From NCBI RefSeq assembly GCF_030053155.1, contig NZ_CP125640.1, positions 1,488,001 through 1,552,000 on the forward strand: a stretch of DNA of 64,000 nucleotides. Reading direction: 5' to 3'. Of the stretch, positions 1-64,000 are shown piece after piece. The stretch is from Rhizobium sp. BT03 (GTDB lineage: Bacteria > Pseudomonadota > Alphaproteobacteria > Rhizobiales > Rhizobiaceae). The notes beneath the pieces were generated by a model. The model was not told the DNA's origin and ran no database searches. It worked only from the letters and a program-made list of their open reading frames with translations. How positions within the stretch are numbered: position 1 is the stretch's first letter; every line of letters begins with the position of its first letter. Made by a program: the position numbers and the translations under genes.

Positions 1-297
1 GTCGTTGGCGAGCCTGGCGAGGCCGAGCTGGGTCTGCTGCGTCTGGTCGTAGATCGCCTGGTTTTCAGGCGAATAGGTCTGATAGGCGGAATAGACCGGC
101 AGCTCATATGTCTTGCCGGTCTGGTCCTTCATGATGCTTTTGCCGGTCTGCTTGTATTCCAGCGAACCATCCGGCGTGTACTGGTTGGTGTGGCTCAAGC
201 CGGCATTGGCAATCGCCGTATCGACGTTGGTGGCCGTCTGTGCCGCCGCGGTCTGTGTCGGATCAGGCGCCTTCGGGGCCTTCGGCGTGGAGACCAT
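1..297 (-). CDS. Phage structural protein, C-terminus outside the window
   Basis: The reading frame starts at ATG 297 (MVSTPKAPKAPDPTQTAA) and stays open to position 1, giving 99 residues of an unfinished protein. It is rich in Ala, Thr and Gln, with the readable stretch NQYTPDGSLEYKQTGK. Proteins with this kind of N-terminus lie downstream of head-completion genes in rhizobial and other podovirus-like prophages and may be internal or ejection proteins; that role is an inference. Its start overlaps the end of the GNAT gene by 35 bases, in keeping with the compact late operon. Confidence 0.6.
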   Translation of the reverse strand, partial: MVSTPKAPKAPDPTQTAAAQTATNVDTAIANAGLSHTNQYTPDGSLEYKQTGKSIMKDQTGKTYELPVYSAYQTYSPENQAIYDQTQQTQLGLARLAND

Positions 298-679
298 AGG
301 GGAAATCCTCCTTCATGATTGCGTAAAGCAGGCCGTCGCACTCGCCGAAATAGGCTTGCTGGCGGCCTTCCAGCCGGGCGCCGAGCCTTGCGAGCATCGT
401 CTGGGCGTCAAGATTGTCGGCCCGGGTCCTGGCGGTTGCGCGCCGGCAGCCGAGCTGGTGCACGACGTAGTGAAAGACCGATCGCATCAGCGTCCGCGTC
501 AGCCGGTCGGCGGCAAGCGAGACCTCGACGTCATGCGCGGTCCAGACATTGAAGACGAAGCCGGCGATGATCCGGCCGCGGTCGACATGGGCAAGCGTGG
601 TGTAAGGCGGGTCGAAGCTGACGCCGATCCGGCCGCCGACCCAGGCCGCGATTTCCTCGCGCGGTTCGGAGACGATCAA
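263..679 (-). CDS. GNAT-like acetyltransferase, phage-encoded
   Basis: This 138-residue protein has the layout of a small GNAT fold: a strand near residues 38-46 (IIAGFVFNVW), a helix, and the C-terminal pattern GCRRATARTRADNLDAQ followed by RLGARLEG. Similar GNAT-like proteins sit among the late genes of many podovirus-like prophages; the substrate is unknown. The likely start is a TTG that overlaps the stop of the upstream gene (TTGA), which suggests coupled translation. The family call is by pattern only. Confidence 0.65.
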   Translation of the reverse strand: MIVSEPREEIAAWVGGRIGVSFDPPYTTLAHVDRGRIIAGFVFNVWTAHDVEVSLAADRLTRTLMRSVFHYVVHQLGCRRATARTRADNLDAQTMLARLGARLEGRQQAYFGECDGLLYAIMKEDFPYGLHAEGPEGA

Positions 680-2499
680 ATCGGCGTGCCCTTTTCATAA
701 AGCACCGAGCCGCCGACGACGGCGGCTTCCGAGACCGAGCCTGAGGAGCCGGAGATCAGCGCGCGGATCGTCGGCGCCAAGGCCGAGCCGGCGCCACCGG
801 CGGAGGCGAATTTGCGCACCAGCGAAACGCCGGGGAATTTCGAGACGCCCCAGACCGCCGTTCCCCATTTCGCCGCCGCGTTGTTTTCGACCGAGGACAG
901 CAGCGCTGTGGGAATCTTGGTCTGGTAATCCACCGAGATCCCGCCATACATCAGCGAGGAAACGCCGATCTGCGCCGTCACCCCGATCAGCTTCGAGAGC
1001 TTGGTCGAAAGCCCGTCGCCATAGCGGCTCCAGGCGCCGACCATCAGCGCGTCGATCGCCACGCCATTGTCGTTGGCGCCGACCTCGGCCTCGTAGACCG
1101 TGCCGTCGCCGGCGCCGAAGAACAGCCGGTCCTGCCAGCTCGCCCAGCAGGAGGCCGGCATGCCGACGAAGCGGCACCAGGCGCCGGTTTCGGTGTTCAT
1201 CACATACTGATAGGGGCCGAAGGAGGACGGCAGGTTGACGATCGCCATCTGCCGCGCGGGGAAGCTCGAAAGCTGCCACTCCTCAGAGGTCGTGCCTGAT
1301 GCCGCCACCGTCTCGCGCCAGGTCGGGCCGATCCTCGCGGTAATCGCCCCGAGGCTGGTGGCGCCGCGGTCGAGCTGCACCGCCTTGGTGATCGGCACGA
1401 TGCCATCGGTCGTCATGATCGCCAGATCGGCGCCGACAGATAGCAGGCATCGGTCGCTGCCGAGCGGCCGGCCGAGCTTGAAGGTGCCGATCAGGCCCCA
1501 GTTCGAAACACTCGAGGGATCCGAGCCCTGGAAGACGATCACCTCGCCTTCCGAGGAGATCAGCACCAGGCACTGCTGCAGGCCTGTCGAAACCGGGATC
1601 GTCCAGACGTTGATCGCTACCAGCGTGCCGCCATATTTCATGTTGCCGCCGACCGGCAGCACCGTCGCAGCACCACTGACGGCGTCGGTTGCGAGGTACC
1701 AGACATTGGTCGAGTTCTTCTCGATGAACCACAGGCGTGAACGATAGGCGGTGACCGCGATCAGCAGCGACGAGTCCGATATGCCTGATATCATCGTCGA
1801 GGAAACGTAAGGGGTGGCGGCCGCGCCCTTTTCCAGCTGCGCATTGGTGACCGTTCCCGTCACGGTGACGACGAGCGTGCCGGCCGCCGGCGTGAAGGCA
1901 AGCGACACGCGGTTGTTGACGCCGGTGCCGTTCAGCGTACCTGAGAAGGCGCCGGAGAGCGTGACGGAGCCGGTGCCGAAGAAGCTCAGCGTATAGGGCG
2001 TGTTGCGGACGGCGACGTTCTGGGTGGCGAGCACGGCCGTGCCCACCAGAAAATTATTGGTCCAGGAGGTGCCGTTGAAGAGCAGCGGCGTGTCCAGGCC
2101 GTTGACCAGACGCAGGAATTCCTGGCCGGCCGGGTTGGTGTATTGCTGCACCGACCAGTGGGCGCTGGCCATGCCCGAGACGACGGGGGCACCGACAGCG
2201 CCACCCACCGTCACATCGAAGATCTTGTCGCCGGCAGCGGCAAACAGCCTGTTGCTGACGCCCGAATAGGGGATGACCGTCTGCACATCGCCGCCGAGGC
2301 CGGTGGAGAAGGCGAGAAAACCATAGCGGGCGCGGACGCGGTTGGCCTCGGGAAAGAAATTGTCGAGCTGAAACGCCGCATCCGCGGGCATATCCGCCAT
2401 CTCGACATCGGTTCGCCAGCCGCCGATCGGCGCGATCCAGTCCTTGCTCGGCGAAACGCGGCCGGTGCGCCCATTCGGAGGGACAGGTCTGCGGGTCAT
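676..2499 (-). CDS. Phage beta-propeller-like head/tail completion protein
   Basis: About 607 residues from ATG 2499, which overlaps the upstream stop as ATGA; a longer start at 2529 is possible but less likely. The sequence is almost all short beta-strand repeats rich in Gly, Ser, Thr and Val, with the stretch DNFFPEANRVRARYGF near the start. Proteins of this kind next to a gp4-like adaptor in P22-type phages close the head or form part of the tail hub. The beta-propeller fold and the exact role are inferred from composition and position. It follows the adaptor gene directly. Confidence 0.6.
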   Translation of the reverse strand: MTRRPVPPNGRTGRVSPSKDWIAPIGGWRTDVEMADMPADAAFQLDNFFPEANRVRARYGFLAFSTGLGGDVQTVIPYSGVSNRLFAAAGDKIFDVTVGGAVGAPVVSGMASAHWSVQQYTNPAGQEFLRLVNGLDTPLLFNGTSWTNNFLVGTAVLATQNVAVRNTPYTLSFFGTGSVTLSGAFSGTLNGTGVNNRVSLAFTPAAGTLVVTVTGTVTNAQLEKGAAATPYVSSTMISGISDSSLLIAVTAYRSRLWFIEKNSTNVWYLATDAVSGAATVLPVGGNMKYGGTLVAINVWTIPVSTGLQQCLVLISSEGEVIVFQGSDPSSVSNWGLIGTFKLGRPLGSDRCLLSVGADLAIMTTDGIVPITKAVQLDRGATSLGAITARIGPTWRETVAASGTTSEEWQLSSFPARQMAIVNLPSSFGPYQYVMNTETGAWCRFVGMPASCWASWQDRLFFGAGDGTVYEAEVGANDNGVAIDALMVGAWSRYGDGLSTKLSKLIGVTAQIGVSSLMYGGISVDYQTKIPTALLSSVENNAAAKWGTAVWGVSKFPGVSLVRKFASAGGAGSALAPTIRALISGSSGSVSEAAVVGGSVLYEKGTPI

Positions 2500-3203
2500 G
2501 GATTTGCCACCGTGATCGTGCCGGGCCAATAATTCTCGGGCGCCCCGTTCCTCGCCGGCAACGAGAGATCGAGGGGGCTGGCGGCGCGGTCGGCGCCGAT
2601 CGCCGCTTCCTTGGATCGCTCGAAACCGGCAAGCTCCTCGCCGTAATCGAGGCCCTTGGCCCGCTTCCAGCGCCAGATCAGCGAGAGTTCGAGGAGGTCT
2701 TCGGGAAGACGGGCGGTATCGGTGTCGTTGGCCCAGGTGCCAGCCGTCGCCGCACCGCCATTCACCGCCACCCAGAAGCCGGAGATATAGGCATATTCGA
2801 TCATCTCGCCGGCAACGTTCGGGTAGATGTCGAGCTTGCCGCCGGCGATGCGCCAGATCTGCGGCACCGGGTTGGCGTTGAGGATCGTCTGGCGCTGCCA
2901 GCTCTGCGGCTCGACGGGGCCGTTGAGCTGCCAGAGGCGCGCGGCATTCCAGATCGTGGCATTGGCGGCGAAGCGGTTCCAGTCGGCGGGCGGCTCGGCC
3001 GGCTCCGGATTTGCACCGGTCGCTGCGAATTGCCGCCGCACCATCAGCGCCGACCAGTCATGCTCGCGCATCAGGTCGCGGCCGGCGCGGGTGGAAAGGA
3101 TGCGCAGCTGCATGATCTGCGGATCCGCCGAGGACATGACGGCCGTCGGCGGATCGAGGTCGATTTCCGCGCAGACGTTCTGAATGATGGTCAAGAGCGA
3201 CAT
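2496..3203 (-). CDS. Phage head-tail adaptor (gp4-like)
   Basis: This 235-residue protein begins MSLLTIIQNVCAEIDLDPPT and continues with a helical region containing ILSTRAGRDLMREHDW. That opening is typical of the adaptor or head-completion proteins that bind the portal ring in podovirus-like prophages. The C-terminal half has a Trp-rich strand region (WRIAGGKLDIYPN). It lies between a structural gene and the propeller-like gene, where P22-type phages carry their adaptor. Expression is probably coupled to the next gene through the ATGA overlap. Confidence 0.65.
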   Translation of the reverse strand: MSLLTIIQNVCAEIDLDPPTAVMSSADPQIMQLRILSTRAGRDLMREHDWSALMVRRQFAATGANPEPAEPPADWNRFAANATIWNAARLWQLNGPVEPQSWQRQTILNANPVPQIWRIAGGKLDIYPNVAGEMIEYAYISGFWVAVNGGAATAGTWANDTDTARLPEDLLELSLIWRWKRAKGLDYGEELAGFERSKEAAIGADRAASPLDLSLPARNGAPENYWPGTITVANP

Positions 3204-3440
3204 GCGGGGTCTCCGGTTCAGAGCGGTTGCGTGGATGAATTTGCTTGACGGTTGTGCCGTGCAGCCTCCTCATCCGCCCTACGGGCACCGACCGGGGTTG
3301 AGCCACTGGTCTCAACCCGTCCTTCGGACCCCCGCTGGGGAGAAGAGGGAATCGACACGTCGCGGCATACCCCCTTCTCCCCAGCGGGGAGAAGGTGGCC
3401 CGAAGGGTCGGATGAGGGCGCCGCTTGCGTTAGGCCTTCT
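3204..3440. repeat. RIME-like palindromic repeat inside the phage operon
   Basis: The gap holds two oppositely oriented copies of a palindromic element, roughly 3268-3422. Each copy carries a CTTCTCCCC/GGGGAGAAG stem and ends in a CATCCG/CGGATG box. The same element recurs at 4081-4219, 21507-21692, 32385-32523, 35726-35863 and 54089-54217. The form matches Rhizobium intergenic mosaic elements (RIME). Its position between two late phage genes shows that the element spread into the prophage after integration. Confidence 0.8.
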
Positions 3441-4004
3441 TCAGGCTGCTTGCCGACCGCGGGACTTGCTGCCGCTTTCGCTTTCGAGCGCCTCGAAGCG
3501 CGAGGCCATCTCCTTCATCTGCTCCTGCAGACGGGTCACCTCATCCTTCAGCCGCTCGTTTTCGGCGGCAAAGGCGGAGGCCGCGCTGGAGTTTTCGGCG
3601 GTGGCGAGATAGGCCCGGGCGGCGGCGGTCAGCTCGTTGGCGCCCATGCCGATCTTCTGCTTGGCGGTGTCGGAAAGGGCGGCGAGCTGTTCGACGGTAT
3701 AGATATTGACCGCCTCCAGCTCCTTGATCTGACTGGGCTTGAGATAGGGCCATTGGGCCAGCGGCGTGCCGGTCAGCTGCTCACGGGCCGCGGCCCCTTC
3801 CTTGAACCGCTTATAGGCGTCGGCAAAGCGCTGTTTGTCGTTGTCGGTCACCTCGCGGTAGACCTCGGTGTGCTTGTCGCCTGCAATGAAGATGCGGACG
3901 AATTCCTTATCGGCAAAGATCGGCCGGCCTTCCTTCTCGGTCAGAAAGGTCTGTTCGACCGGTTCGAGGCTGAAGGAGGCATAAATTCCGGTGTTGTCGG
4001 GCAT
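3441..4004 (-). CDS. Conserved phage protein with C-terminal coiled coil
   Basis: The 187-residue protein has an N-terminal beta region, a middle helical part containing KPSQIKELEAVNIYTVEQLA, which looks like a helix-hairpin-helix, and a C-terminal coiled coil (ENERLKDEVTRLQEQMKEM). Proteins with the same layout are found in many prophages between the capsid and adaptor genes, but I do not know an established function. It is isolated from both neighbours by palindromic repeats, unlike the rest of the operon. Confidence 0.7.
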   Translation of the reverse strand: MPDNTGIYASFSLEPVEQTFLTEKEGRPIFADKEFVRIFIAGDKHTEVYREVTDNDKQRFADAYKRFKEGAAAREQLTGTPLAQWPYLKPSQIKELEAVNIYTVEQLAALSDTAKQKIGMGANELTAAARAYLATAENSSAASAFAAENERLKDEVTRLQEQMKEMASRFEALESESGSKSRGRQAA

Positions 4005-4246
4005 GTGCTGGTCTCGCTGTTGATGGCGGGGAGATGGAATGGGCGTGGGAAACGCCTGCTGTGATGTCGTGCAGATGTCGGCCCCTCACCCTAACCCTCT
4101 CCCCGTAAAAACGGGGAGAGGGGACGTGCCCTGCGAGAGGTCTGTGGGGACGGAAAGCTCGCGGCTTGCTCCCTTCTCCCCGCACGCGGGGAGAAGGTGC
4201 CGGCAGGCGGATGAGGGGCACGCCAAACGTAGAAAGGCCGACGGCT
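4005..4246. repeat. RIME-like repeat, 4081-4219
   Basis: The gap between two phage genes is filled by a composite palindromic element. One half has the stem CTCTCCCCGT...ACGGGGAGAG, the other CTTCTCCCCGC...GCGGGGAGAAG, with CCCTCA/TGAGGG boxes at the outer ends. It is one of at least six copies in the window and may affect mRNA stability or termination inside the late operon. Confidence 0.8.
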
Positions 4247-5032
4247 TTAGTTCACCTTCGACAGAAACGGCCGCATCAGCGTCGCCTCGAGCACACCCGT
4301 CGCGGTGACGGTAATGCCCGTGCCGTTGGCGGTGGCCGCAGCCGAGAGCGTGATGCTCTGCACGACGCCGTTCGGGCTGTAGGTGATGCCCGCAATCGTC
4401 GTGCCGCCTGCAATGCCGGTGCCGGAAACCGCCGCGCCGATGAACGGGCCGGAACCGGCGCTGAGCCCGGCAATACCCGTCAGCAGGTTGGAGCCGTTGA
4501 CCGTCGTTGCCGTAAACGTCTGGTTGGCGGCGGCAAAGTTGACGTTGGCGATCGCCTTGGTGGTGGCGGTGGCCGAGGCAGGCGCACTTGCCTGGCCTGC
4601 GGTGGTGGTGGTTTCGGCAACGACGAGGGCCGCCGTTGCGGTCGCCACCTGCGACGGCGCCTGGCCGTTGCGCTGCAGCCAGATATAATAGGTGCCGGCG
4701 GCAAGGGTGATGGCGCCGACCGGGCCGCCGGTCAGCGTCGGCGGCTGGGCGGCCCCGGAAAAGACGCCGCAGCGCTGGCCGACGACGGCCGCCGCCGTGG
4801 TCAGCAGCGAAGCGACGTAATCCCGGGTCCACTGGAACCACTGACCGGGCTGAAGGGTCGTCTGCGAGGCCAGCACCAGCTGGCAATAGACCCATTCGGA
4901 TTCACGATCGCCGCCGGCAATCGCGCCGAGGGCGAAGTTCGGACCCGGGATGCCGGATCCAGCGACGATCGGGCCTTCGACGACGAACGGGTTCGTGCCA
5001 AGACGATCGGTCTGGGAAGTTGCGATAGTCAT
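4247..5032 (-). CDS. Phage head decoration-like or structural protein
   Basis: This 261-residue protein starts at ATG 5032 behind an AAGGA ribosome site. The N-terminal half includes WVYCQLVLASQTTLQPGQWF and a strand region, and the C-terminal half is a long Ala/Thr/Gly-rich beta segment with repeated TGI and AGT motifs, as in immunoglobulin-like or decoration domains. It lies 21 bases downstream of the major capsid gene, where head-decorating proteins are commonly encoded. The role is inferred from position and composition. Confidence 0.6.
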   Translation of the reverse strand: MTIATSQTDRLGTNPFVVEGPIVAGSGIPGPNFALGAIAGGDRESEWVYCQLVLASQTTLQPGQWFQWTRDYVASLLTTAAAVVGQRCGVFSGAAQPPTLTGGPVGAITLAAGTYYIWLQRNGQAPSQVATATAALVVAETTTTAGQASAPASATATTKAIANVNFAAANQTFTATTVNGSNLLTGIAGLSAGSGPFIGAAVSGTGIAGGTTIAGITYSPNGVVQSITLSAAATANGTGITVTATGVLEATLMRPFLSKVN

Positions 5033-5053
5033 GGAGGTGATCCTTTCTTCGAC

Positions 5054-6028
5054 TTAGGCGAACAGCACGCCCTGCAGGAAGGCGTTGTTCATGGTGAGGT
5101 TGCCGGCGAAGCCCATGAGCTGGACGAAGGCATCCTGGTTGGTGTTCATGCGCTCGTCGCCGATCGGAGCCATGTCGCGGTCACGGTGCGGGCGATAGAA
5201 CAGGTACTTGGTGTTCAGGAAGAACATCTGGTTGAGCGGCGCACCGCCGCCGAAGCCGCCATCGAAGATCACGTCGGCGCCCATGTACTGGAGCGACTGG
5301 AAGCCGGCCATGCCCTTATCCGCCGAGGTTATGCGCTGGATCGCCTGCAGCGATTCCCAGTAGAGGCGGAAGAAGTTGTTGTCGGCAACGACGAGATCGG
5401 GCGCGTCGGAGCCGCGCACGCAGGACATATAGAGCCGGTTCATATAGCTCTGGATGTTGGCGTTGGTGGCGGCCGCACCACCATCGGCCGAGGCCGATAA
5501 TTTCTGGTTGCGCCAGAAACCCCAGGTGGCGCGCGAGATGCCGCCGACGGTGCCGGAGGTCGGCGAAGTCGAGATCAAGAGCTGCAGGCCGCCGATCTGC
5601 CGCCCGCCATCGGCCGTGCCATCGGAATAGCAGTCGAGCGCGATGTTGTTCTTCAGGGTCGTTTCGGCGTTTTCGATGCGCTGCTCAAGCAGATCGAGGA
5701 CCGCATCCTCGCCGGAGTTCTGCAGCTGTTCGAGGCCGGACATGGAGACGGCGACCGCCGCCTGTTTGAGGTCATATTCGGCGGCGGTGATGACGTCGGA
5801 GGGCTGGACATTGAGGATGTCATAACCGGAATAGCGCTTGAAGGTACTATTCTCTTGATACTGCAGCTCCTGGACGATGGTGCGGCCGCCGGAGATCGGC
5901 TTCTTGCGGCCGCGGCTGTTGAGACGGGTGAGAAGACCGTTGTTCTTCGTCACGTCGTCGGCGACCGTGCCGCTGCGGTTGCGCAGCGTCGTGGTGACGA
6001 TTTCAGAGAGGTTGGGGGAGATGGGCAT
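5054..6028 (-). CDS. Phage major capsid protein
   Basis: The 324-residue protein (MPISPNLSEIVTTTLRNRSG) forms the procapsid shell with the scaffold protein. The pattern is an N-terminal helix, a region with GGRTIVQELQYQEN, a long helical spine (YDLKQAAVAVSMSGLEQL) and C-terminal strand segments ending near the decoration gene, in keeping with an HK97-type fold. Length and order, between scaffold and decoration-like genes, agree. The start is supported by an AAAGGAA site 6 bases upstream. Confidence 0.85.
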   Translation of the reverse strand: MPISPNLSEIVTTTLRNRSGTVADDVTKNNGLLTRLNSRGRKKPISGGRTIVQELQYQENSTFKRYSGYDILNVQPSDVITAAEYDLKQAAVAVSMSGLEQLQNSGEDAVLDLLEQRIENAETTLKNNIALDCYSDGTADGGRQIGGLQLLISTSPTSGTVGGISRATWGFWRNQKLSASADGGAAATNANIQSYMNRLYMSCVRGSDAPDLVVADNNFFRLYWESLQAIQRITSADKGMAGFQSLQYMGADVIFDGGFGGGAPLNQMFFLNTKYLFYRPHRDRDMAPIGDERMNTNQDAFVQLMGFAGNLTMNNAFLQGVLFA

Positions 6029-6043
6029 CGATCGTTCCTTTAA

Positions 6044-6077
6044 TCAGACTTGGCCTTTGATCAGACTTGGCCGCGCG
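6044..6077. repeat. Tandem duplication of about 17 bases at the scaffold stop codon
   Basis: The string ATCAGACTTGGCC occurs twice, 18 bases apart, at the scaffold 3' end and just before the capsid ribosome site. It duplicates the last codons and stop of the scaffold gene. It is probably a replication slippage product with no effect on either protein. Confidence 0.6.
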
Positions 6078-7128
6078 AAAAACGCATGGCGTCGCGCAGC
6101 GAGTCGCGGATGGAGGTGGGCTGGCCCCTTGCCGCATCGCGGGTCGGGCCCGGCGCGGAAGAACCAGAGATGGATCGCGAGGCGCGGCGGGCTTGATCTG
6201 CCGCTGCGGCCCTCTGGGCTTGGAGTTGCGGGACGGAGGCCTGAGCAGTCTGGCTGATCAACTGCCGGCGAATATCCGGGCGCATCCAGCATGCGGCGTC
6301 GTAGGCGTCCTGGAGCGAAAATGCCCGCCCTGCGTTGACGAGGGCGATCATGTCGTCGAGCACATCTTCGGCGTGCGCGTTTGCTGGGTCGGAAAGGAAG
6401 GCATCGACTTGAGTTTCAGTGTCCCTTTTCCTGAGAACATGTTCGACCGTCGCCTCGACATTGAAAGATCGAGGCTGCGGTTGTGATATGGCCTGCTGCG
6501 AATTCCGCTGCAGGATTTCTCCCGTCTGACCGTTGACCAGAGCGTGAAGATTGACCCCCGCCATCCTGGCGACGTGAACGACGGTGTTGACGGGATCATG
6601 GATGAGCGCCTTCTCCCAGTCGATCGCCCGGCGCATGACATCGGCATGGGTCATGCCGGCCTGGCGGATGATCGGGGTGAATTCCTCGAGCCCCTTGTAA
6701 TCCTGCAGGACGCGGAAGCCGTTATCGACCTCCTGTTCCCGCTTGGCGATCGCCGCCTGCACTTCGTGCGGCAGGCTTGTGAACTGCGCCTTGGCTTCCG
6801 CCGACCAGCCGGGCGGAACCCGGCTGGCGCTCACTGCCGGCTGTTCACCAGCCTGGCCTCGCGACTGCGGTTGAAGCGCCGGTTGCTGGGGGGCCTGCGC
6901 CCCTGCCCTCGCAGCAGGAGCTTGCTCCTGCTCCTTGGCCAGAAAGCGGCCGTTTTCGCCGTCGCGCGGCTGGCCTGATATATCGCCGGGTCCATTGGCC
7001 TCGACGGTGTCGATCGCCGCTTTCAAACTGTCGCGGATGCTGACCGGCCTATCGCTCAATGGCTTGTCGTCGAACGCGCCAAAATCTTCGCTGCCGTTGC
7101 CGGCCTCGTTCAGGTCTTCCATATCCAT
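6061..7128 (-). CDS. Phage scaffold protein
   Basis: A 355-residue, strongly hydrophilic and helical protein with a low-complexity Ala/Gln/Pro-rich segment near residues 65-105 and charged helices after it. It lies directly upstream of the capsid gene, the usual place for a procapsid scaffold. The short motif SIRDSL occurs twice, near residue 30 (PVSIRDSLKAAID) and near the C-terminus (PTSIRDSLRDAM). The C-terminal basic helix may be the capsid-binding part, as in P22 scaffold. An AGGAAA site precedes the start. Confidence 0.75.
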   Translation of the reverse strand: MDMEDLNEAGNGSEDFGAFDDKPLSDRPVSIRDSLKAAIDTVEANGPGDISGQPRDGENGRFLAKEQEQAPAARAGAQAPQQPALQPQSRGQAGEQPAVSASRVPPGWSAEAKAQFTSLPHEVQAAIAKREQEVDNGFRVLQDYKGLEEFTPIIRQAGMTHADVMRRAIDWEKALIHDPVNTVVHVARMAGVNLHALVNGQTGEILQRNSQQAISQPQPRSFNVEATVEHVLRKRDTETQVDAFLSDPANAHAEDVLDDMIALVNAGRAFSLQDAYDAACWMRPDIRRQLISQTAQASVPQLQAQRAAAADQARRASRSISGSSAPGPTRDAARGQPTSIRDSLRDAMRFSRGQV

Positions 7129-7163
7129 GGGGAAATTTCCTATGTCGGGGATTGATGCCCGGT

Positions 7164-7475
7164 TCAGGCGTTGTACTCGGTATAAACCCGCCGAAGTTCG
7201 TTGCGGATCGCGTTACGATCCGTCTTCGGCTGCTCGATCGGTTGCGGCTTTTCATTGCCGATCTCGACCACCCCGGCTGCCCGGTAGGCCGAGCGCAGCC
7301 TGGCTTTCGAGGTGTAATGCCTCCCGTCATGCATCGACTGGATGTCGATGCTGTCGCTGACGAAATGCGGCGCCGGCAGATCCGACTGCGCCCGGTTTTG
7401 CGCCGGCAGGCAGGTCTGCGGCCATTGGTCGAGCGGATGCCAGCCGCCGCAGACGCGGCAATAGCGTTCTCTCAT
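7164..7475 (-). CDS. Small phage protein with Cys/His cluster
   Basis: This 103-residue protein begins MRERYCRVCGGWH, an incomplete zinc-ribbon-like signature with another Cys at DQWPQTC. The rest is charged and probably helical (RNAIRNELRRVYTEYNA). ATG 7475 is preferred because GGGAG lies 8 bases upstream. Small Cys-containing proteins of this type often occur between portal and scaffold genes in rhizobial prophages; no function is known to me. Confidence 0.6.
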   Translation of the reverse strand: MRERYCRVCGGWHPLDQWPQTCLPAQNRAQSDLPAPHFVSDSIDIQSMHDGRHYTSKARLRSAYRAAGVVEIGNEKPQPIEQPKTDRNAIRNELRRVYTEYNA

Positions 7476-7489
7476 GCTGTTGCTCCCGT

Positions 7490-9652
7490 TCACTGATAGG
7501 CCGGCTGCGCCAGGATCTGCTGGCCCTGGATCTGCTGCCCCCGAATCTGCTGTAATGCCTGCGCCGCCATCTCGCCGCGCGCCTGCTCGACGGTGGCGCG
7601 ATGCTCGATCTCGGCCTCTGCCACACTGAGCTCGGCTTTGCGCTGTTCGGCGCCGGCCTTCACCTCGGCGGTTTTCAGCTTGAGCATCTCGCCGGGAGAT
7701 GGCTGCGGCTCTGGTTTCGGCGCGCTTGCGGCCTGGGAAAGCTGGGCTCCCACCTGCTCCAGCGTGCTTTCGAGCTGGCGCCCGGCCCGGAAGCCGCGGG
7801 CGGCAAAGAGCAGCGTCTCGACCATCACAGGCACCAGCATCGGCGACTGCTGCGCCATGGCGCCGGCCTGCTGCATGAAGCCGCCGACCATCTGGACGAA
7901 TTCCATGCGGCGCTGCTTTTCGGCATCCTCGTCGGGCTCGATGGTCGAATCCGTCTCGATCTCGATCTGGAAGCCGCGAATGCTGTCATTGCGGAGCAGC
8001 TGCACCACCTCGTCGATCGTCGGCTGCCCCATCATCTGCTGCAGCTGAGGCGGCATTTCGGGCGGCGCCATTCCTGGGGACGACTGGGCCGGCTGGCCGG
8101 TCTGCTGCGCCCGCATCGCCGCCTGCTGCGCCGCCATCTGCATCTGCTGCATTTGCATTTGCACCTGCTGCTTCTGAGCCATCGTGGGCAGCCGGATGCC
8201 GCTCACCAGCATCAGCGTTTCCGGCTGGAACTGGTCGCAGATGATTTCGCCGGCGAGGCGGATGATGTCGCGGGCAAAACGCGCCAGCTCGGCCTGGCGG
8301 TCGCGAATGCGGATCGAGCCCCACTGGCTCTTGATGCGCTGCGCCGTCGCCGTTTCGGAGGCCTGTGTATCGCCGCGCACGATGTCGGAGATGCCGGTGA
8401 TCTGGTAGACGTCCTCGATCAGCTGCTTGCGGGCGGACATGCAGGCGACGATGACCTTCTGCACCTCGTCGATCGGCAGCGTCACGATCGCCTTCGAGCC
8501 GCCCTTGTCGGTAAAGGCCGCCCATTCCGGGATCGGCACCATCACCATGTCGTTTTCAGGCCGCATCGCCTTTTCGATCGCCGGCGAGATTGCCCCGTCG
8601 CCGGAGGGATAGAACACTTTCAGGCGCAGCTGATCGGTCAGCTTGTTGATGCGCTTGGTCAAGAGATCGATTTCGTCGCATTGCTGCTGGTAATAGACAT
8701 AGTCGGGAACCGGGATCAGCGAGCTCGTAGACATCGTGCCATAGGCCGGGCGCGGGCAAGGCCAGAAATGCGTCAAATCGAGCGGCGGCTCGGAGACCTC
8801 AAGCGCCACCGGCGAACCGTCGGCGATCCAGACGGTATAATTCTCGCTCTTGCACCAGATTTCCCAGACATGGGTCTTGCCTTCATTCTCCAGGCGCTCG
8901 GCCTGGCTGGCGCCCTTATTGCCGGCAGCACCTTCCGCCGCCCGCGATGCCATGGCCTCCGTGCCGAAGCGTTTCTCCATCTCCCCGTCGGTCATCGGCA
9001 CGCGCCGCGCCACCCAGGTCACATCCTTCCAGCGCCGCGCCGGCGAATGCAGGAAATCCGACCAGTGGACATAATCGATGCAGACACGCTCGTCGGCGAT
9101 CACCTCAGGCTGAGGACCGCCCATGGCGCCGATCTCGCCGACGATGCCGCCGGGCAAGCCTGCGCCAGGAGCTTGGGCTGCCGCCGGGTCCGAGGGCTGG
9201 ACACCCATATCGAGCGGCTCGAAATCGGCTTCGTAACGCAGCCACACCGTGCCGCGGGCGCAGAGCAGAAAGTCGTCGCGAACCGCCCGCATGATCGAAT
9301 CGATATCGGCCGCATCGCCGGTATAGGCAAGATTGCGCTCGACCAGTTCCGAGGCGATGCGCGCCACCGGCTGGGCATCCTTGAAGCGGCGCTCGACCAC
9401 CGGCTGCGGCACGCGGGCATAAACGGCCGGCTGCATCACCGAGGTATTGGCCCAGAGCATCGGAAAGCGGCGCTTGGCGGCGCTCGTCTGATCCGACTGC
9501 TGGTCGAGATAGATCTTCTCGATCTTGATGCAGCGGTCATGCCAGGACTTGAAATAGCGCTGGGCGCGCTCGAGCTCCTGCTGCCAATGGGCGCCGACCT
9601 TGGCAGTATCCCAGCGCTGCCCGCTCTGCGAAGCCGTTATCTCGTCTTCCAT
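7490..9652 (-). CDS. Phage portal protein
   Basis: The 720-residue protein would form the dodecameric DNA entry ring at one capsid vertex. Recognisable parts are an N-terminal helical domain (WQQELERAQRYFKSWHDRC), a central segment with PRPAYGTMSTSSLIPVPDYV, which is typical of P22-like portals, and a long Gln/Met-rich C-terminal helix that could form the barrel. ATG 9652 shares one base with the terminase stop (TGATG). Its place directly after the large terminase gene supports the call. Confidence 0.85.
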   Translation of the reverse strand: MEDEITASQSGQRWDTAKVGAHWQQELERAQRYFKSWHDRCIKIEKIYLDQQSDQTSAAKRRFPMLWANTSVMQPAVYARVPQPVVERRFKDAQPVARIASELVERNLAYTGDAADIDSIMRAVRDDFLLCARGTVWLRYEADFEPLDMGVQPSDPAAAQAPGAGLPGGIVGEIGAMGGPQPEVIADERVCIDYVHWSDFLHSPARRWKDVTWVARRVPMTDGEMEKRFGTEAMASRAAEGAAGNKGASQAERLENEGKTHVWEIWCKSENYTVWIADGSPVALEVSEPPLDLTHFWPCPRPAYGTMSTSSLIPVPDYVYYQQQCDEIDLLTKRINKLTDQLRLKVFYPSGDGAISPAIEKAMRPENDMVMVPIPEWAAFTDKGGSKAIVTLPIDEVQKVIVACMSARKQLIEDVYQITGISDIVRGDTQASETATAQRIKSQWGSIRIRDRQAELARFARDIIRLAGEIICDQFQPETLMLVSGIRLPTMAQKQQVQMQMQQMQMAAQQAAMRAQQTGQPAQSSPGMAPPEMPPQLQQMMGQPTIDEVVQLLRNDSIRGFQIEIETDSTIEPDEDAEKQRRMEFVQMVGGFMQQAGAMAQQSPMLVPVMVETLLFAARGFRAGRQLESTLEQVGAQLSQAASAPKPEPQPSPGEMLKLKTAEVKAGAEQRKAELSVAEAEIEHRATVEQARGEMAAQALQQIRGQQIQGQQILAQPAYQ

Positions 9653-11223
9653 CAAACACGCTCGCTCTGTCTAGGGGTGGCATCGGCAAATTCGTTGAAT
9701 GTCATCGTCTGAAACGTCGGCAGCGGCTTACGCTCTGGCTTCAGCGGTTCGGGCGCCAATCCGGTGAAGATGATCGCCAGGCCGCCGAAAGCATCAGCGC
9801 CGTGCGAGGCCCAGTTGTGCAGCGGCTCGTCGCGGAAGACGCCGAGATCCTCGTCCCAGTCCTTGCGATAGTTCCGCAGGCACTTGATCCCCTCGGCGCA
9901 GCCGGCCTGGTCGAACTCGACCTTGGCCAGGATGCGCCTTGTGCCGTTGATGCGGTCATGCACATAGGCGCGCTCGACCTTGCGCACCGTGCCGAGACCG
10001 CGCGCCTTGACCTCTTTCAGCATGACTTCGATGCGGGTCATGCCGCCGCGCGTCCATTCCCTGACCTTGATGTCGTGCGGCATATTGTGGACGCCGTAGA
10101 TATAACCATTGTCGCGCGCGCGCCGCTCCAGCTCACCGAGCATGCCGTCCATGCCGGTGCCGGTATGCTCGAAATAGCCGATCATCCTCACCCGGCCCGG
10201 CAGCACCTGGAACAGCCAGACGCTGTTGGCATCGTCCATGCCGATGTCGGAGATGGTGTGGACGGGATAGCCCTCCACATGCGGAAAAACCCCGACGCGC
10301 TCCTCGGCGTCCGCTACCGCCATCTGATCGGCATAATAGGCGCCTTCGACGCTCGCTTCGAAAGCCTCGGCCGACGTCGAGGGATATTCGCGCTTCATAT
10401 CGCCGAGCTGGGTTTCGGCCTTCTTGACGTACCAGGCCTTCTGCCCCTCCGTCAGGGCGATGCCCTGCTCGCCGAGCTGGCGGAAGTATTTGGCGAAAGC
10501 GTCGCTGATGATGACGCCCTGAGGCGCGATCGCATATTGCGGCTCCTTCCACCAAGGGAAGAAATGGAACTTGAAGTCGAGTTCGGTCAGCTTCGCCGCC
10601 TGGCGCTGCTTCACCTGGGCATCGTCGCAGAGCGCGTAAAAATGCCCTTCCTGGCCCTCCGCCGTGCTTTCGATGAACACCAGCTGGCCGGCCTGTACCG
10701 TATTCAAAGCGCCGGTGCGCACCTCCCGCGCCTTGTCGGGGTATTTGGCGCAGAGTTTGCCATATTCGGAGATGTGCAGATATTGCAGCGTTCCCGAGCG
10801 CAGCGAGGTGCCGACGCGGATGCTCGAATTGTTGCCGAGCAGCAGTTCGGCCTGGTTGCCCCTGACGACGGGCACGGCGTTGCGGATACCCTCCGGCAGG
10901 TTGTCATAGGGATATTTGATCTTGTCCCGGAAGATCGTCTGCACGTCGCCGAGCGTATGGGCGATGGTGCCGGCCCTAATATCCCGGTTGAAGACGCAGG
11001 CATCGAGCATGAAGATCTGGATGAAGGTCGTCAGTCCGAGCTGGCGGGCCTTCAAAAGCACGTTGAGATAATGCATCTCCTCGAAGAAGGTCATCTGCAT
11101 CAGGTTCATCTCGAACCTGACGCGCCGGCCGGATTTGTCGGTGATCCAGTAGAGATTGTTCAGCCGCCAGCGCCAGTCGGAAAACTGATCAACCGCCGTT
11201 TGGAAGTCCGCGGGTTTTGCCAT
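9652..11223 (-). CDS. Phage terminase large subunit
   Basis: The 523-residue packaging motor starts at ATG 11223 (MAKPADFQTAVDQFSDWRW), inside the end of the small-subunit gene. The ATPase half has a degenerate Walker A, LLKARQLGLTT, and a Walker B-like LVFIESTAEG. The nuclease half has the acidic motif TISDIGMDDANSVW and a final HGADAF, as in RNase H-like terminase nucleases. The P-loop lacks the usual GK[ST] lysine at its normal place, a known variant in this family, with Lys or Arg upstream (KAR). Confidence 0.88.
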   Translation of the reverse strand: MAKPADFQTAVDQFSDWRWRLNNLYWITDKSGRRVRFEMNLMQMTFFEEMHYLNVLLKARQLGLTTFIQIFMLDACVFNRDIRAGTIAHTLGDVQTIFRDKIKYPYDNLPEGIRNAVPVVRGNQAELLLGNNSSIRVGTSLRSGTLQYLHISEYGKLCAKYPDKAREVRTGALNTVQAGQLVFIESTAEGQEGHFYALCDDAQVKQRQAAKLTELDFKFHFFPWWKEPQYAIAPQGVIISDAFAKYFRQLGEQGIALTEGQKAWYVKKAETQLGDMKREYPSTSAEAFEASVEGAYYADQMAVADAEERVGVFPHVEGYPVHTISDIGMDDANSVWLFQVLPGRVRMIGYFEHTGTGMDGMLGELERRARDNGYIYGVHNMPHDIKVREWTRGGMTRIEVMLKEVKARGLGTVRKVERAYVHDRINGTRRILAKVEFDQAGCAEGIKCLRNYRKDWDEDLGVFRDEPLHNWASHGADAFGGLAIIFTGLAPEPLKPERKPLPTFQTMTFNEFADATPRQSERV

Positions 11224-11659
11224 TGATATCTTCCAGCAATTGCGAGACTTCGCCGGTGACGCCCTGTTCGGGCTCGGCCTTGGCGCCGTATTTCTTCGGC
11301 CGCAGCTTCTCTGCGACCCATTGGCGGGTGGCGATGCGCAGCTGCGAGCGCCGGATCGCTTCGCCATTTTCCTGCCAGCCGGTGGTCTCGCCGGCCGCGT
11401 TCTTCTTCTCGATCCAGTCATTGCTGCGGTCGTCGGCAATCTCGACCAGCTCGTCGACGAAGCCGTCGGCGAGGATCTCGCGCGCCAGCGCATAGCGCGC
11501 CCGAAACGCCGCCTTGCCGTCGTCGGCAAGCCAGGAGAGCACCGTCGATTTCGCCGGCATATCCTCATCCCGGCAGATCGATCGCAGGCTTTCCCGGTCG
11601 GCAATACGATCGCAGATCTTCTCGGCCAGCGCCTGGGTGAACTTGGTCGGTCTGCCCAT
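11189..11659 (-). CDS. Phage terminase small subunit (Sf6-type)
   Basis: This 156-residue protein recognises viral DNA and loads the large subunit. It opens with MGRPTKFTQALAEKICDRI, and the helix-turn-helix region CRDEDMPAKSTVLSWL is typical of the Sf6-type small terminase. A central helical segment (YALAREILADGFVDELVEIAD) should form the ring. Its last 35 bases overlap the start of the large-subunit gene. Confidence 0.88.
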   Translation of the reverse strand: MGRPTKFTQALAEKICDRIADRESLRSICRDEDMPAKSTVLSWLADDGKAAFRARYALAREILADGFVDELVEIADDRSNDWIEKKNAAGETTGWQENGEAIRRSQLRIATRQWVAEKLRPKKYGAKAEPEQGVTGEVSQLLEDINGKTRGLPNGG

Positions 11660-11677
11660 GGGTCTGTTTCTGAAAGC

Positions 11678-11914
11678 TCAGAATAGCGCGATGATGTTGG
11701 ACGCCGTCGTCCCGGTCAGCGCTACGATCGCCGCATGCACCGGCAGGATCGTTCCGGCCGGCACGTTCCTGAAAATGACAGGATCCATATCCCGCCGCGG
11801 CGCAATCGCCACATCGCCCGCCGTGCCGATATAAAGCGCCCGCGCCCCGACGATCGCACTATCATTCGGGGTCACTACGGCGGCCCGCGAGGCCGGAGCA
11901 ATCGAAGGGTCCAT
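11678..11914 (-). CDS. Small phage spike-like protein
   Basis: A 78-residue all-beta protein starting at ATG 11914 with AAGGAG 9 bases upstream. It carries the pattern ARALYIGTAGDVAI followed by FRNVPAGTILPV and TGTTASNIIALF. This pattern is common in short phage proteins near structural genes and resembles the beta-sandwich base of a spike. It is the first gene of the late block and lies 18 bases before the small terminase gene. The function is inferred. Confidence 0.65.
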   Translation of the reverse strand: MDPSIAPASRAAVVTPNDSAIVGARALYIGTAGDVAIAPRRDMDPVIFRNVPAGTILPVHAAIVALTGTTASNIIALF

Positions 11915-13159
11915 GGCAGTTCTCCTTGTGAAGGGGTGGGCGTGCTGACACTGCCGCAGGGGCACGCTTAGCTGTTTGGCGAAAACCTCCCTCCACCCTC
12001 CGTCATCCCAGGCCTCGAGCCTGGGATCCATGCCCACGTCTGGCGGAGGCCAACGTGGATCCTCGGGTCAAGCCCGAGGAGGACGGAGCAAGGGGTGAGC
12101 GCTGTGCCAAACCCGCGGTGACGTTCGATGACGCTGGCCGGGGAGCCTCGGCGAATGCATGCGATCGAAGAGCAACACCGACTTGATCGTCGATCATTGC
12201 CTTCGGATTCAATATTCGCAGCTTGGATTTACGGTAGTGATAAATGATCCGCCGGGGGGGTGATCAAGGGCTGATGTGGGTTTTGTTAATTTGGAGCGCA
12301 CGCCAGAACGTCACCCACTGCTGCGGTGGTGGAGTTGGCGAAAACGCCACACCACCCTCCGTCCTCCTCGGCCTTGATGCCCGAGGATCCATCCCCGCTG
12401 CTGATGGAGGTCAACGTGGATCCTCGGGTCAAGCCCGAGGAAGACGGAGCAAGGGGTGAGCGCTGCGGCAAACCCGCGGTGGCGTTCGATGAACGCTGGC
12501 CGGCAAACCTTGGCGAATGATGCATGCGATCGAAGACGATGCCGCTCTTGACCGCCGACATCAGCTCCGGATTCAAATCTCGCAGCTTGGATTTACGGTA
12601 GGTTTAACTGATCCGCCAGGGGGTGATCAAGCGCTGACGTGGGTTAGCTTTGAAATCAAACTTGCCCGACCAATCGGCGGCAGAATGCCATCCGGCAAGT
12701 TTGGCAAATCGCGTTCCCCCACCCTCCGTCATCCTCGGCCTTGAGCCGAGGATCCATCCCCGCCGCTCGAGGGACGCATTCGGCGGCAAGAACGACACCG
12801 ATTTGATCGTCATTCGCTTAGGATTCAAATCTCGCAGCTTGGATTTGCGGTAGTCATAACTGACTTGCCGGGCGGTGATCAAGGACTGACGTGGCTTAGT
12901 TTTGAAATCAAATCTGCCCGACCAGCTGGCGGCAGAATGCCATCCGCTAGCCAGCAAGTGTGGCGAACGCGCTCCCCCACCCTCCGTCCTCCTCGGCCTT
13001 GATGCCCGAGGATCCATGCCCACTGCTGATGGAGGCCAATATGGATCTTCGGGGGAGGACGGAGCAGGAGGTGAGCTGCCGGCAGAACGCCTCCCACTTT
13101 GCCAGCCCTCAACTCCGGCGTACAAATAGCATTCTGTCGGTCAAACGATGGAGGCGTCA
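11915..13159. repeat. Three-unit degenerate direct repeat array with palindromic ends
   Basis: No supported gene is present. About 12.0-13.07 kb consists of three related units. Each has an inverted repeat built from a CTCCGTC box, a GGATCC box and a GTCAAGCCCGAGGA-like stem, then a spacer with the conserved string CGCAGCTTGGATTT (at about 12217, 12579 and 12833), then a TGATCAAG-GCTGA box. Units two and three also share GAATGCCATCCG. The palindromic part recurs singly at 14.07, 14.67, 19.32, 32.29, 33.60, 35.90, 54.02 and 54.39 kb. The array lies exactly at the border between phage and host-type genes. Confidence 0.75.
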
Positions 13160-14005
13160 GTGAAGCCCGCGAGACTTATTATTTGCCTTGCCGCCCTTCT
13201 CGGCATCACGCTTGCCGAAAACCCAGCCAATGCCGACGAATTGGTGCGGTTCGAAAGCGCTCCTGTCAAGCTCAGCGCCTTTCGAATTCGCAAGGCTGCG
13301 GAACAGGGAGAAATTCTCTCCCAACCGCCGGGCACGCCCTTGCTCGGATATTTGTCCCGCCCTGGCGGTAACGGTCCCTTCCCGGCGGTCGTCGTCATGC
13401 ATGGATGCGAGGGCATGCGTCCGAGCGTCAAGGACCTTTGGCCGAAACGGCTGGTCTCCTGGGGTTACGTCGTGCTTGTTGTCGACAGCTTCACCACCCG
13501 CAATATCAAAGACACATGCCGAAGCTCCCTTCCCGATCGCGTCTTCGACGCCTATGGCGCTTTGAATTTCCTAGCGAAATCGAGCTTTGTCGATATCAGG
13601 CGCGTCGCCCTGATCGGCTTTTCGACGGGCGGCACCGCGACGCTGGAGGCCACGAAAATCGAAGGGAACGAACAGCTGATGGAGCACAAATTCAAGGCGG
13701 CGGTCGCCTATTATCCGGCCTGTGGGGCAAGTCAGGGCAATGCGACGGTGCCGACCCTGATCTTAAGCGGCGACCGAGACAATTGGAGCCCGGTTGAACC
13801 ATGCCGGAAGAGGCTTGCCCGCCTTGGTGACGATGCCCCGCCAATCGAACTCAATCTCTACAAGGGTGTTTATCACAATTTCGATGCCCCGGAATTCACG
13901 GCGGGAAAAAGGGTGCTAGGTCATATCGAAAAATACAATCCGGACGCCGCGGCAAAGTCCATCCGCAGCGTTTACACGTTTCTTCGGACGTCCCTCTTGA
14001 AATAA
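13160..14005 (+). CDS. Exported dienelactone hydrolase family protein
   Basis: About 281 residues with an N-terminal signal peptide ending near ENPANADE, so the enzyme is probably periplasmic. The alpha/beta-hydrolase core shows the oxyanion strand VVVMHGCEGM, a nucleophile elbow GFSTGG, an acidic residue in LSGDRDNWSP and a histidine in YHNFD. Dienelactone hydrolases usually have Cys at the nucleophile; a Ser here points to a more general esterase, substrate unknown. GTG 13160 has GGAGG 5 bases upstream; the ATG at 13148 has no such site. Confidence 0.75.
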   Translation: MKPARLIICLAALLGITLAENPANADELVRFESAPVKLSAFRIRKAAEQGEILSQPPGTPLLGYLSRPGGNGPFPAVVVMHGCEGMRPSVKDLWPKRLVSWGYVVLVVDSFTTRNIKDTCRSSLPDRVFDAYGALNFLAKSSFVDIRRVALIGFSTGGTATLEATKIEGNEQLMEHKFKAAVAYYPACGASQGNATVPTLILSGDRDNWSPVEPCRKRLARLGDDAPPIELNLYKGVYHNFDAPEFTAGKRVLGHIEKYNPDAAAKSIRSVYTFLRTSLLK

Positions 14006-14118
14006 ATCTGCTTCGGCACGACGCTGCCATCCGCCAACAGCGAGTTTGGCACCAACACATCCCCAACCTCCGTCATTCCAGGCCTTGAGCCTGGAATCAA
14101 CGCCCGCCAGCGGAGGCA
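14006..14118. repeat. Single copy of the CTCCGTC/GGAATC palindromic repeat
   Basis: About 14064-14117 is a partial copy of the palindromic unit in the array at 12-13 kb, with the stem CCAGGCCTTGAGCCTGG. It lies between two convergent genes, where it could act as a shared transcription stop. Confidence 0.7.
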
Positions 14119-14583
14119 CTACCGCGAGAGCATCGCCTTCAGTCGCCGTTGCAAGGCAGGATGTTCGGCAGAGATGCGAACCTGGCTAAGCGCGTAACGC
14201 ATGGCGGGCGTGAACGGCAGCCAATGCTGCAGATGATTCAGCAGTTCATCCGACATCATGTCTTCAAGCGGGCCGGTGCCCAATTGACCGAGCGCCTCTT
14301 CGTGATCGGGCAATTTGGCTTGCTCGACAATGGCGAGAACCCGCTTCAACACCATCTCTTTCGGATCGTGAAGCAGGATCGTCGACCAATACCATGCGCC
14401 GGGATCCGCCAGATAGGCCTGGATATAGGCTTCAGCGGCAATCGATGGCTTTCCAAGGGCAACCATGTCAGGCAGCCAGGCAGGATCTGACGCGATGGCG
14501 CTGCGTGTGAAAACATGGGTTGGGGAAGTATCGGAGCTGCGGTGTCTCTTGTTCACTTCCGGGGCGATCCGCGTTGATGGCAA
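14119..14583 (-). CDS. Hypothetical protein, DUF6869-like
   Basis: A soluble 154-residue protein, mostly helical, with AEAYIQAYLADPGAWYW near the middle and the stretch GQLGTGPLEDMMSDE. The latter resembles the DUF6869 family, whose role is unknown; this match is from memory and is uncertain. The true start may be later than 14583. It is flanked on both sides by copies of the palindromic repeat. Confidence 0.5.
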   Translation of the reverse strand: MPSTRIAPEVNKRHRSSDTSPTHVFTRSAIASDPAWLPDMVALGKPSIAAEAYIQAYLADPGAWYWSTILLHDPKEMVLKRVLAIVEQAKLPDHEEALGQLGTGPLEDMMSDELLNHLQHWLPFTPAMRYALSQVRISAEHPALQRRLKAMLSR

Positions 14584-14852
14584 CAGGTGATTTATCGCGC
14601 CGCAGAATCCTCATCAAGTCCGACCGCAATCATCACGCGCGTCAGCGGCGAGTGTGGCACCAACACACCCCCAACCTCCGTCATTCCAGGCCTTGAGCCT
14701 GGAATCCATGCCCGCCGCTGATGGGTGGCCGGCGTGGATCCTCGGGTCAAGCCCGAGGAGGACGGAGCGCGGGGTGAAAGCTGCGGCAAATCAGCGATAT
14801 ATGAGCTGACGCGCGCCGGCTGCCTGCCGGCCGCGCGTCCCTTAGAGCAAAC
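14584..14852. repeat. Palindromic repeat copy, 14673-14776
   Basis: A full copy of the palindromic element in the 12-13 kb array, with two stems: CCAGGCCTTGAGCCTGG and CTCGGGTCAAGCCCGAG. The rest of the gap shows no gene. Confidence 0.7.
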
Positions 14853-15383
14853 CTAAATGCCGCCCGGCCGCGACGTGGTCGAATTGCTCGCCGACGACAA
14901 AAAATCGTCTTCTGGTGTCGGCAGCCTCCCCTCGGGCGTCAGGTCGTCGACCGCTTTGGGGAGATCGCGACTCAGCCGCCCGAGAATCTCTTCTCGCGAC
15001 AGGCCGGTGTTCCGTGCAATCTCGTTCAGAACATCGGGGCCGAGGGCTTCGGCGAGCTGGCCGTCATTGATATCGGCATTCTGCCCGGGTTTTACCCATG
15101 AGTCGATCTTGTCGCCATGGCCGTTCTGCTGAAAGGTTTTCAGGAGATCGCCGAGGCCGCCGCTGACGATGCCGCCTGAGGTCAGCCCGCCGAGAAGTCC
15201 GCCCAAACCACCGGAGCCGCCGAGTCCCCCGAGGATGCCGCCAAGCCCGCCCGGCTGCTGACCTCCGGGGCCTGATTGCTGCGGGTTCTGAATGCCGCGC
15301 AGGAGCTCCCCGATCTTGTCTCTGTTCTGGTAGCCGGCAACGGCAAGAACGGCGAGAAGCGCCTTCAATTGACCGCTCATCAT
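14853..15383 (-). CDS. YidB-like (DUF937) protein
   Basis: The 176-residue protein begins MMSGQLKALLAVLAVAGYQ and has a Gly-rich, Gln-rich middle (GGLGGILGGLGGSGGLGG). The C-terminal part contains WVKPGQNADINDGQLAEALG and LNEIARNTGLSREEILGRL, the conserved core of YidB/DUF937 proteins. Function is not established. Start 15383 is supported by GGGAGG 7 bases upstream. The last residues, with SNSTTSRPGG, are probably disordered. Confidence 0.75.
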   Translation of the reverse strand: MMSGQLKALLAVLAVAGYQNRDKIGELLRGIQNPQQSGPGGQQPGGLGGILGGLGGSGGLGGLLGGLTSGGIVSGGLGDLLKTFQQNGHGDKIDSWVKPGQNADINDGQLAEALGPDVLNEIARNTGLSREEILGRLSRDLPKAVDDLTPEGRLPTPEDDFLSSASNSTTSRPGGI

Positions 15384-15543
15384 GATGAATCCTCCCATGG
15401 TTCAAAGACTGCAGCCGACCCATGCAGAGCGCTGCATGGGCAGCAATGTCCGGCGCGCCCAAAGGTTCCGCCGGCATCGGCACGACGGCCACCTTCTCCC
15501 TGTCACCAGGCTTTGCCGACTACCCCGCCGCTCACACCGCGGG

Positions 15544-15885
15544 TCAGATTTCCGGGCAGCCGCGCCGGTTGGCAAAGATCATCCGCTCCGGCCCACGGCG
15601 CGTCATCCCCTGGACGACGACGCTGCGCGGCGACATGCGGACGATCTGCGCCCGGCGAAGTCCTTCGCTGCGGGCGATATCGAGCGCATCGTCCGGATCG
15701 CAGCCGCGCGGACCGCGGCGGTCGTATCGGTCATAACGATCACGGTCGCGATCGCGATCGTAAACACCGACGCCACCGGGGCCGACCCGCAATTCCAGAT
15801 CCTGCGCAGCCGCGATCGTCGGCGAGATCGTCAAGCCGGTCATGGCGGCGAGGCCGACCAGAATGAATTGAAGAGATTTCCGCAT
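15544..15885 (-). CDS. Exported hypothetical protein with Asp-Arg repeats
   Basis: 113 residues from ATG 15885 (MRKSLQFILVGLAAMTG) with GGGAGA upstream. A signal peptide ends near AAAQD. The mature part has a run of DRDRDRDRYDRYDRRG at about residues 43-58 and then a small domain with GCDPDDALDIARSEGLRRA. That core is shared by small exported proteins in rhizobia; function unknown. The Asp-Arg run is encoded by a GATCGC-type simple repeat and could vary in length. Confidence 0.6.
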   Translation of the reverse strand: MRKSLQFILVGLAAMTGLTISPTIAAAQDLELRVGPGGVGVYDRDRDRDRYDRYDRRGPRGCDPDDALDIARSEGLRRAQIVRMSPRSVVVQGMTRRGPERMIFANRRGCPEI

Positions 15886-16090
15886 GAGTTTCTCCCAGGG
15901 TTTTGCGCTGTATCGCAAACCCAACCTCGCCATGCGGATTTTGTTCCTGAAGACAGAGGGCCTGGGCCTTTAGTCGGAATGTTCGGCGGGGCTTACCCCA
16001 TGCGGGAGCTTCTGATTGCCATGGGGAGTGTAAAGCTCTCTCCAGCGAGGAGCGCGCGCGCGCCATAAAGGCGCGCGCAACCAGCCAGCC

Positions 16091-16837
16091 TTAGCGGAAA
16101 CCGCCGCTGGCATTCAGCCGTTCGCCGGTCAGCCAACGGGCATCGTCGGAAGCGAGGAAGACCGCGACGCCGGCAATATCGTCCGGCTGGCCGACGCGGG
16201 CAAGCGGCGTCTGGGCGACGATGGTCTGCTCGAAATCCGAGCCGATGACGCCGGCCGTGTGCGTGCCCTCGGTCTCGACCACTCCCGGCAGGATGGCGTT
16301 GACACGGATCTTGCGCGGGCCGAGTTCCTTGGCAAGCACGCTGTTGATGCCATCCACGGCGCCCTTGGTGCCGGTGTAAACGGCAGAGGCCGGCGGCGCC
16401 ACGCTGGTGACCACTGATGAGATGTTGATGACGCTGCCGCCCTCGCCGAGATGTTTGACCGCGGCCTGCGTGGTCAGGAGAACGCCGAGAACATTCACGT
16501 CGAACAGGCGGCGATACTGTTCCTCGGTCACCTCTTCGAGCGGCGCGAATTCATAGACGCCTGAGTTGTTGACCAGCACGTCGAGCTTGCCGAATTCCTT
16601 GACGGCGGCATCGACCAGTCCCTGCGCCTGCTCCGCCTTCGAGACGTCGCCCTGCACCGCGATCGCCTTGCCGCCGGCCGCGCTGATCGCGTCAACCACG
16701 GCGTCTGCTCCGGCCTTGCTCGAAGCGTAATTCACCACCACTTGCGCACCTTCGGCCGCAAGCGCCTTGGCAATTGCGGCGCCAATGCCTTTGGAGGCCC
16801 CGGTGACCACAGCGACCTTTCCCGTAAGCTTAGCCAT
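16091..16837 (-). CDS. SDR family oxidoreductase
   Basis: A 248-residue classical short-chain dehydrogenase. It has the cofactor motif TGASKGIG, the NNSG motif, a catalytic Ser in INISSV and the Tyr/Lys pair in YTGTK. The Val-Asn after strand 2 (VVVNYASSKAGAD) suggests NADP(H) use. The closest common annotation would be a 3-oxoacyl-ACP reductase-like protein; the substrate is unknown. It diverges from an ArsR-type regulator gene 107 bases away, which probably controls it. Confidence 0.85.
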   Translation of the reverse strand: MAKLTGKVAVVTGASKGIGAAIAKALAAEGAQVVVNYASSKAGADAVVDAISAAGGKAIAVQGDVSKAEQAQGLVDAAVKEFGKLDVLVNNSGVYEFAPLEEVTEEQYRRLFDVNVLGVLLTTQAAVKHLGEGGSVINISSVVTSVAPPASAVYTGTKGAVDGINSVLAKELGPRKIRVNAILPGVVETEGTHTAGVIGSDFEQTIVAQTPLARVGQPDDIAGVAVFLASDDARWLTGERLNASGGFR

Positions 16838-16882
16838 ATCCCATTCCTTCTGATCCGGACTGCCGCCGAAACTGGCGGCCTT

Positions 16883-16944
16883 GTTCCGTAGTTCAGAAAT
16901 TCGGAACTGTTGATCTTAATGTCAAGGGTCGCTATATAAAATTC
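16883..16944 (+). promoter_or_regulatory. Operator palindrome and leaderless promoter of the ArsR-type gene
   Basis: An inverted repeat, GTTCCG (16883-16888) and CGGAAC (16902-16907), with a nested AGTTC/GAACT pair, lies between the divergent SDR and ArsR genes. Next is TTGATC (16910-16915), a 17-base spacer and TATATA (16933-16938). The ATG at 16945 is only 7 bases after this -10 box, so the mRNA should start at or next to the start codon. Confidence 0.6.
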
Positions 16945-17289
16945 ATGAGACCGCTCTTTCACCCCGCATTAGAGGACATCCGGCCCGAGGCGATCCTCTA
17001 TGCGCTGTCCGATCCGGAGCGCGCCGCGATTTTCGCCTGGCTTTCCGGTGCCGGCTGCGGCGGGACCTGTTCGGCACTTGGCCAGCTCGGCGAGCGCGTC
17101 ATCCCGAAGTCGTCGCTGTCGAACCATTTCAAGGTGCTGCGAGAATCCGGCCTGATCCTCAGCGAACGCCAGGGGATCGAGATGCGCAATCAAACCCGCT
17201 GCGCCGAGCTGGACGAGCGCTTCCCCGGCCTGATAAAGGCCATCCTGACGGCTTACGGACAGATCCCCGGCCAGCCGAAGGCGGATTGA
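16945..17289 (+). CDS. ArsR-type helix-turn-helix regulator
   Basis: A 114-residue winged-helix protein. The recognition region is KSSLSNHFKVLRESGLI, the signature of the ArsR/SmtB family, followed by a wing (SERQGIEMRNQTR). No metal-binding Cys pair of the classical type is visible, although two Cys occur at GCGGTCSALG. It likely represses the divergent SDR gene and itself through the palindrome between them. The start appears to be leaderless. Confidence 0.8.
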   Translation: MRPLFHPALEDIRPEAILYALSDPERAAIFAWLSGAGCGGTCSALGQLGERVIPKSSLSNHFKVLRESGLILSERQGIEMRNQTRCAELDERFPGLIKAILTAYGQIPGQPKAD

Positions 17290-17345
17290 ACCGTCGGCAG
17301 GCCGTTTGCGAAACCGCGTGCCCTGCCCGCGATGATCGAGCAAAT

Positions 17346-17753
17346 TCACTCGTCGGCATGACGCTCGATCGCCTCGGCCAGATCGATCCAGTGCGGACGA
17401 CTATTCCACCAATGAACATGATCCGGCGCGGGAAAGGACGGATCGGCAAATGTGCCGCCCGCGATGACGACCGAGCCGGGGAAGTATGATCCGGATTTCG
17501 AAAATCCACCGCCGCCGCAGATCCGGCAAAACGCTTTCATCACATCAGCTGTGCTTTCGCCCTGCGGATACCATACGGAATAGTCTCCGGAAACGATCCG
17601 GACATCCTCCTCGCGGAACCACACATTGTGTGAAAGCGCGCTGCCGGATGCACGCTGACAACGTCTGCAGGCGCAGATGTGATTGTGCAAAGGATCGCCA
17701 TCGACCTCCAGGGACAGGGCGCCGCAGCTACACTTGGCATGAAAGATCGGCAT
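17346..17753 (-). CDS. GFA family (glutathione-dependent formaldehyde-activating-like) protein
   Basis: 135 residues from ATG 17753. It carries the zinc ligands of the GFA fold: CSCG near the start, then CACRRC, then FCRICG. This fold binds zinc and is found in S-(hydroxymethyl)glutathione synthase and in many proteins of unknown substrate. The assignment to a fold is good; assignment to formaldehyde is not supported. Confidence 0.8.
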   Translation of the reverse strand: MPIFHAKCSCGALSLEVDGDPLHNHICACRRCQRASGSALSHNVWFREEDVRIVSGDYSVWYPQGESTADVMKAFCRICGGGGFSKSGSYFPGSVVIAGGTFADPSFPAPDHVHWWNSRPHWIDLAEAIERHADE

Positions 17754-17928
17754 GTGATTGTTCCGTGTTGACAGACGGTTGTTGATCTTACGGTCCTGCA
17801 ATCGACAAGGTCCATCGGAAATTTCAAGCCTTTCGACGCGAGATTGTCCGTCCGGCACCCCCGCAGCCGTTCACAATTTCATGCTGCCCGCGGGCCAGTC
17901 CGCGGGCTCGCGAGCAGCCGTCCCACCG

Positions 17929-18417
17929 CTACTCCAGAACAACGACGGCTTCGACCTCGAAGAGCATCGGATCGATTGCCAGCTTGGGGACGGGAATCAA
18001 AGTCTGCGCCGGCAGCGCTGCGCCGAACATCTCCTTGACGTTCTCCGTCAGCACTGGAAGCTTGGACATATCGTGATCGACCACGAAGACCGTCAGCTTG
18101 GCGACCTGATCGGGCCTGGCGCCAAGCGCATCGAGGGCGCTGCGCAGATTGGCGTAGGCCTGCTTCACCTGGACGGCGAAGTCGGGCGACAGAGCGCCGG
18201 TGCTGTCCTGGCCGCCCTGCCCGGAGATATAGGCCAGCCGGCCTTCCCCCGGCACGATCACCGCCGTGCTGTAGCCATTCGGCGAGGGATCGTAGAGGTT
18301 TTTCGGATTGACGATGGTCAGCTTGAGATTGGTCTCACCGGCTGTCGTTTTGGCGGGAATTCCAATGGTCATGATGATGAGCCCTCCGATGATCAGATGC
18401 GTGATTGCGCGTGACAT
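17929..18417 (-). CDS. Exported RidA-family protein lacking the key arginine
   Basis: 162 residues from ATG 18417, with a signal peptide (HLIIGGLIIMTIGIPA) that sends it to the periplasm. The RidA/YjgF fold is clear from YISGQGGQD, VKQAYANLRSALDALGA and KLTVFVVD. Canonical RidA has Arg in the PAR motif for imine deamination; here the equivalent is PAQT, so this protein is probably not a classical imine deaminase. It diverges from a TetR-type regulator with a twin operator between them. Confidence 0.75.
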   Translation of the reverse strand: MSRAITHLIIGGLIIMTIGIPAKTTAGETNLKLTIVNPKNLYDPSPNGYSTAVIVPGEGRLAYISGQGGQDSTGALSPDFAVQVKQAYANLRSALDALGARPDQVAKLTVFVVDHDMSKLPVLTENVKEMFGAALPAQTLIPVPKLAIDPMLFEVEAVVVLE

Positions 18418-18500
18418 GATTTTCTCTTGAGCGTTGAGGACTGCGGGCAACCTCCCCCGCGGCCTGTAGGATGGAACGTCGATTTGTCGCCGATAAATTA

Positions 18501-18544
18501 ACTCGTACAACGTACGATCAATTTGCATCGTACAGCGTACGAGT
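18501..18544. promoter_or_regulatory. Twin TetR-type operators
   Basis: Two 15-base palindromes TCGTAC-N3-GTACGA lie at 18503-18517 and 18528-18542, centres 25 bases apart. The pair is itself arranged as a larger inverted repeat with ACTCG/CGAGT ends. The site lies between divergent RidA and TetR genes and most likely binds the TetR protein. Confidence 0.75.
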
Positions 18545-18613
18545 CAATCCGTCAGCATCGACATTCATCGGTTTGTCGGATTAAATCGACAATCTGATCA
18601 GCAGGGAAAACGG

Positions 18614-19312
18614 ATGGCAGCCAAACGCAGCGGCGCCGGGAATAAGCGGCCTCAACGGAAAGCTCCATCGCCCTCGTCCGGGCCGGAGCCGCGCAGCGAA
18701 CAGCCCCTGTCGCTGGAACGGATCGTGGCGACCGCCATCGAACTGCTGGATGCCGATGGGCTCGACGGCTTGAAGATGCGCCGGCTGGCCGATCGCCTCG
18801 GCGCCGGCGCGATGAGCCTCTATTGGCACGTCGGCAACAAGGAGGAGGTCTTCGACCTGGCGCTCGATTCGGTGCTGGCATATCGCGGACCGGCGCCAAT
18901 CGATGAGTCGGAAGACTGGCGCGGCAAAGTCGTTCATCTGCTCAAGGACTGGCGCGCCGCCATGCTGCGCCATCCCTGGTCGGCATCGCTCTTGCCGCGC
19001 CGGGCGCTCGGCCCGAACATCCTTGCGCGCCTGGAACGGCTGAGCAGCACCTTGTCGAAAGCCGGCGTGGCCGACGCCGATTTGAACGTCGCGATCTGGT
19101 CGCTCTGGAATTATGTGATCGGCGCGACCACCACCCGGGCAAGCTTCGACCTCTCGGACGACGACAGAGCCGCCGCGCAGCAGCGCCTCACAAGTCTCAG
19201 CCAACACTACCCCACCATCGAACGCTCCCGGCTGCTGCTCGACAACGACTGGGACGGCGCCTTCAGCAAAGGCCTCGACTTCCTGCTCGATGGCCTCGTT
19301 CCCAAACAATGA
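18614..19312 (+). CDS. TetR/AcrR family regulator
   Basis: A 232-residue protein with a basic N-terminal tail of about 35 residues and then a TetR DNA-binding domain (SLERIVATAIELLDADGLDG, then GAGAMSLYWHVGNKEEV). The C-terminal part, with a WRAAMLRHPWSASLLPRRA stretch, resembles the TetR_C_1 group. The divergent RidA-like gene and the twin palindromes between them are its probable target. The inducer is unknown. Confidence 0.85.
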   Translation: MAAKRSGAGNKRPQRKAPSPSSGPEPRSEQPLSLERIVATAIELLDADGLDGLKMRRLADRLGAGAMSLYWHVGNKEEVFDLALDSVLAYRGPAPIDESEDWRGKVVHLLKDWRAAMLRHPWSASLLPRRALGPNILARLERLSSTLSKAGVADADLNVAIWSLWNYVIGATTTRASFDLSDDDRAAAQQRLTSLSQHYPTIERSRLLLDNDWDGAFSKGLDFLLDGLVPKQ

Positions 19313-19520
19313 ATTTGTCGTCCGCCGCTGGTGGAGACGGCGTGGATCCTCGGGTCAAGCCCGAGGAGGACGGAGGGTGGGGTGAGCGCCGTGGCAAACG
19401 CAGCGATCGCCCAGCTTGTGCAAGCCTTCAAAAAGCAGTTAGCTGGCATCGTTGGGTAGCGCATGCCGGGCAGGCATTGCGCTACCTGCTGAGACAGGTC
19501 CGCATTTCGGGGGAAATCGC
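19313..19520. repeat. Partial palindromic repeat, 19321-19382
   Basis: A half copy of the GGATCC/CTCGGGTCAAGCCCGAG element lies just after the TetR gene. No promoter is evident for the downstream cyclase gene. Confidence 0.6.
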
Positions 19521-21431
19521 GTGCGCTGGTCCAAACCGCTCAGACTGCATCTCGGCGTCCTGGTCGTCGCGTCGCTGCTGTGCACGTCGGCGCCGATCAT
19601 CTGGATGGCGTTCAGCCGCGGAAGCGATGCTGCGGTCAGTGCCGGCGCGCAGCAGATGCGGGCGATGAGTTTGCGGCTGATCGAGGGATACCGCAATACG
19701 CTGCAGGGCGTCACCGAGGCGGTGGCGCTGGCATCCACCCTGCCGCAGCTGGTTTCCCTGCCGCCTCAGGATATCAAGGAAAAACAGCAGTTCTTTCAGG
19801 AGGTTCTGCGAAACGTCCCCAACGCCACCAGCGTTTACGCCGGCTACCCCGACGGCTCCTACCTGCAGGTGATCAATACCGCCCGGCGCGACGTTCGCCA
19901 GACGCTTGCCGCACCCGATGGCACGGCTTTCGCGACCAGAATGATCGCACGGAGGCAGGGGGCCGACATCATCTCGACGCTGCGTTTTCTCAACAGCGAT
20001 GCTGAGGTGATCGGGGAGCGGAATGTCGAGGATACATCCTTCGATCCGCGGCAACGCCCATGGTATCGATCGGTCGTTCAAGACGGCGTGCCGGTTTCCG
20101 TCGGCCCCTATGTCACCGGCACCCTCAATGTTCCGACGCTGACGATCGCAGCCCCGATGCGGGACGATGGAAAAGTAGTGCTCGGCATCAACATTCACCT
20201 GCTGACCGTCAGCCGGCTGCTCGACGCCGGGGAGATTTCGCCACGGGCGCGGGCCTATATCATCGATGCCAATGGCAATCTCGTCGCCCATTCCGACCCT
20301 GATATCATGAGCAGGATCATCGGCTTGTGGTCGAGAACATCAGGCGCCTTTGGCGCGACGGCAAACCGTTTCGACCCGAGCCTCGAAACCGTGACGCGAC
20401 TGAGGCAGGATCCGGCCTTTGCCGGCGGCGGCCTGGCGCGGGTCGATTTCGATGGCGAAACCCATCTGGTGCAGATCGCCCCGGTCAGCGTCTCCGGCCT
20501 GTTCACGGGAAGCGTGGCCGCCATCATCGTGCCGCTGGCGGATCTGGTGGCCGAGGCCAATCGGCTGCTCCGGCGCAATCTGTTCATTGCCGCCGCTTTC
20601 CTGCTCGCCGGTGTCGCCGCCTCGGTGATGCTGTCGCGCATGGTCAGCCGCTCGCTCTACCGGCTGGCCGACGAGGCGCGCAGGATCGGCGATCTGGAGG
20701 TCGGCGAGAAACCGATATCCCACTCCTGGATCAGCGAGATCAACACGCTGGCCAGCGCGCTTTCGGCCAGCCGTCATGCCATCGGTCAGTTTGCCCTTTA
20801 TGTCCCGCGCGAAGTGGTCCGGCAGATCGTTGATCCCGAGACGACGATCGTCGGAGCGAAGCGACAGGAGGTGACCGTGCTGTTCACCGACATCAAAGAC
20901 TTCACGACCATCTCCGAACAACACTCGCCCGAGGAGGTGGTCGACACGCTTTCTGCCTATTTCGAACTGCTGAACACCATCGCCGAGCGCAATGGCGGCA
21001 CGGTCGTGCAATATCTCGGCGATTCCATTTTCGTCATGTGGAACGCCCCGGTCGACGATAGCAGACATGCCGAACACGGCTGTCGATGCGCGCTGGCCAT
21101 GAAAGCGGCGGTCGACGGCTTGAATGACGCCAATCGCAGGAATGGCCGCCCCGAACTGTTGACGCGATTCGGATTGCACACCGGCCCGGCCGTCGTCGGC
21201 AGCTTCGGCGCGATTTCGCGTCAGCAGTACACGGCCATGGGCGATACGATCAATGTCGCGTCGCGGCTCGAAGGCATGAACAAGGATCTCAACACATCGA
21301 TCCTGGTCAGCGCCGCCACCCGCGACGCCGTCGCCGACCGCTTCACCTTCCGCCCCTTCGGCCTTGCCCCGGTCAAGGGACGCGCCGAGAAGGTCGACAT
21401 ATGGGAGCTTGTCGGGGAAATCAACGACTGA
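19521..21431 (+). CDS. Membrane adenylate cyclase with Cache sensor domain
   Basis: About 636 residues. One membrane segment (LRLHLGVLVVASLLCTSAPI) is followed by an extracytoplasmic double-Cache region (to about residue 345) with SFDPRQRPWY, a typical Cache signature. A second membrane segment (LFIAAAFLLAGVAASVML) leads into a HAMP-like linker and a class III cyclase domain with VTVLFTDIKDFT and QYLGDSIFVMWN (metal Asp residues) and GDTINVASRLEG. It probably makes cAMP in response to a small periplasmic ligand. GTG 19521 behind GGGGG is preferred; ATG 19452 is possible. Confidence 0.85.
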   Translation: MRWSKPLRLHLGVLVVASLLCTSAPIIWMAFSRGSDAAVSAGAQQMRAMSLRLIEGYRNTLQGVTEAVALASTLPQLVSLPPQDIKEKQQFFQEVLRNVPNATSVYAGYPDGSYLQVINTARRDVRQTLAAPDGTAFATRMIARRQGADIISTLRFLNSDAEVIGERNVEDTSFDPRQRPWYRSVVQDGVPVSVGPYVTGTLNVPTLTIAAPMRDDGKVVLGINIHLLTVSRLLDAGEISPRARAYIIDANGNLVAHSDPDIMSRIIGLWSRTSGAFGATANRFDPSLETVTRLRQDPAFAGGGLARVDFDGETHLVQIAPVSVSGLFTGSVAAIIVPLADLVAEANRLLRRNLFIAAAFLLAGVAASVMLSRMVSRSLYRLADEARRIGDLEVGEKPISHSWISEINTLASALSASRHAIGQFALYVPREVVRQIVDPETTIVGAKRQEVTVLFTDIKDFTTISEQHSPEEVVDTLSAYFELLNTIAERNGGTVVQYLGDSIFVMWNAPVDDSRHAEHGCRCALAMKAAVDGLNDANRRNGRPELLTRFGLHTGPAVVGSFGAISRQQYTAMGDTINVASRLEGMNKDLNTSILVSAATRDAVADRFTFRPFGLAPVKGRAEKVDIWELVGEIND

Positions 21432-21778
21432 AGGTTTTGCGCATCAGGCATTTGCGGCGATGCTGTTTCAGGATAGACTGATCGTCGTTGACCCTGTGCC
21501 GCGTGGCCCCCTCATCCGACCCTGCGGGCCACCTTCTCCCCGCTGGGGAGAAGAGGGGAGAATGCCGCTTCGTCCGGGACTCCATTGAATGGAGTGCTCG
21601 GAAGATGCGGGTTCGTTGGGCAGTGTCGACGCGCCTTGCTCCCTCTTCTCCCCAGCGGGGAGAAGGTGGCCCGAAGGGTCGGATGAGGGGGCCGCACGGC
21701 ACGCCTTTCAGGCAACAGGGCACGAACGCCCCCTTCTTTTATCTCCCCCAACACCGCTAACCTTTGGAGTCCGAGACA
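21432..21778. repeat. Long RIME-like palindrome, 21507-21692
   Basis: Two opposite copies of the CTTCTCCCC/GGGGAGAAG element, joined by about 85 bases, form a near-perfect 186-base palindrome with CTCATCCGACCC and GGGTCGGATGAG ends. Both arms retain their own hairpins. The gap otherwise holds no gene. This is the most complete copy in the window. Confidence 0.8.
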
Positions 21779-22276
21779 ATGATCTCAGCCGGATACTGCC
21801 GACTCATGGCCCGCTACAACAGCTGGCAAAACACCTCTCTGGTCACCGCCGCCGACGGGCTGACGCATGCCGATCGCTGGAAGGATCGGGGCGCGTTCTT
21901 CCAATCGATCGCCGCGACGCTCAACCATCTTTACTGGGCCGACGCCCTGATCCTGGAACGATTGAAGGGCAACCGGCGCCCGGAGGAAACCATCAAGCAC
22001 TCGCTGACAAGCCCATCGGACTGGGACGAGTTCAAGACGCGGCGTCTGCAACGCAACGCGGAAATCGAAGCGTGGGCGGTAGGATTGCGCGACGCGGATC
22101 TCGACGGCATGCTTGTCTGGTATCCCGGGGACGGTGCAACGCGGGTCGAGAAGCCGACGGCGCAATGTGCTGTCGAACTTTTCAACCACCAGACCCACCA
22201 CCGCGGCCAGGTCCACGCGATGCTGACGGCAGCGGGTGCAAAACCGGAGCCGACCGACCTTTCGCGCCTGGCATGA
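21779..22276 (+). CDS. DinB family protein
   Basis: 165 residues from ATG 21779. The four-helix DinB fold is indicated by YCRLMARYNSWQN at the start, a His in LNHLYWAD and the closing HQTHHRGQVH motif, which together supply three metal-binding His residues. Proteins of this family are metal-dependent thiol transferases or of unknown activity. GGAG lies upstream; an in-frame TTG at 21764 is a less likely start. Confidence 0.85.
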   Translation: MISAGYCRLMARYNSWQNTSLVTAADGLTHADRWKDRGAFFQSIAATLNHLYWADALILERLKGNRRPEETIKHSLTSPSDWDEFKTRRLQRNAEIEAWAVGLRDADLDGMLVWYPGDGATRVEKPTAQCAVELFNHQTHHRGQVHAMLTAAGAKPEPTDLSRLA

Positions 22277-22667
22277 CGTGAAGATGATAGGCGAGACGAA
22301 CCTGGCGAAACGCGCCAGCGCGTAAACCTGCACGTTCCAGATTGTGTCGTTTTCGCATCACTTTCTGTCAGGTTGCAAATTCCCGGTTGGCAAGCGTCAT
22401 CGCCTTCGCTACAAGAGGCTTACCGCGTCAGATCGAACATAAGGGAGGCGTTGCATGCGATCAGCAGAAACCAAAGTCCTCCCGTGTGGAATGTCCCGAC
22501 AGTAGGTCATTTCCATTCGCGGCCCGCCTCAAGCGCGCCCGACATGCGGTTCTCACCTCCTTCATAGCCCGATGATCTGACGGGATCATTTCGTCTCCTG
22601 CTTGGGCTGTGCCATTTAACTCTTAATTTTGAGGACCGGTTGCCGATATGCGGCCGGGTTGGTTCAA
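22277..22667. other. Intergenic region with no supported gene
   Basis: This 391-base gap lies between the DinB gene and the ABC exporter gene. A 77-codon frame at 22342-22575 has no ribosome site and an unnatural composition. No repeat family or strong hairpin was seen. It presumably holds the exporter promoter. Confidence 0.4.
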
Positions 22668-24458
22668 ATGACTCGCAAGAAGCTCGATTTCCGCGCCGAT
22701 GCCTATCGCAACGTGCTCGGCTTTATCTTTCATCATTGGACCCACCGGCCTGGTTTGGTGGGGCTGATCATCGTGCTGGTGATTTCAAGCACGCTCGCCG
22801 AAGTCATGGTGCCGGTCTTTTCAGGCCAGATCGTCGATGCCATCGCCGGCGGCAATCCGGCCGACAGCGCGCTTAGCGCCTTCGTCATCGTCGTCGCCTT
22901 GGGCTTCAGCAGCGTGGCGCTGCGCTATTTCATCTTCAACGGCATCATCCGGCTGACGCTGCGCACCATGGCGGATGTCACCAATGGCGGTTTTCACAAG
23001 GTGCAGCGTTTCTCCACCGACTGGCACGCCAACAGCTTTGCCGGCTCGACCGTGCGCAAGATCACGCGCGGCATGTGGGCGCTGGATTCGCTGAACGACC
23101 TGCTGCTGGTCGCTCTCCTGCCGTCGATCGTCATGCTGGTCGGCGCCAGCATCGTGCTCGGCAGCTATTGGCCGGTCATGGGCCTGATCGTCAGCCTGGG
23201 ATCGCTGATCTATATCGGCGTCACCGTGGCGCTTTCCATGGGCTTCGTGTCGCCGGCGGCAAGGCTTGCCAATGCCTGGGATACCAAGCTCGGCGGGGCG
23301 CTCGCCGATGCGATCAGCTGCAACTCGGTGGTCAAGGCGTTCGGCGCCGAAAGCCGCGAGGAGACCCGGCTCGGCCGCGTGCTCGGCACCTGGGACAGCC
23401 GCACGCGGCGGACATGGAAGCGCGGCACGTTGAGCGGCACGATCCAGGGCTTCATGATGGTCTCGATGCAGGCCGGCATTCTGGGAACGGGCCTCGTCAT
23501 GTGGCAGCAGGGGCTGGCGACGCCCGGAGACGTCACCTTCGTGCTGGCGATGTTCTTCGTCCTGCAGGGCTATCTGCGCAATGTCGGCCAGGACATCCGC
23601 AACCTGCAGCGTGCCGTCAACGACATGGAAGAGCTGGTGCTGCTCGACAAGATGCCGCTCGGCATCGAGGACAGGCCGGACGCCACACCCATCAATATCG
23701 GCAGCGGCGAGATCGTCTTCGACCGCATCACCTTCCAATACGGCGCGCATCCCACCCCGCTTTATGAGGATTTTTCGGTCACCATCAAGCCGGGCGAACG
23801 TGTCGGCCTGGTCGGGCATTCGGGTTCGGGCAAGACGACCTTCGTCAAGCTCATACAGCGCCTCTACGACGTCAATGCGGGCGCGATCCGCATCGACGGG
23901 CAGGATATCGCCAAAGTGAGGCAATCGAGCCTGCGCAGCCAGATCGCCATCGTCCAGCAGGAGCCGATCCTGTTTCACCGCACCCTGGCCGAGAACATCG
24001 CCTATGCCAGGCCGAATGCCTCGCGGCGCGAAATCGAGCAGGCGGCGAAACAGGCGAGCGCCCACGACTTCATCCTGAGCCTTCCCAAGGGCTATGAGAC
24101 GATGGTGGGAGAACGCGGCGTCAAACTCTCGGGCGGCGAGCGGCAGCGCGTCGCCATCGCCCGCGCCTTCCTGGCCGATGCACCGATCCTGATCCTCGAC
24201 GAGGCGACCTCCAGCCTCGACAGCGAGAGCGAAGTGCAGATCCAGCAGGCGATGGAACGCCTGATGGACGGCCGCACCACACTGGTCGTCGCCCACCGCC
24301 TGTCCACGGTGCGGGCGCTCGACCGGCTGCTGGTCTTCGACAAGGGCGAAATCGTCGAAGAAGGCGACCACCAGGCGCTGATCCGCCGCCCCGACGGCAT
24401 CTACCGCCGGCTGTTCGAGCGGCAGGCGCTGGAGCTGACCAAGGGCCTGGTGGCCTGA
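22668..24458 (+). CDS. ABC exporter (fused membrane and ATPase domains)
   Basis: About 596 residues from ATG 22668. Six membrane helices lie in the first 330 residues (for example LVGLIIVLVISSTLAEVMVP). The nucleotide-binding domain has Walker A GHSGSGKTT, the signature LSGGERQR and Walker B ILILDEATSSLD. The fused half-transporter works as a dimer and usually exports lipids, peptides or drugs; the substrate is unknown. A strong terminator follows. TTG 22629 is an alternative start. Confidence 0.88.
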   Translation: MTRKKLDFRADAYRNVLGFIFHHWTHRPGLVGLIIVLVISSTLAEVMVPVFSGQIVDAIAGGNPADSALSAFVIVVALGFSSVALRYFIFNGIIRLTLRTMADVTNGGFHKVQRFSTDWHANSFAGSTVRKITRGMWALDSLNDLLLVALLPSIVMLVGASIVLGSYWPVMGLIVSLGSLIYIGVTVALSMGFVSPAARLANAWDTKLGGALADAISCNSVVKAFGAESREETRLGRVLGTWDSRTRRTWKRGTLSGTIQGFMMVSMQAGILGTGLVMWQQGLATPGDVTFVLAMFFVLQGYLRNVGQDIRNLQRAVNDMEELVLLDKMPLGIEDRPDATPINIGSGEIVFDRITFQYGAHPTPLYEDFSVTIKPGERVGLVGHSGSGKTTFVKLIQRLYDVNAGAIRIDGQDIAKVRQSSLRSQIAIVQQEPILFHRTLAENIAYARPNASRREIEQAAKQASAHDFILSLPKGYETMVGERGVKLSGGERQRVAIARAFLADAPILILDEATSSLDSESEVQIQQAMERLMDGRTTLVVAHRLSTVRALDRLLVFDKGEIVEEGDHQALIRRPDGIYRRLFERQALELTKGLVA

Positions 24459-24462
24459 ACCG

Positions 24463-24496
24463 AAACGCCAGGGCTATGCTCTGGCGTTTCCTTTTT
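24463..24496 (+). terminator. Rho-independent terminator of the ABC exporter gene
   Basis: A 9-base stem AAACGCCAG / CTGGCGTTT with a 9-base loop is followed by CCTTTTT. It starts 4 bases after the stop codon. Confidence 0.85.
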
Positions 24497-24677
24497 ACGG
24501 CTCAACGCACAATGGCTGCTTTGTTCGGCAATGCTCATGTTTTCGCTTAGTGGTCGAGATCGCGGCGGTCCCGGCGCGAGCCCGGCTCGTGCAGATTGCG
24601 CCATTTGCGGATGACGGCCCGCACTCACGCCGAAACACATCCGAAACACTTCTCAATGAATTGCGCTCGGGGTTTCT

Positions 24678-24782
24678 AGAGCATGTCGCGCAAAAGTGTG
24701 CCGCGGTTTTGCGGCAACGACATGCGTAAAAACAAAGAGCTAAAGCGCGTCGCATGAATCAAATTTGGCGCGACGCGCTTTA
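24678..24782. repeat. Dispersed repeat with GCGCGTCGCATGAATC core, copy 1
   Basis: About 105 bases ending in GCGCGTCGCATGAATC and GCGACGCGCT, with a central ACGACATGCRTAAAAACAA block. A second copy lies at 29219-29318. It is a different family from the palindromic RIME-like units. The preceding 180 bases show no gene. Confidence 0.75.
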
Positions 24783-24786
24783 GCCG

Positions 24787-25128
24787 TTATTCCGACGGTT
24801 TGGAGAAGCCGCGGTAGAAGCGTGTCGGCTGCAGCAGCGAACTGGCGATGTTGGCGACGATCGGCCCATCGGCCTCGCTCTTCGCCCTCGCTTCCTGCCA
24901 CTCGCTATCGGCGATGAACTCGGCCCATTTCTCCTCGCGCTCCGAAAGCGACTGCCATTCGAGCAGGTAGGTCAGATCGTTGCTGGAAGAACCGATCATC
25001 GTCGTCCAGAAGCCGAGTGAGCGGATGCCGAGCCGTTCCCAAATCGCCAGCGTCGCGGTCTCGAAACGCTGCTGCAGTGCCGGCAATCTCCCCGGCAGAC
25101 ATGTATAGATGCGCAATTCGTGGATCAT
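24787..25128 (-). CDS. NIPSNAP family protein
   Basis: 113 residues from ATG 25128 (MIHELRIYTCLPGRLPALQQ), the usual opening of NIPSNAP/dimeric alpha-beta barrel proteins. Further family features are FWTTMIGSSSNDLTYLLEW and the Trp-containing helix that follows. GAAGAG lies upstream of the chosen start. The molecular role is unknown. Confidence 0.8.
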   Translation of the reverse strand: MIHELRIYTCLPGRLPALQQRFETATLAIWERLGIRSLGFWTTMIGSSSNDLTYLLEWQSLSEREEKWAEFIADSEWQEARAKSEADGPIVANIASSLLQPTRFYRGFSKPSE

Positions 25129-25333
25129 CGGATGCTCTTCATGTTGGATCAGGCAAGATCGTCCATATCGTTCAGCGCCGGAAAAAGCGAGGGCCGTTGC
25201 CGGCGCAATCAAGCCTTGCCAAAATAGAAAGTCCGGAGCCCCGTCGCTTCGGATAGGTTCTGGGCTTCACGCTCTGAAACCGCTAGGGTCGAACGATCAG
25301 GACGAACGTTTCAAACCCGTTTGGAAAAGCAAA

Positions 25334-26344
25334 ATGGTTCGACCGGTCCGTGCGATCGTCATTGCAGTGCTCCTGTTCGTCGTCGCCGCTGCCGCTGCCT
25401 GGTCGTCGCTCGCGCTTTGGTACCGCTTGCCGTTGCCCGAACTCGGCAGGCAAGCCAGCGCCATCTTGTTCGGGCTTTTTGGCGCCTCCGTCATCGTGGC
25501 GCTCTTTGGCAGGAGACGCCTTCGTGCGGTCCTCGCGTTTGCGGCCGCGTTCGTCATCGTCCTCTTCTGGTGGAGCACGATCGAGCCGCAGGCAAATGGC
25601 GCGTGGGCTCCGGACGTTGCTCGTCAGGTCACCGGCGAATTCGACGGTGATCTGTTGACGCTGACGAATGTCCGCGAGTTCCAGTGGCGCAGTGCCACCG
25701 ATTTCACGGAACAATGGACGACTCGCAGTTACGACCTGAACAAGCTGAAGAGCGTCGACATGTTCATGTCATACTGGTCAGGTCCGACCATCGCGCATGT
25801 GATAATGAGCTTCGGCTTCGACGACGGCCGTTATCTGGCGTGGTCTATCGAAGTGCGCCGCCTTTCCGGCGGCTCGTTCTCACCGCTGGCGGACCTCTTC
25901 AAAAGCAGTCCTCTGGTCATCATCGCGGCAGACGAAAGAGATGTGATCGGCCTCCGCTCCAATTTTCGCGGTGAGGACGTCCAGATCTACCGCTTGAGGG
26001 CGACGCCGGCGGCTGCGAGGCTTCTTCTGCGCGAGTACGTCTCCGACGCAAACGCGCTTGCAGCACGGCCCGCCTTCTACAATTCGCTGACGACCAACTG
26101 CACGACGACCATCGTCAAGATGATGCGCGTGGCAGGCGACGCCGTGCCGATGGACTGGCGTCTCATCGTCAACGGATACCTGCCGGAATACGCCTATGAC
26201 CGGCGCGCGCTGGACATCTCGATTCCCTTGTCGCAGCTGCGGTCGGCCGCACACATCGCTGCAAGAGCGCACGAGGACGGTCTTTCGCCGAATTTTTCGC
26301 AGGCCATTCGCGTCGGCGTTCCGTCGCCGCAGGGCGCGTTGTGA
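25334..26344 (+). CDS. DUF4105 membrane protein
   Basis: About 336 residues. Three hydrophobic segments at the N-terminus (AIVIAVLLFVVAAAAAWSSL, then two more by residue 80) anchor it in the inner membrane. The C-terminal 230 residues contain MSFGFDDGRYLAWSIEVRR and YNSLTTNCTTTIVKM, motifs of the DUF4105 (Lnb N-terminal periplasmic) family, with a conserved Asn-Cys-Thr. The domain is thought to act outside the membrane; its substrate is unknown. An upstream in-frame start is possible. Confidence 0.75.
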   Translation: MVRPVRAIVIAVLLFVVAAAAAWSSLALWYRLPLPELGRQASAILFGLFGASVIVALFGRRRLRAVLAFAAAFVIVLFWWSTIEPQANGAWAPDVARQVTGEFDGDLLTLTNVREFQWRSATDFTEQWTTRSYDLNKLKSVDMFMSYWSGPTIAHVIMSFGFDDGRYLAWSIEVRRLSGGSFSPLADLFKSSPLVIIAADERDVIGLRSNFRGEDVQIYRLRATPAAARLLLREYVSDANALAARPAFYNSLTTNCTTTIVKMMRVAGDAVPMDWRLIVNGYLPEYAYDRRALDISIPLSQLRSAAHIAARAHEDGLSPNFSQAIRVGVPSPQGAL

Positions 26345-26448
26345 CGTCTTCTATCCCAACGATATCGAGATGGGCTCTCCTCGCCCGATGCTCTTCATCA
26401 GCGGTGACCAGACCCATTCGAGGGATTTCAGTAAGGGCACCGACCCAA

Positions 26449-26979
26449 TCATACAGGAACATAGGTCAATCGCACCGCATCCCCGCCGATCAGATCGCTG
26501 GCGACAAGGCGGAGCGGAGGCCTCGGGCCGGTGAAGAACGGTTTGCCGTGGCCGAGCACGACGGGGTGGAAGTAGAGTCGATACTCGTCGATCAGGCCAA
26601 GGTCGGCCAGACTTCCCGCAAGCTCCGGCCCGCCGACTTGAATCTCCCCGGCAAGCTCGGCCTTCAGGCCGCGGATCACCGTCTCGATGTCGTCGCTGAC
26701 AAGCGTGGCATTGGGGCCGACCGAGGTCAGCGAGCGCGACACGACCCATTTCGGCTGGCGCCGCCAGGCAAGCGCGAAATCGTGCAGCTCCGGGGTCCAC
26801 TCGGCATTGTCTTCGTCCCAATAGCGCATCACCTTGTACAGGCGGCGGCCATAGAGGCTCCCCGTCTGGCCGCGCGCCTGCTCGATCCAGTGGCGAAAGA
26901 GGATGGGGTCGGGCGCAAATTTCTGGTGATCGACATAGCCATCCAGGGAGATGTTCATTCCGAAGACGAGCTTCGCCAT
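26449..26979 (-). CDS. Dihydrofolate reductase-like (RibD C-terminal) protein
   Basis: 176 residues from ATG 26979, which has GGAGGAAC upstream. The start MAKLVFGMNISLDGYVD and the later VGGPELAGSLADLGLIDEY, with HPVVLGHGKPFF, are the standard signatures of the RibD_C/DHFR-like family. These proteins are NADPH-dependent reductases of mostly unknown substrate. It is convergent with the DUF4105 gene. Confidence 0.85.
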   Translation of the reverse strand: MAKLVFGMNISLDGYVDHQKFAPDPILFRHWIEQARGQTGSLYGRRLYKVMRYWDEDNAEWTPELHDFALAWRRQPKWVVSRSLTSVGPNATLVSDDIETVIRGLKAELAGEIQVGGPELAGSLADLGLIDEYRLYFHPVVLGHGKPFFTGPRPPLRLVASDLIGGDAVRLTYVPV

Positions 26980-27112
26980 GCGCTGTTCCTCCATCCGGGA
27001 CATCAGGATAGCTTAACCACCATCGATAGCGAAGGGTCCCCTCAAAGTTTGAGTTGACCGCTTTCGTTGGCGAGGCGACAGTTGCACAAGCAGCAAGGCA
27101 GGAGGCAAAACG

Positions 27113-27418
27113 ATGGACGAGGCAGACCGCTGGCGCAGCATGGCCAGCGCACCGAAAGACGGCAGTCGTATCCTGGTCACCATCCGCCCGTCCGAACAGG
27201 GGCCAGCGGAAGTTGACCTCGCCTATTGGTCGCATGGCGATCAGTTTGGCGCAGAAGGCTGGCGCGCCTCGGATTCCTCGCCCGGGCAGATCATCGAATA
27301 TGCCGAGCCGGAATTGAAGTGCTGGATGCCGATGCCCTCGGCCAATCTCGCCCGCCTCTCGATGCCCTCACCCTGGGAAGGCGACGACGCCCAGCAGCTC
27401 GATGGGTCGGGGATTTGA
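27113..27418 (+). CDS. Small hypothetical protein
   Basis: A 101-residue protein with GGAGG eight bases before ATG 27113. It begins MDEADRWRSMASAPKDGSRI, and the pattern ending in LKCWMPMP is like the DUF551-type proteins that contain W...APKDG and W-x-P motifs. No known function and no membrane segment. Conserved Trp residues may mark a ligand-binding pocket. Confidence 0.65.
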   Translation: MDEADRWRSMASAPKDGSRILVTIRPSEQGPAEVDLAYWSHGDQFGAEGWRASDSSPGQIIEYAEPELKCWMPMPSANLARLSMPSPWEGDDAQQLDGSGI

Positions 27419-27611
27419 CCATCGCGCCGAATAATACGTGTTGATGAAAGCGGATCCTCGAACGCTCAGGTTTTTGAGGTACGCTCCTTGCGATCAACTT
27501 TGACGTCTCTGCGACATAACGCTGCCGAACCAGGCAGCATCGATCGGCTGGAAGGCGTGGTAGCGTGTTTTCTATTGGCAACGTGTATCGTTCTCATGGG
27601 AAGAGGGCCGC

Positions 27612-28391
27612 ATGCATCTCCATCAACCACGCCTCAAGATCGATCGAGCTGCCGTCAAGATCGATGAGGCGAAACATGCGCTTGGCTCGACCGGTATTCA
27701 TCGCTTTGTCGCGAGGACCGACGCAGGCACCGGTGAAAGCTTCATCCGTCTCAGGTTGTTCGACGTTAACGACATTGTGCATGTGATCGTCGGCGAAGCG
27801 GTCTATCAACTGCGATCCGCATTGGATGTCGCAACGGTGGCCTTGGCTCGTGAGAATGGCGTTGCCGACGTCAGGCGTGTGGCCTTTCCGTTTGCAAAAG
27901 CGCAGTCGGAGTTCGTCACCAAGGGTATTCAAGCAAAAATGAACGGCCTTCCGCAACCGGTGAAGGATGTGGTTGCATCCTTTGCTCCCTATCGCGGAGG
28001 AAACGAGTTGCTGCATGGGCTTAGCGATCTCTGCAACACCGACAAACACAACAATCTCATCGGTTCGATCGCTGAGATCGGAAACTCAATAGCCCTTCAT
28101 CCGTCCGCCAATTTCATTGAGGATATGTCTATTGGAGTTTTTGCGGGTCGGTTCGCGTCTGCGATGATCGACAACGGGAATCGAGCTTCCGACGGCCTAG
28201 AATTTAAACTAAAGCCAGATGATGACGATGCTGAGCAAATCGCCGCCATGATGACCAGAAAGATGCCACTTAGAGTTGTACTTCTATTTTCGGGAACAGA
28301 CAACCTGGATGGCTGCGAAGTGTTCCAAACGTTATCGGACATGGTTCGTCTCGTTGGATCAATCATTCAAAAGCTTGAAGAGGCTTCTTGA
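27612..28391 (+). CDS. HEPN-like hypothetical protein
   Basis: A 259-residue protein with the pattern VYQLRSALDVATVAL, then a Pro-Phe segment (VAFPFAKAQSEF), then SFAPYRGGNELLHGLSDLCN and DKHNNL. This Asn/Leu-Arg...DKH pattern recurs in a widespread hypothetical family, often near phage-defence genes. I could not find a definite R-x4-H motif. AGAGGG lies before the ATG. The gene is alone, with no co-directional partner. Confidence 0.6.
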   Translation: MHLHQPRLKIDRAAVKIDEAKHALGSTGIHRFVARTDAGTGESFIRLRLFDVNDIVHVIVGEAVYQLRSALDVATVALARENGVADVRRVAFPFAKAQSEFVTKGIQAKMNGLPQPVKDVVASFAPYRGGNELLHGLSDLCNTDKHNNLIGSIAEIGNSIALHPSANFIEDMSIGVFAGRFASAMIDNGNRASDGLEFKLKPDDDDAEQIAAMMTRKMPLRVVLLFSGTDNLDGCEVFQTLSDMVRLVGSIIQKLEEAS

Positions 28392-28540
28392 AATCGATGC
28401 AGAATTGATCAGCCGCGCTGTTTAAGGCGAGTACGCCGGACGCCGCGCACGCCGCCCCGCCCACCTTACAAATCCGTAAGTTGTCGCTCAGCCGTAGGCT
28501 CCGCTAGATTGCCCCAGCCATACCGGGAATGATCGGGCTG

Positions 28541-29218
28541 ATGCGGATCCTGCTTATCGAGGACGATCGGAAGACGTCCGATTATATCGCCAAGGGCCTT
28601 TCCGAGGCAGGCCATGTCTGCGACGTCTTCGGTGACGGCCGCGATGGGCTGTTTCAGGCGCAGCGCGAAGCCTATGACGTCATTGTCGTCGATCGCATGC
28701 TGCCGGGGCTGGATGGGCTGGCGATTATCCGCTCGCTGCGGGCCGCCAAGGTCGGCACATCGGCGCTGTTCCTGACCTCGATCGGCGGCGTCGACGACCG
28801 GGTCGAGGGGCTGGAGGCGGGCGGCGACGATTATCTCACCAAGCCCTTCGCCTTCTCCGAGCTTCTGGCCCGCGTCAACGCGCTCGGCCGCCGGCCGCCG
28901 GTGCAGGAGCAGAAGACGGTGCTGAAGGTTGCCGATCTCGAGCTCGATCTGATCCGCCGCGAGGCCCGCCGCGCCGGCCAGGCGATCGAGCTGCAGCCGC
29001 GCGAATTCACTCTGCTCGAAGTGCTGATGCGCGGCGAAGGCCGGGTGATCACCAAGACGATGCTTTTGGAGCGGGTCTGGGATTTCCACTTCGATCCGAA
29101 GACCAGCGTCGTCGAGACCCATATCAGCCGCTTGCGGGCGAAGGTCGACAGGCCGTTCCAGGCCCAGCTTCTGCACACGATCCGCAACACCGGCTACAGC
29201 CTGCATGCGCCGCGTTAG
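28541..29218 (+). CDS. OmpR-type response regulator
   Basis: About 225 residues. The receiver domain shows MRILLIEDDRKTS, the phosphorylation Asp in VVDRMLPG, a Thr in LTSIGG and the Lys in TKPF. The C-terminal winged helix has QPREFTLLEVLMRGEGRVI and VVETHISRLRAKV. An alternative start is ATG 28529. It is followed, after a dispersed repeat, by its likely sensor kinase. The signal is unknown. Confidence 0.88.
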   Translation: MRILLIEDDRKTSDYIAKGLSEAGHVCDVFGDGRDGLFQAQREAYDVIVVDRMLPGLDGLAIIRSLRAAKVGTSALFLTSIGGVDDRVEGLEAGGDDYLTKPFAFSELLARVNALGRRPPVQEQKTVLKVADLELDLIRREARRAGQAIELQPREFTLLEVLMRGEGRVITKTMLLERVWDFHFDPKTSVVETHISRLRAKVDRPFQAQLLHTIRNTGYSLHAPR

Positions 29219-29318
29219 CGCATGTCGCCCGGAAGCGTGCAACGGTTCCGGGATAACGACATGCATAAAAACAAGGGACGAAAGCGCGTCGCATGAATCA
29301 AGTTTGATGCGACGCGCT
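29219..29318. repeat. Dispersed repeat with GCGCGTCGCATGAATC core, copy 2
   Basis: About 100 bases closely related to 24678-24782, with the same ACGACATGCATAAAAACAA block and GCGCGTCGCATGAATC string. It sits directly between the response regulator and sensor kinase genes and ends a few bases before the kinase start, so it may separate the expression of the two. Confidence 0.75.
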
Positions 29319-29325
29319 GGAGAAG

Positions 29326-30726
29326 ATGATGATCTTTCCCGACCGCACACGCTTTTCGGCATCCTTCTCCAGCCTGCGCCGCAGCACGCCGTTCCGGCTT
29401 GCCGTCACCTTCGGCGTGCTCTTCGTCGTCACCTTCTTTCTGAGCGGCGCGGTCATCTATCACATGCTGGACCGCGGCCTTTCCCGCGATCTCGAACAGT
29501 CGCTGACCGAGATGAATTCGCTTATCGTCTCGACCTACGAGCCCGGCGACACCCAGGATCTCGTCAATACGCTGAACAATTATGCGAGCTTCCAGTCGAC
29601 CTCGGACGGGCTTTATTCGCTGACCGATCATGCGGGCAAAAAACTCGCCGGCAATTTCGCCGCGCCGCCCATCCCGAATGGCGTCTATACCGTCAGCTCG
29701 CGCGATGTCGGGCTGAAGGGTCACGAACGCTACCGGATGCAGGTGTCGACGATCGGTCCCTACAGCCTGGTGGTCGGCGAAAACTTCAACGATGTCGACG
29801 AAATGCTGCGGATCGTGCTGGTGAGTTTCGAATGGGCGGCGGCGATCGTCGTGGCGACGGCGATCGGCGGCGGCGTCTTTCTCGCCCTTCGCGCCCAGGC
29901 GCGGCTGGACAGGGTGGCCCTCACCATGAACGACGTCTCCCACGGCGCGCTCGACGCCCGCATTCCGATCAGCGGCAATGGCGACGATCTCGATACGGTG
30001 GCGATCCAGATCAACGCGGCGCTAGTGCGGCTGCAGACCTTGGTCGAGAGCATGCGGCAGGTCAGCACCGATATCGCCCATGATCTGAAAACCCCGCTCA
30101 ACCGGCTGCGCCTGACGCTCGATGCCGCGGTGGCGGGCAATGACCGGCAGGCGGATGTCTCAGCCCTTCTCGACGAGGCGAGAAACGAGAGCGACCGGAT
30201 CAACGCCACCTTCGAGGCGCTGCTGCGCATCTCCCAGATCGAGGCCGGCGCCCGCAAGGAGCGTTTCCAGGCGACCGATCTCGACACCGTGCTTGCGGTG
30301 ATTTCGGAAGTCTATGTGGATGTCGCCGAAGATGCGCGGAAATCGCTGACGATCGCGGCGCGCACGCCCGCCATCATCCGCGGCGACCGCGATCTGCTGA
30401 CCCAGCTGATCGCCAACCTGGTGGAAAATGCGATCAACCACTGCCCGGCCGGAACCGTGATCACGGTTTCGCTCCGCCGAGAGGCCGACCGCGCCGTGGT
30501 TTCGGTCGCCGATACCGGCCCCGGCATTCCCGCCGGCGAAAGGGAGAAGGTCTTCCGGCGGCTCTACCGGTTGGACAAAAGCCGCACGACATCAGGAAGC
30601 GGGCTCGGGCTCAGCCTCGTCAAGGCGATCGCCGAGCTGCATGCGGCCGAGATCACCATGGCGAACAATCACCCCGGCCTCATCGTCTCGATCGCCTTTC
30701 CGCTACTCCCGGGCGAGCGAGCCTGA
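29326..30726 (+). CDS. Sensor histidine kinase
   Basis: A 466-residue kinase. It has a membrane helix near residues 24-46, an extracytoplasmic domain of about 110 residues, a second helix near 162-186, a HAMP region, and a HisKA dimerisation helix with the phosphorylated His in STDIAHDLKTPLNRL. The ATPase domain has the N box NLVENAINH, the G1 box DTGPGIP and GSGLGLSLVK. It pairs with the OmpR-type regulator upstream. Its 3' end overlaps the convergent glycosyltransferase gene by 58 bases. Confidence 0.88.
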   Translation: MMIFPDRTRFSASFSSLRRSTPFRLAVTFGVLFVVTFFLSGAVIYHMLDRGLSRDLEQSLTEMNSLIVSTYEPGDTQDLVNTLNNYASFQSTSDGLYSLTDHAGKKLAGNFAAPPIPNGVYTVSSRDVGLKGHERYRMQVSTIGPYSLVVGENFNDVDEMLRIVLVSFEWAAAIVVATAIGGGVFLALRAQARLDRVALTMNDVSHGALDARIPISGNGDDLDTVAIQINAALVRLQTLVESMRQVSTDIAHDLKTPLNRLRLTLDAAVAGNDRQADVSALLDEARNESDRINATFEALLRISQIEAGARKERFQATDLDTVLAVISEVYVDVAEDARKSLTIAARTPAIIRGDRDLLTQLIANLVENAINHCPAGTVITVSLRREADRAVVSVADTGPGIPAGEREKVFRRLYRLDKSRTTSGSGLGLSLVKAIAELHAAEITMANNHPGLIVSIAFPLLPGERA

Positions 30727-31580
30727 GCGCTCGTCCCGGGTGAGCGGTCCTGACCGCTCATCCCGGCGGCGCGATCCTGACCCCCAATCCTCGACGCCGC
30801 GAGGCGGCGGAAGCGGGCGGCAAAGCGGCGGATTTCGGCCGCCGCGCGATAGGGCAGAACGCTCCACGGCCGGCGGCGGCCGAGCCGGTAGGCCGAAAGC
30901 CCCGCCTGGATCTGCGAGCAGGCATCCGCCCTTTGGCTGACCGGCAGCGGATCGACGAAACAGGCGCTCAAGCCCTCGTCGAATTCCAGATCGAAGGCGA
31001 GATCATAGGGCAGCCGCATCGGCAGCAGTGCGCCGACAATCCAGCCCGCCGCCTTGCGGTTGATCAGATAGGCGCCGGAGCCCTTCTCGCGGGTCAGCGC
31101 AATGGCAAGCGAGCGCGACGCCGTCAGCGGCGCCACGTGATGCTTGCGCCCGGTATTGACGGTGGAAAGACGCAGGATGTCCCAGCGCGTCGGGTGCCGC
31201 AGGGCGGCCTCGATCACCTCGGCAAGATCGTCGTCGAAATCGAGGTCGTCTTCCAGAATGAGCGCGAATTCGGCATTGCCGGAAAGGAAGCGCCTGGCGC
31301 ATTCGACATGGCTGAAAAAACAGCCGATCTCGAAAGGGTTCGGCCGCCGGCCGTGCCGGCTCAGATAGGCGGCTTCGTCAAAATCCGGATGCGGCAGGCC
31401 GAGCGCCGCCCCATCCACCGCCGCCACCCGCTCGAAGGCAAGGCCGATGCCCATCAGCAGGCGCTCCATCCGAAACCGCCGCAATGGCGCCCGGTCGAGA
31501 TTGATCAGGTAGGTATCGACCCGCAGGCTGACCGGATGGACCGCCGGCATCAGGGCGGCGGGTGTGGCGCGCATATTCAT
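30669..31580 (-). CDS. Family 25 glycosyltransferase with repetitive tail
   Basis: 303 residues from ATG 31580. The GT25 pattern is RVDTYLINLDRAPLRRFRM, FFSHVECARRFL and the ALILEDDLDFDDDL metal site, as in LPS core galactosyltransferases. The final part has three nine-residue repeats (GQDRAAGMS, GQDRSPGTS, AQARSPGSS) encoded in the 3' overlap with the kinase gene. A GTG start at 31616 is possible. The acceptor sugar is unknown. Confidence 0.8.
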   Translation of the reverse strand: MNMRATPAALMPAVHPVSLRVDTYLINLDRAPLRRFRMERLLMGIGLAFERVAAVDGAALGLPHPDFDEAAYLSRHGRRPNPFEIGCFFSHVECARRFLSGNAEFALILEDDLDFDDDLAEVIEAALRHPTRWDILRLSTVNTGRKHHVAPLTASRSLAIALTREKGSGAYLINRKAAGWIVGALLPMRLPYDLAFDLEFDEGLSACFVDPLPVSQRADACSQIQAGLSAYRLGRRRPWSVLPYRAAAEIRRFAARFRRLAASRIGGQDRAAGMSGQDRSPGTSAQARSPGSSGKAIETMRPG

Positions 31581-31784
31581 GAGATCTGGCCTTCGACTTG
31601 GCAACGACTGCACCAAGCCTGCACCGGAAAACTCACGGGCACTTCGCCGGGGTTATACATTTTCGTAAGGGTGCGGGTGTCTGCGCTCGATCCGGATCAC
31701 CGACCCTCAATCGGATTTGCAGCCCTTGGAAATCCCTCCGATTCAAGACAAAATCATCCCGCTTTAGCTTTTGGGGAGAGTTTG

Positions 31785-32258
31785 ATGGAAAACCACGAGC
31801 CGTTTTTACGCGAGGCAATTGCACTCTCGAAATCTGCGATGGACCAAGGCGACGAACCCTTCGGCTCGCTGCTAGTGAAGGACGGCGAGGTCATCCTGCG
31901 CGCCGAAAACAGCGTCTTCACCGGCCACGATATGACCAACCACGCCGAGATGAACCTGGTGAAATCTGCGGCGCAGCACTACGACACCGGTTTTCTCGCC
32001 GACTGCACGCTCTATACCAGCACCGAGCCATGCGCGATGTGCTCCGGGGCGATCTACTGGTCGGGCATCGGGCGGATGGTTTTTGCGTGCTCCGAAACCC
32101 GGCTTGGCGAGATCGCCGGGATTGGGTTGAACGTACCGAGCCGGGCAGTGCTGCAAACCGGCGCACGCATCGTCACCGTGGTCGGCCCGACGAGCCTGGA
32201 AGACGAAGCCGCCGCAGTGCATCAGGAATTCTGGCCGAAACATCTGGGCAAGGCTTAG
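31785..32258 (+). CDS. Nucleoside/cytosine deaminase-like enzyme
   Basis: 157 residues from ATG 31785 behind GGGGAGAG. The zinc site of the cytidine deaminase fold is clear: NHAEMNLV with the catalytic Glu, and STEPCAMCSGAIYW with the two Cys ligands. The family includes guanine, adenine and tRNA deaminases; this protein is most like the CMP/dCMP-type or guanine-deaminase group. The exact base is unknown. Confidence 0.85.
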   Translation: MENHEPFLREAIALSKSAMDQGDEPFGSLLVKDGEVILRAENSVFTGHDMTNHAEMNLVKSAAQHYDTGFLADCTLYTSTEPCAMCSGAIYWSGIGRMVFACSETRLGEIAGIGLNVPSRAVLQTGARIVTVVGPTSLEDEAAAVHQEFWPKHLGKA

Positions 32259-32639
32259 CCTCGGTCGGGATTTGGCGCCCCCTAATCTCCGTCCTCCCAG
32301 GCCTCGAGCCCTGGGATCCATTCCCGCTGCCGAGAGGGTCGTTTGGGAAAGAAATGCTTTCCTCGAACTGGGAGATTGCCGCGCGCCCCTCATCCGGCTG
32401 CCGCCACCTTCTCCCCGTAAACGGGGCGAAGGGGATATGCCGCAACCTCTCCGTCCCTCACCAGCGTCTCGCAGGGCACGTCCCCTCTCCCCGTTTTACG
32501 GGGAGAGGGTTAGGGTGAGGGGCAGCCATGGCTCTGCGGCGGCTTGCATCTACCAGCGATTCTCGCAAAAATGGTACGGCTGCCCCTTAATCAAACACGC
32601 ATGACCGAACGCAATCGTCCGACACCGGAAAGGCAAACC
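32259..32639. repeat. Palindromic repeats between two genes
   Basis: The gap holds a short copy of the CTCCGTC unit (about 32288-32335) and a full copy of the composite CTTCTCCCC/CTCTCCCC element at 32385-32523. No gene is evident. The last 40 bases hold the probable promoter and ribosome site of the methyltransferase. Confidence 0.75.
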
Positions 32640-33335
32640 ATGGCCGAGAATGACTATGACGCCTTCGCGGCGGCGTATGACGCGGATAATGAGGCCAATG
32701 CCTGGAATGCCTATTACGAGCGGCCGGCCATTCTTGCCTTGGTCGGCGAGGTCGCCGGACTTTCGGTGCTCGATGCGGGCTGCGGCGGCGGGGCGCATGC
32801 GGCAGCCCTCGTCGAGCGCGGGGCCATGGTGACCGGGATCGATGCCAGTGCCGGCATGCTGCAGATCGCGCAACGCCGCTTGGAAGGGCGCGCACGCCTG
32901 CTGCAGGCGGATCTCGGCGAAGCATTGCCCTTCGAGGATCAGGCGTTCGAGCTGATCCTCGCCTCACTCGTCCTGCACTATCTGCCGGACTGGTCGGGAC
33001 CGCTCCGGGAATTCAACCGGCTGCTGCCTCAAGGCGGCCGCCTGGTTTTCTCCACCCACCACCCCTTCATGGATCACCCGTCGAGCGGCCACGACAATTA
33101 TTTCGAGACCTACAGTTTCGACGAGACCTGGCAGCGCGCCGGCCAGGCGATCGCCATGCGCTTCTGGCACCGGCCGCTGCATGCCATGTTCGACGCCCTC
33201 AAGGCGGCCGGATTTCAGATCGATATCGTCAGCGAACCCCAGCCCGATCCTCGCGCGGCTACGCTTTTTCCGCAGGCCTATCGGAGCTTGACGACGACGC
33301 CGCGGTTTCTGTTCTTTTCGGCAGTGAAAGGATGA
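32640..33335 (+). CDS. SAM-dependent methyltransferase, class I
   Basis: 231 residues. The SAM pocket is given by VLDAGCGGGAHAAALVERG, followed by GIDASAGML and LLQADLGEALPFED, and by the ILASLVLHYLPDW strand. The layout is that of methyltransferase domain 11/25 proteins. Target unknown. ATG 32601 is an alternative start. The ribosome site is weak (GGAAAGG). Confidence 0.85.
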   Translation: MAENDYDAFAAAYDADNEANAWNAYYERPAILALVGEVAGLSVLDAGCGGGAHAAALVERGAMVTGIDASAGMLQIAQRRLEGRARLLQADLGEALPFEDQAFELILASLVLHYLPDWSGPLREFNRLLPQGGRLVFSTHHPFMDHPSSGHDNYFETYSFDETWQRAGQAIAMRFWHRPLHAMFDALKAAGFQIDIVSEPQPDPRAATLFPQAYRSLTTTPRFLFFSAVKG

Positions 33336-33430
33336 CGATAATTTTTCCATCGTCCCGGGAACAAGAAGCTTTGCCGATCGTAAGTATGATGGGCCGTGCG
33401 CTTCGATACTCTGTGCGGCCCGCTCCTGAC
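33336..33430. repeat. Esterase-flanking direct repeat, copy 1
   Basis: About 95 bases, from CGATAATTTTTCC to GCGGCCCGCTCCTGAC, with GGGAACAAGAAGC and GATCGTAAGTAT inside. A second copy in the same orientation is at 35534-35654. The two copies bracket a single gene, the carboxylesterase. Confidence 0.75.
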
Positions 33431-33772
33431 CGGCCATCGAACCTGCGATGCCGCAACCCCTCCGTTCCTACTTTCCTCTCGCAGAGCACGTCCCCTCGCC
33501 CCGTTTACGTGGGTCGGAAGGACGGGTCGAGACCGTTGGCTCGACGGATAAGGGGCAGTCGCCAACCGAGCAGCGGGCCTTGTGCAGGGATCCATGCCCG
33601 CAGCTGATGGAGGCCAGCGCGGATCCTCGGGTCAAGCCCGAGGAGGACGGAGGATGGGTCAACACAGTGGCAAACGCGGCGATGGTGGATGGAGGAATGA
33701 GCCAATTTCACTACGGTCATACAAAGGCAGTCATCCATCTTTATGCCGGCCTCGCGCGGTGCACCGGCCCGG
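33431..33772. repeat. Partial RIME-like and palindromic repeats
   Basis: About 33448-33513 is a partial CTCTCGCAG/GTCCCCTCGCCCCG half-element, and about 33588-33655 a copy of the GGATCC/CTCGGGTCAAGCCCGAG unit. The remaining bases show no gene. Confidence 0.6.
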
Positions 33773-35347
33773 TCACTTCTCCTCCGCCCAATGGCGTTGC
33801 CAGAGGTCGAGCCTCGGCTTCAGCGGATCGGCTCCGACCGTCACGCCGTGATTGGTGAAGTCGATCAGCCTGTCGACGGCCTGATTGTGGCGGGGCAATT
33901 TTGGCCGTGAGCCTCCATTGGGGTCGCCGCTGGCTGCAAACTCGATCCAGTAGGCACTCGCCAATGTGGCCATGGCCCAGTCGGCAGGCGTGACCTTGTC
34001 TTTCACCAGCGCGTTTGGAATGTCGAACATATAGGGGATTTCGGAGCCGTGCAGGGCGCCCTTCCATGTCGGATCATTGCGTAGGGCCTCGGCGACATAG
34101 GAGAAACGATACCACCAGGTCGGCTGACCGGTGCGGGCAATATGGTCGGCGAGGTGGCGGGATGGCTCGACAAGCGTTTTGTCGGCCAGAATCTGCTGCT
34201 CCAACTCATCGAGGGTCTGTTGGCCGGTAGGATCGTAGAGGCTGCGGGCTTCGGCGGCATGGTTGCCGAAGAGCGCGAAGAGATCGTCTTTCGTCGTGGC
34301 CTGACCGAGAGCGAGATCTCGATTATTGGCCCCTACGATGACGGGGACCGGCGCTTGGCGGCCGGCCGCAAAAGCCGCTTCCGGCGTTTCCAGCAAAAAC
34401 CGACCGTCGATCATCGGGCCTGAGACGCCGATCGCGGGCTTGCCAGTCGCCATTCCGGCCAGCACGTCCTGTGATGATGCACCGTCGGTGAGTTTTTCCG
34501 CAGGCAGCGCCCGAAGGGCGGTGAGCGCGCCGGCATCGCTGCCATTGATACCCAGAGAGGCCGCATAGTCCAAGGCGGAATTTTCCGCTTCTTTCAACGG
34601 GGACAAGGGCATGCTCTGCGCACGCGCGGTCGGTAGGCCCGGTGATTGCAGAATGGCGCCCCGGAAAAGCCCCCGTGACAACGGCGATACCATATGCGCC
34701 ATCACCGAACCGCCGCCGGCCGACTCTCCGAATATGGTCACTTTCTTCGGATCACCGCCGAAGGCTTCGATATTTTGCCGGACCCATTTCAAGGCGGCCA
34801 GCTGATCCATGTAACCATAGTTGCCGACCGGCTCGTTAGGGGATTCCTTTGCAAGCGCAGGATGGGCAAAATAACCCAGTCGTCCCATGCGGTAGTTCAT
34901 ACTGACGAACACGACTTTCCGGGCGGCCAGCTGGCTGCCCGGATATTGAGGGGTGTTTCCATGGACAAGAGCGCCGCCGTATATCCAAACCATCACAGGC
35001 AGCGGCGTCCGCGGATGCTTGACGGGTGTCCAGACATTGAGGGTCAAACAATCCTCGGATTTCGGCAGATCCTCGGTCTGCATGCAAGACGGACCGAAAT
35101 TGCGGGCATCCCTGGTGCCGCTCCATTTCTCCATCGGCCTCGGATTGCGCCATCTGAGATTACCAACCGGCGGCGCCGCATAGGGTATGCCCTTGAAGCT
35201 GACGACCGTGCCCGACCTCTCACCCTTCAGCATTCCGCTGTCGATCGTAACGGTGTCGTCGGCCACCGCTGATCGTGGCGCCAGCGTCATCGGATAGGAT
35301 GCGACTGCCAAGAAGAGCAGAAACTTGCGACTGCCGTCCACAAACAC
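33773..35347 (-). CDS. Exported type B carboxylesterase
   Basis: About 524 residues. GTG 35347 has a GGTGGAGAG site just upstream and begins a signal peptide (KFLLFLAVASYPMTLAPRSA). The carboxylesterase/lipase fold is clear from GIPYAAPPVGNLRWRNP, SEDCLTLNVW, the nucleophile elbow FGESAGGGS and a C-terminal His in LHGSEIPYMF. It is probably periplasmic and hydrolyses esters of unknown identity. Direct repeats lie on both sides. A longer start is open to 35665 but lies in the repeat. Confidence 0.85.
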   Translation of the reverse strand: MFVDGSRKFLLFLAVASYPMTLAPRSAVADDTVTIDSGMLKGERSGTVVSFKGIPYAAPPVGNLRWRNPRPMEKWSGTRDARNFGPSCMQTEDLPKSEDCLTLNVWTPVKHPRTPLPVMVWIYGGALVHGNTPQYPGSQLAARKVVFVSMNYRMGRLGYFAHPALAKESPNEPVGNYGYMDQLAALKWVRQNIEAFGGDPKKVTIFGESAGGGSVMAHMVSPLSRGLFRGAILQSPGLPTARAQSMPLSPLKEAENSALDYAASLGINGSDAGALTALRALPAEKLTDGASSQDVLAGMATGKPAIGVSGPMIDGRFLLETPEAAFAAGRQAPVPVIVGANNRDLALGQATTKDDLFALFGNHAAEARSLYDPTGQQTLDELEQQILADKTLVEPSRHLADHIARTGQPTWWYRFSYVAEALRNDPTWKGALHGSEIPYMFDIPNALVKDKVTPADWAMATLASAYWIEFAASGDPNGGSRPKLPRHNQAVDRLIDFTNHGVTVGADPLKPRLDLWQRHWAEEK

Positions 35348-36093
35348 TGCACTCTCCACCGCCAAATTGAGACAGTTTGAGTGCAAAATACTCCCAAATA
35401 GAAGCAACGAAAAGAGTTCGTCCGACGTTGCCAAAGTCCGCGATCGGCGCATTCTGGCCATCGCGTTCCACGGGTTCGCCCCGGCCTCACAACGGCCGGC
35501 GGCATCGCCCTGCTCACAATCGTCCCGCCCCAACCGATAATTTTCCGCCGGCTCGGGAACAAGAAGCGCCTGAGATCGTAAGTATTGTGGGCCGTGCGGA
35601 GGTGCGTAACAACACAGCCATGCACTTCGATACTCTGTGCGGCCCGCTCCTGACTTGTTTTCCAACGTTTCTCAACGCTTTAGGCGCAAGCAGTAGAAAA
35701 CTGCGGCCCTTGGAGATCGCCGCCTGCCACTCATCCGCCTGCCGGCACCTTCTCCCCGCCTGCGGGGCGAAGGGACATAGCCGCAACCTCTCCGTTCCCA
35801 CTTACCTCTCGCAGGGCACGTCCCCTCGCCCCGTTTTACGGGGAGAGGGCTAGGGTGAGGGGCGGTCGCCAACCGAGCAGCCGGTGGCTCTAGCCTGGGA
35901 TCCATGCCCGCAACTAAGGCCGGCGTGGATCCTCGGGTCAAGCCCGAGGAGGACGGAGGGTGGGGTGAGCTCTGTGGCAAACGCAGCGATAGCGGAGAAA
36001 GGGGCCAGTTTCGCTATGGTCATGCCAAAAAGGCGGCCATCCGTATTCATGCCGCCAAATCGACGGCTGGACATGCGCCTGACCACGCCCCCA
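35348..36093. repeat. Repeat-rich border between host genes and phage immunity block
   Basis: The gap contains the second copy of the esterase-flanking repeat (35534-35654, with about 26 extra bases inside), a full RIME-like composite at 35726-35863 and a CTCCGTC-type copy at about 35899-35965. No gene was supported. The region marks the right border of the host-type block inserted between the two phage modules. Confidence 0.7.
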
Positions 36094-36687
36094 TCACCCA
36101 CCCCTCGCCCCGCGCAGCGCGATCAACCCGCGCCGCAGCCAGAGCAATTGCTGCGGCGGCATCTGGCGCAGGTGTTCGTAGTCCATCACCGTGACGTTAT
36201 AGACGGTGCTGCGCACCTGCGGGCCGTCCTGGCAGCGCAGCAGGATGGCCTGCAGCGCCATCATGCGGTTGCTGGCCTTGCGGGCCCGGTCGGCGAGGCT
36301 TTCGGTGACTTCGCCTTCGTGGCCCTTGACGGAAAAGAGCGATTGCGCCCTGGGGCTCGGGGCCGGGATGCCGGTGGTTTTGTGGTAGCGGGCCATGGCC
36401 TCGGCATAGTCGTCGCCGGCCTGGCGCTGCTCTGCGGAAATCAGGCCGTCGAGGAACATGCGCCCCAGCGTATAACCGGCAAACGGGCTCTTGACCGTCT
36501 CGTCGTCGACCGTTCGGCCGAAGCCGTGGATGCGCCTGCGGGCTGCTATCGCGACGCTGATATTGTCCTTCTCGGTCTCGAAAGGCTTGATCTTGCCGCA
36601 GGGAAAACGCTCGACATTTTCCTTGCGCGGCCGGCCGGCGCCCTTGTTGGCCCGCTGTGTCTTTACCTTGGCTGCTTTGCCACCCAT
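36094..36687 (-). CDS. Conserved prophage protein, function unknown
   Basis: A 197-residue protein with a basic start (MGGKAAKVKTQRANKGAGR) and a helical body (DDETVKSPFAGYTLGRMFLD, EEQR-like helix, RARKASNRMMALQAILLRC). AAGGAC lies before the ATG. Similar proteins occur in rhizobial prophages next to small regulators, but no function is known to me. The basic tail could bind nucleic acid. Confidence 0.6.
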   Translation of the reverse strand: MGGKAAKVKTQRANKGAGRPRKENVERFPCGKIKPFETEKDNISVAIAARRRIHGFGRTVDDETVKSPFAGYTLGRMFLDGLISAEQRQAGDDYAEAMARYHKTTGIPAPSPRAQSLFSVKGHEGEVTESLADRARKASNRMMALQAILLRCQDGPQVRSTVYNVTVMDYEHLRQMPPQQLLWLRRGLIALRGARGG

Positions 36688-36700
36688 GCTGATTGTCCTT

Positions 36701-36913
36701 CTATCGAATGATGCCGTTGCGCAGCGCGGCGGCGACCAGTGCGGTGTCCTTGAAGACGCCGAGTCTCGCCTTGGCGTTGGCGATGTGTGTGTTCACGGTG
36801 ATGGGGGAGATGGCGAGAATAGTGCCGATCTCGGCGGCGGTCTTTCCGGCCGCCATCCAGCCGATGATTTCGGTTTCGCGCGGGGTGACGCTGCTCTTGA
36901 TGGGCGGGCTCAT
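36701..36913 (-). CDS. LuxR-type helix-turn-helix protein
   Basis: A 70-residue protein that is only a LuxR/FixJ DNA-binding domain: TPRETEIIGWMAAGKTAAEI, then ISPITVNTHIANAKARLGV. It has no receiver or ligand domain. Its ATG overlaps the stop of the GcrA-like gene (ATGA), so the two are coupled. It probably regulates phage gene expression as a stand-alone activator. Confidence 0.8.
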   Translation of the reverse strand: MSPPIKSSVTPRETEIIGWMAAGKTAAEIGTILAISPITVNTHIANAKARLGVFKDTALVAAALRNGIIR

Positions 36914-37206
36914 GACGCCGGCCCATCGATGCAGGGCACGCGCGGCATCGTCACATGGGCCCCCGACAAGGTCACCCGCGTGACGCGGTCGGGGTGGCGG
37001 ATCGGCGTCGGCGCCTCGCGGGTCTCGGGCGGCGACTGCCGGGTGTCCTGCCTGGCGGGGAACCTGTCGCGGTTGCGGTGCGTCATGTTGATGACGGTGT
37101 TCTTCTTCGAGCCGAACAGGTTGGCGATCTCTCTTGCCGAGAGCCCCTGCTGCCAGAGCTTCTGCGCCTTGACGATCTTGTCTTCCGTCCAGAACAGGCT
37201 TCTCAC
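36910..37206 (-). CDS. GcrA-like regulator
   Basis: 98 residues from GTG 37206, which overlaps the previous stop (GTGA). The N-terminal FWTEDKIVKAQKLWQQGLSAREIANLFG is the DNA-binding region of GcrA proteins, which in Caulobacter activate sigma70 promoters with methylated GANTC sites. The C-terminal half is Pro/Thr-rich and differs from full-length GcrA. A phage-encoded GcrA-like protein may redirect host methylation-linked transcription. Confidence 0.75.
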   Translation of the reverse strand: MRSLFWTEDKIVKAQKLWQQGLSAREIANLFGSKKNTVINMTHRNRDRFPARQDTRQSPPETREAPTPIRHPDRVTRVTLSGAHVTMPRVPCIDGPAS

Positions 37207-37640
37207 CTCAATGCCTCCTCGTGTCGTGTGGCTCGTGCAATGATCGGGTTGTCGGGAAACATCTTCGCCAGCTCCCGCCTGGCGCTGCGGCTGCCATTGG
37301 CCGCGTCGCGCAAGAGCTGCATCTTGTAGGCCGCGACCTTCGGCTGCGGCGGCTCGGGCGCCGGCGCGACGCGCGGGCGGCTTTGCGCCGTAATCGCCGC
37401 CTGCTGCCGGCGGCATTGCTCGGCGAAACTGGCCGAGCTCGGTGCGAAGGCGCGGTTATGATTCCTGACCTTGCCTGAAATGAACAGTTTGGCCGCCTGC
37501 CAGACGGCCTCCAGCGGGATGCCGTCGATGGCCAGCAGATAGGCGCGGATCTGCATGTCGGGATCAGTGCCTGATGATGCCGGGAAACCCGAAAGCATCC
37601 CCGCTATGATCTTCACCGGAGAGGAAATCTCTTGCGGCAT
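37203..37640 (-). CDS. Conserved prophage protein, function unknown
   Basis: A 145-residue protein. The N-terminal half contains IRAYLLAIDGIPLEAVWQAA and FISGKVRNHNRAFAPSSASF, a pattern that recurs in prophage replication regions; the C-terminal half is Pro/Ala-rich then basic and helical. AAGGAC lies upstream. It overlaps the next gene by 77 bases in a different frame. It may be linked to replication, but that is only an inference from context. Confidence 0.6.
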   Translation of the reverse strand: MPQEISSPVKIIAGMLSGFPASSGTDPDMQIRAYLLAIDGIPLEAVWQAAKLFISGKVRNHNRAFAPSSASFAEQCRRQQAAITAQSRPRVAPAPEPPQPKVAAYKMQLLRDAANGSRSARRELAKMFPDNPIIARATRHEEALR

Positions 37641-37929
37641 CGACTGTCGTCCTTCTCGTGCTGCTGTTGATCGACCCGGCTTCCCTCGCCTTCTCCTTGA
37701 GGTACCAGTCGCATTTGATCGCCTGCCAGCCGCGGAAGATCTGCATCTCGGCAGCGCCGGCCGGATCGCCGGTCAGCAGATATTCCCTGGCCTGGATGCG
37801 GGCGGCGTAAGCCGTCAGCGGCTTCCTCAGCGTGCGCCTGCGATGCTCGATGACCGCCGCCGCCAGCTCCTCCCCCAGCACCGGGCTGAGGATGTCCATG
37901 ATGTCCTTGCTCATTGTGTCCTTCGCCAT
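37564..37929 (-). CDS. Small prophage protein, function unknown
   Basis: A 121-residue protein from ATG 37929, with AAAGGAAAA upstream. The first half is helical (MAKDTMSKDIMDILSPVLGE), and the middle has RKPLTAYAARIQAREYLL. It ends 77 bases inside the next gene. The overlap is unusual in length but the frame is uninterrupted and has a good ribosome site. No known family. Confidence 0.55.
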   Translation of the reverse strand: MAKDTMSKDIMDILSPVLGEELAAAVIEHRRRTLRKPLTAYAARIQAREYLLTGDPAGAAEMQIFRGWQAIKCDWYLKEKAREAGSINSSTRRTTVDAARDFLSGEDHSGDAFGFPGIIRH

Positions 37930-37952
37930 GCCGTTTTCCTTTCTCCCGCCGC

Positions 37953-38204
37953 TCAAACCCGCCGCCGCTGTCCGCCGGCAAAATTCACCCGCGTGCCCGG
38001 TCTAATCCGATGCGGAAAGCGGCGGATCTCCGCGCCGGCATGATCCTGCTGGACGGTATCGCCCTTCTCGGCGCTTCGAAGCCGGTGGATCTCGCTTTCC
38101 ACCGAAGGCACCGACATGCCGAGAATGGCTGCGATTTCGATGTAGTCCCTGCCGGTGCGGAAGAGCTCGAGCGCGTTCATGCCGGGATGATCCTTCTTGT
38201 CCAT
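37953..38204 (-). CDS. Small helix-turn-helix-like prophage protein
   Basis: An 83-residue protein. MNALELFRTGRDYIEIAAIL followed by GMSVPSVESEIHRLRS looks like a helix-turn-helix of the sigma-4/AsnC-like kind. The C-terminal tail is basic. A start at Met 9 (38180) has a better ribosome site (AAGGA). It probably regulates early genes; no direct evidence. Confidence 0.55.
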   Translation of the reverse strand: MDKKDHPGMNALELFRTGRDYIEIAAILGMSVPSVESEIHRLRSAEKGDTVQQDHAGAEIRRFPHRIRPGTRVNFAGGQRRRV

Positions 38205-38341
38205 TTCAAGCGCAGCGGGCCGTTGCGGCCGAAGCGGGCGCTGCCAGTTGCTTCATGTGAGTTCATCGGCGGCGACGGCCGCCCGGGGAACAGCTGCCGG
38301 CGTCGCCGAGGGAGGGCGACGACGCCGGCCACCGAGAGCCG

Positions 38342-38578
38342 TCAGGGAGGCGTGAGGCTGTCGGGATCGGTGAGCGCAGACGCGCCGGGTCGATCGGCTA
38401 TCTGCCGCATCTCCTTCGGGCTGGTCTGCCGGCCGCAATTTTCGCAATGGCGCTCGATCACCTCGGCGATCGACAGCGCCTTGCCGCAGTTCGGGCAGCC
38501 GGTGTAGCGGGCGTTTTCGCGCTGGAATGGACCGACTGTCGCCTGGATGGAGGCGTTGATGTTTTGGCTGTTTTTCAT
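38342..38578 (-). CDS. Small zinc-ribbon protein under repressor control
   Basis: A 78-residue protein starting MKNSQNINASIQATVGPF, with a zinc ribbon CPNCGKALS...CENCG. ATG 38578 lies 6 bases after a TACCCT -10 box with TTGACG 16 bases upstream of it, so its mRNA is probably leaderless; an ATG at 38593 is an alternative. The operator at 38586-38602 overlaps the promoter, placing it as the first leftward early gene controlled by the CI-like repressor. Confidence 0.65.
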   Translation of the reverse strand: MKNSQNINASIQATVGPFQRENARYTGCPNCGKALSIAEVIERHCENCGRQTSPKEMRQIADRPGASALTDPDSLTPP

Positions 38579-38585
38579 GCGTATA

Positions 38586-38602
38586 GGGTACATTTAATAC
38601 CC
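38586..38602. promoter_or_regulatory. CI-type operator, leftward promoter
   Basis: The 17-base site GGGTAC-ATTTA-ATACCC overlaps the -10 region of the leftward promoter (TTGACG at 38608-38613 on the minus strand). It fits the consensus RGGTAT-N5-ATACCY with one mismatch in the left arm. Confidence 0.7.
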
Positions 38603-38620
38603 CGCACGTCAAGCAGAAAA

Positions 38621-38661
38621 AAGCATGACATATACCCTAGAATGGGGTATTTTTTATATCA
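38621..38661 (+). promoter_or_regulatory. Repressor promoter with two overlapping operators
   Basis: The box ATGACA (38625-38630), a 17-base spacer and TATTTT (38648-38653) form a promoter whose start site should coincide with the repressor ATG at 38661. One weaker operator (38621-38637, right arm ATACCC) covers the -35; another (38645-38661, left arm GGGTAT) covers the -10 and start. This is the arrangement of an autoregulated, leaderless repressor. Confidence 0.6.
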
Positions 38662-39308
38662 TGTTGAAAGATCAGGAACAATTTGAGCGCGAAGAACGCG
38701 CAAAGCGGCTGGTCATGGCCCGGAAAAACGCGGGCTTTGCCGGGCCGAAAGCGATCGTCGACCGGTTCGGCTGGAATGCGAATGTCTACAAGGCGCATGA
38801 GTCCGGCCGCAACGGCTTCGGAATTGCCGATGCGAAGAAATACGCCCGCGCCTTCAAGGTCAATCTCAACTGGCTGCAGTTCGGCACCGGCAACGCGCTC
38901 GATCCGGATGAGCTGCCGGTCTCTGTCGCCGACGTGCCGAAGATCTCCTGGGTCAGCGCCGGCCAGCTGAGCGAGCAGGCGCCGATCACCGACTTTTCGG
39001 AATTCCCGACCGTCGCCGCCCTCGATCTGCCTGATGGCGAATGGATCGCGCTCGAGGTCGAAGGCAATTCGATGAACAAGATCTCGCCGCCGGGCTCGAT
39101 CATCTTCGTCAACCTTCGCGACAAGCGCCTGGCGCCGAACGCGCTTTATGTCGTCGCCGACGAGACGGGGGCCGCCACCTACAAGCGCTATCGCCCGAAC
39201 GACAACCCGCCCTTTCAGCCCGCTTCTTATGAGGACGTGCCGCCGCCGGATTTCCAGGGCGCCGTCACCATCGTCGGCCGCGTGCGTCGGTCGATCATCG
39301 AGATGTAG
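38661..39308 (+). CDS. CI-like phage repressor, S24 peptidase family
   Basis: A 215-residue protein. An N-terminal helix-turn-helix (RKNAGFAGPKAIVDRFGWNA, YKAHESGRNG) is followed by a LexA/CI-type S24 domain with the catalytic Ser in VEGNSMNKI and Lys in ATYKRYRP, so RecA-stimulated self-cleavage is expected. No ribosome site is present; the mRNA probably starts at the ATG. It controls the divergent early promoter and the promoter at 40.06 kb. Confidence 0.85.
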   Translation: MLKDQEQFEREERAKRLVMARKNAGFAGPKAIVDRFGWNANVYKAHESGRNGFGIADAKKYARAFKVNLNWLQFGTGNALDPDELPVSVADVPKISWVSAGQLSEQAPITDFSEFPTVAALDLPDGEWIALEVEGNSMNKISPPGSIIFVNLRDKRLAPNALYVVADETGAATYKRYRPNDNPPFQPASYEDVPPPDFQGAVTIVGRVRRSIIEM

Positions 39309-39355
39309 GGATCCAAGCTTGTCGCGGATAGGCCATATTTATCAAGGAAACCAAG

Positions 39356-39460
39356 ATGATCCGCCCTTCCTCTCGCGCCGGCAGAATCTGGTTCTACATC
39401 GTCACATCAGCGGTGCTTCTCCTGGCCTTCAGCGCCGCGCGCGCGATGTACGGCCTGTAG
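39356..39460 (+). CDS. Small single-span membrane protein
   Basis: A 34-residue protein (MIRPSSRAGRIWFYIVTSAV) with one membrane helix and AAGGAA 7 bases upstream. It lies directly after the repressor gene in the same direction. Small hydrophobic proteins here are often superinfection-exclusion or lysogenic-conversion factors, but this is only an inference. Confidence 0.5.
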   Translation: MIRPSSRAGRIWFYIVTSAVLLLAFSAARAMYGL

Positions 39461-40031
39461 GATCCCACTCCGATTTCCCCGATCCGGCAACCAGGATCGT
39501 GCGAGACACCCTCTTTAATCAAAAACCGCAACAGCTCCGGACGTCGTGCACGCACCGCCCGCGTTACCGCCGGGATGGAACGGCCGCAAGGAATATCGTT
39601 CGGCAGCCCTCTCCCATGAATCCAACTCGGCGACCCAAGGCCCGGGCTCGGCCACCCTCGCCGGCGATTTCGATCTCGTTGCGCCCTGCCGTTTTTCTCG
39701 CAGCATCAGACTCCAAGAGAACCTTGTTTTCTATCTCTCTGTCTTCGCTCCTGAAGGCTGGTGAGGGAGGGTTCCGGCCAAAGCTTCCCCCTACCCCATG
39801 AGCAAAGCCCATGAAGCCGGGAGAGCATTGGCCAAGGTCCTGAAGGCCGGAGCCGGGATGGGACACGTGCCAGAGGGGCCATTCGCTTCGCCCTCGTCCT
39901 GATTTTCTGACAGCGCACTTAAGGACTTTCGCTTCCCGCGCCGCTGGGCTTCGTCAGCTCGGGAGTTGCACCCGGTCGCCCAATCACTGGCGGCAGGCAT
40001 ACGCCTATGATTCATACCCCGTCAATCTGTG
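39461..40031. other. Intergenic region in the immunity block
   Basis: About 570 bases with no convincing gene. Several frames of 60-100 codons are open on both strands but lack ribosome sites. The sequence ends 1 base before the first operator of the downstream promoter. Confidence 0.35.
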
Positions 40032-40090
40032 AGGTATTTTTTATACCTGCATCCATTGACGCGATAAGGTATTATATATACCTTTATCGC
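40032..40090 (+). promoter_or_regulatory. Twin CI-type operators and early promoter
   Basis: Two perfect inverted repeats, AGGTAT-TTTTT-ATACCT (40032-40048) and AGGTAT-TATAT-ATACCT (40067-40083), have centres 35 bases apart. The second is extended by GCGATA/TATCGC flanks. TTGACG at 40056-40061 and TACCTT 17 bases later form a promoter overlapped by the second operator. The same RGGTAT-N5-ATACCY form lies in the repressor region. Confidence 0.8.
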
Positions 40091-40123
40091 AGATCGATGA
40101 GAGGCGCGTGAGGGGACAGGGTG

Positions 40124-40387
40124 ATGCAGCACATCCGCAATATCGAGACCGTGGAAAGCAGGCGCGACGCCCGCTGGAATGGCGCGCTGAGGATCGGCGA
40201 CTGCAGCGCCTATATGGCGATCGAGGCCCAGCGCATGGGCGCCCTAGGCTTTGCCTTCCTCCGCCGCCCCGAACATTTAATCCGCGGCCCCTCCTGGCTG
40301 CGGGGTGCCGCGGCCTCCGTCGAGGAGCATTACCGCTATGCCCGTGAGATTATGGGCACGACCGATCACGATCAGCTTTACGCCTGA
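40124..40387 (+). CDS. Small early phage protein, function unknown
   Basis: An 87-residue protein starting MQHIRNIETVESRRDARWNG, with AGGGG upstream. It is soluble, mixed helical and has several Arg residues. It is the first gene after the operator-controlled promoter at 40.06 kb, the usual place for a Cro-like or anti-repressor protein, but no helix-turn-helix is evident. The gene after it follows within 11 bases. Confidence 0.55.
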   Translation: MQHIRNIETVESRRDARWNGALRIGDCSAYMAIEAQRMGALGFAFLRRPEHLIRGPSWLRGAAASVEEHYRYAREIMGTTDHDQLYA

Positions 40388-40398
40388 GGGGAGCGGAA

Positions 40399-40626
40399 AT
40401 GTCTGCCGATTGCATCGTCAAGGCCTTTTCCGGCTGCGCCTGCCCGCTCGGTGAATGCGCGCAAAAGCCCCTCACCCCGGCGCCGGTCACCTTCATCTCC
40501 TGGCGCAAGCAGGCCATCACCTGCCTCGCCTTCGGCTTCCTCGCCGCGATCGTCACCGCCGCCTGGATGGAGACGCGGTTCAAGAGCGAGGACCTCGCCA
40601 ATCAGGAGCACGTATCTTGGAAGTAA
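40399..40626 (+). CDS. Small membrane protein
   Basis: A 75-residue protein with GGGGAG before its ATG. The N-terminal part has four Cys (KAFSGCACPLGECA), and residues 35-55 form a single membrane helix (KQAITCLAFGFLAAIVTAAW). It is probably co-transcribed with the preceding gene and could be a lysogeny-associated membrane factor; no known family. Confidence 0.55.
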   Translation: MSADCIVKAFSGCACPLGECAQKPLTPAPVTFISWRKQAITCLAFGFLAAIVTAAWMETRFKSEDLANQEHVSWK

Positions 40627-40652
40627 GCCCAAGCTTAGCCCAGCACCGCCGA

Positions 40653-40892
40653 TCAGGAACTATATTTGATATCGCTCGCCTTGGCCGCGGTAATGAAGGC
40701 GCGGCGCACCTGCTCGGGCTCGGCGGCATCGTTGAAGACGTCAAGCACAAGCCGCTCGGCAACCTTGGCCGCCGGCGTCTGGTCGGGCCAGTCATTCAGC
40801 AAAGCGTTGCCGGCCTGAACGACATTATAGACCGTCCTGACCTTGCCATTGATGGTGATCTTCACCGGTTTGAAGCTTCGTCGCTTGCTCAT
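40653..40892 (-). CDS. DUF982 protein
   Basis: A 79-residue protein from ATG 40892 (MSKRRSFKPVKITINGKV). It has the DUF982 pattern, a strand pair followed by a helix with NALLNDWPDQTPAAKVAERL and an AFITAAKASD end. This family is abundant in Rhizobiales and of unknown role, often in several paralogues. It converges on the phage membrane gene, so it may mark the host side of the border. Confidence 0.7.
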   Translation of the reverse strand: MSKRRSFKPVKITINGKVRTVYNVVQAGNALLNDWPDQTPAAKVAERLVLDVFNDAAEPEQVRRAFITAAKASDIKYSS

Positions 40893-41021
40893 GGCGCAGT
40901 ATCTCACACCGAACGCGACTCAACGAATCACTTTGGGACTCGTTCCGGTTGATTCGAAAATCGGCGCATAAAGCCAATTCGGGCAGCGCCGATGTACCGC
41001 GTTGCGGTGCAATCACGCGTC

Positions 41022-41119
41022 GTTATAACTTTTCCGCAGGAAAGTTATAACTATGGAGAAGGCCGGGCTTTCCGCCGATGGAAATCGGAGTTATAATCTT
41101 TTTTCAGGAAAGTTATAAC
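41022..41119. promoter_or_regulatory. Two 30-base palindromes upstream of the GSU2403-type gene
   Basis: Palindrome 1 (41022-41051) has arms GTTATAACTTTTCC and GGAAAGTTATAAC. Palindrome 2 (41090-41119) has a less exact left arm (GTTATAATCTTTTT) and the same right arm, AGGAAAGTTATAAC. Their centres are 68 bases apart and the second ends 12 bases before the gene start. They look like operators for a self-binding or partner regulator. Confidence 0.6.
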
Positions 41120-41131
41120 GCGAGAGAATCC

Positions 41132-42226
41132 ATGCCCGTCCGCGAGATCGACCTGATGTATCAGACCATGCTGGCCGAGCTCGGTCAGCGTTCGCTGGAT
41201 GGAAGCTTCGTCGCCGAGTTTCCGCTGGAGGGGCGCTTCGTCTCCGTCCCGGTGAAGGGCAAGGAATACTGGTATTTCGACCTTCCCGGCCAAGACGGCG
41301 TCAAACGCTCCTATGTCGGGCCGAAAAGCGACGAGGAGGTCACGAAAAGGGTCGGCGAATTCGGCGCGATCAAGGACGATCTCAGAAACCGGCGGCGCAT
41401 GGTGGCCACTCTGACCAGAGAAGGCGGCATGAACGCGCCGCCGAGGTTTACCGGCGATGTCATCGAGGCGTTAGCCAATGCAGGACTGTTCCGCCTGCGC
41501 GCGGTTCTCGTCGGCACCGTGGCATTCCACACCTATTCCGGCGTGCTCGGCGTTCGACTGCCGATCGCGCTGATGCAGACGGGCGACGCCGACTTCGCCC
41601 AGTTTCATTCGATCTCGACGGCGGTCGGCGACAGCATTCCGCCCATTCGAGAGGTTCTCGAAAAGCTGGATCCGACCTTCCGGGAGGTGCCGCATCTCAA
41701 CCATCCCACACGCTCGACCCAGTTCGTGAATTCGAGGAACTACAAGGTCGAGTTCCTGACACCGAATACCGGCAGCGACGACAACCAGAACAAGCCCGCC
41801 GACATGCCGGCGCTTGGGGGAATTTCCGCAGAGCCTCTTCGGTTTCTCGATTACCTCATCTACAACCCGATCAGGACCGTTCTCCTTCACAAGAGCGGCG
41901 TTACGGTCAACGTTCCCGCTCCGGAGCGCTACGCCGTCCACAAGCTGATCGTCGCCTCGCGCAGACAGAACGACGACAACGGCGCGCTCAAACGCGAAAA
42001 GGACGTGCAGCAGGCATCCCACCTCTTCGAAGCGATGGGCGCCACCCGCCGCCATTCCGATCTTGCGCTCGCCTATTGCGAGGCGTGGGAACGCGGCCAG
42101 TCGTGGCGTGAGGCCATAGCACGCGGACTGTCATTGATGCGACCAGCTCGCCGTGAACAGCTGATGTCCACCCTTGCCGAAGGCATGGCGGAAGTCGGCG
42201 AAGACCCCGTGCGTTACGGCGTTTAG
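41132..42226 (+). CDS. GSU2403-family nucleotidyltransferase-fold protein
   Basis: About 364 residues from ATG 41132 with GAGAG upstream; an earlier start at 41078 would run through a palindrome. The nucleotidyltransferase pattern is LRAVLVGTVAFHTYSGVLG followed by the DxD-type QTGDADFAQF. The C-terminal half is helical with APERYAVHKLIVASRR. Relatives are thought to be toxins or defence factors of the MNT type; here no separate HEPN or antitoxin partner is next to it. The two upstream palindromes suggest tight control. Confidence 0.75.
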   Translation: MPVREIDLMYQTMLAELGQRSLDGSFVAEFPLEGRFVSVPVKGKEYWYFDLPGQDGVKRSYVGPKSDEEVTKRVGEFGAIKDDLRNRRRMVATLTREGGMNAPPRFTGDVIEALANAGLFRLRAVLVGTVAFHTYSGVLGVRLPIALMQTGDADFAQFHSISTAVGDSIPPIREVLEKLDPTFREVPHLNHPTRSTQFVNSRNYKVEFLTPNTGSDDNQNKPADMPALGGISAEPLRFLDYLIYNPIRTVLLHKSGVTVNVPAPERYAVHKLIVASRRQNDDNGALKREKDVQQASHLFEAMGATRRHSDLALAYCEAWERGQSWREAIARGLSLMRPARREQLMSTLAEGMAEVGEDPVRYGV

Positions 42227-42282
42227 GCAAACCGTGACGGATCCGAAGTCGGGGAACATCCTGGGGGATTTTTGCTGATATG

Positions 42283-42306
42283 AAAAACCCCGCCGGAGCG
42301 GGGTTT
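42283..42306 (-). terminator. Rho-independent terminator after tRNA-Pro
   Basis: Stem AAACCCCGC / GCGGGGTTT with a CGGA loop and a run of T on the minus strand, 6 bases beyond the tRNA 3' end. It may also work for the convergent gene on the plus strand. Confidence 0.75.
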
Positions 42307-42311
42307 CTAGC

Positions 42312-42388
42312 TGGTCGGAGTGGAGTGATTCGAACACTCGACCCCCACGTCCCGAACGTGGTGCGCTACCAGACTGCGCTACACTCCG
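42312..42388 (-). tRNA. tRNA-Pro (CGG)
   Basis: A 77-base cloverleaf including an encoded CCA end. The acceptor stem is CGGAGTG/CACTCCG. The anticodon loop reads TTCGGGA on the minus strand, giving CGG. The T-arm is GAGTGTTCGAATCACTC. tRNA genes are common integration targets, but no attachment-site duplicate was seen. Confidence 0.92.
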
Positions 42389-42652
42389 TGACCAGCGGCG
42401 CTTCTATAGAACAGCCTATCTGGTTGCACAAGCACCAAATTCCAAAAATCCGGCGGAATTTTTGACGGGTTGATGATAGAGCCGGCGATGCGCTGCTGCT
42501 GCAAAAAGACACACCCGAAGCAAATCGTCTTGAAGTGCCACAGGGGCAATTTTCTTTTGCCGGGTTCCGCGCTAAAGGGCTCGACGGGACAGGCGAAACC
42601 GCGCGTAGCGAGCGGATTCGCAGCCACTGCGCTTGAGATCAGGGACGACACG

Positions 42653-43060
42653 ATGAAACTCCGCACCATCACCGCGGCCGGGCTTGCAATTGGGCTTGCC
42701 GGATGCACCACCATTCCTTCCGCCGGCAATCCGATCGAGGCCCGCTGGGTCGGCAAATCGGCCGGCATCTTCTTTGCCGCCTACGGGCCGCCGATCAGCG
42801 ACAGCGAGCAAGGCGCCACCACCGTCTATACCTGGCGCGGCGGCTACAAGACCGTGCGCATTCCGGCAAAATATGCCGAAGGCGCCGACGGCAAGCGCGG
42901 CAAGCAGATTTCCGCCGCCCGCACCGCCTATCTGCGCTGCCAGGCCGAAATCACCACCAGCTCGGATTACACGATCCGCGACATCCGCACCGTCGCCGAC
43001 ATTCCCGGTGTCAACGGCCCGTCCTATTGCGCAGAATTCCTGGCGCCGGAAGAGAAGTAA
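42653..43060 (+). CDS. Small lipoprotein, function unknown
   Basis: A 135-residue protein with a short signal and a lipobox, LAGC, cut before Cys 18 (MKLRTITAAGLAIGLAGCTT). The mature part has WVGKSAGIFFAAYGPPISDS and a pair of Cys near RCQAEI and YCAEF that could form a disulfide. It is probably anchored in the outer or inner membrane leaflet. A terminator follows at 43080. Confidence 0.7.
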   Translation: MKLRTITAAGLAIGLAGCTTIPSAGNPIEARWVGKSAGIFFAAYGPPISDSEQGATTVYTWRGGYKTVRIPAKYAEGADGKRGKQISAARTAYLRCQAEITTSSDYTIRDIRTVADIPGVNGPSYCAEFLAPEEK

Positions 43061-43079
43061 CGGGCAACCTGAAGACACG

Positions 43080-43116
43080 AAAACAGGCGGCCGATGTGCC
43101 GCCTGTTTTGTTTTGG
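43080..43116 (+). terminator. Rho-independent terminator after the lipoprotein gene
   Basis: Stem AAACAGGCGGC / GCCGCCTGTTT with a CGATGT loop, followed by TGTTTT. It starts 20 bases after the stop codon. Confidence 0.8.
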
Positions 43117-43186
43117 GCTCCACAAGTGCAGCCTCAAAGCACTCCGCACGAAGGGCCCCGGGTACATCACGGAACGAATGATGATG

Positions 43187-46177
43187 TTAGGTTGTGCCGT
43201 GCGGCCCCTCCGCCGGGCCGTAGAGGCCGAGCTGGTCGAGAAGCGCGCGCTGCCGATCGGCATTCTCGACGAGCAGGCTCGTGTAACGCTCGACGATCCG
43301 CTGGCGGTGATCCTGGTCGGAAACGACCGAAAGCGCGCCGGTGATGGCGGCGATCTTTTCCGAGGTCTGACGCAGCTCTTCCAGAAGCTCTGCCTTGCCG
43401 CCAGCTTCAGCCACGACCTGCTTCGTCACCTTGCCGATGCCAGCCGGGGTGCGGCTGCCGCCGGAGACGTAACCTTCCGGCAGATCGCCCTTGAGATTGA
43501 CGACGGACTTGAAGCGGATGACGTCGAAGATCTGGTCGACCGCCTGCCTGGCGCCGGTCACCCGCGAGGGGTGGTCGGTGTCGGCGGCGGCGTGCGGCAG
43601 GAGCTCGAGCTTGCCCTTATGGCGCGCTTCGAGCGGCAGGTAGGGCAGCATCGGGCCACTCAGCGTGCCGGTCGCGGCATCCCTGAAGAGATCGGCGTCG
43701 ATTGCCGCATGGGCGATCTTGCCGGAGGCAAGTGCGGCATCGAGCGCATAGGGATCGACGACTTCGCCGCGGTCGTAATTGACCAGCACCGCGCCGTCCT
43801 TCATGGCGCCGAGCACCTTGCCATCGACGGTGCCGGCATTGGAATAGGTGCCGGTCGCGGCATCCAGCCGGCCGAGGCCGATATGGACGGAGAGCACGTC
43901 GGCGCCGCTTGCCGCTTCCACAGGGCTTGCGGCATAGTCGAAGCCTTCGGCCTCGATCCAGCGCTTGTGATGCTCGCGGGCATAGATCGCCACCTTCATG
44001 CCGAAGGCCTTGGCGAGCTTGGCGACTTCGCGGCCGATATTGCCGTAGCCGAGAACGGCAAGCTTGCGGCCCTCGAGCTTTGCCGTCGGGAAATCCTTGA
44101 GCTGGCGGCCGGTATCGAAATCGCCGCCGGCGACCATCCGGTGAAGCCGGTCGACCGGCAGGTCGGGCACGACCTTCAGGATCGCCTTGAGAGCCATCTG
44201 GGCGGTCGCCCGGCTGTTGATGCCGGGCGTGTTCATCAGGGGCGCATTGCCGCCCTCGCCATTGCCGCCGCCCCAGGAAGCCGAGCCCATATTGCCGGTG
44301 CCGGCGCCGATGCGCACGCCGCCGAGCGAAAAGACGGAGGCCTTCGGGATGAAGGTCGCCGCCGCGATCAGCGCGTCATACTGGCCCTTGTCGGTCTGCG
44401 GCAGGATCTCCGCCTCGGTGCTGAGGTTCGGCTGATAGAAGAAATGGATGCGGCCCTTTTCGAGGCCGGCGCGATCATTGAGCGGGCCGAGATGGAAGGC
44501 CCCGCCCTTCTCCTCGATATAGGCCTTGACCTCGCTGTAATCGGGCTCGCCGCCGGCGCCGAAACGCAGGCCAACGAGATCGGCGATCAGCACCGTATAG
44601 GCGCGGTTCGGATCGTCCTTGCGCACGGCGCCGTTGGCCTTGGCAGGGGCCTCGAAGGTCACGCCGTTCTTCGCCAGCTCCTCCTCGAGCACGACGATCT
44701 TGGCGCGGAGATAGGCATATTGCAGGTTTTCCAGGAGGGCGACGACATCGTCGGGTTCGCGGATGCCGCCGACCCAGGCGCGGTAATCGCCGGGGGTGCC
44801 GGGGAAGGCGTTGACGTAGCGGGCGGCATCGAGGCCGGGCTCGTATTCGCCGTTCGGATGGGTGATGCCCTCATAACCGAGCAGCTGCTTGGAACGGGCG
44901 ATGATGCGGGCGTGGATGCCGGCATCGGTGATGCCGTCGTCCTCGACCTTCAACAGCGTCACCGCGGCGCCGCGGCGCTCGGCGTCGGTGACGGTCAGCG
45001 ACAGCAGCGGGTGCGACTTGACCCATTCGTCGATCACCGCGCGGTTGGCGGCGGAGCGGCGGTTGAGCTCGACGATCGAGCCGACCCGGGCTTCCGACTG
45101 CAGCAGGCCGAAGGTGGTCTCGGCAAAGGCGAGCGCGCTATAGGTGTTGATGACGCCGCCGAGCATGCGGTCTTCGGCCGGATCGAAGAACGGGCCGGCA
45201 TCGACGGAGCGCTTGGCCGAAAACGGCTGCCGCGGATCGATCGGCGGGGCGATCTTCAGCTGGCGCGGGATCGCCCAGGCGGGATCCTGCTGGTTCTTTT
45301 CGATCAGCGCCAGCGCATGCGGCGTGAAGGAGGCGACGAAATAGCCTGAAATCCCGCCGATCGCCTTCTGGAACGGCATGAACAGGCAGCATTTCGCCAT
45401 CACGGCGCTGACGAGCTCGGGCTCCCACGGCATGGCGCCGAGCATCGAGGTGGCGTCGAACACCGCATGGCGGTTGGCCGGGTCGCCGTCGAGCCAATTC
45501 AGCAATTCGTGGATTTCGGCGCTGGTATAGGCATTGGCGCCCGTCGTCTCGTGGCCGACGCCGACGAAGATCGAAACGCCGAGGCTGGACAGTTCGGCCG
45601 CCGTCGGGATCACGCCCTCGGAGGCGGCGAAATGGATGCGGCTTTCGCAGCCCTTTTCGGCGAAACGCTGCATCTCGATCAGCTGCGTCGCCCAGGACTG
45701 GCGGAAGAAGCCGGCGGCCCTGGACGGATCGCTCTCCGGCCGCGGCGTGTCGACATAGACGCGCTGGGCGGCGTCGTTGGCATTCATCAGGTGCTGGATG
45801 CAGACGGTGAAACCGCTATGGCCGCCGCCGAGGCCCACCGCCATGCGGTTGGTCTTGGGAAAGCCGAAATAACGATGGATCGCCCGCATCATGTCGGTCA
45901 GGATCCTATCGGCCGGATAGCCACGATGCATGCTGCGGGAAATCTCGGCCGTGGTGAAGCCGCCGATATCGTTGCCCTGATCGTCGAACTTGCGATAGGT
46001 CTTCTCGATCCAGGCGTCGAAGGCGATGCGCCGCAGGCGGCTATCCACTTCATCGGTCGTCGCATCGGTGATCGGCCCGACGCCGAAGAACGGGTTGGAC
46101 GGCAGCTTCGGCGCACCCGACGCAGTCTGTCGAAGGGCGCTCAATCGCTGTTCCTGCATCTGCGCGATATCGGTCAT
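43187..46177 (-). CDS. Aminotransferase-like / D-2-hydroxyacid dehydrogenase fusion
   Basis: A 996-residue protein from ATG 46177. Residues 1-480 resemble class V aminotransferases of the SerC kind, with the PLP Lys in MPFQKAIGG (about 271) and an Asp in VFDATSMLG. Residues 520-960 are a D-isomer dehydrogenase with the NAD motif LGYGNIGREV (about 709), an Arg in NYDRGEVVD and a His in LLPHAAAD. The pair recalls phosphoserine synthesis (SerC plus SerA) on one chain. The usual catalytic Glu after GKIAHAAIDAD is not obvious. Confidence 0.7.
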   Translation of the reverse strand: MTDIAQMQEQRLSALRQTASGAPKLPSNPFFGVGPITDATTDEVDSRLRRIAFDAWIEKTYRKFDDQGNDIGGFTTAEISRSMHRGYPADRILTDMMRAIHRYFGFPKTNRMAVGLGGGHSGFTVCIQHLMNANDAAQRVYVDTPRPESDPSRAAGFFRQSWATQLIEMQRFAEKGCESRIHFAASEGVIPTAAELSSLGVSIFVGVGHETTGANAYTSAEIHELLNWLDGDPANRHAVFDATSMLGAMPWEPELVSAVMAKCCLFMPFQKAIGGISGYFVASFTPHALALIEKNQQDPAWAIPRQLKIAPPIDPRQPFSAKRSVDAGPFFDPAEDRMLGGVINTYSALAFAETTFGLLQSEARVGSIVELNRRSAANRAVIDEWVKSHPLLSLTVTDAERRGAAVTLLKVEDDGITDAGIHARIIARSKQLLGYEGITHPNGEYEPGLDAARYVNAFPGTPGDYRAWVGGIREPDDVVALLENLQYAYLRAKIVVLEEELAKNGVTFEAPAKANGAVRKDDPNRAYTVLIADLVGLRFGAGGEPDYSEVKAYIEEKGGAFHLGPLNDRAGLEKGRIHFFYQPNLSTEAEILPQTDKGQYDALIAAATFIPKASVFSLGGVRIGAGTGNMGSASWGGGNGEGGNAPLMNTPGINSRATAQMALKAILKVVPDLPVDRLHRMVAGGDFDTGRQLKDFPTAKLEGRKLAVLGYGNIGREVAKLAKAFGMKVAIYAREHHKRWIEAEGFDYAASPVEAASGADVLSVHIGLGRLDAATGTYSNAGTVDGKVLGAMKDGAVLVNYDRGEVVDPYALDAALASGKIAHAAIDADLFRDAATGTLSGPMLPYLPLEARHKGKLELLPHAAADTDHPSRVTGARQAVDQIFDVIRFKSVVNLKGDLPEGYVSGGSRTPAGIGKVTKQVVAEAGGKAELLEELRQTSEKIAAITGALSVVSDQDHRQRIVERYTSLLVENADRQRALLDQLGLYGPAEGPHGTT

Positions 46178-46586
46178 GGCCTGCCTGTCTGTTCCCGGAG
46201 CTGAAGTTCCCTTCATGGTGAAGCGACTGCCCCGGCGAGACAACCTCATATGCGCCGAACGACAGGCGAAACGCGTCATTGGGGGTGCGGCGTTCATAAT
46301 ATCCCCGCGAAGCCCACCCCCATCCACCCATCTCGACCCCAGGGGCCGCTGCCGCCGGTCTTTCGATCTCCAGGCGGCACGCACAACGATCAGCCCTCAT
46401 CCTGAGGTGCCTCGCAGGGGCCTCGAAGGAAGAGGGCGGGTGGCTGCGGTGGCCAGCCCCGTCCTTCGAGGCTCCGCCCTGCGGGCTACGCGCCTCAGGA
46501 TGAGGCTGGAGAGAGGGCATGCCGTGCCGCGCGAACCGTGCGGGCGCGCGTTTACCATCTCTTCCCTTCGATACTTCGCCCCGTTG
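46178..46586. repeat. Palindromic repeat with CCTCATCCTGAGG ends, 46395-46505
   Basis: An element of about 110 bases with inverted ends, CCTCATCCTGAGG and CCTCAGGATGAGG, and an inner CCTTCGAGGCTCCG/CGGGGCCTCGAAGG-like pair. It differs from the other repeat families in the window. The rest of the gap is the upstream region of the fusion gene. Confidence 0.7.
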
Positions 46587-46874
46587 ATGATGCCCCTAAA
46601 AATTGCAATGCTTCAATGTGGCAGGGAAGCGCTCGAGAAGGTTGGTTTGGCCGAGGCAGAAGAAAGACGAACGATTGGGCGGCGCTTGATTTCACTGGTC
46701 AAGATCGTGTGGACATTTTCGATCGTCATGACGGCAACGGCCCTGGGGGCCCATTACGGCTGGGAGAGCCACGGAATTGCTGGAGCGCTGGCGCTTGGCT
46801 TCGTTGGCCTCGTGGCGGGAGGCTTTCTGAGTTCACCTTCCATTCTGTTGGAGGTCCTCGTCGGTCTCACTTGA
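46587..46874 (+). CDS. Small two-span membrane protein
   Basis: A possible 95-residue protein with two predicted membrane helices: IVWTFSIVMTATALGAHY and IAGALALGFVGLVAGGFL. The N-terminal part is charged. The start is uncertain because no clear ribosome site is present; Met 8 or a later codon is also possible. Function unknown. Confidence 0.45.
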   Translation: MMPLKIAMLQCGREALEKVGLAEAEERRTIGRRLISLVKIVWTFSIVMTATALGAHYGWESHGIAGALALGFVGLVAGGFLSSPSILLEVLVGLT

Positions 46875-47237
46875 AACACGGCAGAGAATTGATCGACGGC
46901 GCCACAAAACCTCACACCGGCAACCATCCCCCACACAAAAACAGGCTTGCCCTACTCAACCATCCGGCGTATGTCTTGCCCGTCGCGAAAAGCGACTGCC
47001 TCCCTTGATCCGCTCAGTGGCGGAGTAAACAGGTGGACGAATGGGTCGTCCAGGCGGTCGAGTACACGCCAGCCATGCGCATCAGCCATGGTTTGGCCAG
47101 CACCCCCTAGAAACCAATCGCCTGACAAAGATCAGGCCTTATCGTGAGCCATCGGCGTCCCGATGCAATTCCGTGATTTGGAAAAATCAGGGAGGCGCTG
47201 ACGGTCCTGCGGGCTTGCGTCGACCCGGAACGCACCC
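46875..47237. other. Intergenic region upstream of the MFS pump gene
   Basis: No supported gene. Two small palindromes are visible: GTCGC-N5-GCGAC near 46980-46994 and CCTGA-N6-TCAGG near 47111-47126. Either could be an operator for the pump, but no regulator is adjacent. Confidence 0.35.
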
Positions 47238-48425
47238 ATGACCAGATCCCTTATCGTCATCTTTACCGCCATTGTCCTCGATGCCGTCGGCATCGGGCTG
47301 ATTTTCCCGATCCTGCCGTCGCTGCTGCGCGATATCACCCATGCCGAAAACGTCGCACCGTATATCGGCACGATGACGGCGCTCTATGCGGTGATGCAGT
47401 TCATCTTCGCGCCGGTGCTCGGGGCGCTGAGCGATCGGCTCGGCCGCCGGCCCGTGCTGCTGATTTCGCTCGCCGGCGCCGCCGTCAACTACCTGTTCCT
47501 CGCCTTTGCGCCCAATCTCGCATTGCTGTTCGTCGGCCGGGCGATCGCCGGGCTGACCAGCGCCAATATCTCGGTCGCCACCGCCTATATCACCGACATT
47601 TCGCCGGAGGAGAAACGCGCCCGCCGCTTCGGCCTGTTCAACGCCATGTTCGGCCTCGGCTTCATCATCGGCCCGGTCGCCGGCGGCGTGCTCGGCGATC
47701 ATTGGCTGCGGCTGCCGTTTATCGCAGCCGCCGTGCTCAATGGCGCCAACCTGCTGCTTGCCTTCTTCATCCTGCCGGAATCGCGCCCGGGCAGCCGCGA
47801 GGCGATCGATCTGGCGGCGCTCAATCCGCTGAAACCGCTGCGGTCGGTGCTGGAGGTCAAAAGCCTGCTGCCGGTCGTCACCCTGTTCTTCATCTTCAGC
47901 GCCACCGGCGAGGCCTACGGCACCTGCTGGGCGCTGTGGGGCAGCGAGGCCTTTCACTGGAACGGGCTGTCGATCGGCCTTTCGCTGGGCGCCTTCGGCA
48001 TCTGCCAGACATTTGCCCAGGCCTTGCTGCCGGGGCCGGCGGTCCGGCTGCTCGGCGAACGCGCCGCGATCCTCGTGGGTGTTGCCGCCGTCTCACTCGC
48101 TCTCACCGTCATGGCCTTCGCCGGCCAGGGCTGGATGATCTTCGCGATCATGCCGGTCTTTGCGCTTGGCGGCATCGGCGTGCCGGCGCTGCAGTCGCTG
48201 GCGACCCGGCAGGTCGATGAAAATAGCCAGGGCCAGTTCCAGGGCGTGCTGGCCTCAGCCGTCAGCCTCGCCTCGATCGTCGCGCCGCTCGGCTTTTCCA
48301 GCCTCTATTTCCTCTTCCAAGAGGAATGGCCGGGCGCCATCTGGCTATCGGTCGTCGCCGTCTACGCGCTCGCCGTGCCGCTGGTGCTGGGGTTGCGGCT
48401 GGAGACGACGGAGCGGGCGCGGTGA
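47238..48425 (+). CDS. TetA-type MFS efflux pump
   Basis: A 395-residue protein with 12 membrane helices. The loop motif GALSDRLGRRPVLL between helices 2 and 3 is the MFS signature, and the early IVLDAVGIGLIFPILPSLL and later ITDISPEEKRARRFG match the tetracycline-resistance (TCR/Tet) subgroup. Chromosomal members often export unrelated compounds, so drug resistance is not proven. Confidence 0.85.
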   Translation: MTRSLIVIFTAIVLDAVGIGLIFPILPSLLRDITHAENVAPYIGTMTALYAVMQFIFAPVLGALSDRLGRRPVLLISLAGAAVNYLFLAFAPNLALLFVGRAIAGLTSANISVATAYITDISPEEKRARRFGLFNAMFGLGFIIGPVAGGVLGDHWLRLPFIAAAVLNGANLLLAFFILPESRPGSREAIDLAALNPLKPLRSVLEVKSLLPVVTLFFIFSATGEAYGTCWALWGSEAFHWNGLSIGLSLGAFGICQTFAQALLPGPAVRLLGERAAILVGVAAVSLALTVMAFAGQGWMIFAIMPVFALGGIGVPALQSLATRQVDENSQGQFQGVLASAVSLASIVAPLGFSSLYFLFQEEWPGAIWLSVVAVYALAVPLVLGLRLETTERAR

Positions 48426-48714
48426 GTTAGCCGGTCGTGGTGCGCTTCTGTTGGCGCGTGGTGGCGGGGGCTCCCTCCTCTGTCCTGCCGGGCAGGCCAG
48501 TGCGCCCAAGTCCTTGGGCGCGGGAGATCCTGCTTCACTGCATGAGAGTCGTTCACCGCGCCGACGCGCGGTGGCTGGATTCCTGTGACGAGCACAGGAA
48601 TGAGGGAGGTTGAGGGGACGCTCCCGCCAGAGGCCGGCAACGGCAGCGTGTGTCTGTTGGCTGCGTAGCAGAGGGGGTGCCGCAGAACGCGACGCCCCCG
48701 AAGCCACGCCGCGC
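48426..48714. repeat. Intergenic sequence with imperfect inverted ends
   Basis: Between two convergent genes. The outer parts, CTCCCTCCTCTGTCCTG near 48469 and ACAGGAATGAGGGAGG near 48593, are an imperfect inverted repeat around CCAAGTCCTTGGGCG-like stems. It may act as a two-way terminator. No gene seen. Confidence 0.45.
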
Positions 48715-51700
48715 CTACGCCGCCTCCCCCTTCTCGGCCACGCTCTCCGCCAGCTTGCGCGCCGCGACGAAATCGACCTTGCCGGAGCCCAGCACCGGCA
48801 CCTTGCCGATGGTGACCTCGGCCGGGACCATCATGTCCATCGCGCCCTTCGACTTGGCGAAGGCGAGGAATTCGGCGCGGGTGGCTGTCGGCGCGTCGGT
48901 CAGGAGCACCAGACGCTCGCCCTTCTTGGGGTCGGGCAGCGAGGAGACGACCGAGAGTGAGCCCGGCCACAGTTCGGCGGCGAGCGTTTCGACGGCGGCG
49001 AGCGAGATCATTTCGCCGCCGATCTTGGCGAAGCGCTTGGCGCGGCCGCGGATCTTGACGAAGCCGTCCTCGTCGATGGTGACGATGTCGCCGGTATCGT
49101 GCCAGCCATCGGCGAGCGGCTCGAGCACGCCGGGCTTTTCGGCGCGGAGGTAACCGGCCATGACATTGGCGCCGCGCACATGCAGCCGGCCGCCCTCCTC
49201 GATGCCGGGCACCGGTTCGAGCTTCCATTCCATACCAGGCAGGATTTTGCCGACCGTGCCCGACTTGTTGTACATCGGCGTGTTGATTGAGATGACCGGC
49301 GCGGTCTCGGTGACGCCATAACCTTCCAGGATGCGCAGGCCGAATTTTTCCATATAGGTCTGGCGGGTGGCCGCCTTCACCGGCTCGGCGCCGGAGAAGA
49401 TATAGCGGATCGAGCGGAAGTCGTAGGGATGCGCCGTCCTGCTGTAACCATTGAGGAAGGTATCGGTGCCGAAGATGATCGTGGCGTTGGAGACATAGAT
49501 CAGTTCCGGCACGATGCGGTAATGCAGCGGCGACGGATAGAAATAGACCGGCACGCCTGAGATCAGCGGCAGCACGGTGCCGGCCGTCAGCCCGAAGGAA
49601 TGGAACACCGGCAGGATGTTGAACACCTTGTCGCCGCTGTGGAAATCGATGCGGGCGGCGGCCTGGGCGGCATTCGACAGGATATTGCGGTGGCTCAGCA
49701 CCACGCCCTTCGGCGTGCCCTCCGAACCTGAGGTGAAGAGGATGACGGCCGGATCGTCCGGCTGGCGCTTCACCAACGGCCGGCCCTTGCGCAGCAGACC
49801 GCGGATCTTGTCGACGAAGCTGACTTCGGCTCTGAGATCATCGAGCCAGACGATCGTTACCTGCTTTTGCAGCTCCTCGATCACCGGGCCGAGCTTGGCC
49901 TGGGCAACGAAGGCGCGCGAGGTCAACACGTGCTTGATCTCGGCGGCCTTGCAGGCGGAGAGGATATTGGCCGCACCCGCCGTAAAATTCAGCATGGCCG
50001 GCACCTTGCCCGCGCTCATGACGCCGAGAATGGTGGCGGCGGCGCCATTGGCATTCGGCAGCATGACGCCGATGTTTGCTTCCGGGAAGCGCGCCCGGAA
50101 CTTGGCGCCGAGCACGGCCGCACCGGTCAAGAGCTTGCCATAGGTGAGGCTGCCGGTGACCGGATCCTCGACGGCGAGTTTTTTCATGCCGAATTCCTGG
50201 GCCGCCTGAATGACGCGGCCGAGCACGGTGGACGAGGTATCGGCGGTCTCGAACAGCAGGTTCGACATCACCTGATAAAGGGCAGCGCCTGCCGCCGTGC
50301 GGCGCTTGCGGCCCTTCAGCTCCGGCGCTACTTCGAGCTTCACCGGCTCGAGAATGGTGACCTTGACCTTGGGAAACAGCCGGCGGCGGATCTTGCCATT
50401 ATCGAGATAGGAGAGATAGCTCTTCTCCAGCCCGTCGATCTTGACCGGCACCACCATCGAACCGGTCTTGTCGGCGACCATGGCCGCCCCGTCATAGACC
50501 TTCATCAGCGTTCCCGTCACCGTCAGGCGGCCCTCGGGGAAGATGCCGATCGGGCTGCCGTCCTGCACCACCTTGATCAGCGAGCGCGTCGCCATCGGCT
50601 TTGTGGGGTCAAGCGGCAGGAACTTGCACATTTTCAGGAAGGGCCGCACCCACCAGGCCTGGGCGATCTTGTAATCGACGGCGAAGGTCGGCTCTTCCTC
50701 GGTGATGGCGAGCGCCAGGGCGCCGTCGAGCAGGCTGACATGGTTGAGCGCAATGATCGGCGCCCGGCCGGCCTTCTTGATATTCTCCAGCCCCTCGACC
50801 TCGAGGCGCATGAAGGCGCGGAACAGGATCGAGATGAAATCGCGGAAGGGATTGGTCGGCAGCGTCTTCAGCATCAGCCAGGCGACGGCGAAATTGAGGA
50901 TGCCGAGGCCGATCAGAATCTGCGGAATGGAGGCGCCGAGCGCCTGGATGACGGCGACGAGGCCGAGGCCGACGGTGATGAACAGCGCCGACAGCACGTT
51001 GGCGGCACCGATGACGCGGGCGCGGCGATCCTCATGCGCCCAGGTCTGCAGCGCGGCGAAGGTGGGAACGGCGATGAAGGCGCCCGCGATCGCCATGCCG
51101 GCGAGATCGATGGCGACGCGGATGGTGTTTTGACCGGCGAAGAAATCGAGGATCGTCGTCGCGTGGGTCGTGGATTGCAGGCCCCAGAGGTTCCAGGCGA
51201 GATCGAGGCTGAAGAGCCCGAGCAGCGCCGTGCCGACAGGGGCCGGCAGCAGCACGATGCGGCCCGACGACATCCAGGCGGCAATGCCGGAGCCCACGGC
51301 GACGGCGATGGCAAAGACGGTGAGATAGGCGGGCACGACAAGCTCGGAGCCGCCGAGCAGCTCGGTCACCATGGTCGGCAGGATCGACAGAACGAAGGCG
51401 CCGACCAGCCAGAACCAGCAATTCATCAGAGCCGAACGCCACAGCCGTTTATCGGCGCGGATTTCCATGACCAGCGTGTAGCTGGAGCGGATGACATTGC
51501 GGTCGATCTCCAGATCCGGCGCCTTGGAGCCGGTGGGCGGGATCATCCGGCTGGCGAGCCAGCAGAGCACCGAAAGCCCCATCATCATCGTGCCGAAGAT
51601 CAGCACATTGTCGCCGCTTGAGAAGGCCAAGGCGGCGATGATCGTGCCGGCGAGGATGGCGATGAAGGTGCCGCCCTCGATCCAGGCATTGGCCTTCGGA

Positions 51701-52110
51701 AGGTCGCGGCGATCGAGATGATCGGGCAGGATGCCGTATTTGATCGGCCCGAACAGCGCCGAGACGACGCCGAAGCCGAAGAGCGCTGCCATCAGCACGA
51801 AGATGGAGGAAAAGCCGAGGCCGACGACTGCAAGGGCGGCGATGGCGATCTCGCAGCGTTTCAAGAGTTCGGCGATCTTCGCCTTGTCGTGCTTGTCGGC
51901 GAGTTCGCCGCCGAGCGCCGAGAGCAGCAGGAAGGGGACGATGAGGATGACGCCGGCCAGCGTCACCAGGGCAGCCCCCTCGCTCGCCGACATCTTGAAC
52001 AGAATGAGGAACACCAGGGTGTTCTTCAGAAAATTGTCGTTGAAGGCCGTGAGGAACTGGGTCCAGAACAGCGGCGCGAATTTCCTTGATGTCATCAGAT
52101 TGTGTTGCAC
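48715..52110 (-). CDS. Acyl-ACP synthetase / lysophospholipid acyltransferase with MFS domain (Aas-type)
   Basis: About 1131 residues from GTG 52110, with AGAGGAAC 6 bases upstream. The order is an MFS transporter domain (residues 1-400), a PlsC acyltransferase with the H-x4-D motif NHVSLLDGAL, and an AMP-binding ligase with ILFTSGSEGTPKGV. Together they can flip a lysophospholipid, activate a fatty acid and re-acylate it at the inner membrane. The three-domain fusion is a known alphaproteobacterial variant of Aas/LplT. Confidence 0.85.
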   Translation of the reverse strand: MQHNLMTSRKFAPLFWTQFLTAFNDNFLKNTLVFLILFKMSASEGAALVTLAGVILIVPFLLLSALGGELADKHDKAKIAELLKRCEIAIAALAVVGLGFSSIFVLMAALFGFGVVSALFGPIKYGILPDHLDRRDLPKANAWIEGGTFIAILAGTIIAALAFSSGDNVLIFGTMMMGLSVLCWLASRMIPPTGSKAPDLEIDRNVIRSSYTLVMEIRADKRLWRSALMNCWFWLVGAFVLSILPTMVTELLGGSELVVPAYLTVFAIAVAVGSGIAAWMSSGRIVLLPAPVGTALLGLFSLDLAWNLWGLQSTTHATTILDFFAGQNTIRVAIDLAGMAIAGAFIAVPTFAALQTWAHEDRRARVIGAANVLSALFITVGLGLVAVIQALGASIPQILIGLGILNFAVAWLMLKTLPTNPFRDFISILFRAFMRLEVEGLENIKKAGRAPIIALNHVSLLDGALALAITEEEPTFAVDYKIAQAWWVRPFLKMCKFLPLDPTKPMATRSLIKVVQDGSPIGIFPEGRLTVTGTLMKVYDGAAMVADKTGSMVVPVKIDGLEKSYLSYLDNGKIRRRLFPKVKVTILEPVKLEVAPELKGRKRRTAAGAALYQVMSNLLFETADTSSTVLGRVIQAAQEFGMKKLAVEDPVTGSLTYGKLLTGAAVLGAKFRARFPEANIGVMLPNANGAAATILGVMSAGKVPAMLNFTAGAANILSACKAAEIKHVLTSRAFVAQAKLGPVIEELQKQVTIVWLDDLRAEVSFVDKIRGLLRKGRPLVKRQPDDPAVILFTSGSEGTPKGVVLSHRNILSNAAQAAARIDFHSGDKVFNILPVFHSFGLTAGTVLPLISGVPVYFYPSPLHYRIVPELIYVSNATIIFGTDTFLNGYSRTAHPYDFRSIRYIFSGAEPVKAATRQTYMEKFGLRILEGYGVTETAPVISINTPMYNKSGTVGKILPGMEWKLEPVPGIEEGGRLHVRGANVMAGYLRAEKPGVLEPLADGWHDTGDIVTIDEDGFVKIRGRAKRFAKIGGEMISLAAVETLAAELWPGSLSVVSSLPDPKKGERLVLLTDAPTATRAEFLAFAKSKGAMDMMVPAEVTIGKVPVLGSGKVDFVAARKLAESVAEKGEAA

Positions 52111-52203
52111 GGGCTCGTTCCTCTTTCGGCAGGTCGAGAAGGCCACAGAGTTGTTACCCATTGGTTGAATGCGGCAACAACTCTGCGCTGTGGTTAAGGA
52201 AGA

Positions 52204-52485
52204 TCAATCTTCATCGCTACGATTGAATTTGACGAGCAGTTTTTCCGTGCGGGCATCCTCGACCTTGCGGATCAGCTTCTCGGATTCGGCATTGTCGCGC
52301 AGCGTCTTGGTGATGTTCACCGTGGTCTGCACCAGCATCAGGATACCCATGGCGAGATAGCCTTTGCCCCAGAGATCGAGCGGCATCATGTAGAGGCCGA
52401 GCGCCAGCATGAAGGCGGCCGAGCCGAAGGAGATGTAGGAGAAGCTGACCCAGCTGGCGGAATGTTTCTGGAAACTGTCGTTCAT
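52204..52485 (-). CDS. YiaA/YiaB family inner membrane protein
   Basis: A 93-residue protein with two adjacent membrane helices (YISFGSAAFMLALGLYMMPL and YLAMGILMLVQTTVNITK), the YiaAB two-helix domain. The C-terminal tail is charged. It follows the PspA-like gene by 49 bases and probably shares its operon, in keeping with a membrane-stress role. Confidence 0.8.
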   Translation of the reverse strand: MNDSFQKHSASWVSFSYISFGSAAFMLALGLYMMPLDLWGKGYLAMGILMLVQTTVNITKTLRDNAESEKLIRKVEDARTEKLLVKFNRSDED

Positions 52486-52534
52486 ATCAGTGGTCCCTAT
52501 GGTTCGATGGATGGATGGTTGGATGGATGCAATT

Positions 52535-53221
52535 TCAAGCAGCAGGCGTGATGCGGCTCTTCAGCCGCGCCAGCACATCATCGGCGGATGAGCGCAGCGG
52601 CGCCCCGCAGCCGGCATTGGCAAGCTTTTCGATGATGCCGGCCGGGCGGATGGCGCCTTCCATGTCCTTCAGGGCGGCCGCGGTCAGCTCGTTCTGGCTC
52701 TGGCGCAGGCGAAGCCGGGCCAGGGTCTCCTCGGCATCGTCGAGCGTCGCAAGGCCTGGACCGGCCACGACGACATCGAGCTTCTGCGCCTCCTGCGTGG
52801 CGCGGGCCAGCCGCTCGCCGCGCTGCAGTTCCTGCAGCCGCGCCTCGGAAGCACGGACGATCGCCTTCAGCTTGTCGATTGAGGTGGTGAACTGGGCTTG
52901 CGCCTTCTCGGATGCATCGCGCTCGGCCTCGAGATAGGCGATCGCCTCGGCCGCCTCGCGGGCCAGGGCCTCATTGCCCTTCGCCAGTGCAGCGGAGGCG
53001 CGGTTTTCCAGATCGGCGATGCGGGCGACGATTGCTGCGTGCTGCACCCTCTCCTGCTCGTTCTGGGCGATGGCGACGGCGACGCTGCGGCGGGCCGACT
53101 GGATCGATTGGGCGGCATCGCGGATCTGCTGGGCAAGCAGCGGCACGGCGTGGCGATCGGCAAAAGCCTGTTCGGCATCATGCGCCCTGCCCCGCAACAA
53201 AATGGAAATCAGTTTGAACAT
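52535..53221 (-). CDS. PspA/IM30 family protein
   Basis: A 228-residue, almost fully helical coiled-coil protein (VPLLAQQIRDAAQSIQSARR, then LENRASAALAKGNEALAREA), typical of the PspA/IM30 membrane-repair family. GGAGGAAGG lies upstream. It is the first gene of a pair with a YiaA-like membrane protein and faces a TetR-type gene across three operators, rather than the sigma54 and PspF control found in enterobacteria. Confidence 0.8.
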   Translation of the reverse strand: MFKLISILLRGRAHDAEQAFADRHAVPLLAQQIRDAAQSIQSARRSVAVAIAQNEQERVQHAAIVARIADLENRASAALAKGNEALAREAAEAIAYLEAERDASEKAQAQFTTSIDKLKAIVRASEARLQELQRGERLARATQEAQKLDVVVAGPGLATLDDAEETLARLRLRQSQNELTAAALKDMEGAIRPAGIIEKLANAGCGAPLRSSADDVLARLKSRITPAA

Positions 53222-53238
53222 TTCCTTCCTCCGGTTTA

Positions 53239-53310
53239 TGAACGTTGTTCACGAGAGGTGTTATGCCAGAATCATGAACGACGTTCAAGATAAATTTTGA
53301 ACGTCGTTCA
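53239..53310. promoter_or_regulatory. Three TetR-type operators
   Basis: Three 13-base palindromes of the form TGAACG-N-CGTTCA or TGAAC-N3-GTTCA lie at 53239-53251, 53275-53287 and 53298-53310, centres 36 and 23 bases apart. They fill the space between the divergent pspA-like and TetR genes, so one regulator likely controls both. Confidence 0.8.
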
Positions 53311-53332
53311 AAAAATCGAAGTGGAATGGTTA

Positions 53333-53950
53333 ATGGCCGGTAGGCGAGAAGAAAAACGCGAAGACCTGAAGGCGCGGCTGATCGAGGCGGCGCGCGAGCG
53401 GATCGCCCGCGACGGGCTGACGAACCTTAGAGCCCGCGACATCACCCAGGATGCCGGCTGCGCGCTCGGCGGCCTCTACACGGTCTTTTCAGACCTCGCC
53501 GAGCTCGTCATCCACGTCAACTCCGCCACACTGAAGGCGCTGGAGGCGAGGCTCACCCTGCCCGAGGCCAAAGACCGGCCGCCGACCGACCGGCTGCGCA
53601 ACCTGGCGCAGGGATATCTCAGCTTCGCCGTCGAGCACCGGAACCTCTGGAAGGCGCTGTTCGACCACTTCCCCCCCGACACCAGCCCGACGCCGCAATG
53701 GCATCTTGACGAGCACCTCTTCCTGATGGACGTGATCGCCGAACCGTTGGCCGAACTGCAGCCCGACATGCCCCCCGAAGACCGGGCGATCCGCGCCCGC
53801 ACGCTGTTCGGCGCTGTGCATGGGGTGGTCAGCATCAGCCTGGAAGGCCGCTTCGTCGGCCTGCCGCTGGAGCGGCTGGCACGGGAGGTGGATGAGCTGG
53901 TGCAGACGATTGCGGCGGGGGCGGAGCGGCGGAGGGAAGCGGGCGTGTGA
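53333..53950 (+). CDS. TetR family regulator of the PspA/YiaA pair
   Basis: A 205-residue protein from ATG 53333; an in-frame start at 53297 would begin inside the third operator. The TetR helix-turn-helix is EAARERIARDGLTNLRARDI, then QDAGCALGGLYTVFSDLAEL. The C-terminal domain (LWKALFDHFPPDTSP) matches a TetR_C_33-like WHG domain. It is likely to repress its own gene and the divergent pspA-like gene. Confidence 0.85.
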   Translation: MAGRREEKREDLKARLIEAARERIARDGLTNLRARDITQDAGCALGGLYTVFSDLAELVIHVNSATLKALEARLTLPEAKDRPPTDRLRNLAQGYLSFAVEHRNLWKALFDHFPPDTSPTPQWHLDEHLFLMDVIAEPLAELQPDMPPEDRAIRARTLFGAVHGVVSISLEGRFVGLPLERLAREVDELVQTIAAGAERRREAGV

Positions 53951-54463
53951 GTGCAGCTGTTGGTCGGCGAGAGGCGGGCGTGTGAGCGTCTGGCGGGTGG
54001 GTTTGGCAGCAACGCCCCCCACCCTCCGTCGTCCTCGAGCTTGACCCGAGGACCCATGCCGGCTGCTGATGGAACTCCGCCCAAAACTGCCCCTCACCCT
54101 AACCCTCTCCCCGTAAACGGGGCGAGGGGACGTGCCCCGCGAGACGTCGGCGGGGGGACAGAGAGGCCGCGGCATATCCGCAAGCGGGGAGAAGGTGGCG
54201 GCAGCCGGATGAGGGGCTGGCCCGCCCAGAAGCAACTCGACGACGCTTGTCTATCAAAAAAGGCCGATCTTGAAAGACAAACTATTTTGGGTGTGGCTCG
54301 TGAGAGTCAACGTGGCTTGAGATCCAGAATTCGAGATTTTTGAGAGTCAACGAGATCCCGCCGCCTGCCAATCCCCCTCCCCATCTCCGTCGTCCTCGGG
54401 CTTGACCGGAGGACCCACACCCAAGCACTCTGCCCCACCACGTCGCACGCGAAAGGAAACCCC
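53951..54463. repeat. RIME-like and CTCCGTC repeats
   Basis: A copy of the CTCCGTC unit (about 54018-54068), a full RIME-like composite (54089-54217) and a short second CTCCGTC unit (about 54386-54420) fill the gap. No gene is seen. Around 54301-54352 a short GAGAGTCAACG string occurs twice in direct repeat. Confidence 0.7.
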
Positions 54464-55243
54464 ATGAGCCGCATCTTCATCACCGGTTCCACCGATGGCC
54501 TCGGGCTCGCCGCCGCCCGCACCCTCATCAGCCAAGGCCACGACGTCGTCCTCCACGCCCGCTCCCGCGAGCGCGCCGCCGCCATCGCAGAGACATCAGC
54601 CGCCGCCCTCGGCCTCGTCATCGGCGATCTCGCCAGCGCCGCCGAGACGCGTTCCATCGCCGAACAGGTCAACGCCATCGGCCGCATGGACGCCGTCATC
54701 CACAATGCCGGCATCTACCTCGAACGCAGCCGCGGCGAAACGCCTGAAGGTCACGCCAAGACGCTGGCGGTCAACGTGCTCGCCCCCTATCTCCTCACCG
54801 CCTGGATCACCCGCCCCGATCGCCTGATCTATCTTTCGAGCGGCATGCACCGCAGCGGCGGCAGCAGCCTCGACGATATCGACTGGAAGCGGCGGCCATG
54901 GAACGCCAGCCAGGCTTATTCCGAAAGCAAACTCTACATCGCCACCCTTTCCGCCGCCCTCGCTCGCCACTGGCCGGATGTCTTCAGCAACGCCGTCGAC
55001 CCCGGCTGGGTGCCGACCAAGATGGGCGGCGCCGGCGCGCCTGACGATCTGGAGATGGGGCATCTCACGCAGACGTGGCTGGCGACGAGTGATGATGGCG
55101 CGGCGAAGGTGAGCGGCGGGTATTGGTATCATCGGCAGCGGCGCGAGGCGGCGGCGGAGGTGGGTGATGTGGGGTTTCAGGAGGCGCTGGTGGAGAGGCT
55201 TGGGGAGTTGACGGGGGTGCGGTTGTTTGGGGAGCGAGCGTGA
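54464..55243 (+). CDS. SDR family protein
   Basis: A 259-residue protein. It has the cofactor motif TGSTDGLGLA, a HNAG motif, a Ser in YLSSGMHRSG and the Tyr/Lys pair in YSESKLY, as in classical SDRs. The C-terminal part has an Ala/Arg-rich tail. It most resembles the retinol-dehydrogenase-like SDR group; substrate unknown. It ends about 100 bases before the defence operon. Confidence 0.85.
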   Translation: MSRIFITGSTDGLGLAAARTLISQGHDVVLHARSRERAAAIAETSAAALGLVIGDLASAAETRSIAEQVNAIGRMDAVIHNAGIYLERSRGETPEGHAKTLAVNVLAPYLLTAWITRPDRLIYLSSGMHRSGGSSLDDIDWKRRPWNASQAYSESKLYIATLSAALARHWPDVFSNAVDPGWVPTKMGGAGAPDDLEMGHLTQTWLATSDDGAAKVSGGYWYHRQRREAAAEVGDVGFQEALVERLGELTGVRLFGERA

Positions 55244-55348
55244 CGAGCAAGGAATAATGCGCTTGCCGATAGCAGAATGTTGCGACTTCGCCCACTACCC
55301 TCAAAGCACTCTTTGATCTATTCAACTGGAAGGTGATTCAGCATACAG

Positions 55349-57904
55349 GTGAGACGATTGTCTTTACGCAAGGAAGCAACGGCCAGGATCAAAATCAATC
55401 GGTTCCTAGAGGCGGCCGGCTGGCGCTTCTTCGATGACAACAACGGACCCGCGAACGTCGTTCTTGAGCCGAACGTCAAGCTGAAGCCTGAGCACATCGA
55501 AAGCCTCGGCGCGGACTTTGAAAAAAGCACCAAAGGGTTCATCGATTTCCTGTTGCTGGACAAGGACGGCAAGCCGCTGATCGTCCTTGAAGCGAAATCG
55601 GAAGATAAAGATCCCCGGATCGGCAAGGAGCAGGCGCGCAAGTATGCCCGCTCTCAGAATGCACGCTTCGTCATCTTGAGTAACGGAAACATCCATTACC
55701 TTTGGGACCTTGAGCAGGGCAATCCGACGGTCATCACTGCCTTCCCAGGCCCCGATGAAATCAAGAACCACTACGCGTTCGAGCCGAACGCTGAGCGTCT
55801 CTTTGCAGAAAAAGTTGAGCGCGACTTTATCGTTCTGACCCAGATGCCTGGTTATGCAAGCGAGGGGGCCTGGAAGAACGAGGCAGAGCGCGACGCATTC
55901 GTCGAGAAGCAAAAGCTGCGCTTCCTCCGCCCCTACCAGGAACGGGCGATCCAGGAAATTCAGAAGAGCGCCAAGAAGGGCGCGACACGGTTTCTGTTCG
56001 AGATGGCGACAGGGACGGGGAAAACTCTGACGTCCGCTGCGGTCATCAAGCTTTTCCTCAAGACGCGAAACGCGAAACGCGTTCTTTTTCTCGTCGATCG
56101 ACTGGAGCTGGAAACCCAGGCGGACAAAGCTTTCAAAGCCTATCTGAAGAACGATTTCACTTCGATAATCTATAAAGAGCAGCGCGATGACTGGCGAAAG
56201 GCGGATATCGTTGTCACGACTGTGCAGAGCCTGCTGTTCAACGACAAATACCGCCGCCTGTTTTCGCCGACGGATTTCGATCTCGTCATCTCGGACGAAG
56301 CGCATCGCTCGATCGGCGGAAACGCCCGCGCGGTGTTCGAATACTTCATCGGCTACAAGCTCGGCCTGACAGCCACGCCAAAGGACTATCTGAAGCAGTC
56401 CAAGAAGGCGAAACCCACCGAACGTGATCCGCGAGAAGCCGAACGTCGCATGATGCTCGACACCTACCGCACGTTTGGCTGCGAGTCGGGCGATCCGACT
56501 TTCCGCTATTCTCTCCTGGACGGCGTGCGGGAAGGGTTTCTGATCAATCCCTACGTCATCGACGCCCGAACGGGTGTCACAACCAAGCTGTTGTCAGACG
56601 AAGGCTTCACAATCGAAACGACGGCAGAAGACGGCACTGAGATCAAGGAAGCCTTCGGCGGCCGCGATTTCGAGAAACGCTTCTTCGCCGAAGCGACCAA
56701 CCAGGCCTTCTGTCGAGCGCTTCTGGAAAATGGCATGCGAGATCCGATCTCCGGCGAGTTCGGCAAGACGATTGCCTTCGCTGTCAGCCAGAACCATGCC
56801 CTCAAAATCACGGAAACCCTGAACGAACTGGCCGATCAGTTGTGGCCGGGGCGATACCAGTCTGATTTCGCGATGCAGGTGACAAGCGACGTGCCGGCCT
56901 CGCAGCAGATGACCATCAACTTCGCAAACAACAATCTCGGCGGGCGCAGCGGATTTGTCGAAAATTACCGCACCAGCAAGGCCCGAATTTGCGTCACAGT
57001 CGGCATGATGACGACAGGCTATGACTGCCCCGACATTCTGAACCTTGCCCTCATGCGGCCAATCTTCTCGCCATCGGATTTCGTCCAGATGAAGGGGCGC
57101 GGAACACGAAAGCACAATTTTGCGGAAGAGCTCTTCGATCCCGCCACGAAGGCAGCGCTTGGGGATGTCCAAAAGGCTTCCTACCGCCTGTTCGACTTCT
57201 TCGCCAACTGCGAGTTCTTCGAAGAAGAGTTCGACTACGACCAGGCGTTGGCTTTGCCAAAGCCTGCCGCCATGCCGCTATCCAATGGTGGCGACGATGG
57301 TTCGACGATCGTCACGAAACCTGCCATCTACGAGTTTTTGGAACCCGATCAGGTCGTCTACCAGGTTGAAGAGCAGATCGGCTTGGAGGGTATGCGGATC
57401 GACCGTGAGCTGTTCCAGAAATTCGAGGAAACTGCACGGTCTGATCCCAAACTTGCCGAACTGGTCGAACAGCGGGACTGGGATGCGGCCACACGCCACG
57501 TCGTCGAAGAGCTATTCGACAAGCCGAGCGAGTTTTTCAGTCTGGAGAAGCTGCGCCGCGCCGCAGGCGTCGATCGCCGTATATCGGTGCGGGAACTGGT
57601 GGAAAAAGCCTTCGGCTTCATTTCGAAGCTCAAGAACAAGGATGAATTGATCGACGACGAATTTCAGAAATTCCTGATCGATCAGAAACCTGAGGAAGCC
57701 GACCGTATCCGCGAAATACGCTACTTCTTTGAAGCCTATATCCGCGACGCCAAGGTTCGGGCGCTGATTGACGCTGGCCATCTCGCGGACCTCAACGTAA
57801 ACCCGTCCTTCTCAATGCGCGATCTTAAGGAAGTGCCCGCTCCGTGGCGCAAGCGCATCCCGGAATACATCAAGGACTACGTGTCCCTGAACCCTTTTAT
57901 GTGA
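55349..57904 (+). CDS. hsdR: Type I restriction endonuclease subunit R
   Basis: An 851-residue protein that cleaves DNA after translocation. The N-terminal PD-(D/E)xK nuclease has Asp 66 (FIDFLLLDKDG), Glu 81-x-Lys 83 (VLEAKSED) and a Q-x3-Y motif (EQARKYA). Walker A MATGTGKT is at 219-226 and the DEAH box at 316-319. A helicase C-terminal domain and a C-terminal helical region follow. The GTG start lacks a strong ribosome site. The length is typical of EcoEI-type HsdR. Confidence 0.9.
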   Translation: MRRLSLRKEATARIKINRFLEAAGWRFFDDNNGPANVVLEPNVKLKPEHIESLGADFEKSTKGFIDFLLLDKDGKPLIVLEAKSEDKDPRIGKEQARKYARSQNARFVILSNGNIHYLWDLEQGNPTVITAFPGPDEIKNHYAFEPNAERLFAEKVERDFIVLTQMPGYASEGAWKNEAERDAFVEKQKLRFLRPYQERAIQEIQKSAKKGATRFLFEMATGTGKTLTSAAVIKLFLKTRNAKRVLFLVDRLELETQADKAFKAYLKNDFTSIIYKEQRDDWRKADIVVTTVQSLLFNDKYRRLFSPTDFDLVISDEAHRSIGGNARAVFEYFIGYKLGLTATPKDYLKQSKKAKPTERDPREAERRMMLDTYRTFGCESGDPTFRYSLLDGVREGFLINPYVIDARTGVTTKLLSDEGFTIETTAEDGTEIKEAFGGRDFEKRFFAEATNQAFCRALLENGMRDPISGEFGKTIAFAVSQNHALKITETLNELADQLWPGRYQSDFAMQVTSDVPASQQMTINFANNNLGGRSGFVENYRTSKARICVTVGMMTTGYDCPDILNLALMRPIFSPSDFVQMKGRGTRKHNFAEELFDPATKAALGDVQKASYRLFDFFANCEFFEEEFDYDQALALPKPAAMPLSNGGDDGSTIVTKPAIYEFLEPDQVVYQVEEQIGLEGMRIDRELFQKFEETARSDPKLAELVEQRDWDAATRHVVEELFDKPSEFFSLEKLRRAAGVDRRISVRELVEKAFGFISKLKNKDELIDDEFQKFLIDQKPEEADRIREIRYFFEAYIRDAKVRALIDAGHLADLNVNPSFSMRDLKEVPAPWRKRIPEYIKDYVSLNPFM

Positions 57905-57916
57905 TGAAAGCCCGAA

Positions 57917-60529
57917 ATGCTCGATACAGATACCAAGCGCCGCATCGACACTTGCCGTGACATTCTCGTGGGCAAGGTGCCGGATCCGAAAAGCCAAGTG
58001 GAGCAGATCACCATCGCGCTGATCTACAAGTTCATGGATGACATGGATCTTGAGGCCGAGGAATTGGGCGGTGAGCGTCGGTTCTTCACCAAGGACTACG
58101 AGCGTTATCGCTGGGCGAAACTGGTGGCCCCCGGCGTGTCTGGGCAGGACATGCTCAACACCTATTCGGAAGCGCTGACAAACATGGTGCAGAACGAGGG
58201 GCTGCCCAAGCTCTTTCGTGACATTTTCCGCAACGCCTATCTGCCCTATCGCGATCCGGAAACGCTGCGAGCATTCCTCCGTGAGATAAACAGCTTCACC
58301 TACGACCACAGCGAGAAGCTCGGGGATGCTTTCGAGTACCTGTTGTCCGTTTTGGGCAGCCAGGGGGACGCAGGCCAGTTCCGCACACCCCGCCACATCA
58401 TCGATTTCATGGTCGAGATCATCAACCCGCAGAAAAACGATGTCATCATGGACCCGGCCTGCGGCACGGCGGGCTTTCTGATTTCGGCCTACAAGCACAT
58501 TCTGAAGCAGAACTCGACCGACGTGGTGAACGGCAATGGCGCCAGCACTGAGGGTGACGCCGCCGAGCAGGCGTTGGAAAGCCCGATGCGTTATCCCGGC
58601 GACCTGTTGCAACCCGATGATCGCGTTCGCCTCGCCCGCAACATCCGGGGCTATGACATCTCGCCCGACATGGTGCGCCTATCGTTGGTGAACCTTTACC
58701 TGCATGGCTTCGTAGATCCGAAGGTCGAGGAATACGATACGCTAACGAGTGAAGACAAATGGACCGAAACGGCCGATGTCATCCTTGCCAATCCGCCCTT
58801 CATGTCGCCAAAGGGCGGGATCAAGCCGCACACACGATTTCAGGTACAATCCAAGCGGAGCGAAGTGCTGTTTGTCGATTTCATCGCCGAACATCTTACG
58901 CCAAACGGTCGTGCCGCCATCGTCGTGCCCGAGGGGATCATCTTTCAAAGCCAAAGCGCCTATGTCGCCCTGCGCAAGATGCTGGTGGAAAACCACCTTG
59001 CCGCCGTCATCTCGCTGCCCGCTGGCGTGTTCAATCCTTATTCGGGTGTGAAGACCTCGATCCTGATTCTTGATCGCGCGGTGGCCAAGGCGAGCCAGCA
59101 CGTCGCTTTCTTCAAGATCGAGAATGACGGCTTCGCCCTTGGCGCACAGCGCAAGGCGGTGAAGGGGTCGCAACTGGCACAGGTGAAGGCCGAGCTTGGA
59201 GCTTGGTTGCTAGCGGCGCGGACTGGTGGCGGTGAAGGGCTGGAAAGCAGCCTTGGCAGCGCAGTGGAGCGGGCACGGCTGGCTGAGGGCGGGGATTACA
59301 ACCTTAGCGCCGAACGCTTTCGAACTGCCGAGGCAGGTCAGCTTTCGGGATGGCCGACAGCAAAGCTCGGCGAGCTTTGTGAATTCCGCACCGGTGGCAC
59401 ACCTACTTCAACCATCCCAGAATATTACACGGACGGCCAAGTGCCTTGGCTAGTATCCGGCGACATTCACAAGCGCGAAATCCATGACTGCGAAAAGCGC
59501 ATCACCCAAGCAGGTGTTGACAACTCTAACGCTCGCCGCCTTCGGCGCAACTCGGTTCTTATCGCACTCAACGGGCAAGGAAAAACACGGGCGACCGTTG
59601 CGCTTCTGCGAATGGACGGCGCGACGTGCAACCAGTCTCTTGTCGCAATGTATCCCCTCGTCGAAGATCGCCTGATCCCTGAGTTCCTTTTCTGGACACT
59701 CCGTTCGAAGTATCAGGAAATCCGGGACATCACCGGGGACAATCAGCGAAGCGGTCTGAATATTCCCATTCTCAAAGACATCGAAATCCCCCTCCCGCCG
59801 CTTGAGGTGCAGCGCGAGATTGTGGCCGAGGTCGAGGGCTATCAGCGCGTCATCGACGGTGCCCGCGCCGTCCTAGATAACTACCGCCCCCACATAACTG
59901 TTGATCCTAAGTGGCCAACGCCAACGTTTGCAGACGCCCCCCTAGAAATCATCGATGGTGATCGGGGTGCAAATTACCCTTCAAAGGAAGATTTTACTCC
60001 AACGGGGCACTGCCTCTTCTTGAGCACCGCAAACGTTCGATCAGATGGTTTCTTGTTCGAACGTCTCGAGTTTATTTCCGAAGAGAAAGATGCGGCGCTT
60101 CGGAAGGGAAAACTGGCTCGGGGGGATGTAGTCCTTACAACAAGGGGAACAATTGGAAACACTGGGCTCTTTGACAATTCCGTGCCCTATGATCACGTTC
60201 GCATCAATTCTGGAATGCTTATTTTCCGTCCAGAAAAGGAAAAGCTGGAAAGTGGTTATCTCCTGGCTTTCTTCCAATCCGAGAACTTTGTGGCGCAGCG
60301 GGAAGTGGTGGCGTCCGGTTCTGCCCAGCCTCAACTTCCAATACGAAGCCTAAACACCATAAGGCTTCCGCTCCCGCCAATTGAGGTTCAAAGGGCTATC
60401 GTCGCGGACATTGAAGCAGAGCAAGCACTCGTCGAGTGTAACCGTGACTTGATCGCGCGCTTCGAGAAAAAGATCGAAGCCGCCATCGCCCGTGTCTGGG
60501 GCGAGGCCAAGCGTGAGGCCGCCGCATGA
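57917..60529 (+). CDS. Fused type I methyltransferase and specificity subunit (HsdM-HsdS)
   Basis: An 870-residue protein. The HsdM part (1-470) has an N-terminal helical domain, the SAM motif DPACGTAGF (179-187) and the catalytic NPPF (292-295). The HsdS part has two target recognition domains (about 479-630 and 680-840), each closed by a conserved helix (LPPLEVQREIVAEVEGYQRV; LPPIEVQRAIVADIEAEQAL). Normally M and S are separate chains in a 2:1 ratio, so the fusion implies a different subunit arrangement. Confidence 0.88.
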   Translation: MLDTDTKRRIDTCRDILVGKVPDPKSQVEQITIALIYKFMDDMDLEAEELGGERRFFTKDYERYRWAKLVAPGVSGQDMLNTYSEALTNMVQNEGLPKLFRDIFRNAYLPYRDPETLRAFLREINSFTYDHSEKLGDAFEYLLSVLGSQGDAGQFRTPRHIIDFMVEIINPQKNDVIMDPACGTAGFLISAYKHILKQNSTDVVNGNGASTEGDAAEQALESPMRYPGDLLQPDDRVRLARNIRGYDISPDMVRLSLVNLYLHGFVDPKVEEYDTLTSEDKWTETADVILANPPFMSPKGGIKPHTRFQVQSKRSEVLFVDFIAEHLTPNGRAAIVVPEGIIFQSQSAYVALRKMLVENHLAAVISLPAGVFNPYSGVKTSILILDRAVAKASQHVAFFKIENDGFALGAQRKAVKGSQLAQVKAELGAWLLAARTGGGEGLESSLGSAVERARLAEGGDYNLSAERFRTAEAGQLSGWPTAKLGELCEFRTGGTPTSTIPEYYTDGQVPWLVSGDIHKREIHDCEKRITQAGVDNSNARRLRRNSVLIALNGQGKTRATVALLRMDGATCNQSLVAMYPLVEDRLIPEFLFWTLRSKYQEIRDITGDNQRSGLNIPILKDIEIPLPPLEVQREIVAEVEGYQRVIDGARAVLDNYRPHITVDPKWPTPTFADAPLEIIDGDRGANYPSKEDFTPTGHCLFLSTANVRSDGFLFERLEFISEEKDAALRKGKLARGDVVLTTRGTIGNTGLFDNSVPYDHVRINSGMLIFRPEKEKLESGYLLAFFQSENFVAQREVVASGSAQPQLPIRSLNTIRLPLPPIEVQRAIVADIEAEQALVECNRDLIARFEKKIEAAIARVWGEAKREAAA

Positions 60530-61272
60530 TCGAAGAGGCCACCCGGCTGGAAACCTATCTGCCGCTTTCATATCGCACGACGAAGGAGCGCGACTATATC
60601 CGTTTCCTCTGGGAGGCTTTCGACACCAATGTCGAGCATGGCAAGTACCAGTTTGCCTTTCTCGCTTACCACATGCTGGTGATGAGCTTCGTCTACTTCA
60701 ACATTTGGCAGATCAGGCTGATCCGCCCTGGTCCCTTTGAGACGGCTATGGTCGGGTTTAACAAGGACGTTGAAAAGGACCTGATGAATGCGACTTCGCC
60801 CTTCGTGTTCAGCGCGGTCAACGAGCGGTCGGTGCTGCGATTCCTGAAACTGATCCAGTGCGACAACGCCAAGATCGGCACCTATGCCAAGCTGGTGGAC
60901 GAACGCAATGACACCGCCCACGCCAACGGCAATATCTTCTTCAACTCGGAAGATGAACTCGCCCGCAAGGTTCGCGATGTGCTTCGTACCGTCGAGGAGA
61001 TCCAGCGTCACAGCGCACCGGCTATTGGGGAAGGCTACAAAGCCTTCCTGCTCGCCTCGCAAGACCCCGAGGAGCGGGAGTACACAGACGACGCCCAGCA
61101 GATTGAAGAGGTCTTGGTGAAGGAGTTCTACATGTCAGCCAGTGACATAGCTTTTTGCCGCGACTACGACATAGGGAGGCTGGCTGATGAACCCGGTTTC
61201 GCCGCGATCCAGACGCTACACCAGAAGCTCGGCGAGCTGTACCCGTCAGAAGAGGAGGTAGAGGCCGCATGA
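60526..61272 (+). CDS. HEPN-like protein in the restriction operon
   Basis: A 248-residue protein that overlaps the previous stop by ATGA and the next start by ATGA. A helical core has the motif RNDTAH (Arg 127 to His 132), an R-x4-H spacing that in HEPN ribonucleases forms the active site. The following segment (LRTVEEIQRHSAPAIG) is helical too. No nucleotidyltransferase is adjacent, so it would not be a classic MNT-HEPN pair. RNase activity is predicted, not shown. Confidence 0.65.
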   Translation: MIEEATRLETYLPLSYRTTKERDYIRFLWEAFDTNVEHGKYQFAFLAYHMLVMSFVYFNIWQIRLIRPGPFETAMVGFNKDVEKDLMNATSPFVFSAVNERSVLRFLKLIQCDNAKIGTYAKLVDERNDTAHANGNIFFNSEDELARKVRDVLRTVEEIQRHSAPAIGEGYKAFLLASQDPEEREYTDDAQQIEEVLVKEFYMSASDIAFCRDYDIGRLADEPGFAAIQTLHQKLGELYPSEEEVEAA

Positions 61273-62327
61273 GCTCGCTCTACTCCATCGTTGACGGCAA
61301 ATTGAAGCCAGCGACGCGCCGGGCCTTGATGAAGGAAAGTCTGATCGAGGAATGGGTTGCGGGCGATCCGTCGCTGCTCGGCCTGGACGCCATGGTCATC
61401 GGCCGGCAGGTGCCGACGGACCACGGCAAATTCATCGACCTGCTGGCGCTGGACGCCTCGGGGGCTCTGATCATCATCGAACTGAAGAAGGACCGCACGC
61501 CGCGCGAAATCGTGGCGCAGGTGCTTGATTACGCGTCCTGGGTTCGAACTTTGACGACGCCTCAGATTTACGAACGAGCCGAACGATATCTCCAGACCCG
61601 CCTGGTGACCGCATTCCGTGAAAAGTTCGGCGAAGCCATCCCCGAACAGCTCAATGGCAGCCACTCCATGCTGATCGTGGCCAGCGAACTCGATCCGGCG
61701 TCCCGGCGAATTGTCGAGTATCTGTCAGAAGAGCATGGCGTTGCCATCAACACTGTGTTTTTCAACGTCTTCGAGGCCAACGGCCAGGAATGGCTGACGA
61801 CGGATTTCCTGCTCGATCAGGAAGAGGTGGAAGAACGTTCCGAACGAAAGGTCCGCCCGCCGTGGTCCGGCTATTATTTCGTCAATGCCGGCCTCGGTGA
61901 ACACCGCTCATGGACCGATATGAAGCGCTACGGCTTCGTGAGCGCCGGCGGCGGCGAATTCTACACCAAACGCCTGGAGCAACTCGCCGTTGGCGACGAG
62001 ATATTCGTGTACGACAAGGGCAAGGGCTATATCGGCTACGGGACGGTCACCAGCGAAGCCCAGCTTGCCTCTGACTTTATGACTCCAGACGGGCTACTCT
62101 TCGAGCAACCGCTTGCCGAACCTCGAATGAAGCGGATCGGCGAACCCGTTGACCGGGCGGAATATGTCGTTGGCGTAGAATGGCGCAAGACGGTAGAGCC
62201 GTCCCAAGCCAAATGGTTCAAGGGCGCCTTCGCAAACCAGAACATCGTCTGCAAGCTGCGCGACCAAGCGACCGTCGATTTTCTCATCGCGGAATTCAAA
62301 GACATTGATGGTTACGATCGGCTTTAG
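61269..62327 (+). CDS. NucS-like PD-(D/E)xK nuclease with PUA/EVE-like C-terminal region
   Basis: A 352-residue protein. The N-terminal nuclease core has Asp 57 (GKFIDLLALD), Glu 71-x-Lys 73 (IIELKKDR) and Q-x3-Y (QVLDYASW), as in NucS/RecB-like enzymes. The C-terminal half, after WSGYYFVNAGLGEHRSW, has the pattern QLAVGDEIFVYDKGKGYIGY, which resembles a PUA/EVE-type fold that reads modified bases. It could sense or cut modified invader DNA; this is inferred. Confidence 0.7.
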   Translation: MSSLYSIVDGKLKPATRRALMKESLIEEWVAGDPSLLGLDAMVIGRQVPTDHGKFIDLLALDASGALIIIELKKDRTPREIVAQVLDYASWVRTLTTPQIYERAERYLQTRLVTAFREKFGEAIPEQLNGSHSMLIVASELDPASRRIVEYLSEEHGVAINTVFFNVFEANGQEWLTTDFLLDQEEVEERSERKVRPPWSGYYFVNAGLGEHRSWTDMKRYGFVSAGGGEFYTKRLEQLAVGDEIFVYDKGKGYIGYGTVTSEAQLASDFMTPDGLLFEQPLAEPRMKRIGEPVDRAEYVVGVEWRKTVEPSQAKWFKGAFANQNIVCKLRDQATVDFLIAEFKDIDGYDRL

Positions 62328-62336
62328 AGGCTGCAT

Positions 62337-62918
62337 ATGGATATCTCAGAACCCGCCGCATCCGCCGACGCCCTGGAAGCGGAAACAGAGCACTCAGCCT
62401 TCGGTGATTGGCTTCGCGCTCAAATTGATAAGAAAGGTCTCTCCATCGCCGTATTGGCGGAGAAGACCGGGATCACCTACACCGGGATATGGAATATCGT
62501 TAAAGGGAATACGGTTTCGCCCCGCAAGGAAACGCGTGATAAGTTGGCGGCCGCAATCAACGAACTTATCCCGCCCGCGATTGAAGCTGAAATTGCCAGT
62601 CAAGCAATGCCGCTGCCGGGATTTGAATGGGTAGACTTTACACCTACCGACCTGGAGACCGTTCCACAGGCAAGTGGTGTGTACGTATTCTACGACATCA
62701 CAGACCGTCCAGTATACGTGGGCAAGTCGAGCAAAAATGTCCGGCTTCGAGTGAAAGATCACCAGACAAGGTTCTGGTTTAAATCGCCGCTGGTAGTGCG
62801 AGGCTCATTTCTGGCCATTCCTGATCCCAAGCTTTGTCTGGAAATTGAAACCATCTTGATAAAGTTTTTGGGCAAGCATGCCCTGCTGAATTCCAAAGGA
62901 GTCGTGCGCGACGAGTAA
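62337..62918 (+). CDS. XRE helix-turn-helix fused to GIY-YIG nuclease
   Basis: A 193-residue protein with GAGG before the ATG. Residues 25-75 form an XRE DNA-binding domain (GLSIAVLAEKTGITYTGIWN). Residues 110-190 form a GIY-YIG nuclease: GVYVFYD and VYVGKSS for the two strands, Arg 136 or 138 (VRLRVKDH), a Glu (EIETIL, about 169-171) and Asn (LLNSK). The DNA-binding domain may direct the nuclease or control the operon. I know no named family with this fusion. Confidence 0.7.
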   Translation: MDISEPAASADALEAETEHSAFGDWLRAQIDKKGLSIAVLAEKTGITYTGIWNIVKGNTVSPRKETRDKLAAAINELIPPAIEAEIASQAMPLPGFEWVDFTPTDLETVPQASGVYVFYDITDRPVYVGKSSKNVRLRVKDHQTRFWFKSPLVVRGSFLAIPDPKLCLEIETILIKFLGKHALLNSKGVVRDE

Positions 62919-62994
62919 GCGCATGCCTTCGCGCATCCCAAGTACGCCGAGGGCTAGATGGAGGGTGCACCTCTTATCGCGAGGGTGAATGGAC

Positions 62995-63069
62995 TGGCTG
63001 GGGCGCCTGGATTCGAACCAGGGGATGGCGGTACCAAAAACCGCTGCCTTACCGCTTGGCTACGCCCCA
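62995..63069 (-). tRNA. tRNA-Gln (TTG)
   Basis: A 75-base cloverleaf with an encoded CCA end. The acceptor stem is TGGGGCG/CGCCCCA. The anticodon loop on the minus strand gives TTG. The T-arm is CCTGGTTCGAATCCAGG. Position next to the defence island makes it a candidate integration site. Confidence 0.92.
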
Positions 63070-63198
63070 CCAGAGCTTTCGGCGCTAAGCGCCGGCTCAA
63101 ATCGACGCCTGATTAGCAAAGCTCTCCGTCTGTCACAATGACTAAGTTGCGCATGCCGCAGATTTATGCGCTGCAGAGTGCCAAGGGCCGTGCTAGGA

Positions 63199-64000
63199 AT
63201 GGGCGACGTCATCGGCCGCGAGATCATCGCCCACATGCAAAGCCCCGCATTCGACCTTGCTTTCGAGCCGGCCTATGGGCGGGCCGTGCCGGTGGTTTCA
63301 GGGGTCGAGCGGGTCACGGCGGAGAATCCCGGGCCTTTCACCTTTTACGGCACCAACAGCTATATCGTCGGCGCCTCCTCGGTCGCGGTCATCGATCCCG
63401 GGCCGGAGGACGAGGCGCATTTTCAGGCGCTGATGGCGGCGCTCGCCGGCCGCGCGGTGACGCATATCTTCGTCAGCCACACGCATCGCGACCACTCTCC
63501 GCTGGCCGGCCGGCTGCAGGCGGCAACGGGGGCGGTGACGGTGGGCCAGGGGCGGCATCGGCCGGCGCGGCCGCTGAGGGATGGCGAGATCAATCCCTTT
63601 GCCGAAAGCTCGGATATATCCTTCGTGCCCGACATAACGATCGGTGACGGCGAGAGCCTATCGGGCGATGGCTGGGCGCTGAGCGCAGTGCTGACGCCGG
63701 GGCACACGGCCAATCATGCCGCCTTCGCGCTCGAGGGCCGCGACATCCTGTTCTCGGGCGATCACGTCATGGCCTGGTCGACCTCGATCGTCGCGCCGCC
63801 GGATGGCTCGATGGCCGATTACATGGCCTCGCTCGCGCGGCTGATGGCGCGCGGCGACGGCCTGCTGCTGCCCGGCCATGGCGGGCCGGTCACCGAGCCC
63901 GCCGCCTTCCTGCAGAGCCTGAAGGCGCATCGGCTCAGGCGCGAGCGGGCGATCCTCGCGCGCATCCGGGCGGGCGACCGCGCGATAACAGAGATGGTGA
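63199..64000 (+). CDS. MBL-fold metallohydrolase, C-terminus outside the window
   Basis: An unfinished frame of 267 residues, open to the window edge. The metallo-beta-lactamase fold is shown by SHTHRDHSPLAG (the H-x-H-x-D-H metal site), TPGHTANHAAF, FSGDHVMAW and LPGHGGP. The start at ATG 63199 is plausible (MGDVIGREIIAHMQ); a later Met is possible. It resembles the glyoxalase II-like / RNase-like proteins of unknown substrate. The tRNA-Gln gene lies upstream. Confidence 0.8.
   Translation, partial: MGDVIGREIIAHMQSPAFDLAFEPAYGRAVPVVSGVERVTAENPGPFTFYGTNSYIVGASSVAVIDPGPEDEAHFQALMAALAGRAVTHIFVSHTHRDHSPLAGRLQAATGAVTVGQGRHRPARPLRDGEINPFAESSDISFVPDITIGDGESLSGDGWALSAVLTPGHTANHAAFALEGRDILFSGDHVMAWSTSIVAPPDGSMADYMASLARLMARGDGLLLPGHGGPVTEPAAFLQSLKAHRLRRERAILARIRAGDRAITEMV

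Follow-up and report, generated by a model that had tools for sequence, protein, structure and literature searches.

The HEPN protein encoded in a five-gene segment of Rhizobium sp. BT03 behaves, on the comparisons reported here, as a standing partner of one branch of type I restriction systems, in which hsdR is followed by a fused hsdMS gene and then by the HEPN gene. The segment lies in a window of 64,000 nucleotides, the whole stretch of DNA that was analysed and to which all positions refer. An earlier note on this DNA had taken the five genes for a composite defence operon in which HEPN and the NucS-like nuclease might form a second line when restriction fails. The tie between HEPN and restriction is borne out, as a relative of hsdMS lies upstream of HEPN on the same strand in 51 of the 52 loci found with HEPN, the sole exception (L026) being a contig end with 8 bases of upstream DNA. 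What the present analysis adds is an apparently conserved hsdR-hsdMS-HEPN triad with exchangeable neighbours.

The five genes (Table 1) are co-directional. Gaps of 12 and 9 bases separate hsdR from hsdMS and PDC-S11 from the XRE/GIY-YIG gene respectively, and overlaps of 4 bases join hsdMS to HEPN and HEPN to PDC-S11. The open reading frames, gaps and overlaps described in the earlier note are all reproduced, and its family assignments, including the PUA/EVE-like region, agree with Pfam, PADLOC and predicted structures. Because the genes are co-directional and overlapping, the layout suggests a single transcript. A simple scan of 55200-63100 found no promoter-like sites on the + strand and two + strand terminator-like sites, inside hsdR and hsdMS; the totals of 2 promoter-like and 7 terminator-like sites lie below the shuffle means of 3.1 and 8.8. 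The next feature downstream of the XRE/GIY-YIG gene is the tRNA-Gln gene on the opposite strand.

Table 1. Features of the acquired segment and its edge, in window coordinates
Feature	Coordinates	Strand	Basis
hsdR, type I restriction subunit, 851 aa (PD-ExK nuclease + SF2 translocase)	55349..57904	+	Pfam, PADLOC, motifs
hsdMS, fused N6-adenine methyltransferase + specificity subunit (two TRDs), 870 aa	57917..60529	+	Pfam, motifs
HEPN protein, 248 aa, R127-x4-H132	60526..61272	+	
PDC-S11, predicted NucS/EndoMS-like PD-(D/E)xK nuclease (22-167) + EVE/YTH-like domain (200-348), 352 aa	61269..62327	+	
XRE-type HTH + GIY-YIG nuclease, 193 aa	62337..62918	+	sub-cut-off Pfam, motif residues
Acquired segment	55237..62990	.	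blastn against same-genus regions
tRNA-Gln(ttg), edge of insertion hotspot	62995..63069	-	ARAGORN

HsdR matches the Pfam families ResIII (8.7e-40) and HSDR_N (4.3e-07) as well as the PADLOC profile REase_I (1e-57), and contains a Walker A motif, a DEAH motif and a D...ExK stretch at its N-terminus. HsdMS matches N6_Mtase (1.3e-46) and, in two stretches, Methylase_S, and its HsdM part carries the motifs DPACG and NPPF. The pair has the make-up of a type I enzyme, with a translocase-nuclease HsdR, an N6-adenine methylase HsdM and an HsdS with two TRDs, M and S forming one chain. Two more specific assignments were rejected: the EcoAI/FtnUII-type HsdR profile (NF046051) scores 219.1 bits against a curated cut-off of 550, and the MADS profiles MAD2 and MAD5 score 100.8 and 56.3 bits against NCBIfam cut-offs of 720 and 400. 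The HsdM part is 83-94% identical across all pairs of nine, and the TRDs differ among relatives. HsdR relatives at 60-80% identity occur in 56 plasmid records, 52 of them from E. coli; the contexts viewed were L095 (E. coli) and a Paracoccus plasmid, which carries hsdR-hsdMS-HEPN without the PDC-S11 and GIY-YIG genes.

The two HEPN motif residues, R127 and H132, are the same in all 30 aligned sequences. The predicted structure fits the helical fold of the HEPN superfamily, and two of its fold matches are MtlR-type chains, including 3c8g, which is placed under MtlR in PMC3710099. A Foldseek search with the model gave no match at E <= 0.001. At the level of profiles, NCBIfam yields no matches at E <= 1, PADLOC none better than E 0.014 and Pfam a single sub-threshold match; RiboL-PSP-HEPN (PF18735) was not called, its 18.4 bits standing against a gathering cut-off of 28.4. 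One relative, P0102, carries PF18735 as a precomputed annotation, and one bears the UniRef name MAE-28990/MAE-18760-like. A PrrC-like anticodon nuclease was also rejected, an ATPase match being absent from the 248-aa protein at E <= 1.

The 52 HEPN loci, from many phyla, come from scanning one-genome-per-species contigs with an alignment of HEPN, a scan that picks up only relatives with the conserved peptides and leaves 2698 related proteins outside the context count. HsdR relatives are visible upstream in 45 of them. HEPN lies at most 150 bases after hsdMS in 33 of 51 loci and 1.0-3.1 kb away in the other 18. By ORF calls, with loci found through HsdR included, hsdMS is the preceding + strand ORF for 38 HEPN genes, 14 of which overlap it by 4 bases. 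In the reverse direction, 23 same-branch loci found with HsdR were read, of which L102, L116 and L117 are cut off, leaving 20 whose 3' side could be read. HEPN is present in 11 of these (L054, L088, L089, L103, L105, L106, L109, L110, L113, L118 and L119), at 27-47% identity in eight, and is missing from nine; the restriction enzyme can therefore do without it. L107 and L108 appear to be one and the same element.

Five loci (L002, L003, L004, L006 and L105) are informative as to what HEPN follows. Their HEPN proteins are 88-90% and their HsdM parts 86-94% identical to those of the window, while TRD1 and TRD2 are only 22-39% identical, and some of the five have one TRD in common (80-87%). Because HEPN and HsdM identities stay high while the TRDs diverge, HEPN on these comparisons goes with the core of the enzyme and not with the DNA sequence that it targets. 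Over 38 loci and the window, pairwise identities correlate at 0.60 for HsdR-HEPN, 0.59 for HsdM-HEPN and 0.92 for HsdR-HsdM, each value exceeding all 2000 permutations. L004 and L088 have HsdR proteins that are 96% identical but HEPN proteins that are only 47% identical. HEPN thus is inherited with the restriction system yet seems to be exchanged more often than HsdM, which is at odds with a tightly co-adapted complex.

PDC-S11 matches the PADLOC profile of that name over its full length (residues 8-344, 417.2 bits, E 1.3e-125) and contains the motif D57...E71-L-K73. Its model (pLDDT 80.8, pTM 0.51) predicts the two domains given in Table 1, the putative reader having an EVE/PUA-type fold. The similarity to EVE/YTH folds favours, at the level of prediction, the proposal in the earlier note that this protein cuts modified DNA. 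A NucS/EndoMS call by Pfam PF01939 was rejected, as the gathering cut-off of 24 is not reached. The linkage that the note drew for this gene holds in part: PDC-S11 lies directly 3' of HEPN in L002, L006, L007, L048 and L106, yet the first four are the only cases among the 52 HEPN-found loci. L002, L006 and L007 have the 4-base overlap of the window at this junction; in L048 the two genes are 5 bases apart. The relative in L106 (84% identity) again overlaps by 4 bases. L012 and L022 have a relative of 37-39% identity further away, that of L089 is interrupted by the contig end, and L088 has a match of 38 residues only. Relatives occur on 42 plasmid records; among four contexts viewed, one (Kocuria) adjoins a divergent type I operon and three show no hsd genes. 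PDC-S11 is an already catalogued candidate, and its placement after HEPN is what is added here. The PADLOC PDC candidates originate from guilt-by-embedding and most await tests (PMC12988326, PMC10855318); in a panel of 100 P. aeruginosa strains, 10 carried PDC-S11 itself and 90% of these were phage-resistant, which is a correlation only (PMC10855318).

The fifth gene is probably an independent passenger on the same segment. Its Pfam matches to GIY-YIG (2.5e-4; score 21.7 against a cut-off of 22.6) and HTH_3 (3.1e-4) fall slightly below the gathering cut-offs. Residue 114 is the first of the GIY-YIG motif (G114-Y116, with the second stretch at Y127-G129). The motif residues are conserved in 20 sequences, as are R138, E171 and N185, which are invariant there and which we take, from the family, to be catalytic residues. 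The GC content of the gene is 0.519 against 0.557-0.583 in the other four. The earlier view of the gene as a fixed part of the operon is not supported by the comparison. A tblastn search at E 1e-4 found no relative in any of the 53 loci from L002 to L054; at E 1e-10 and with its own genome counted, it occurs in one of 148 genomes of the genus, that being BT03, and in two of 247 of the family, and at the stricter 1e-30 in one of 397 of the order, again with its own genome counted. A role as a core part was rejected on this absence and rarity, and the five-gene order is kept in none of the other loci that could be read. A relative of 42% identity occurs in another genus (L090), where the hsdR and hsdMS of the window are unmatched in 18 kb, and one of 62% on a Methylobacterium plasmid, in a stretch showing no annotated hsd gene; a search of viral contigs found none. 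The longest contigs of HEPN protein P0002 and GIY-YIG protein P0128 are equal-sized (37859), as are those of PDC-S11 protein P0241 and GIY-YIG protein P0136 (229308). These equal lengths weigh against the rejection, as they hint that a similar arrangement may recur, with close relatives of the GIY-YIG gene next to HEPN or PDC-S11 in other genomes.

Other genes occupy the positions around HEPN. ORFs on the + strand lie between hsdMS and HEPN in 15 of 18 loci with intervening DNA, a count outside which the cargo of L028, L034 and L043 falls, since ORF picking missed HEPN there. This slot holds PDC-S06 (L010), PDC-S21/DUF4917 (L021), PDC-S02/Mrr (L029), putAbiC (L023), SIR2 (L038), HerA (L052) or a Ppl-like ATPase (L014). 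The slot proteins of L019 and L031 have an AAA_13 domain and are like that of L010; L032 likewise resembles L029, L051 resembles L021, and the first gene of L052 resembles that of L038. Slot ORFs in L025 and L030 match nothing in Pfam or PADLOC, and that of L050 nothing in Pfam. Between hsdR and hsdMS, L025, L030, L047, L050, L052 and L053 have ORFs of 173-281 aa that are alike, the one scanned (L025) being a KilA-N-domain protein. Directly behind HEPN, within a dozen bases 3' of it, L015 carries a helicase gene of 1214 aa (10744-14388; AAA_30, UvrD_C_2).

HEPN itself is replaced in some members of the branch. L095 (E. coli plasmid pL37-4, NZ_CP034592.1, 8987-16535) has an hsdR product of 63% identity and a fused hsdMS, after which a TrlF/Ppl-family ATPase takes the place of HEPN, and L114 has in that place a DS8-like protein slightly below its cut-off. 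DUF6602 proteins adjoin the branch in L054 (9949-10665), L104 (9064-9744) and L112 (15001-15960), and in the latter two they occupy the place of HEPN.

The reading that we prefer, and to which we give about an even chance, is that the operon is a layered anti-phage defence made up of restriction, a HEPN RNase as a second line of the PrrC kind, and the cutting of modified DNA by PDC-S11. Judging from their families, HsdR and the fused HsdM-S would methylate the host and cut unmethylated DNA. HEPN would most likely be an RNase that the restriction complex keeps inactive. Once released by a complex that is blocked or overwhelmed, the RNase would stop translation or shut down the infected cell, in the way that PrrC acts alongside EcoprrI. 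This step builds on the observed linkage and active-site conservation and on a predicted fold, with RNase activity, trigger and target presumed. PDC-S11 would be an optional layer that reads a modified base through its EVE/YTH-like domain and cuts with its NucS-like nuclease, and it would thereby deal with phages that evade type I restriction by having modified genomes; here the architecture is predicted, and base and activity are presumed. The XRE/GIY-YIG protein would probably act separately. Weighing against this reading are the nine same-branch systems that lack HEPN, the exchange of HEPN alleles, the missing ABC-ATPase part that PrrC has, and the PDC-S11 relatives seen apart from hsd genes. 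It is rather unlikely that HEPN, PDC-S11 and GIY-YIG instead each act alone as single-gene defences, having a transcript and a hotspot in common with the restriction system but not interacting with it. The many unrelated defence genes in the same slots would suit such company, as would the nine same-branch systems without HEPN, the three PDC-S11 plasmid contexts without hsd genes and the GIY-YIG relatives of L090 and the plasmid stretch. A solitary HEPN was never seen, hsdMS being present in all 51 loci with readable upstream DNA in a scan limited to relatives with conserved peptides, and a freely moving gene is therefore disfavoured.

The variety of neighbours could also mean that this type I branch is an effector platform, with the hsdR-hsdMS core as DNA sensor and guard, the HEPN RNase as usual effector and adjoining slots for exchangeable ones, all controlled by the same complex. 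The exchangeable effectors would be PDC-S11, PDC-S02, PDC-S06, PDC-S21, SIR2-HerA and putAbiC, with TrlF/Ppl or a DS8-like protein replacing HEPN. CBASS offers a comparison, as effectors are swapped there too; we consider the platform distinctly unlikely. It is improbable that the restriction complex acts as the trigger itself, activating HEPN as soon as HsdRMS encounters unmethylated DNA or halts while moving along it, so that restriction and abortive infection come together. The link of HEPN to the core and not to the TRDs would agree with this, as would the other effectors in the same place (L095, L114), whereas its absence from nine of 20 branch systems speaks against it, and we know of no sensor-effector contact between HEPN and HsdRMS. 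Highly improbable, lastly, is a role for HEPN in tuning the expression or assembly of hsd products as a non-toxic regulator or a partner that binds RNA: the MtlR-type fold matches point that way, some HEPN proteins such as MtlR being thought non-catalytic (PMC3710099), but the invariance of R-x4-H in all 30 aligned sequences argues against it.

The concept of a second line that underlies the layered reading is already published and is the PrrC model, in which the HEPN-type gene of a type I hsd locus acts once restriction is blocked (PMC3710099, PMC12707154). As in PrrC/EcoprrI (type Ic), the HEPN-type gene sits with type I hsd genes; unlike PrrC, it encodes a stand-alone protein, follows a fused hsdMS and lacks the ABC-ATPase half. 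After PrrC, a multi-pronged action of HEPN with restriction systems was proposed in 2013 (Anantharaman et al., PMC3710099), and the function suggested there for restriction-linked HEPN families is the same as here. The hsdR-hsdMS-HEPN arrangement was not found described in the passages of PMC3710099 consulted and may stand elsewhere in it, as in its figures or supplements; the literature searched gave no name for the triad, and no papers on TrlF with restriction and phage or on Ppl/HEPN as type I accessory genes. PDC-S11 resembles VcaM4I, an EVE-HNH modification-dependent nuclease (PMC7897488), in joining an EVE-type reader to a nuclease, and differs in its C-terminal reader and in a nuclease that is NucS-like PD-(D/E)xK, not HNH. 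EVE proteins are described adjoining type I operons (PMC7641849). TgvAB of V. cholerae VPI-2, a type IV restriction system embedded in a type I operon, likewise places restriction of modified DNA (here predicted) within such an operon, but consists of GmrSD-type proteins from different genes, HEPN being unmentioned in the available parts of PMC11411939. In the RptR-RMS-DarTG-M48 island of E. coli, a toxin system likewise lies within a type I operon (PMC12255303), but that toxin system is DarTG instead of HEPN, and the island has a repressor of its own.

Should HEPN prove to be a true partner, the oldest immune system known from bacteria would include a widespread branch with its own RNA-cutting backup, one missed by the catalogues searched (NCBIfam, PADLOC, Pfam). 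Such systems would offer a simple way to test how restriction failure is sensed beyond PrrC, and the slots around HEPN would be a source of candidate effectors.

The five genes make up an inserted segment, about 7.8 kb long, at a hotspot flanked by an SDR gene and tRNA-Gln. Window positions 52001-64000 were compared by blastn with 13 regions from other genomes of the genus, and both flanks match in 10 of them, the conserved flank stopping at about 55236 (55196-55251) and restarting at 62983-62995. The flanks are just 0.25 and 0.6 kb apart in L079 and L080 and enclose 1.9-7.9 kb of other DNA in the remaining eight; L083 and L093 match on the tRNA side only, and L094 on the tRNA side and in two short upstream pieces. 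The stretch 62950-63500 is matched at least partly in 148 of 148 genus genomes, the match listed for many of them being confined to the part past the tRNA. GC content is 0.519-0.583 in the five genes against 0.677 and 0.691 in neighbouring genes. Because of the flank comparison, the alternative cargoes and this GC contrast, the SDR/tRNA-Gln interval is a variable insertion spot, and its cargo here is exactly the five genes that the earlier note had grouped. The possibility that the segment was inserted by its own integrase was rejected, there being none among the five genes and, among the repeats listed, no flanking direct repeat of the tRNA end. The variable interval is seen in the window (54464-55243 to 62995-63069) and in L079-L087, L091 and L092. 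The cargo of the eight filled regions was compared with the five proteins of the window only, and the one match is in L087, where a different type I system, 29% identical to the HsdR and HsdM of the window, occupies the same spot.
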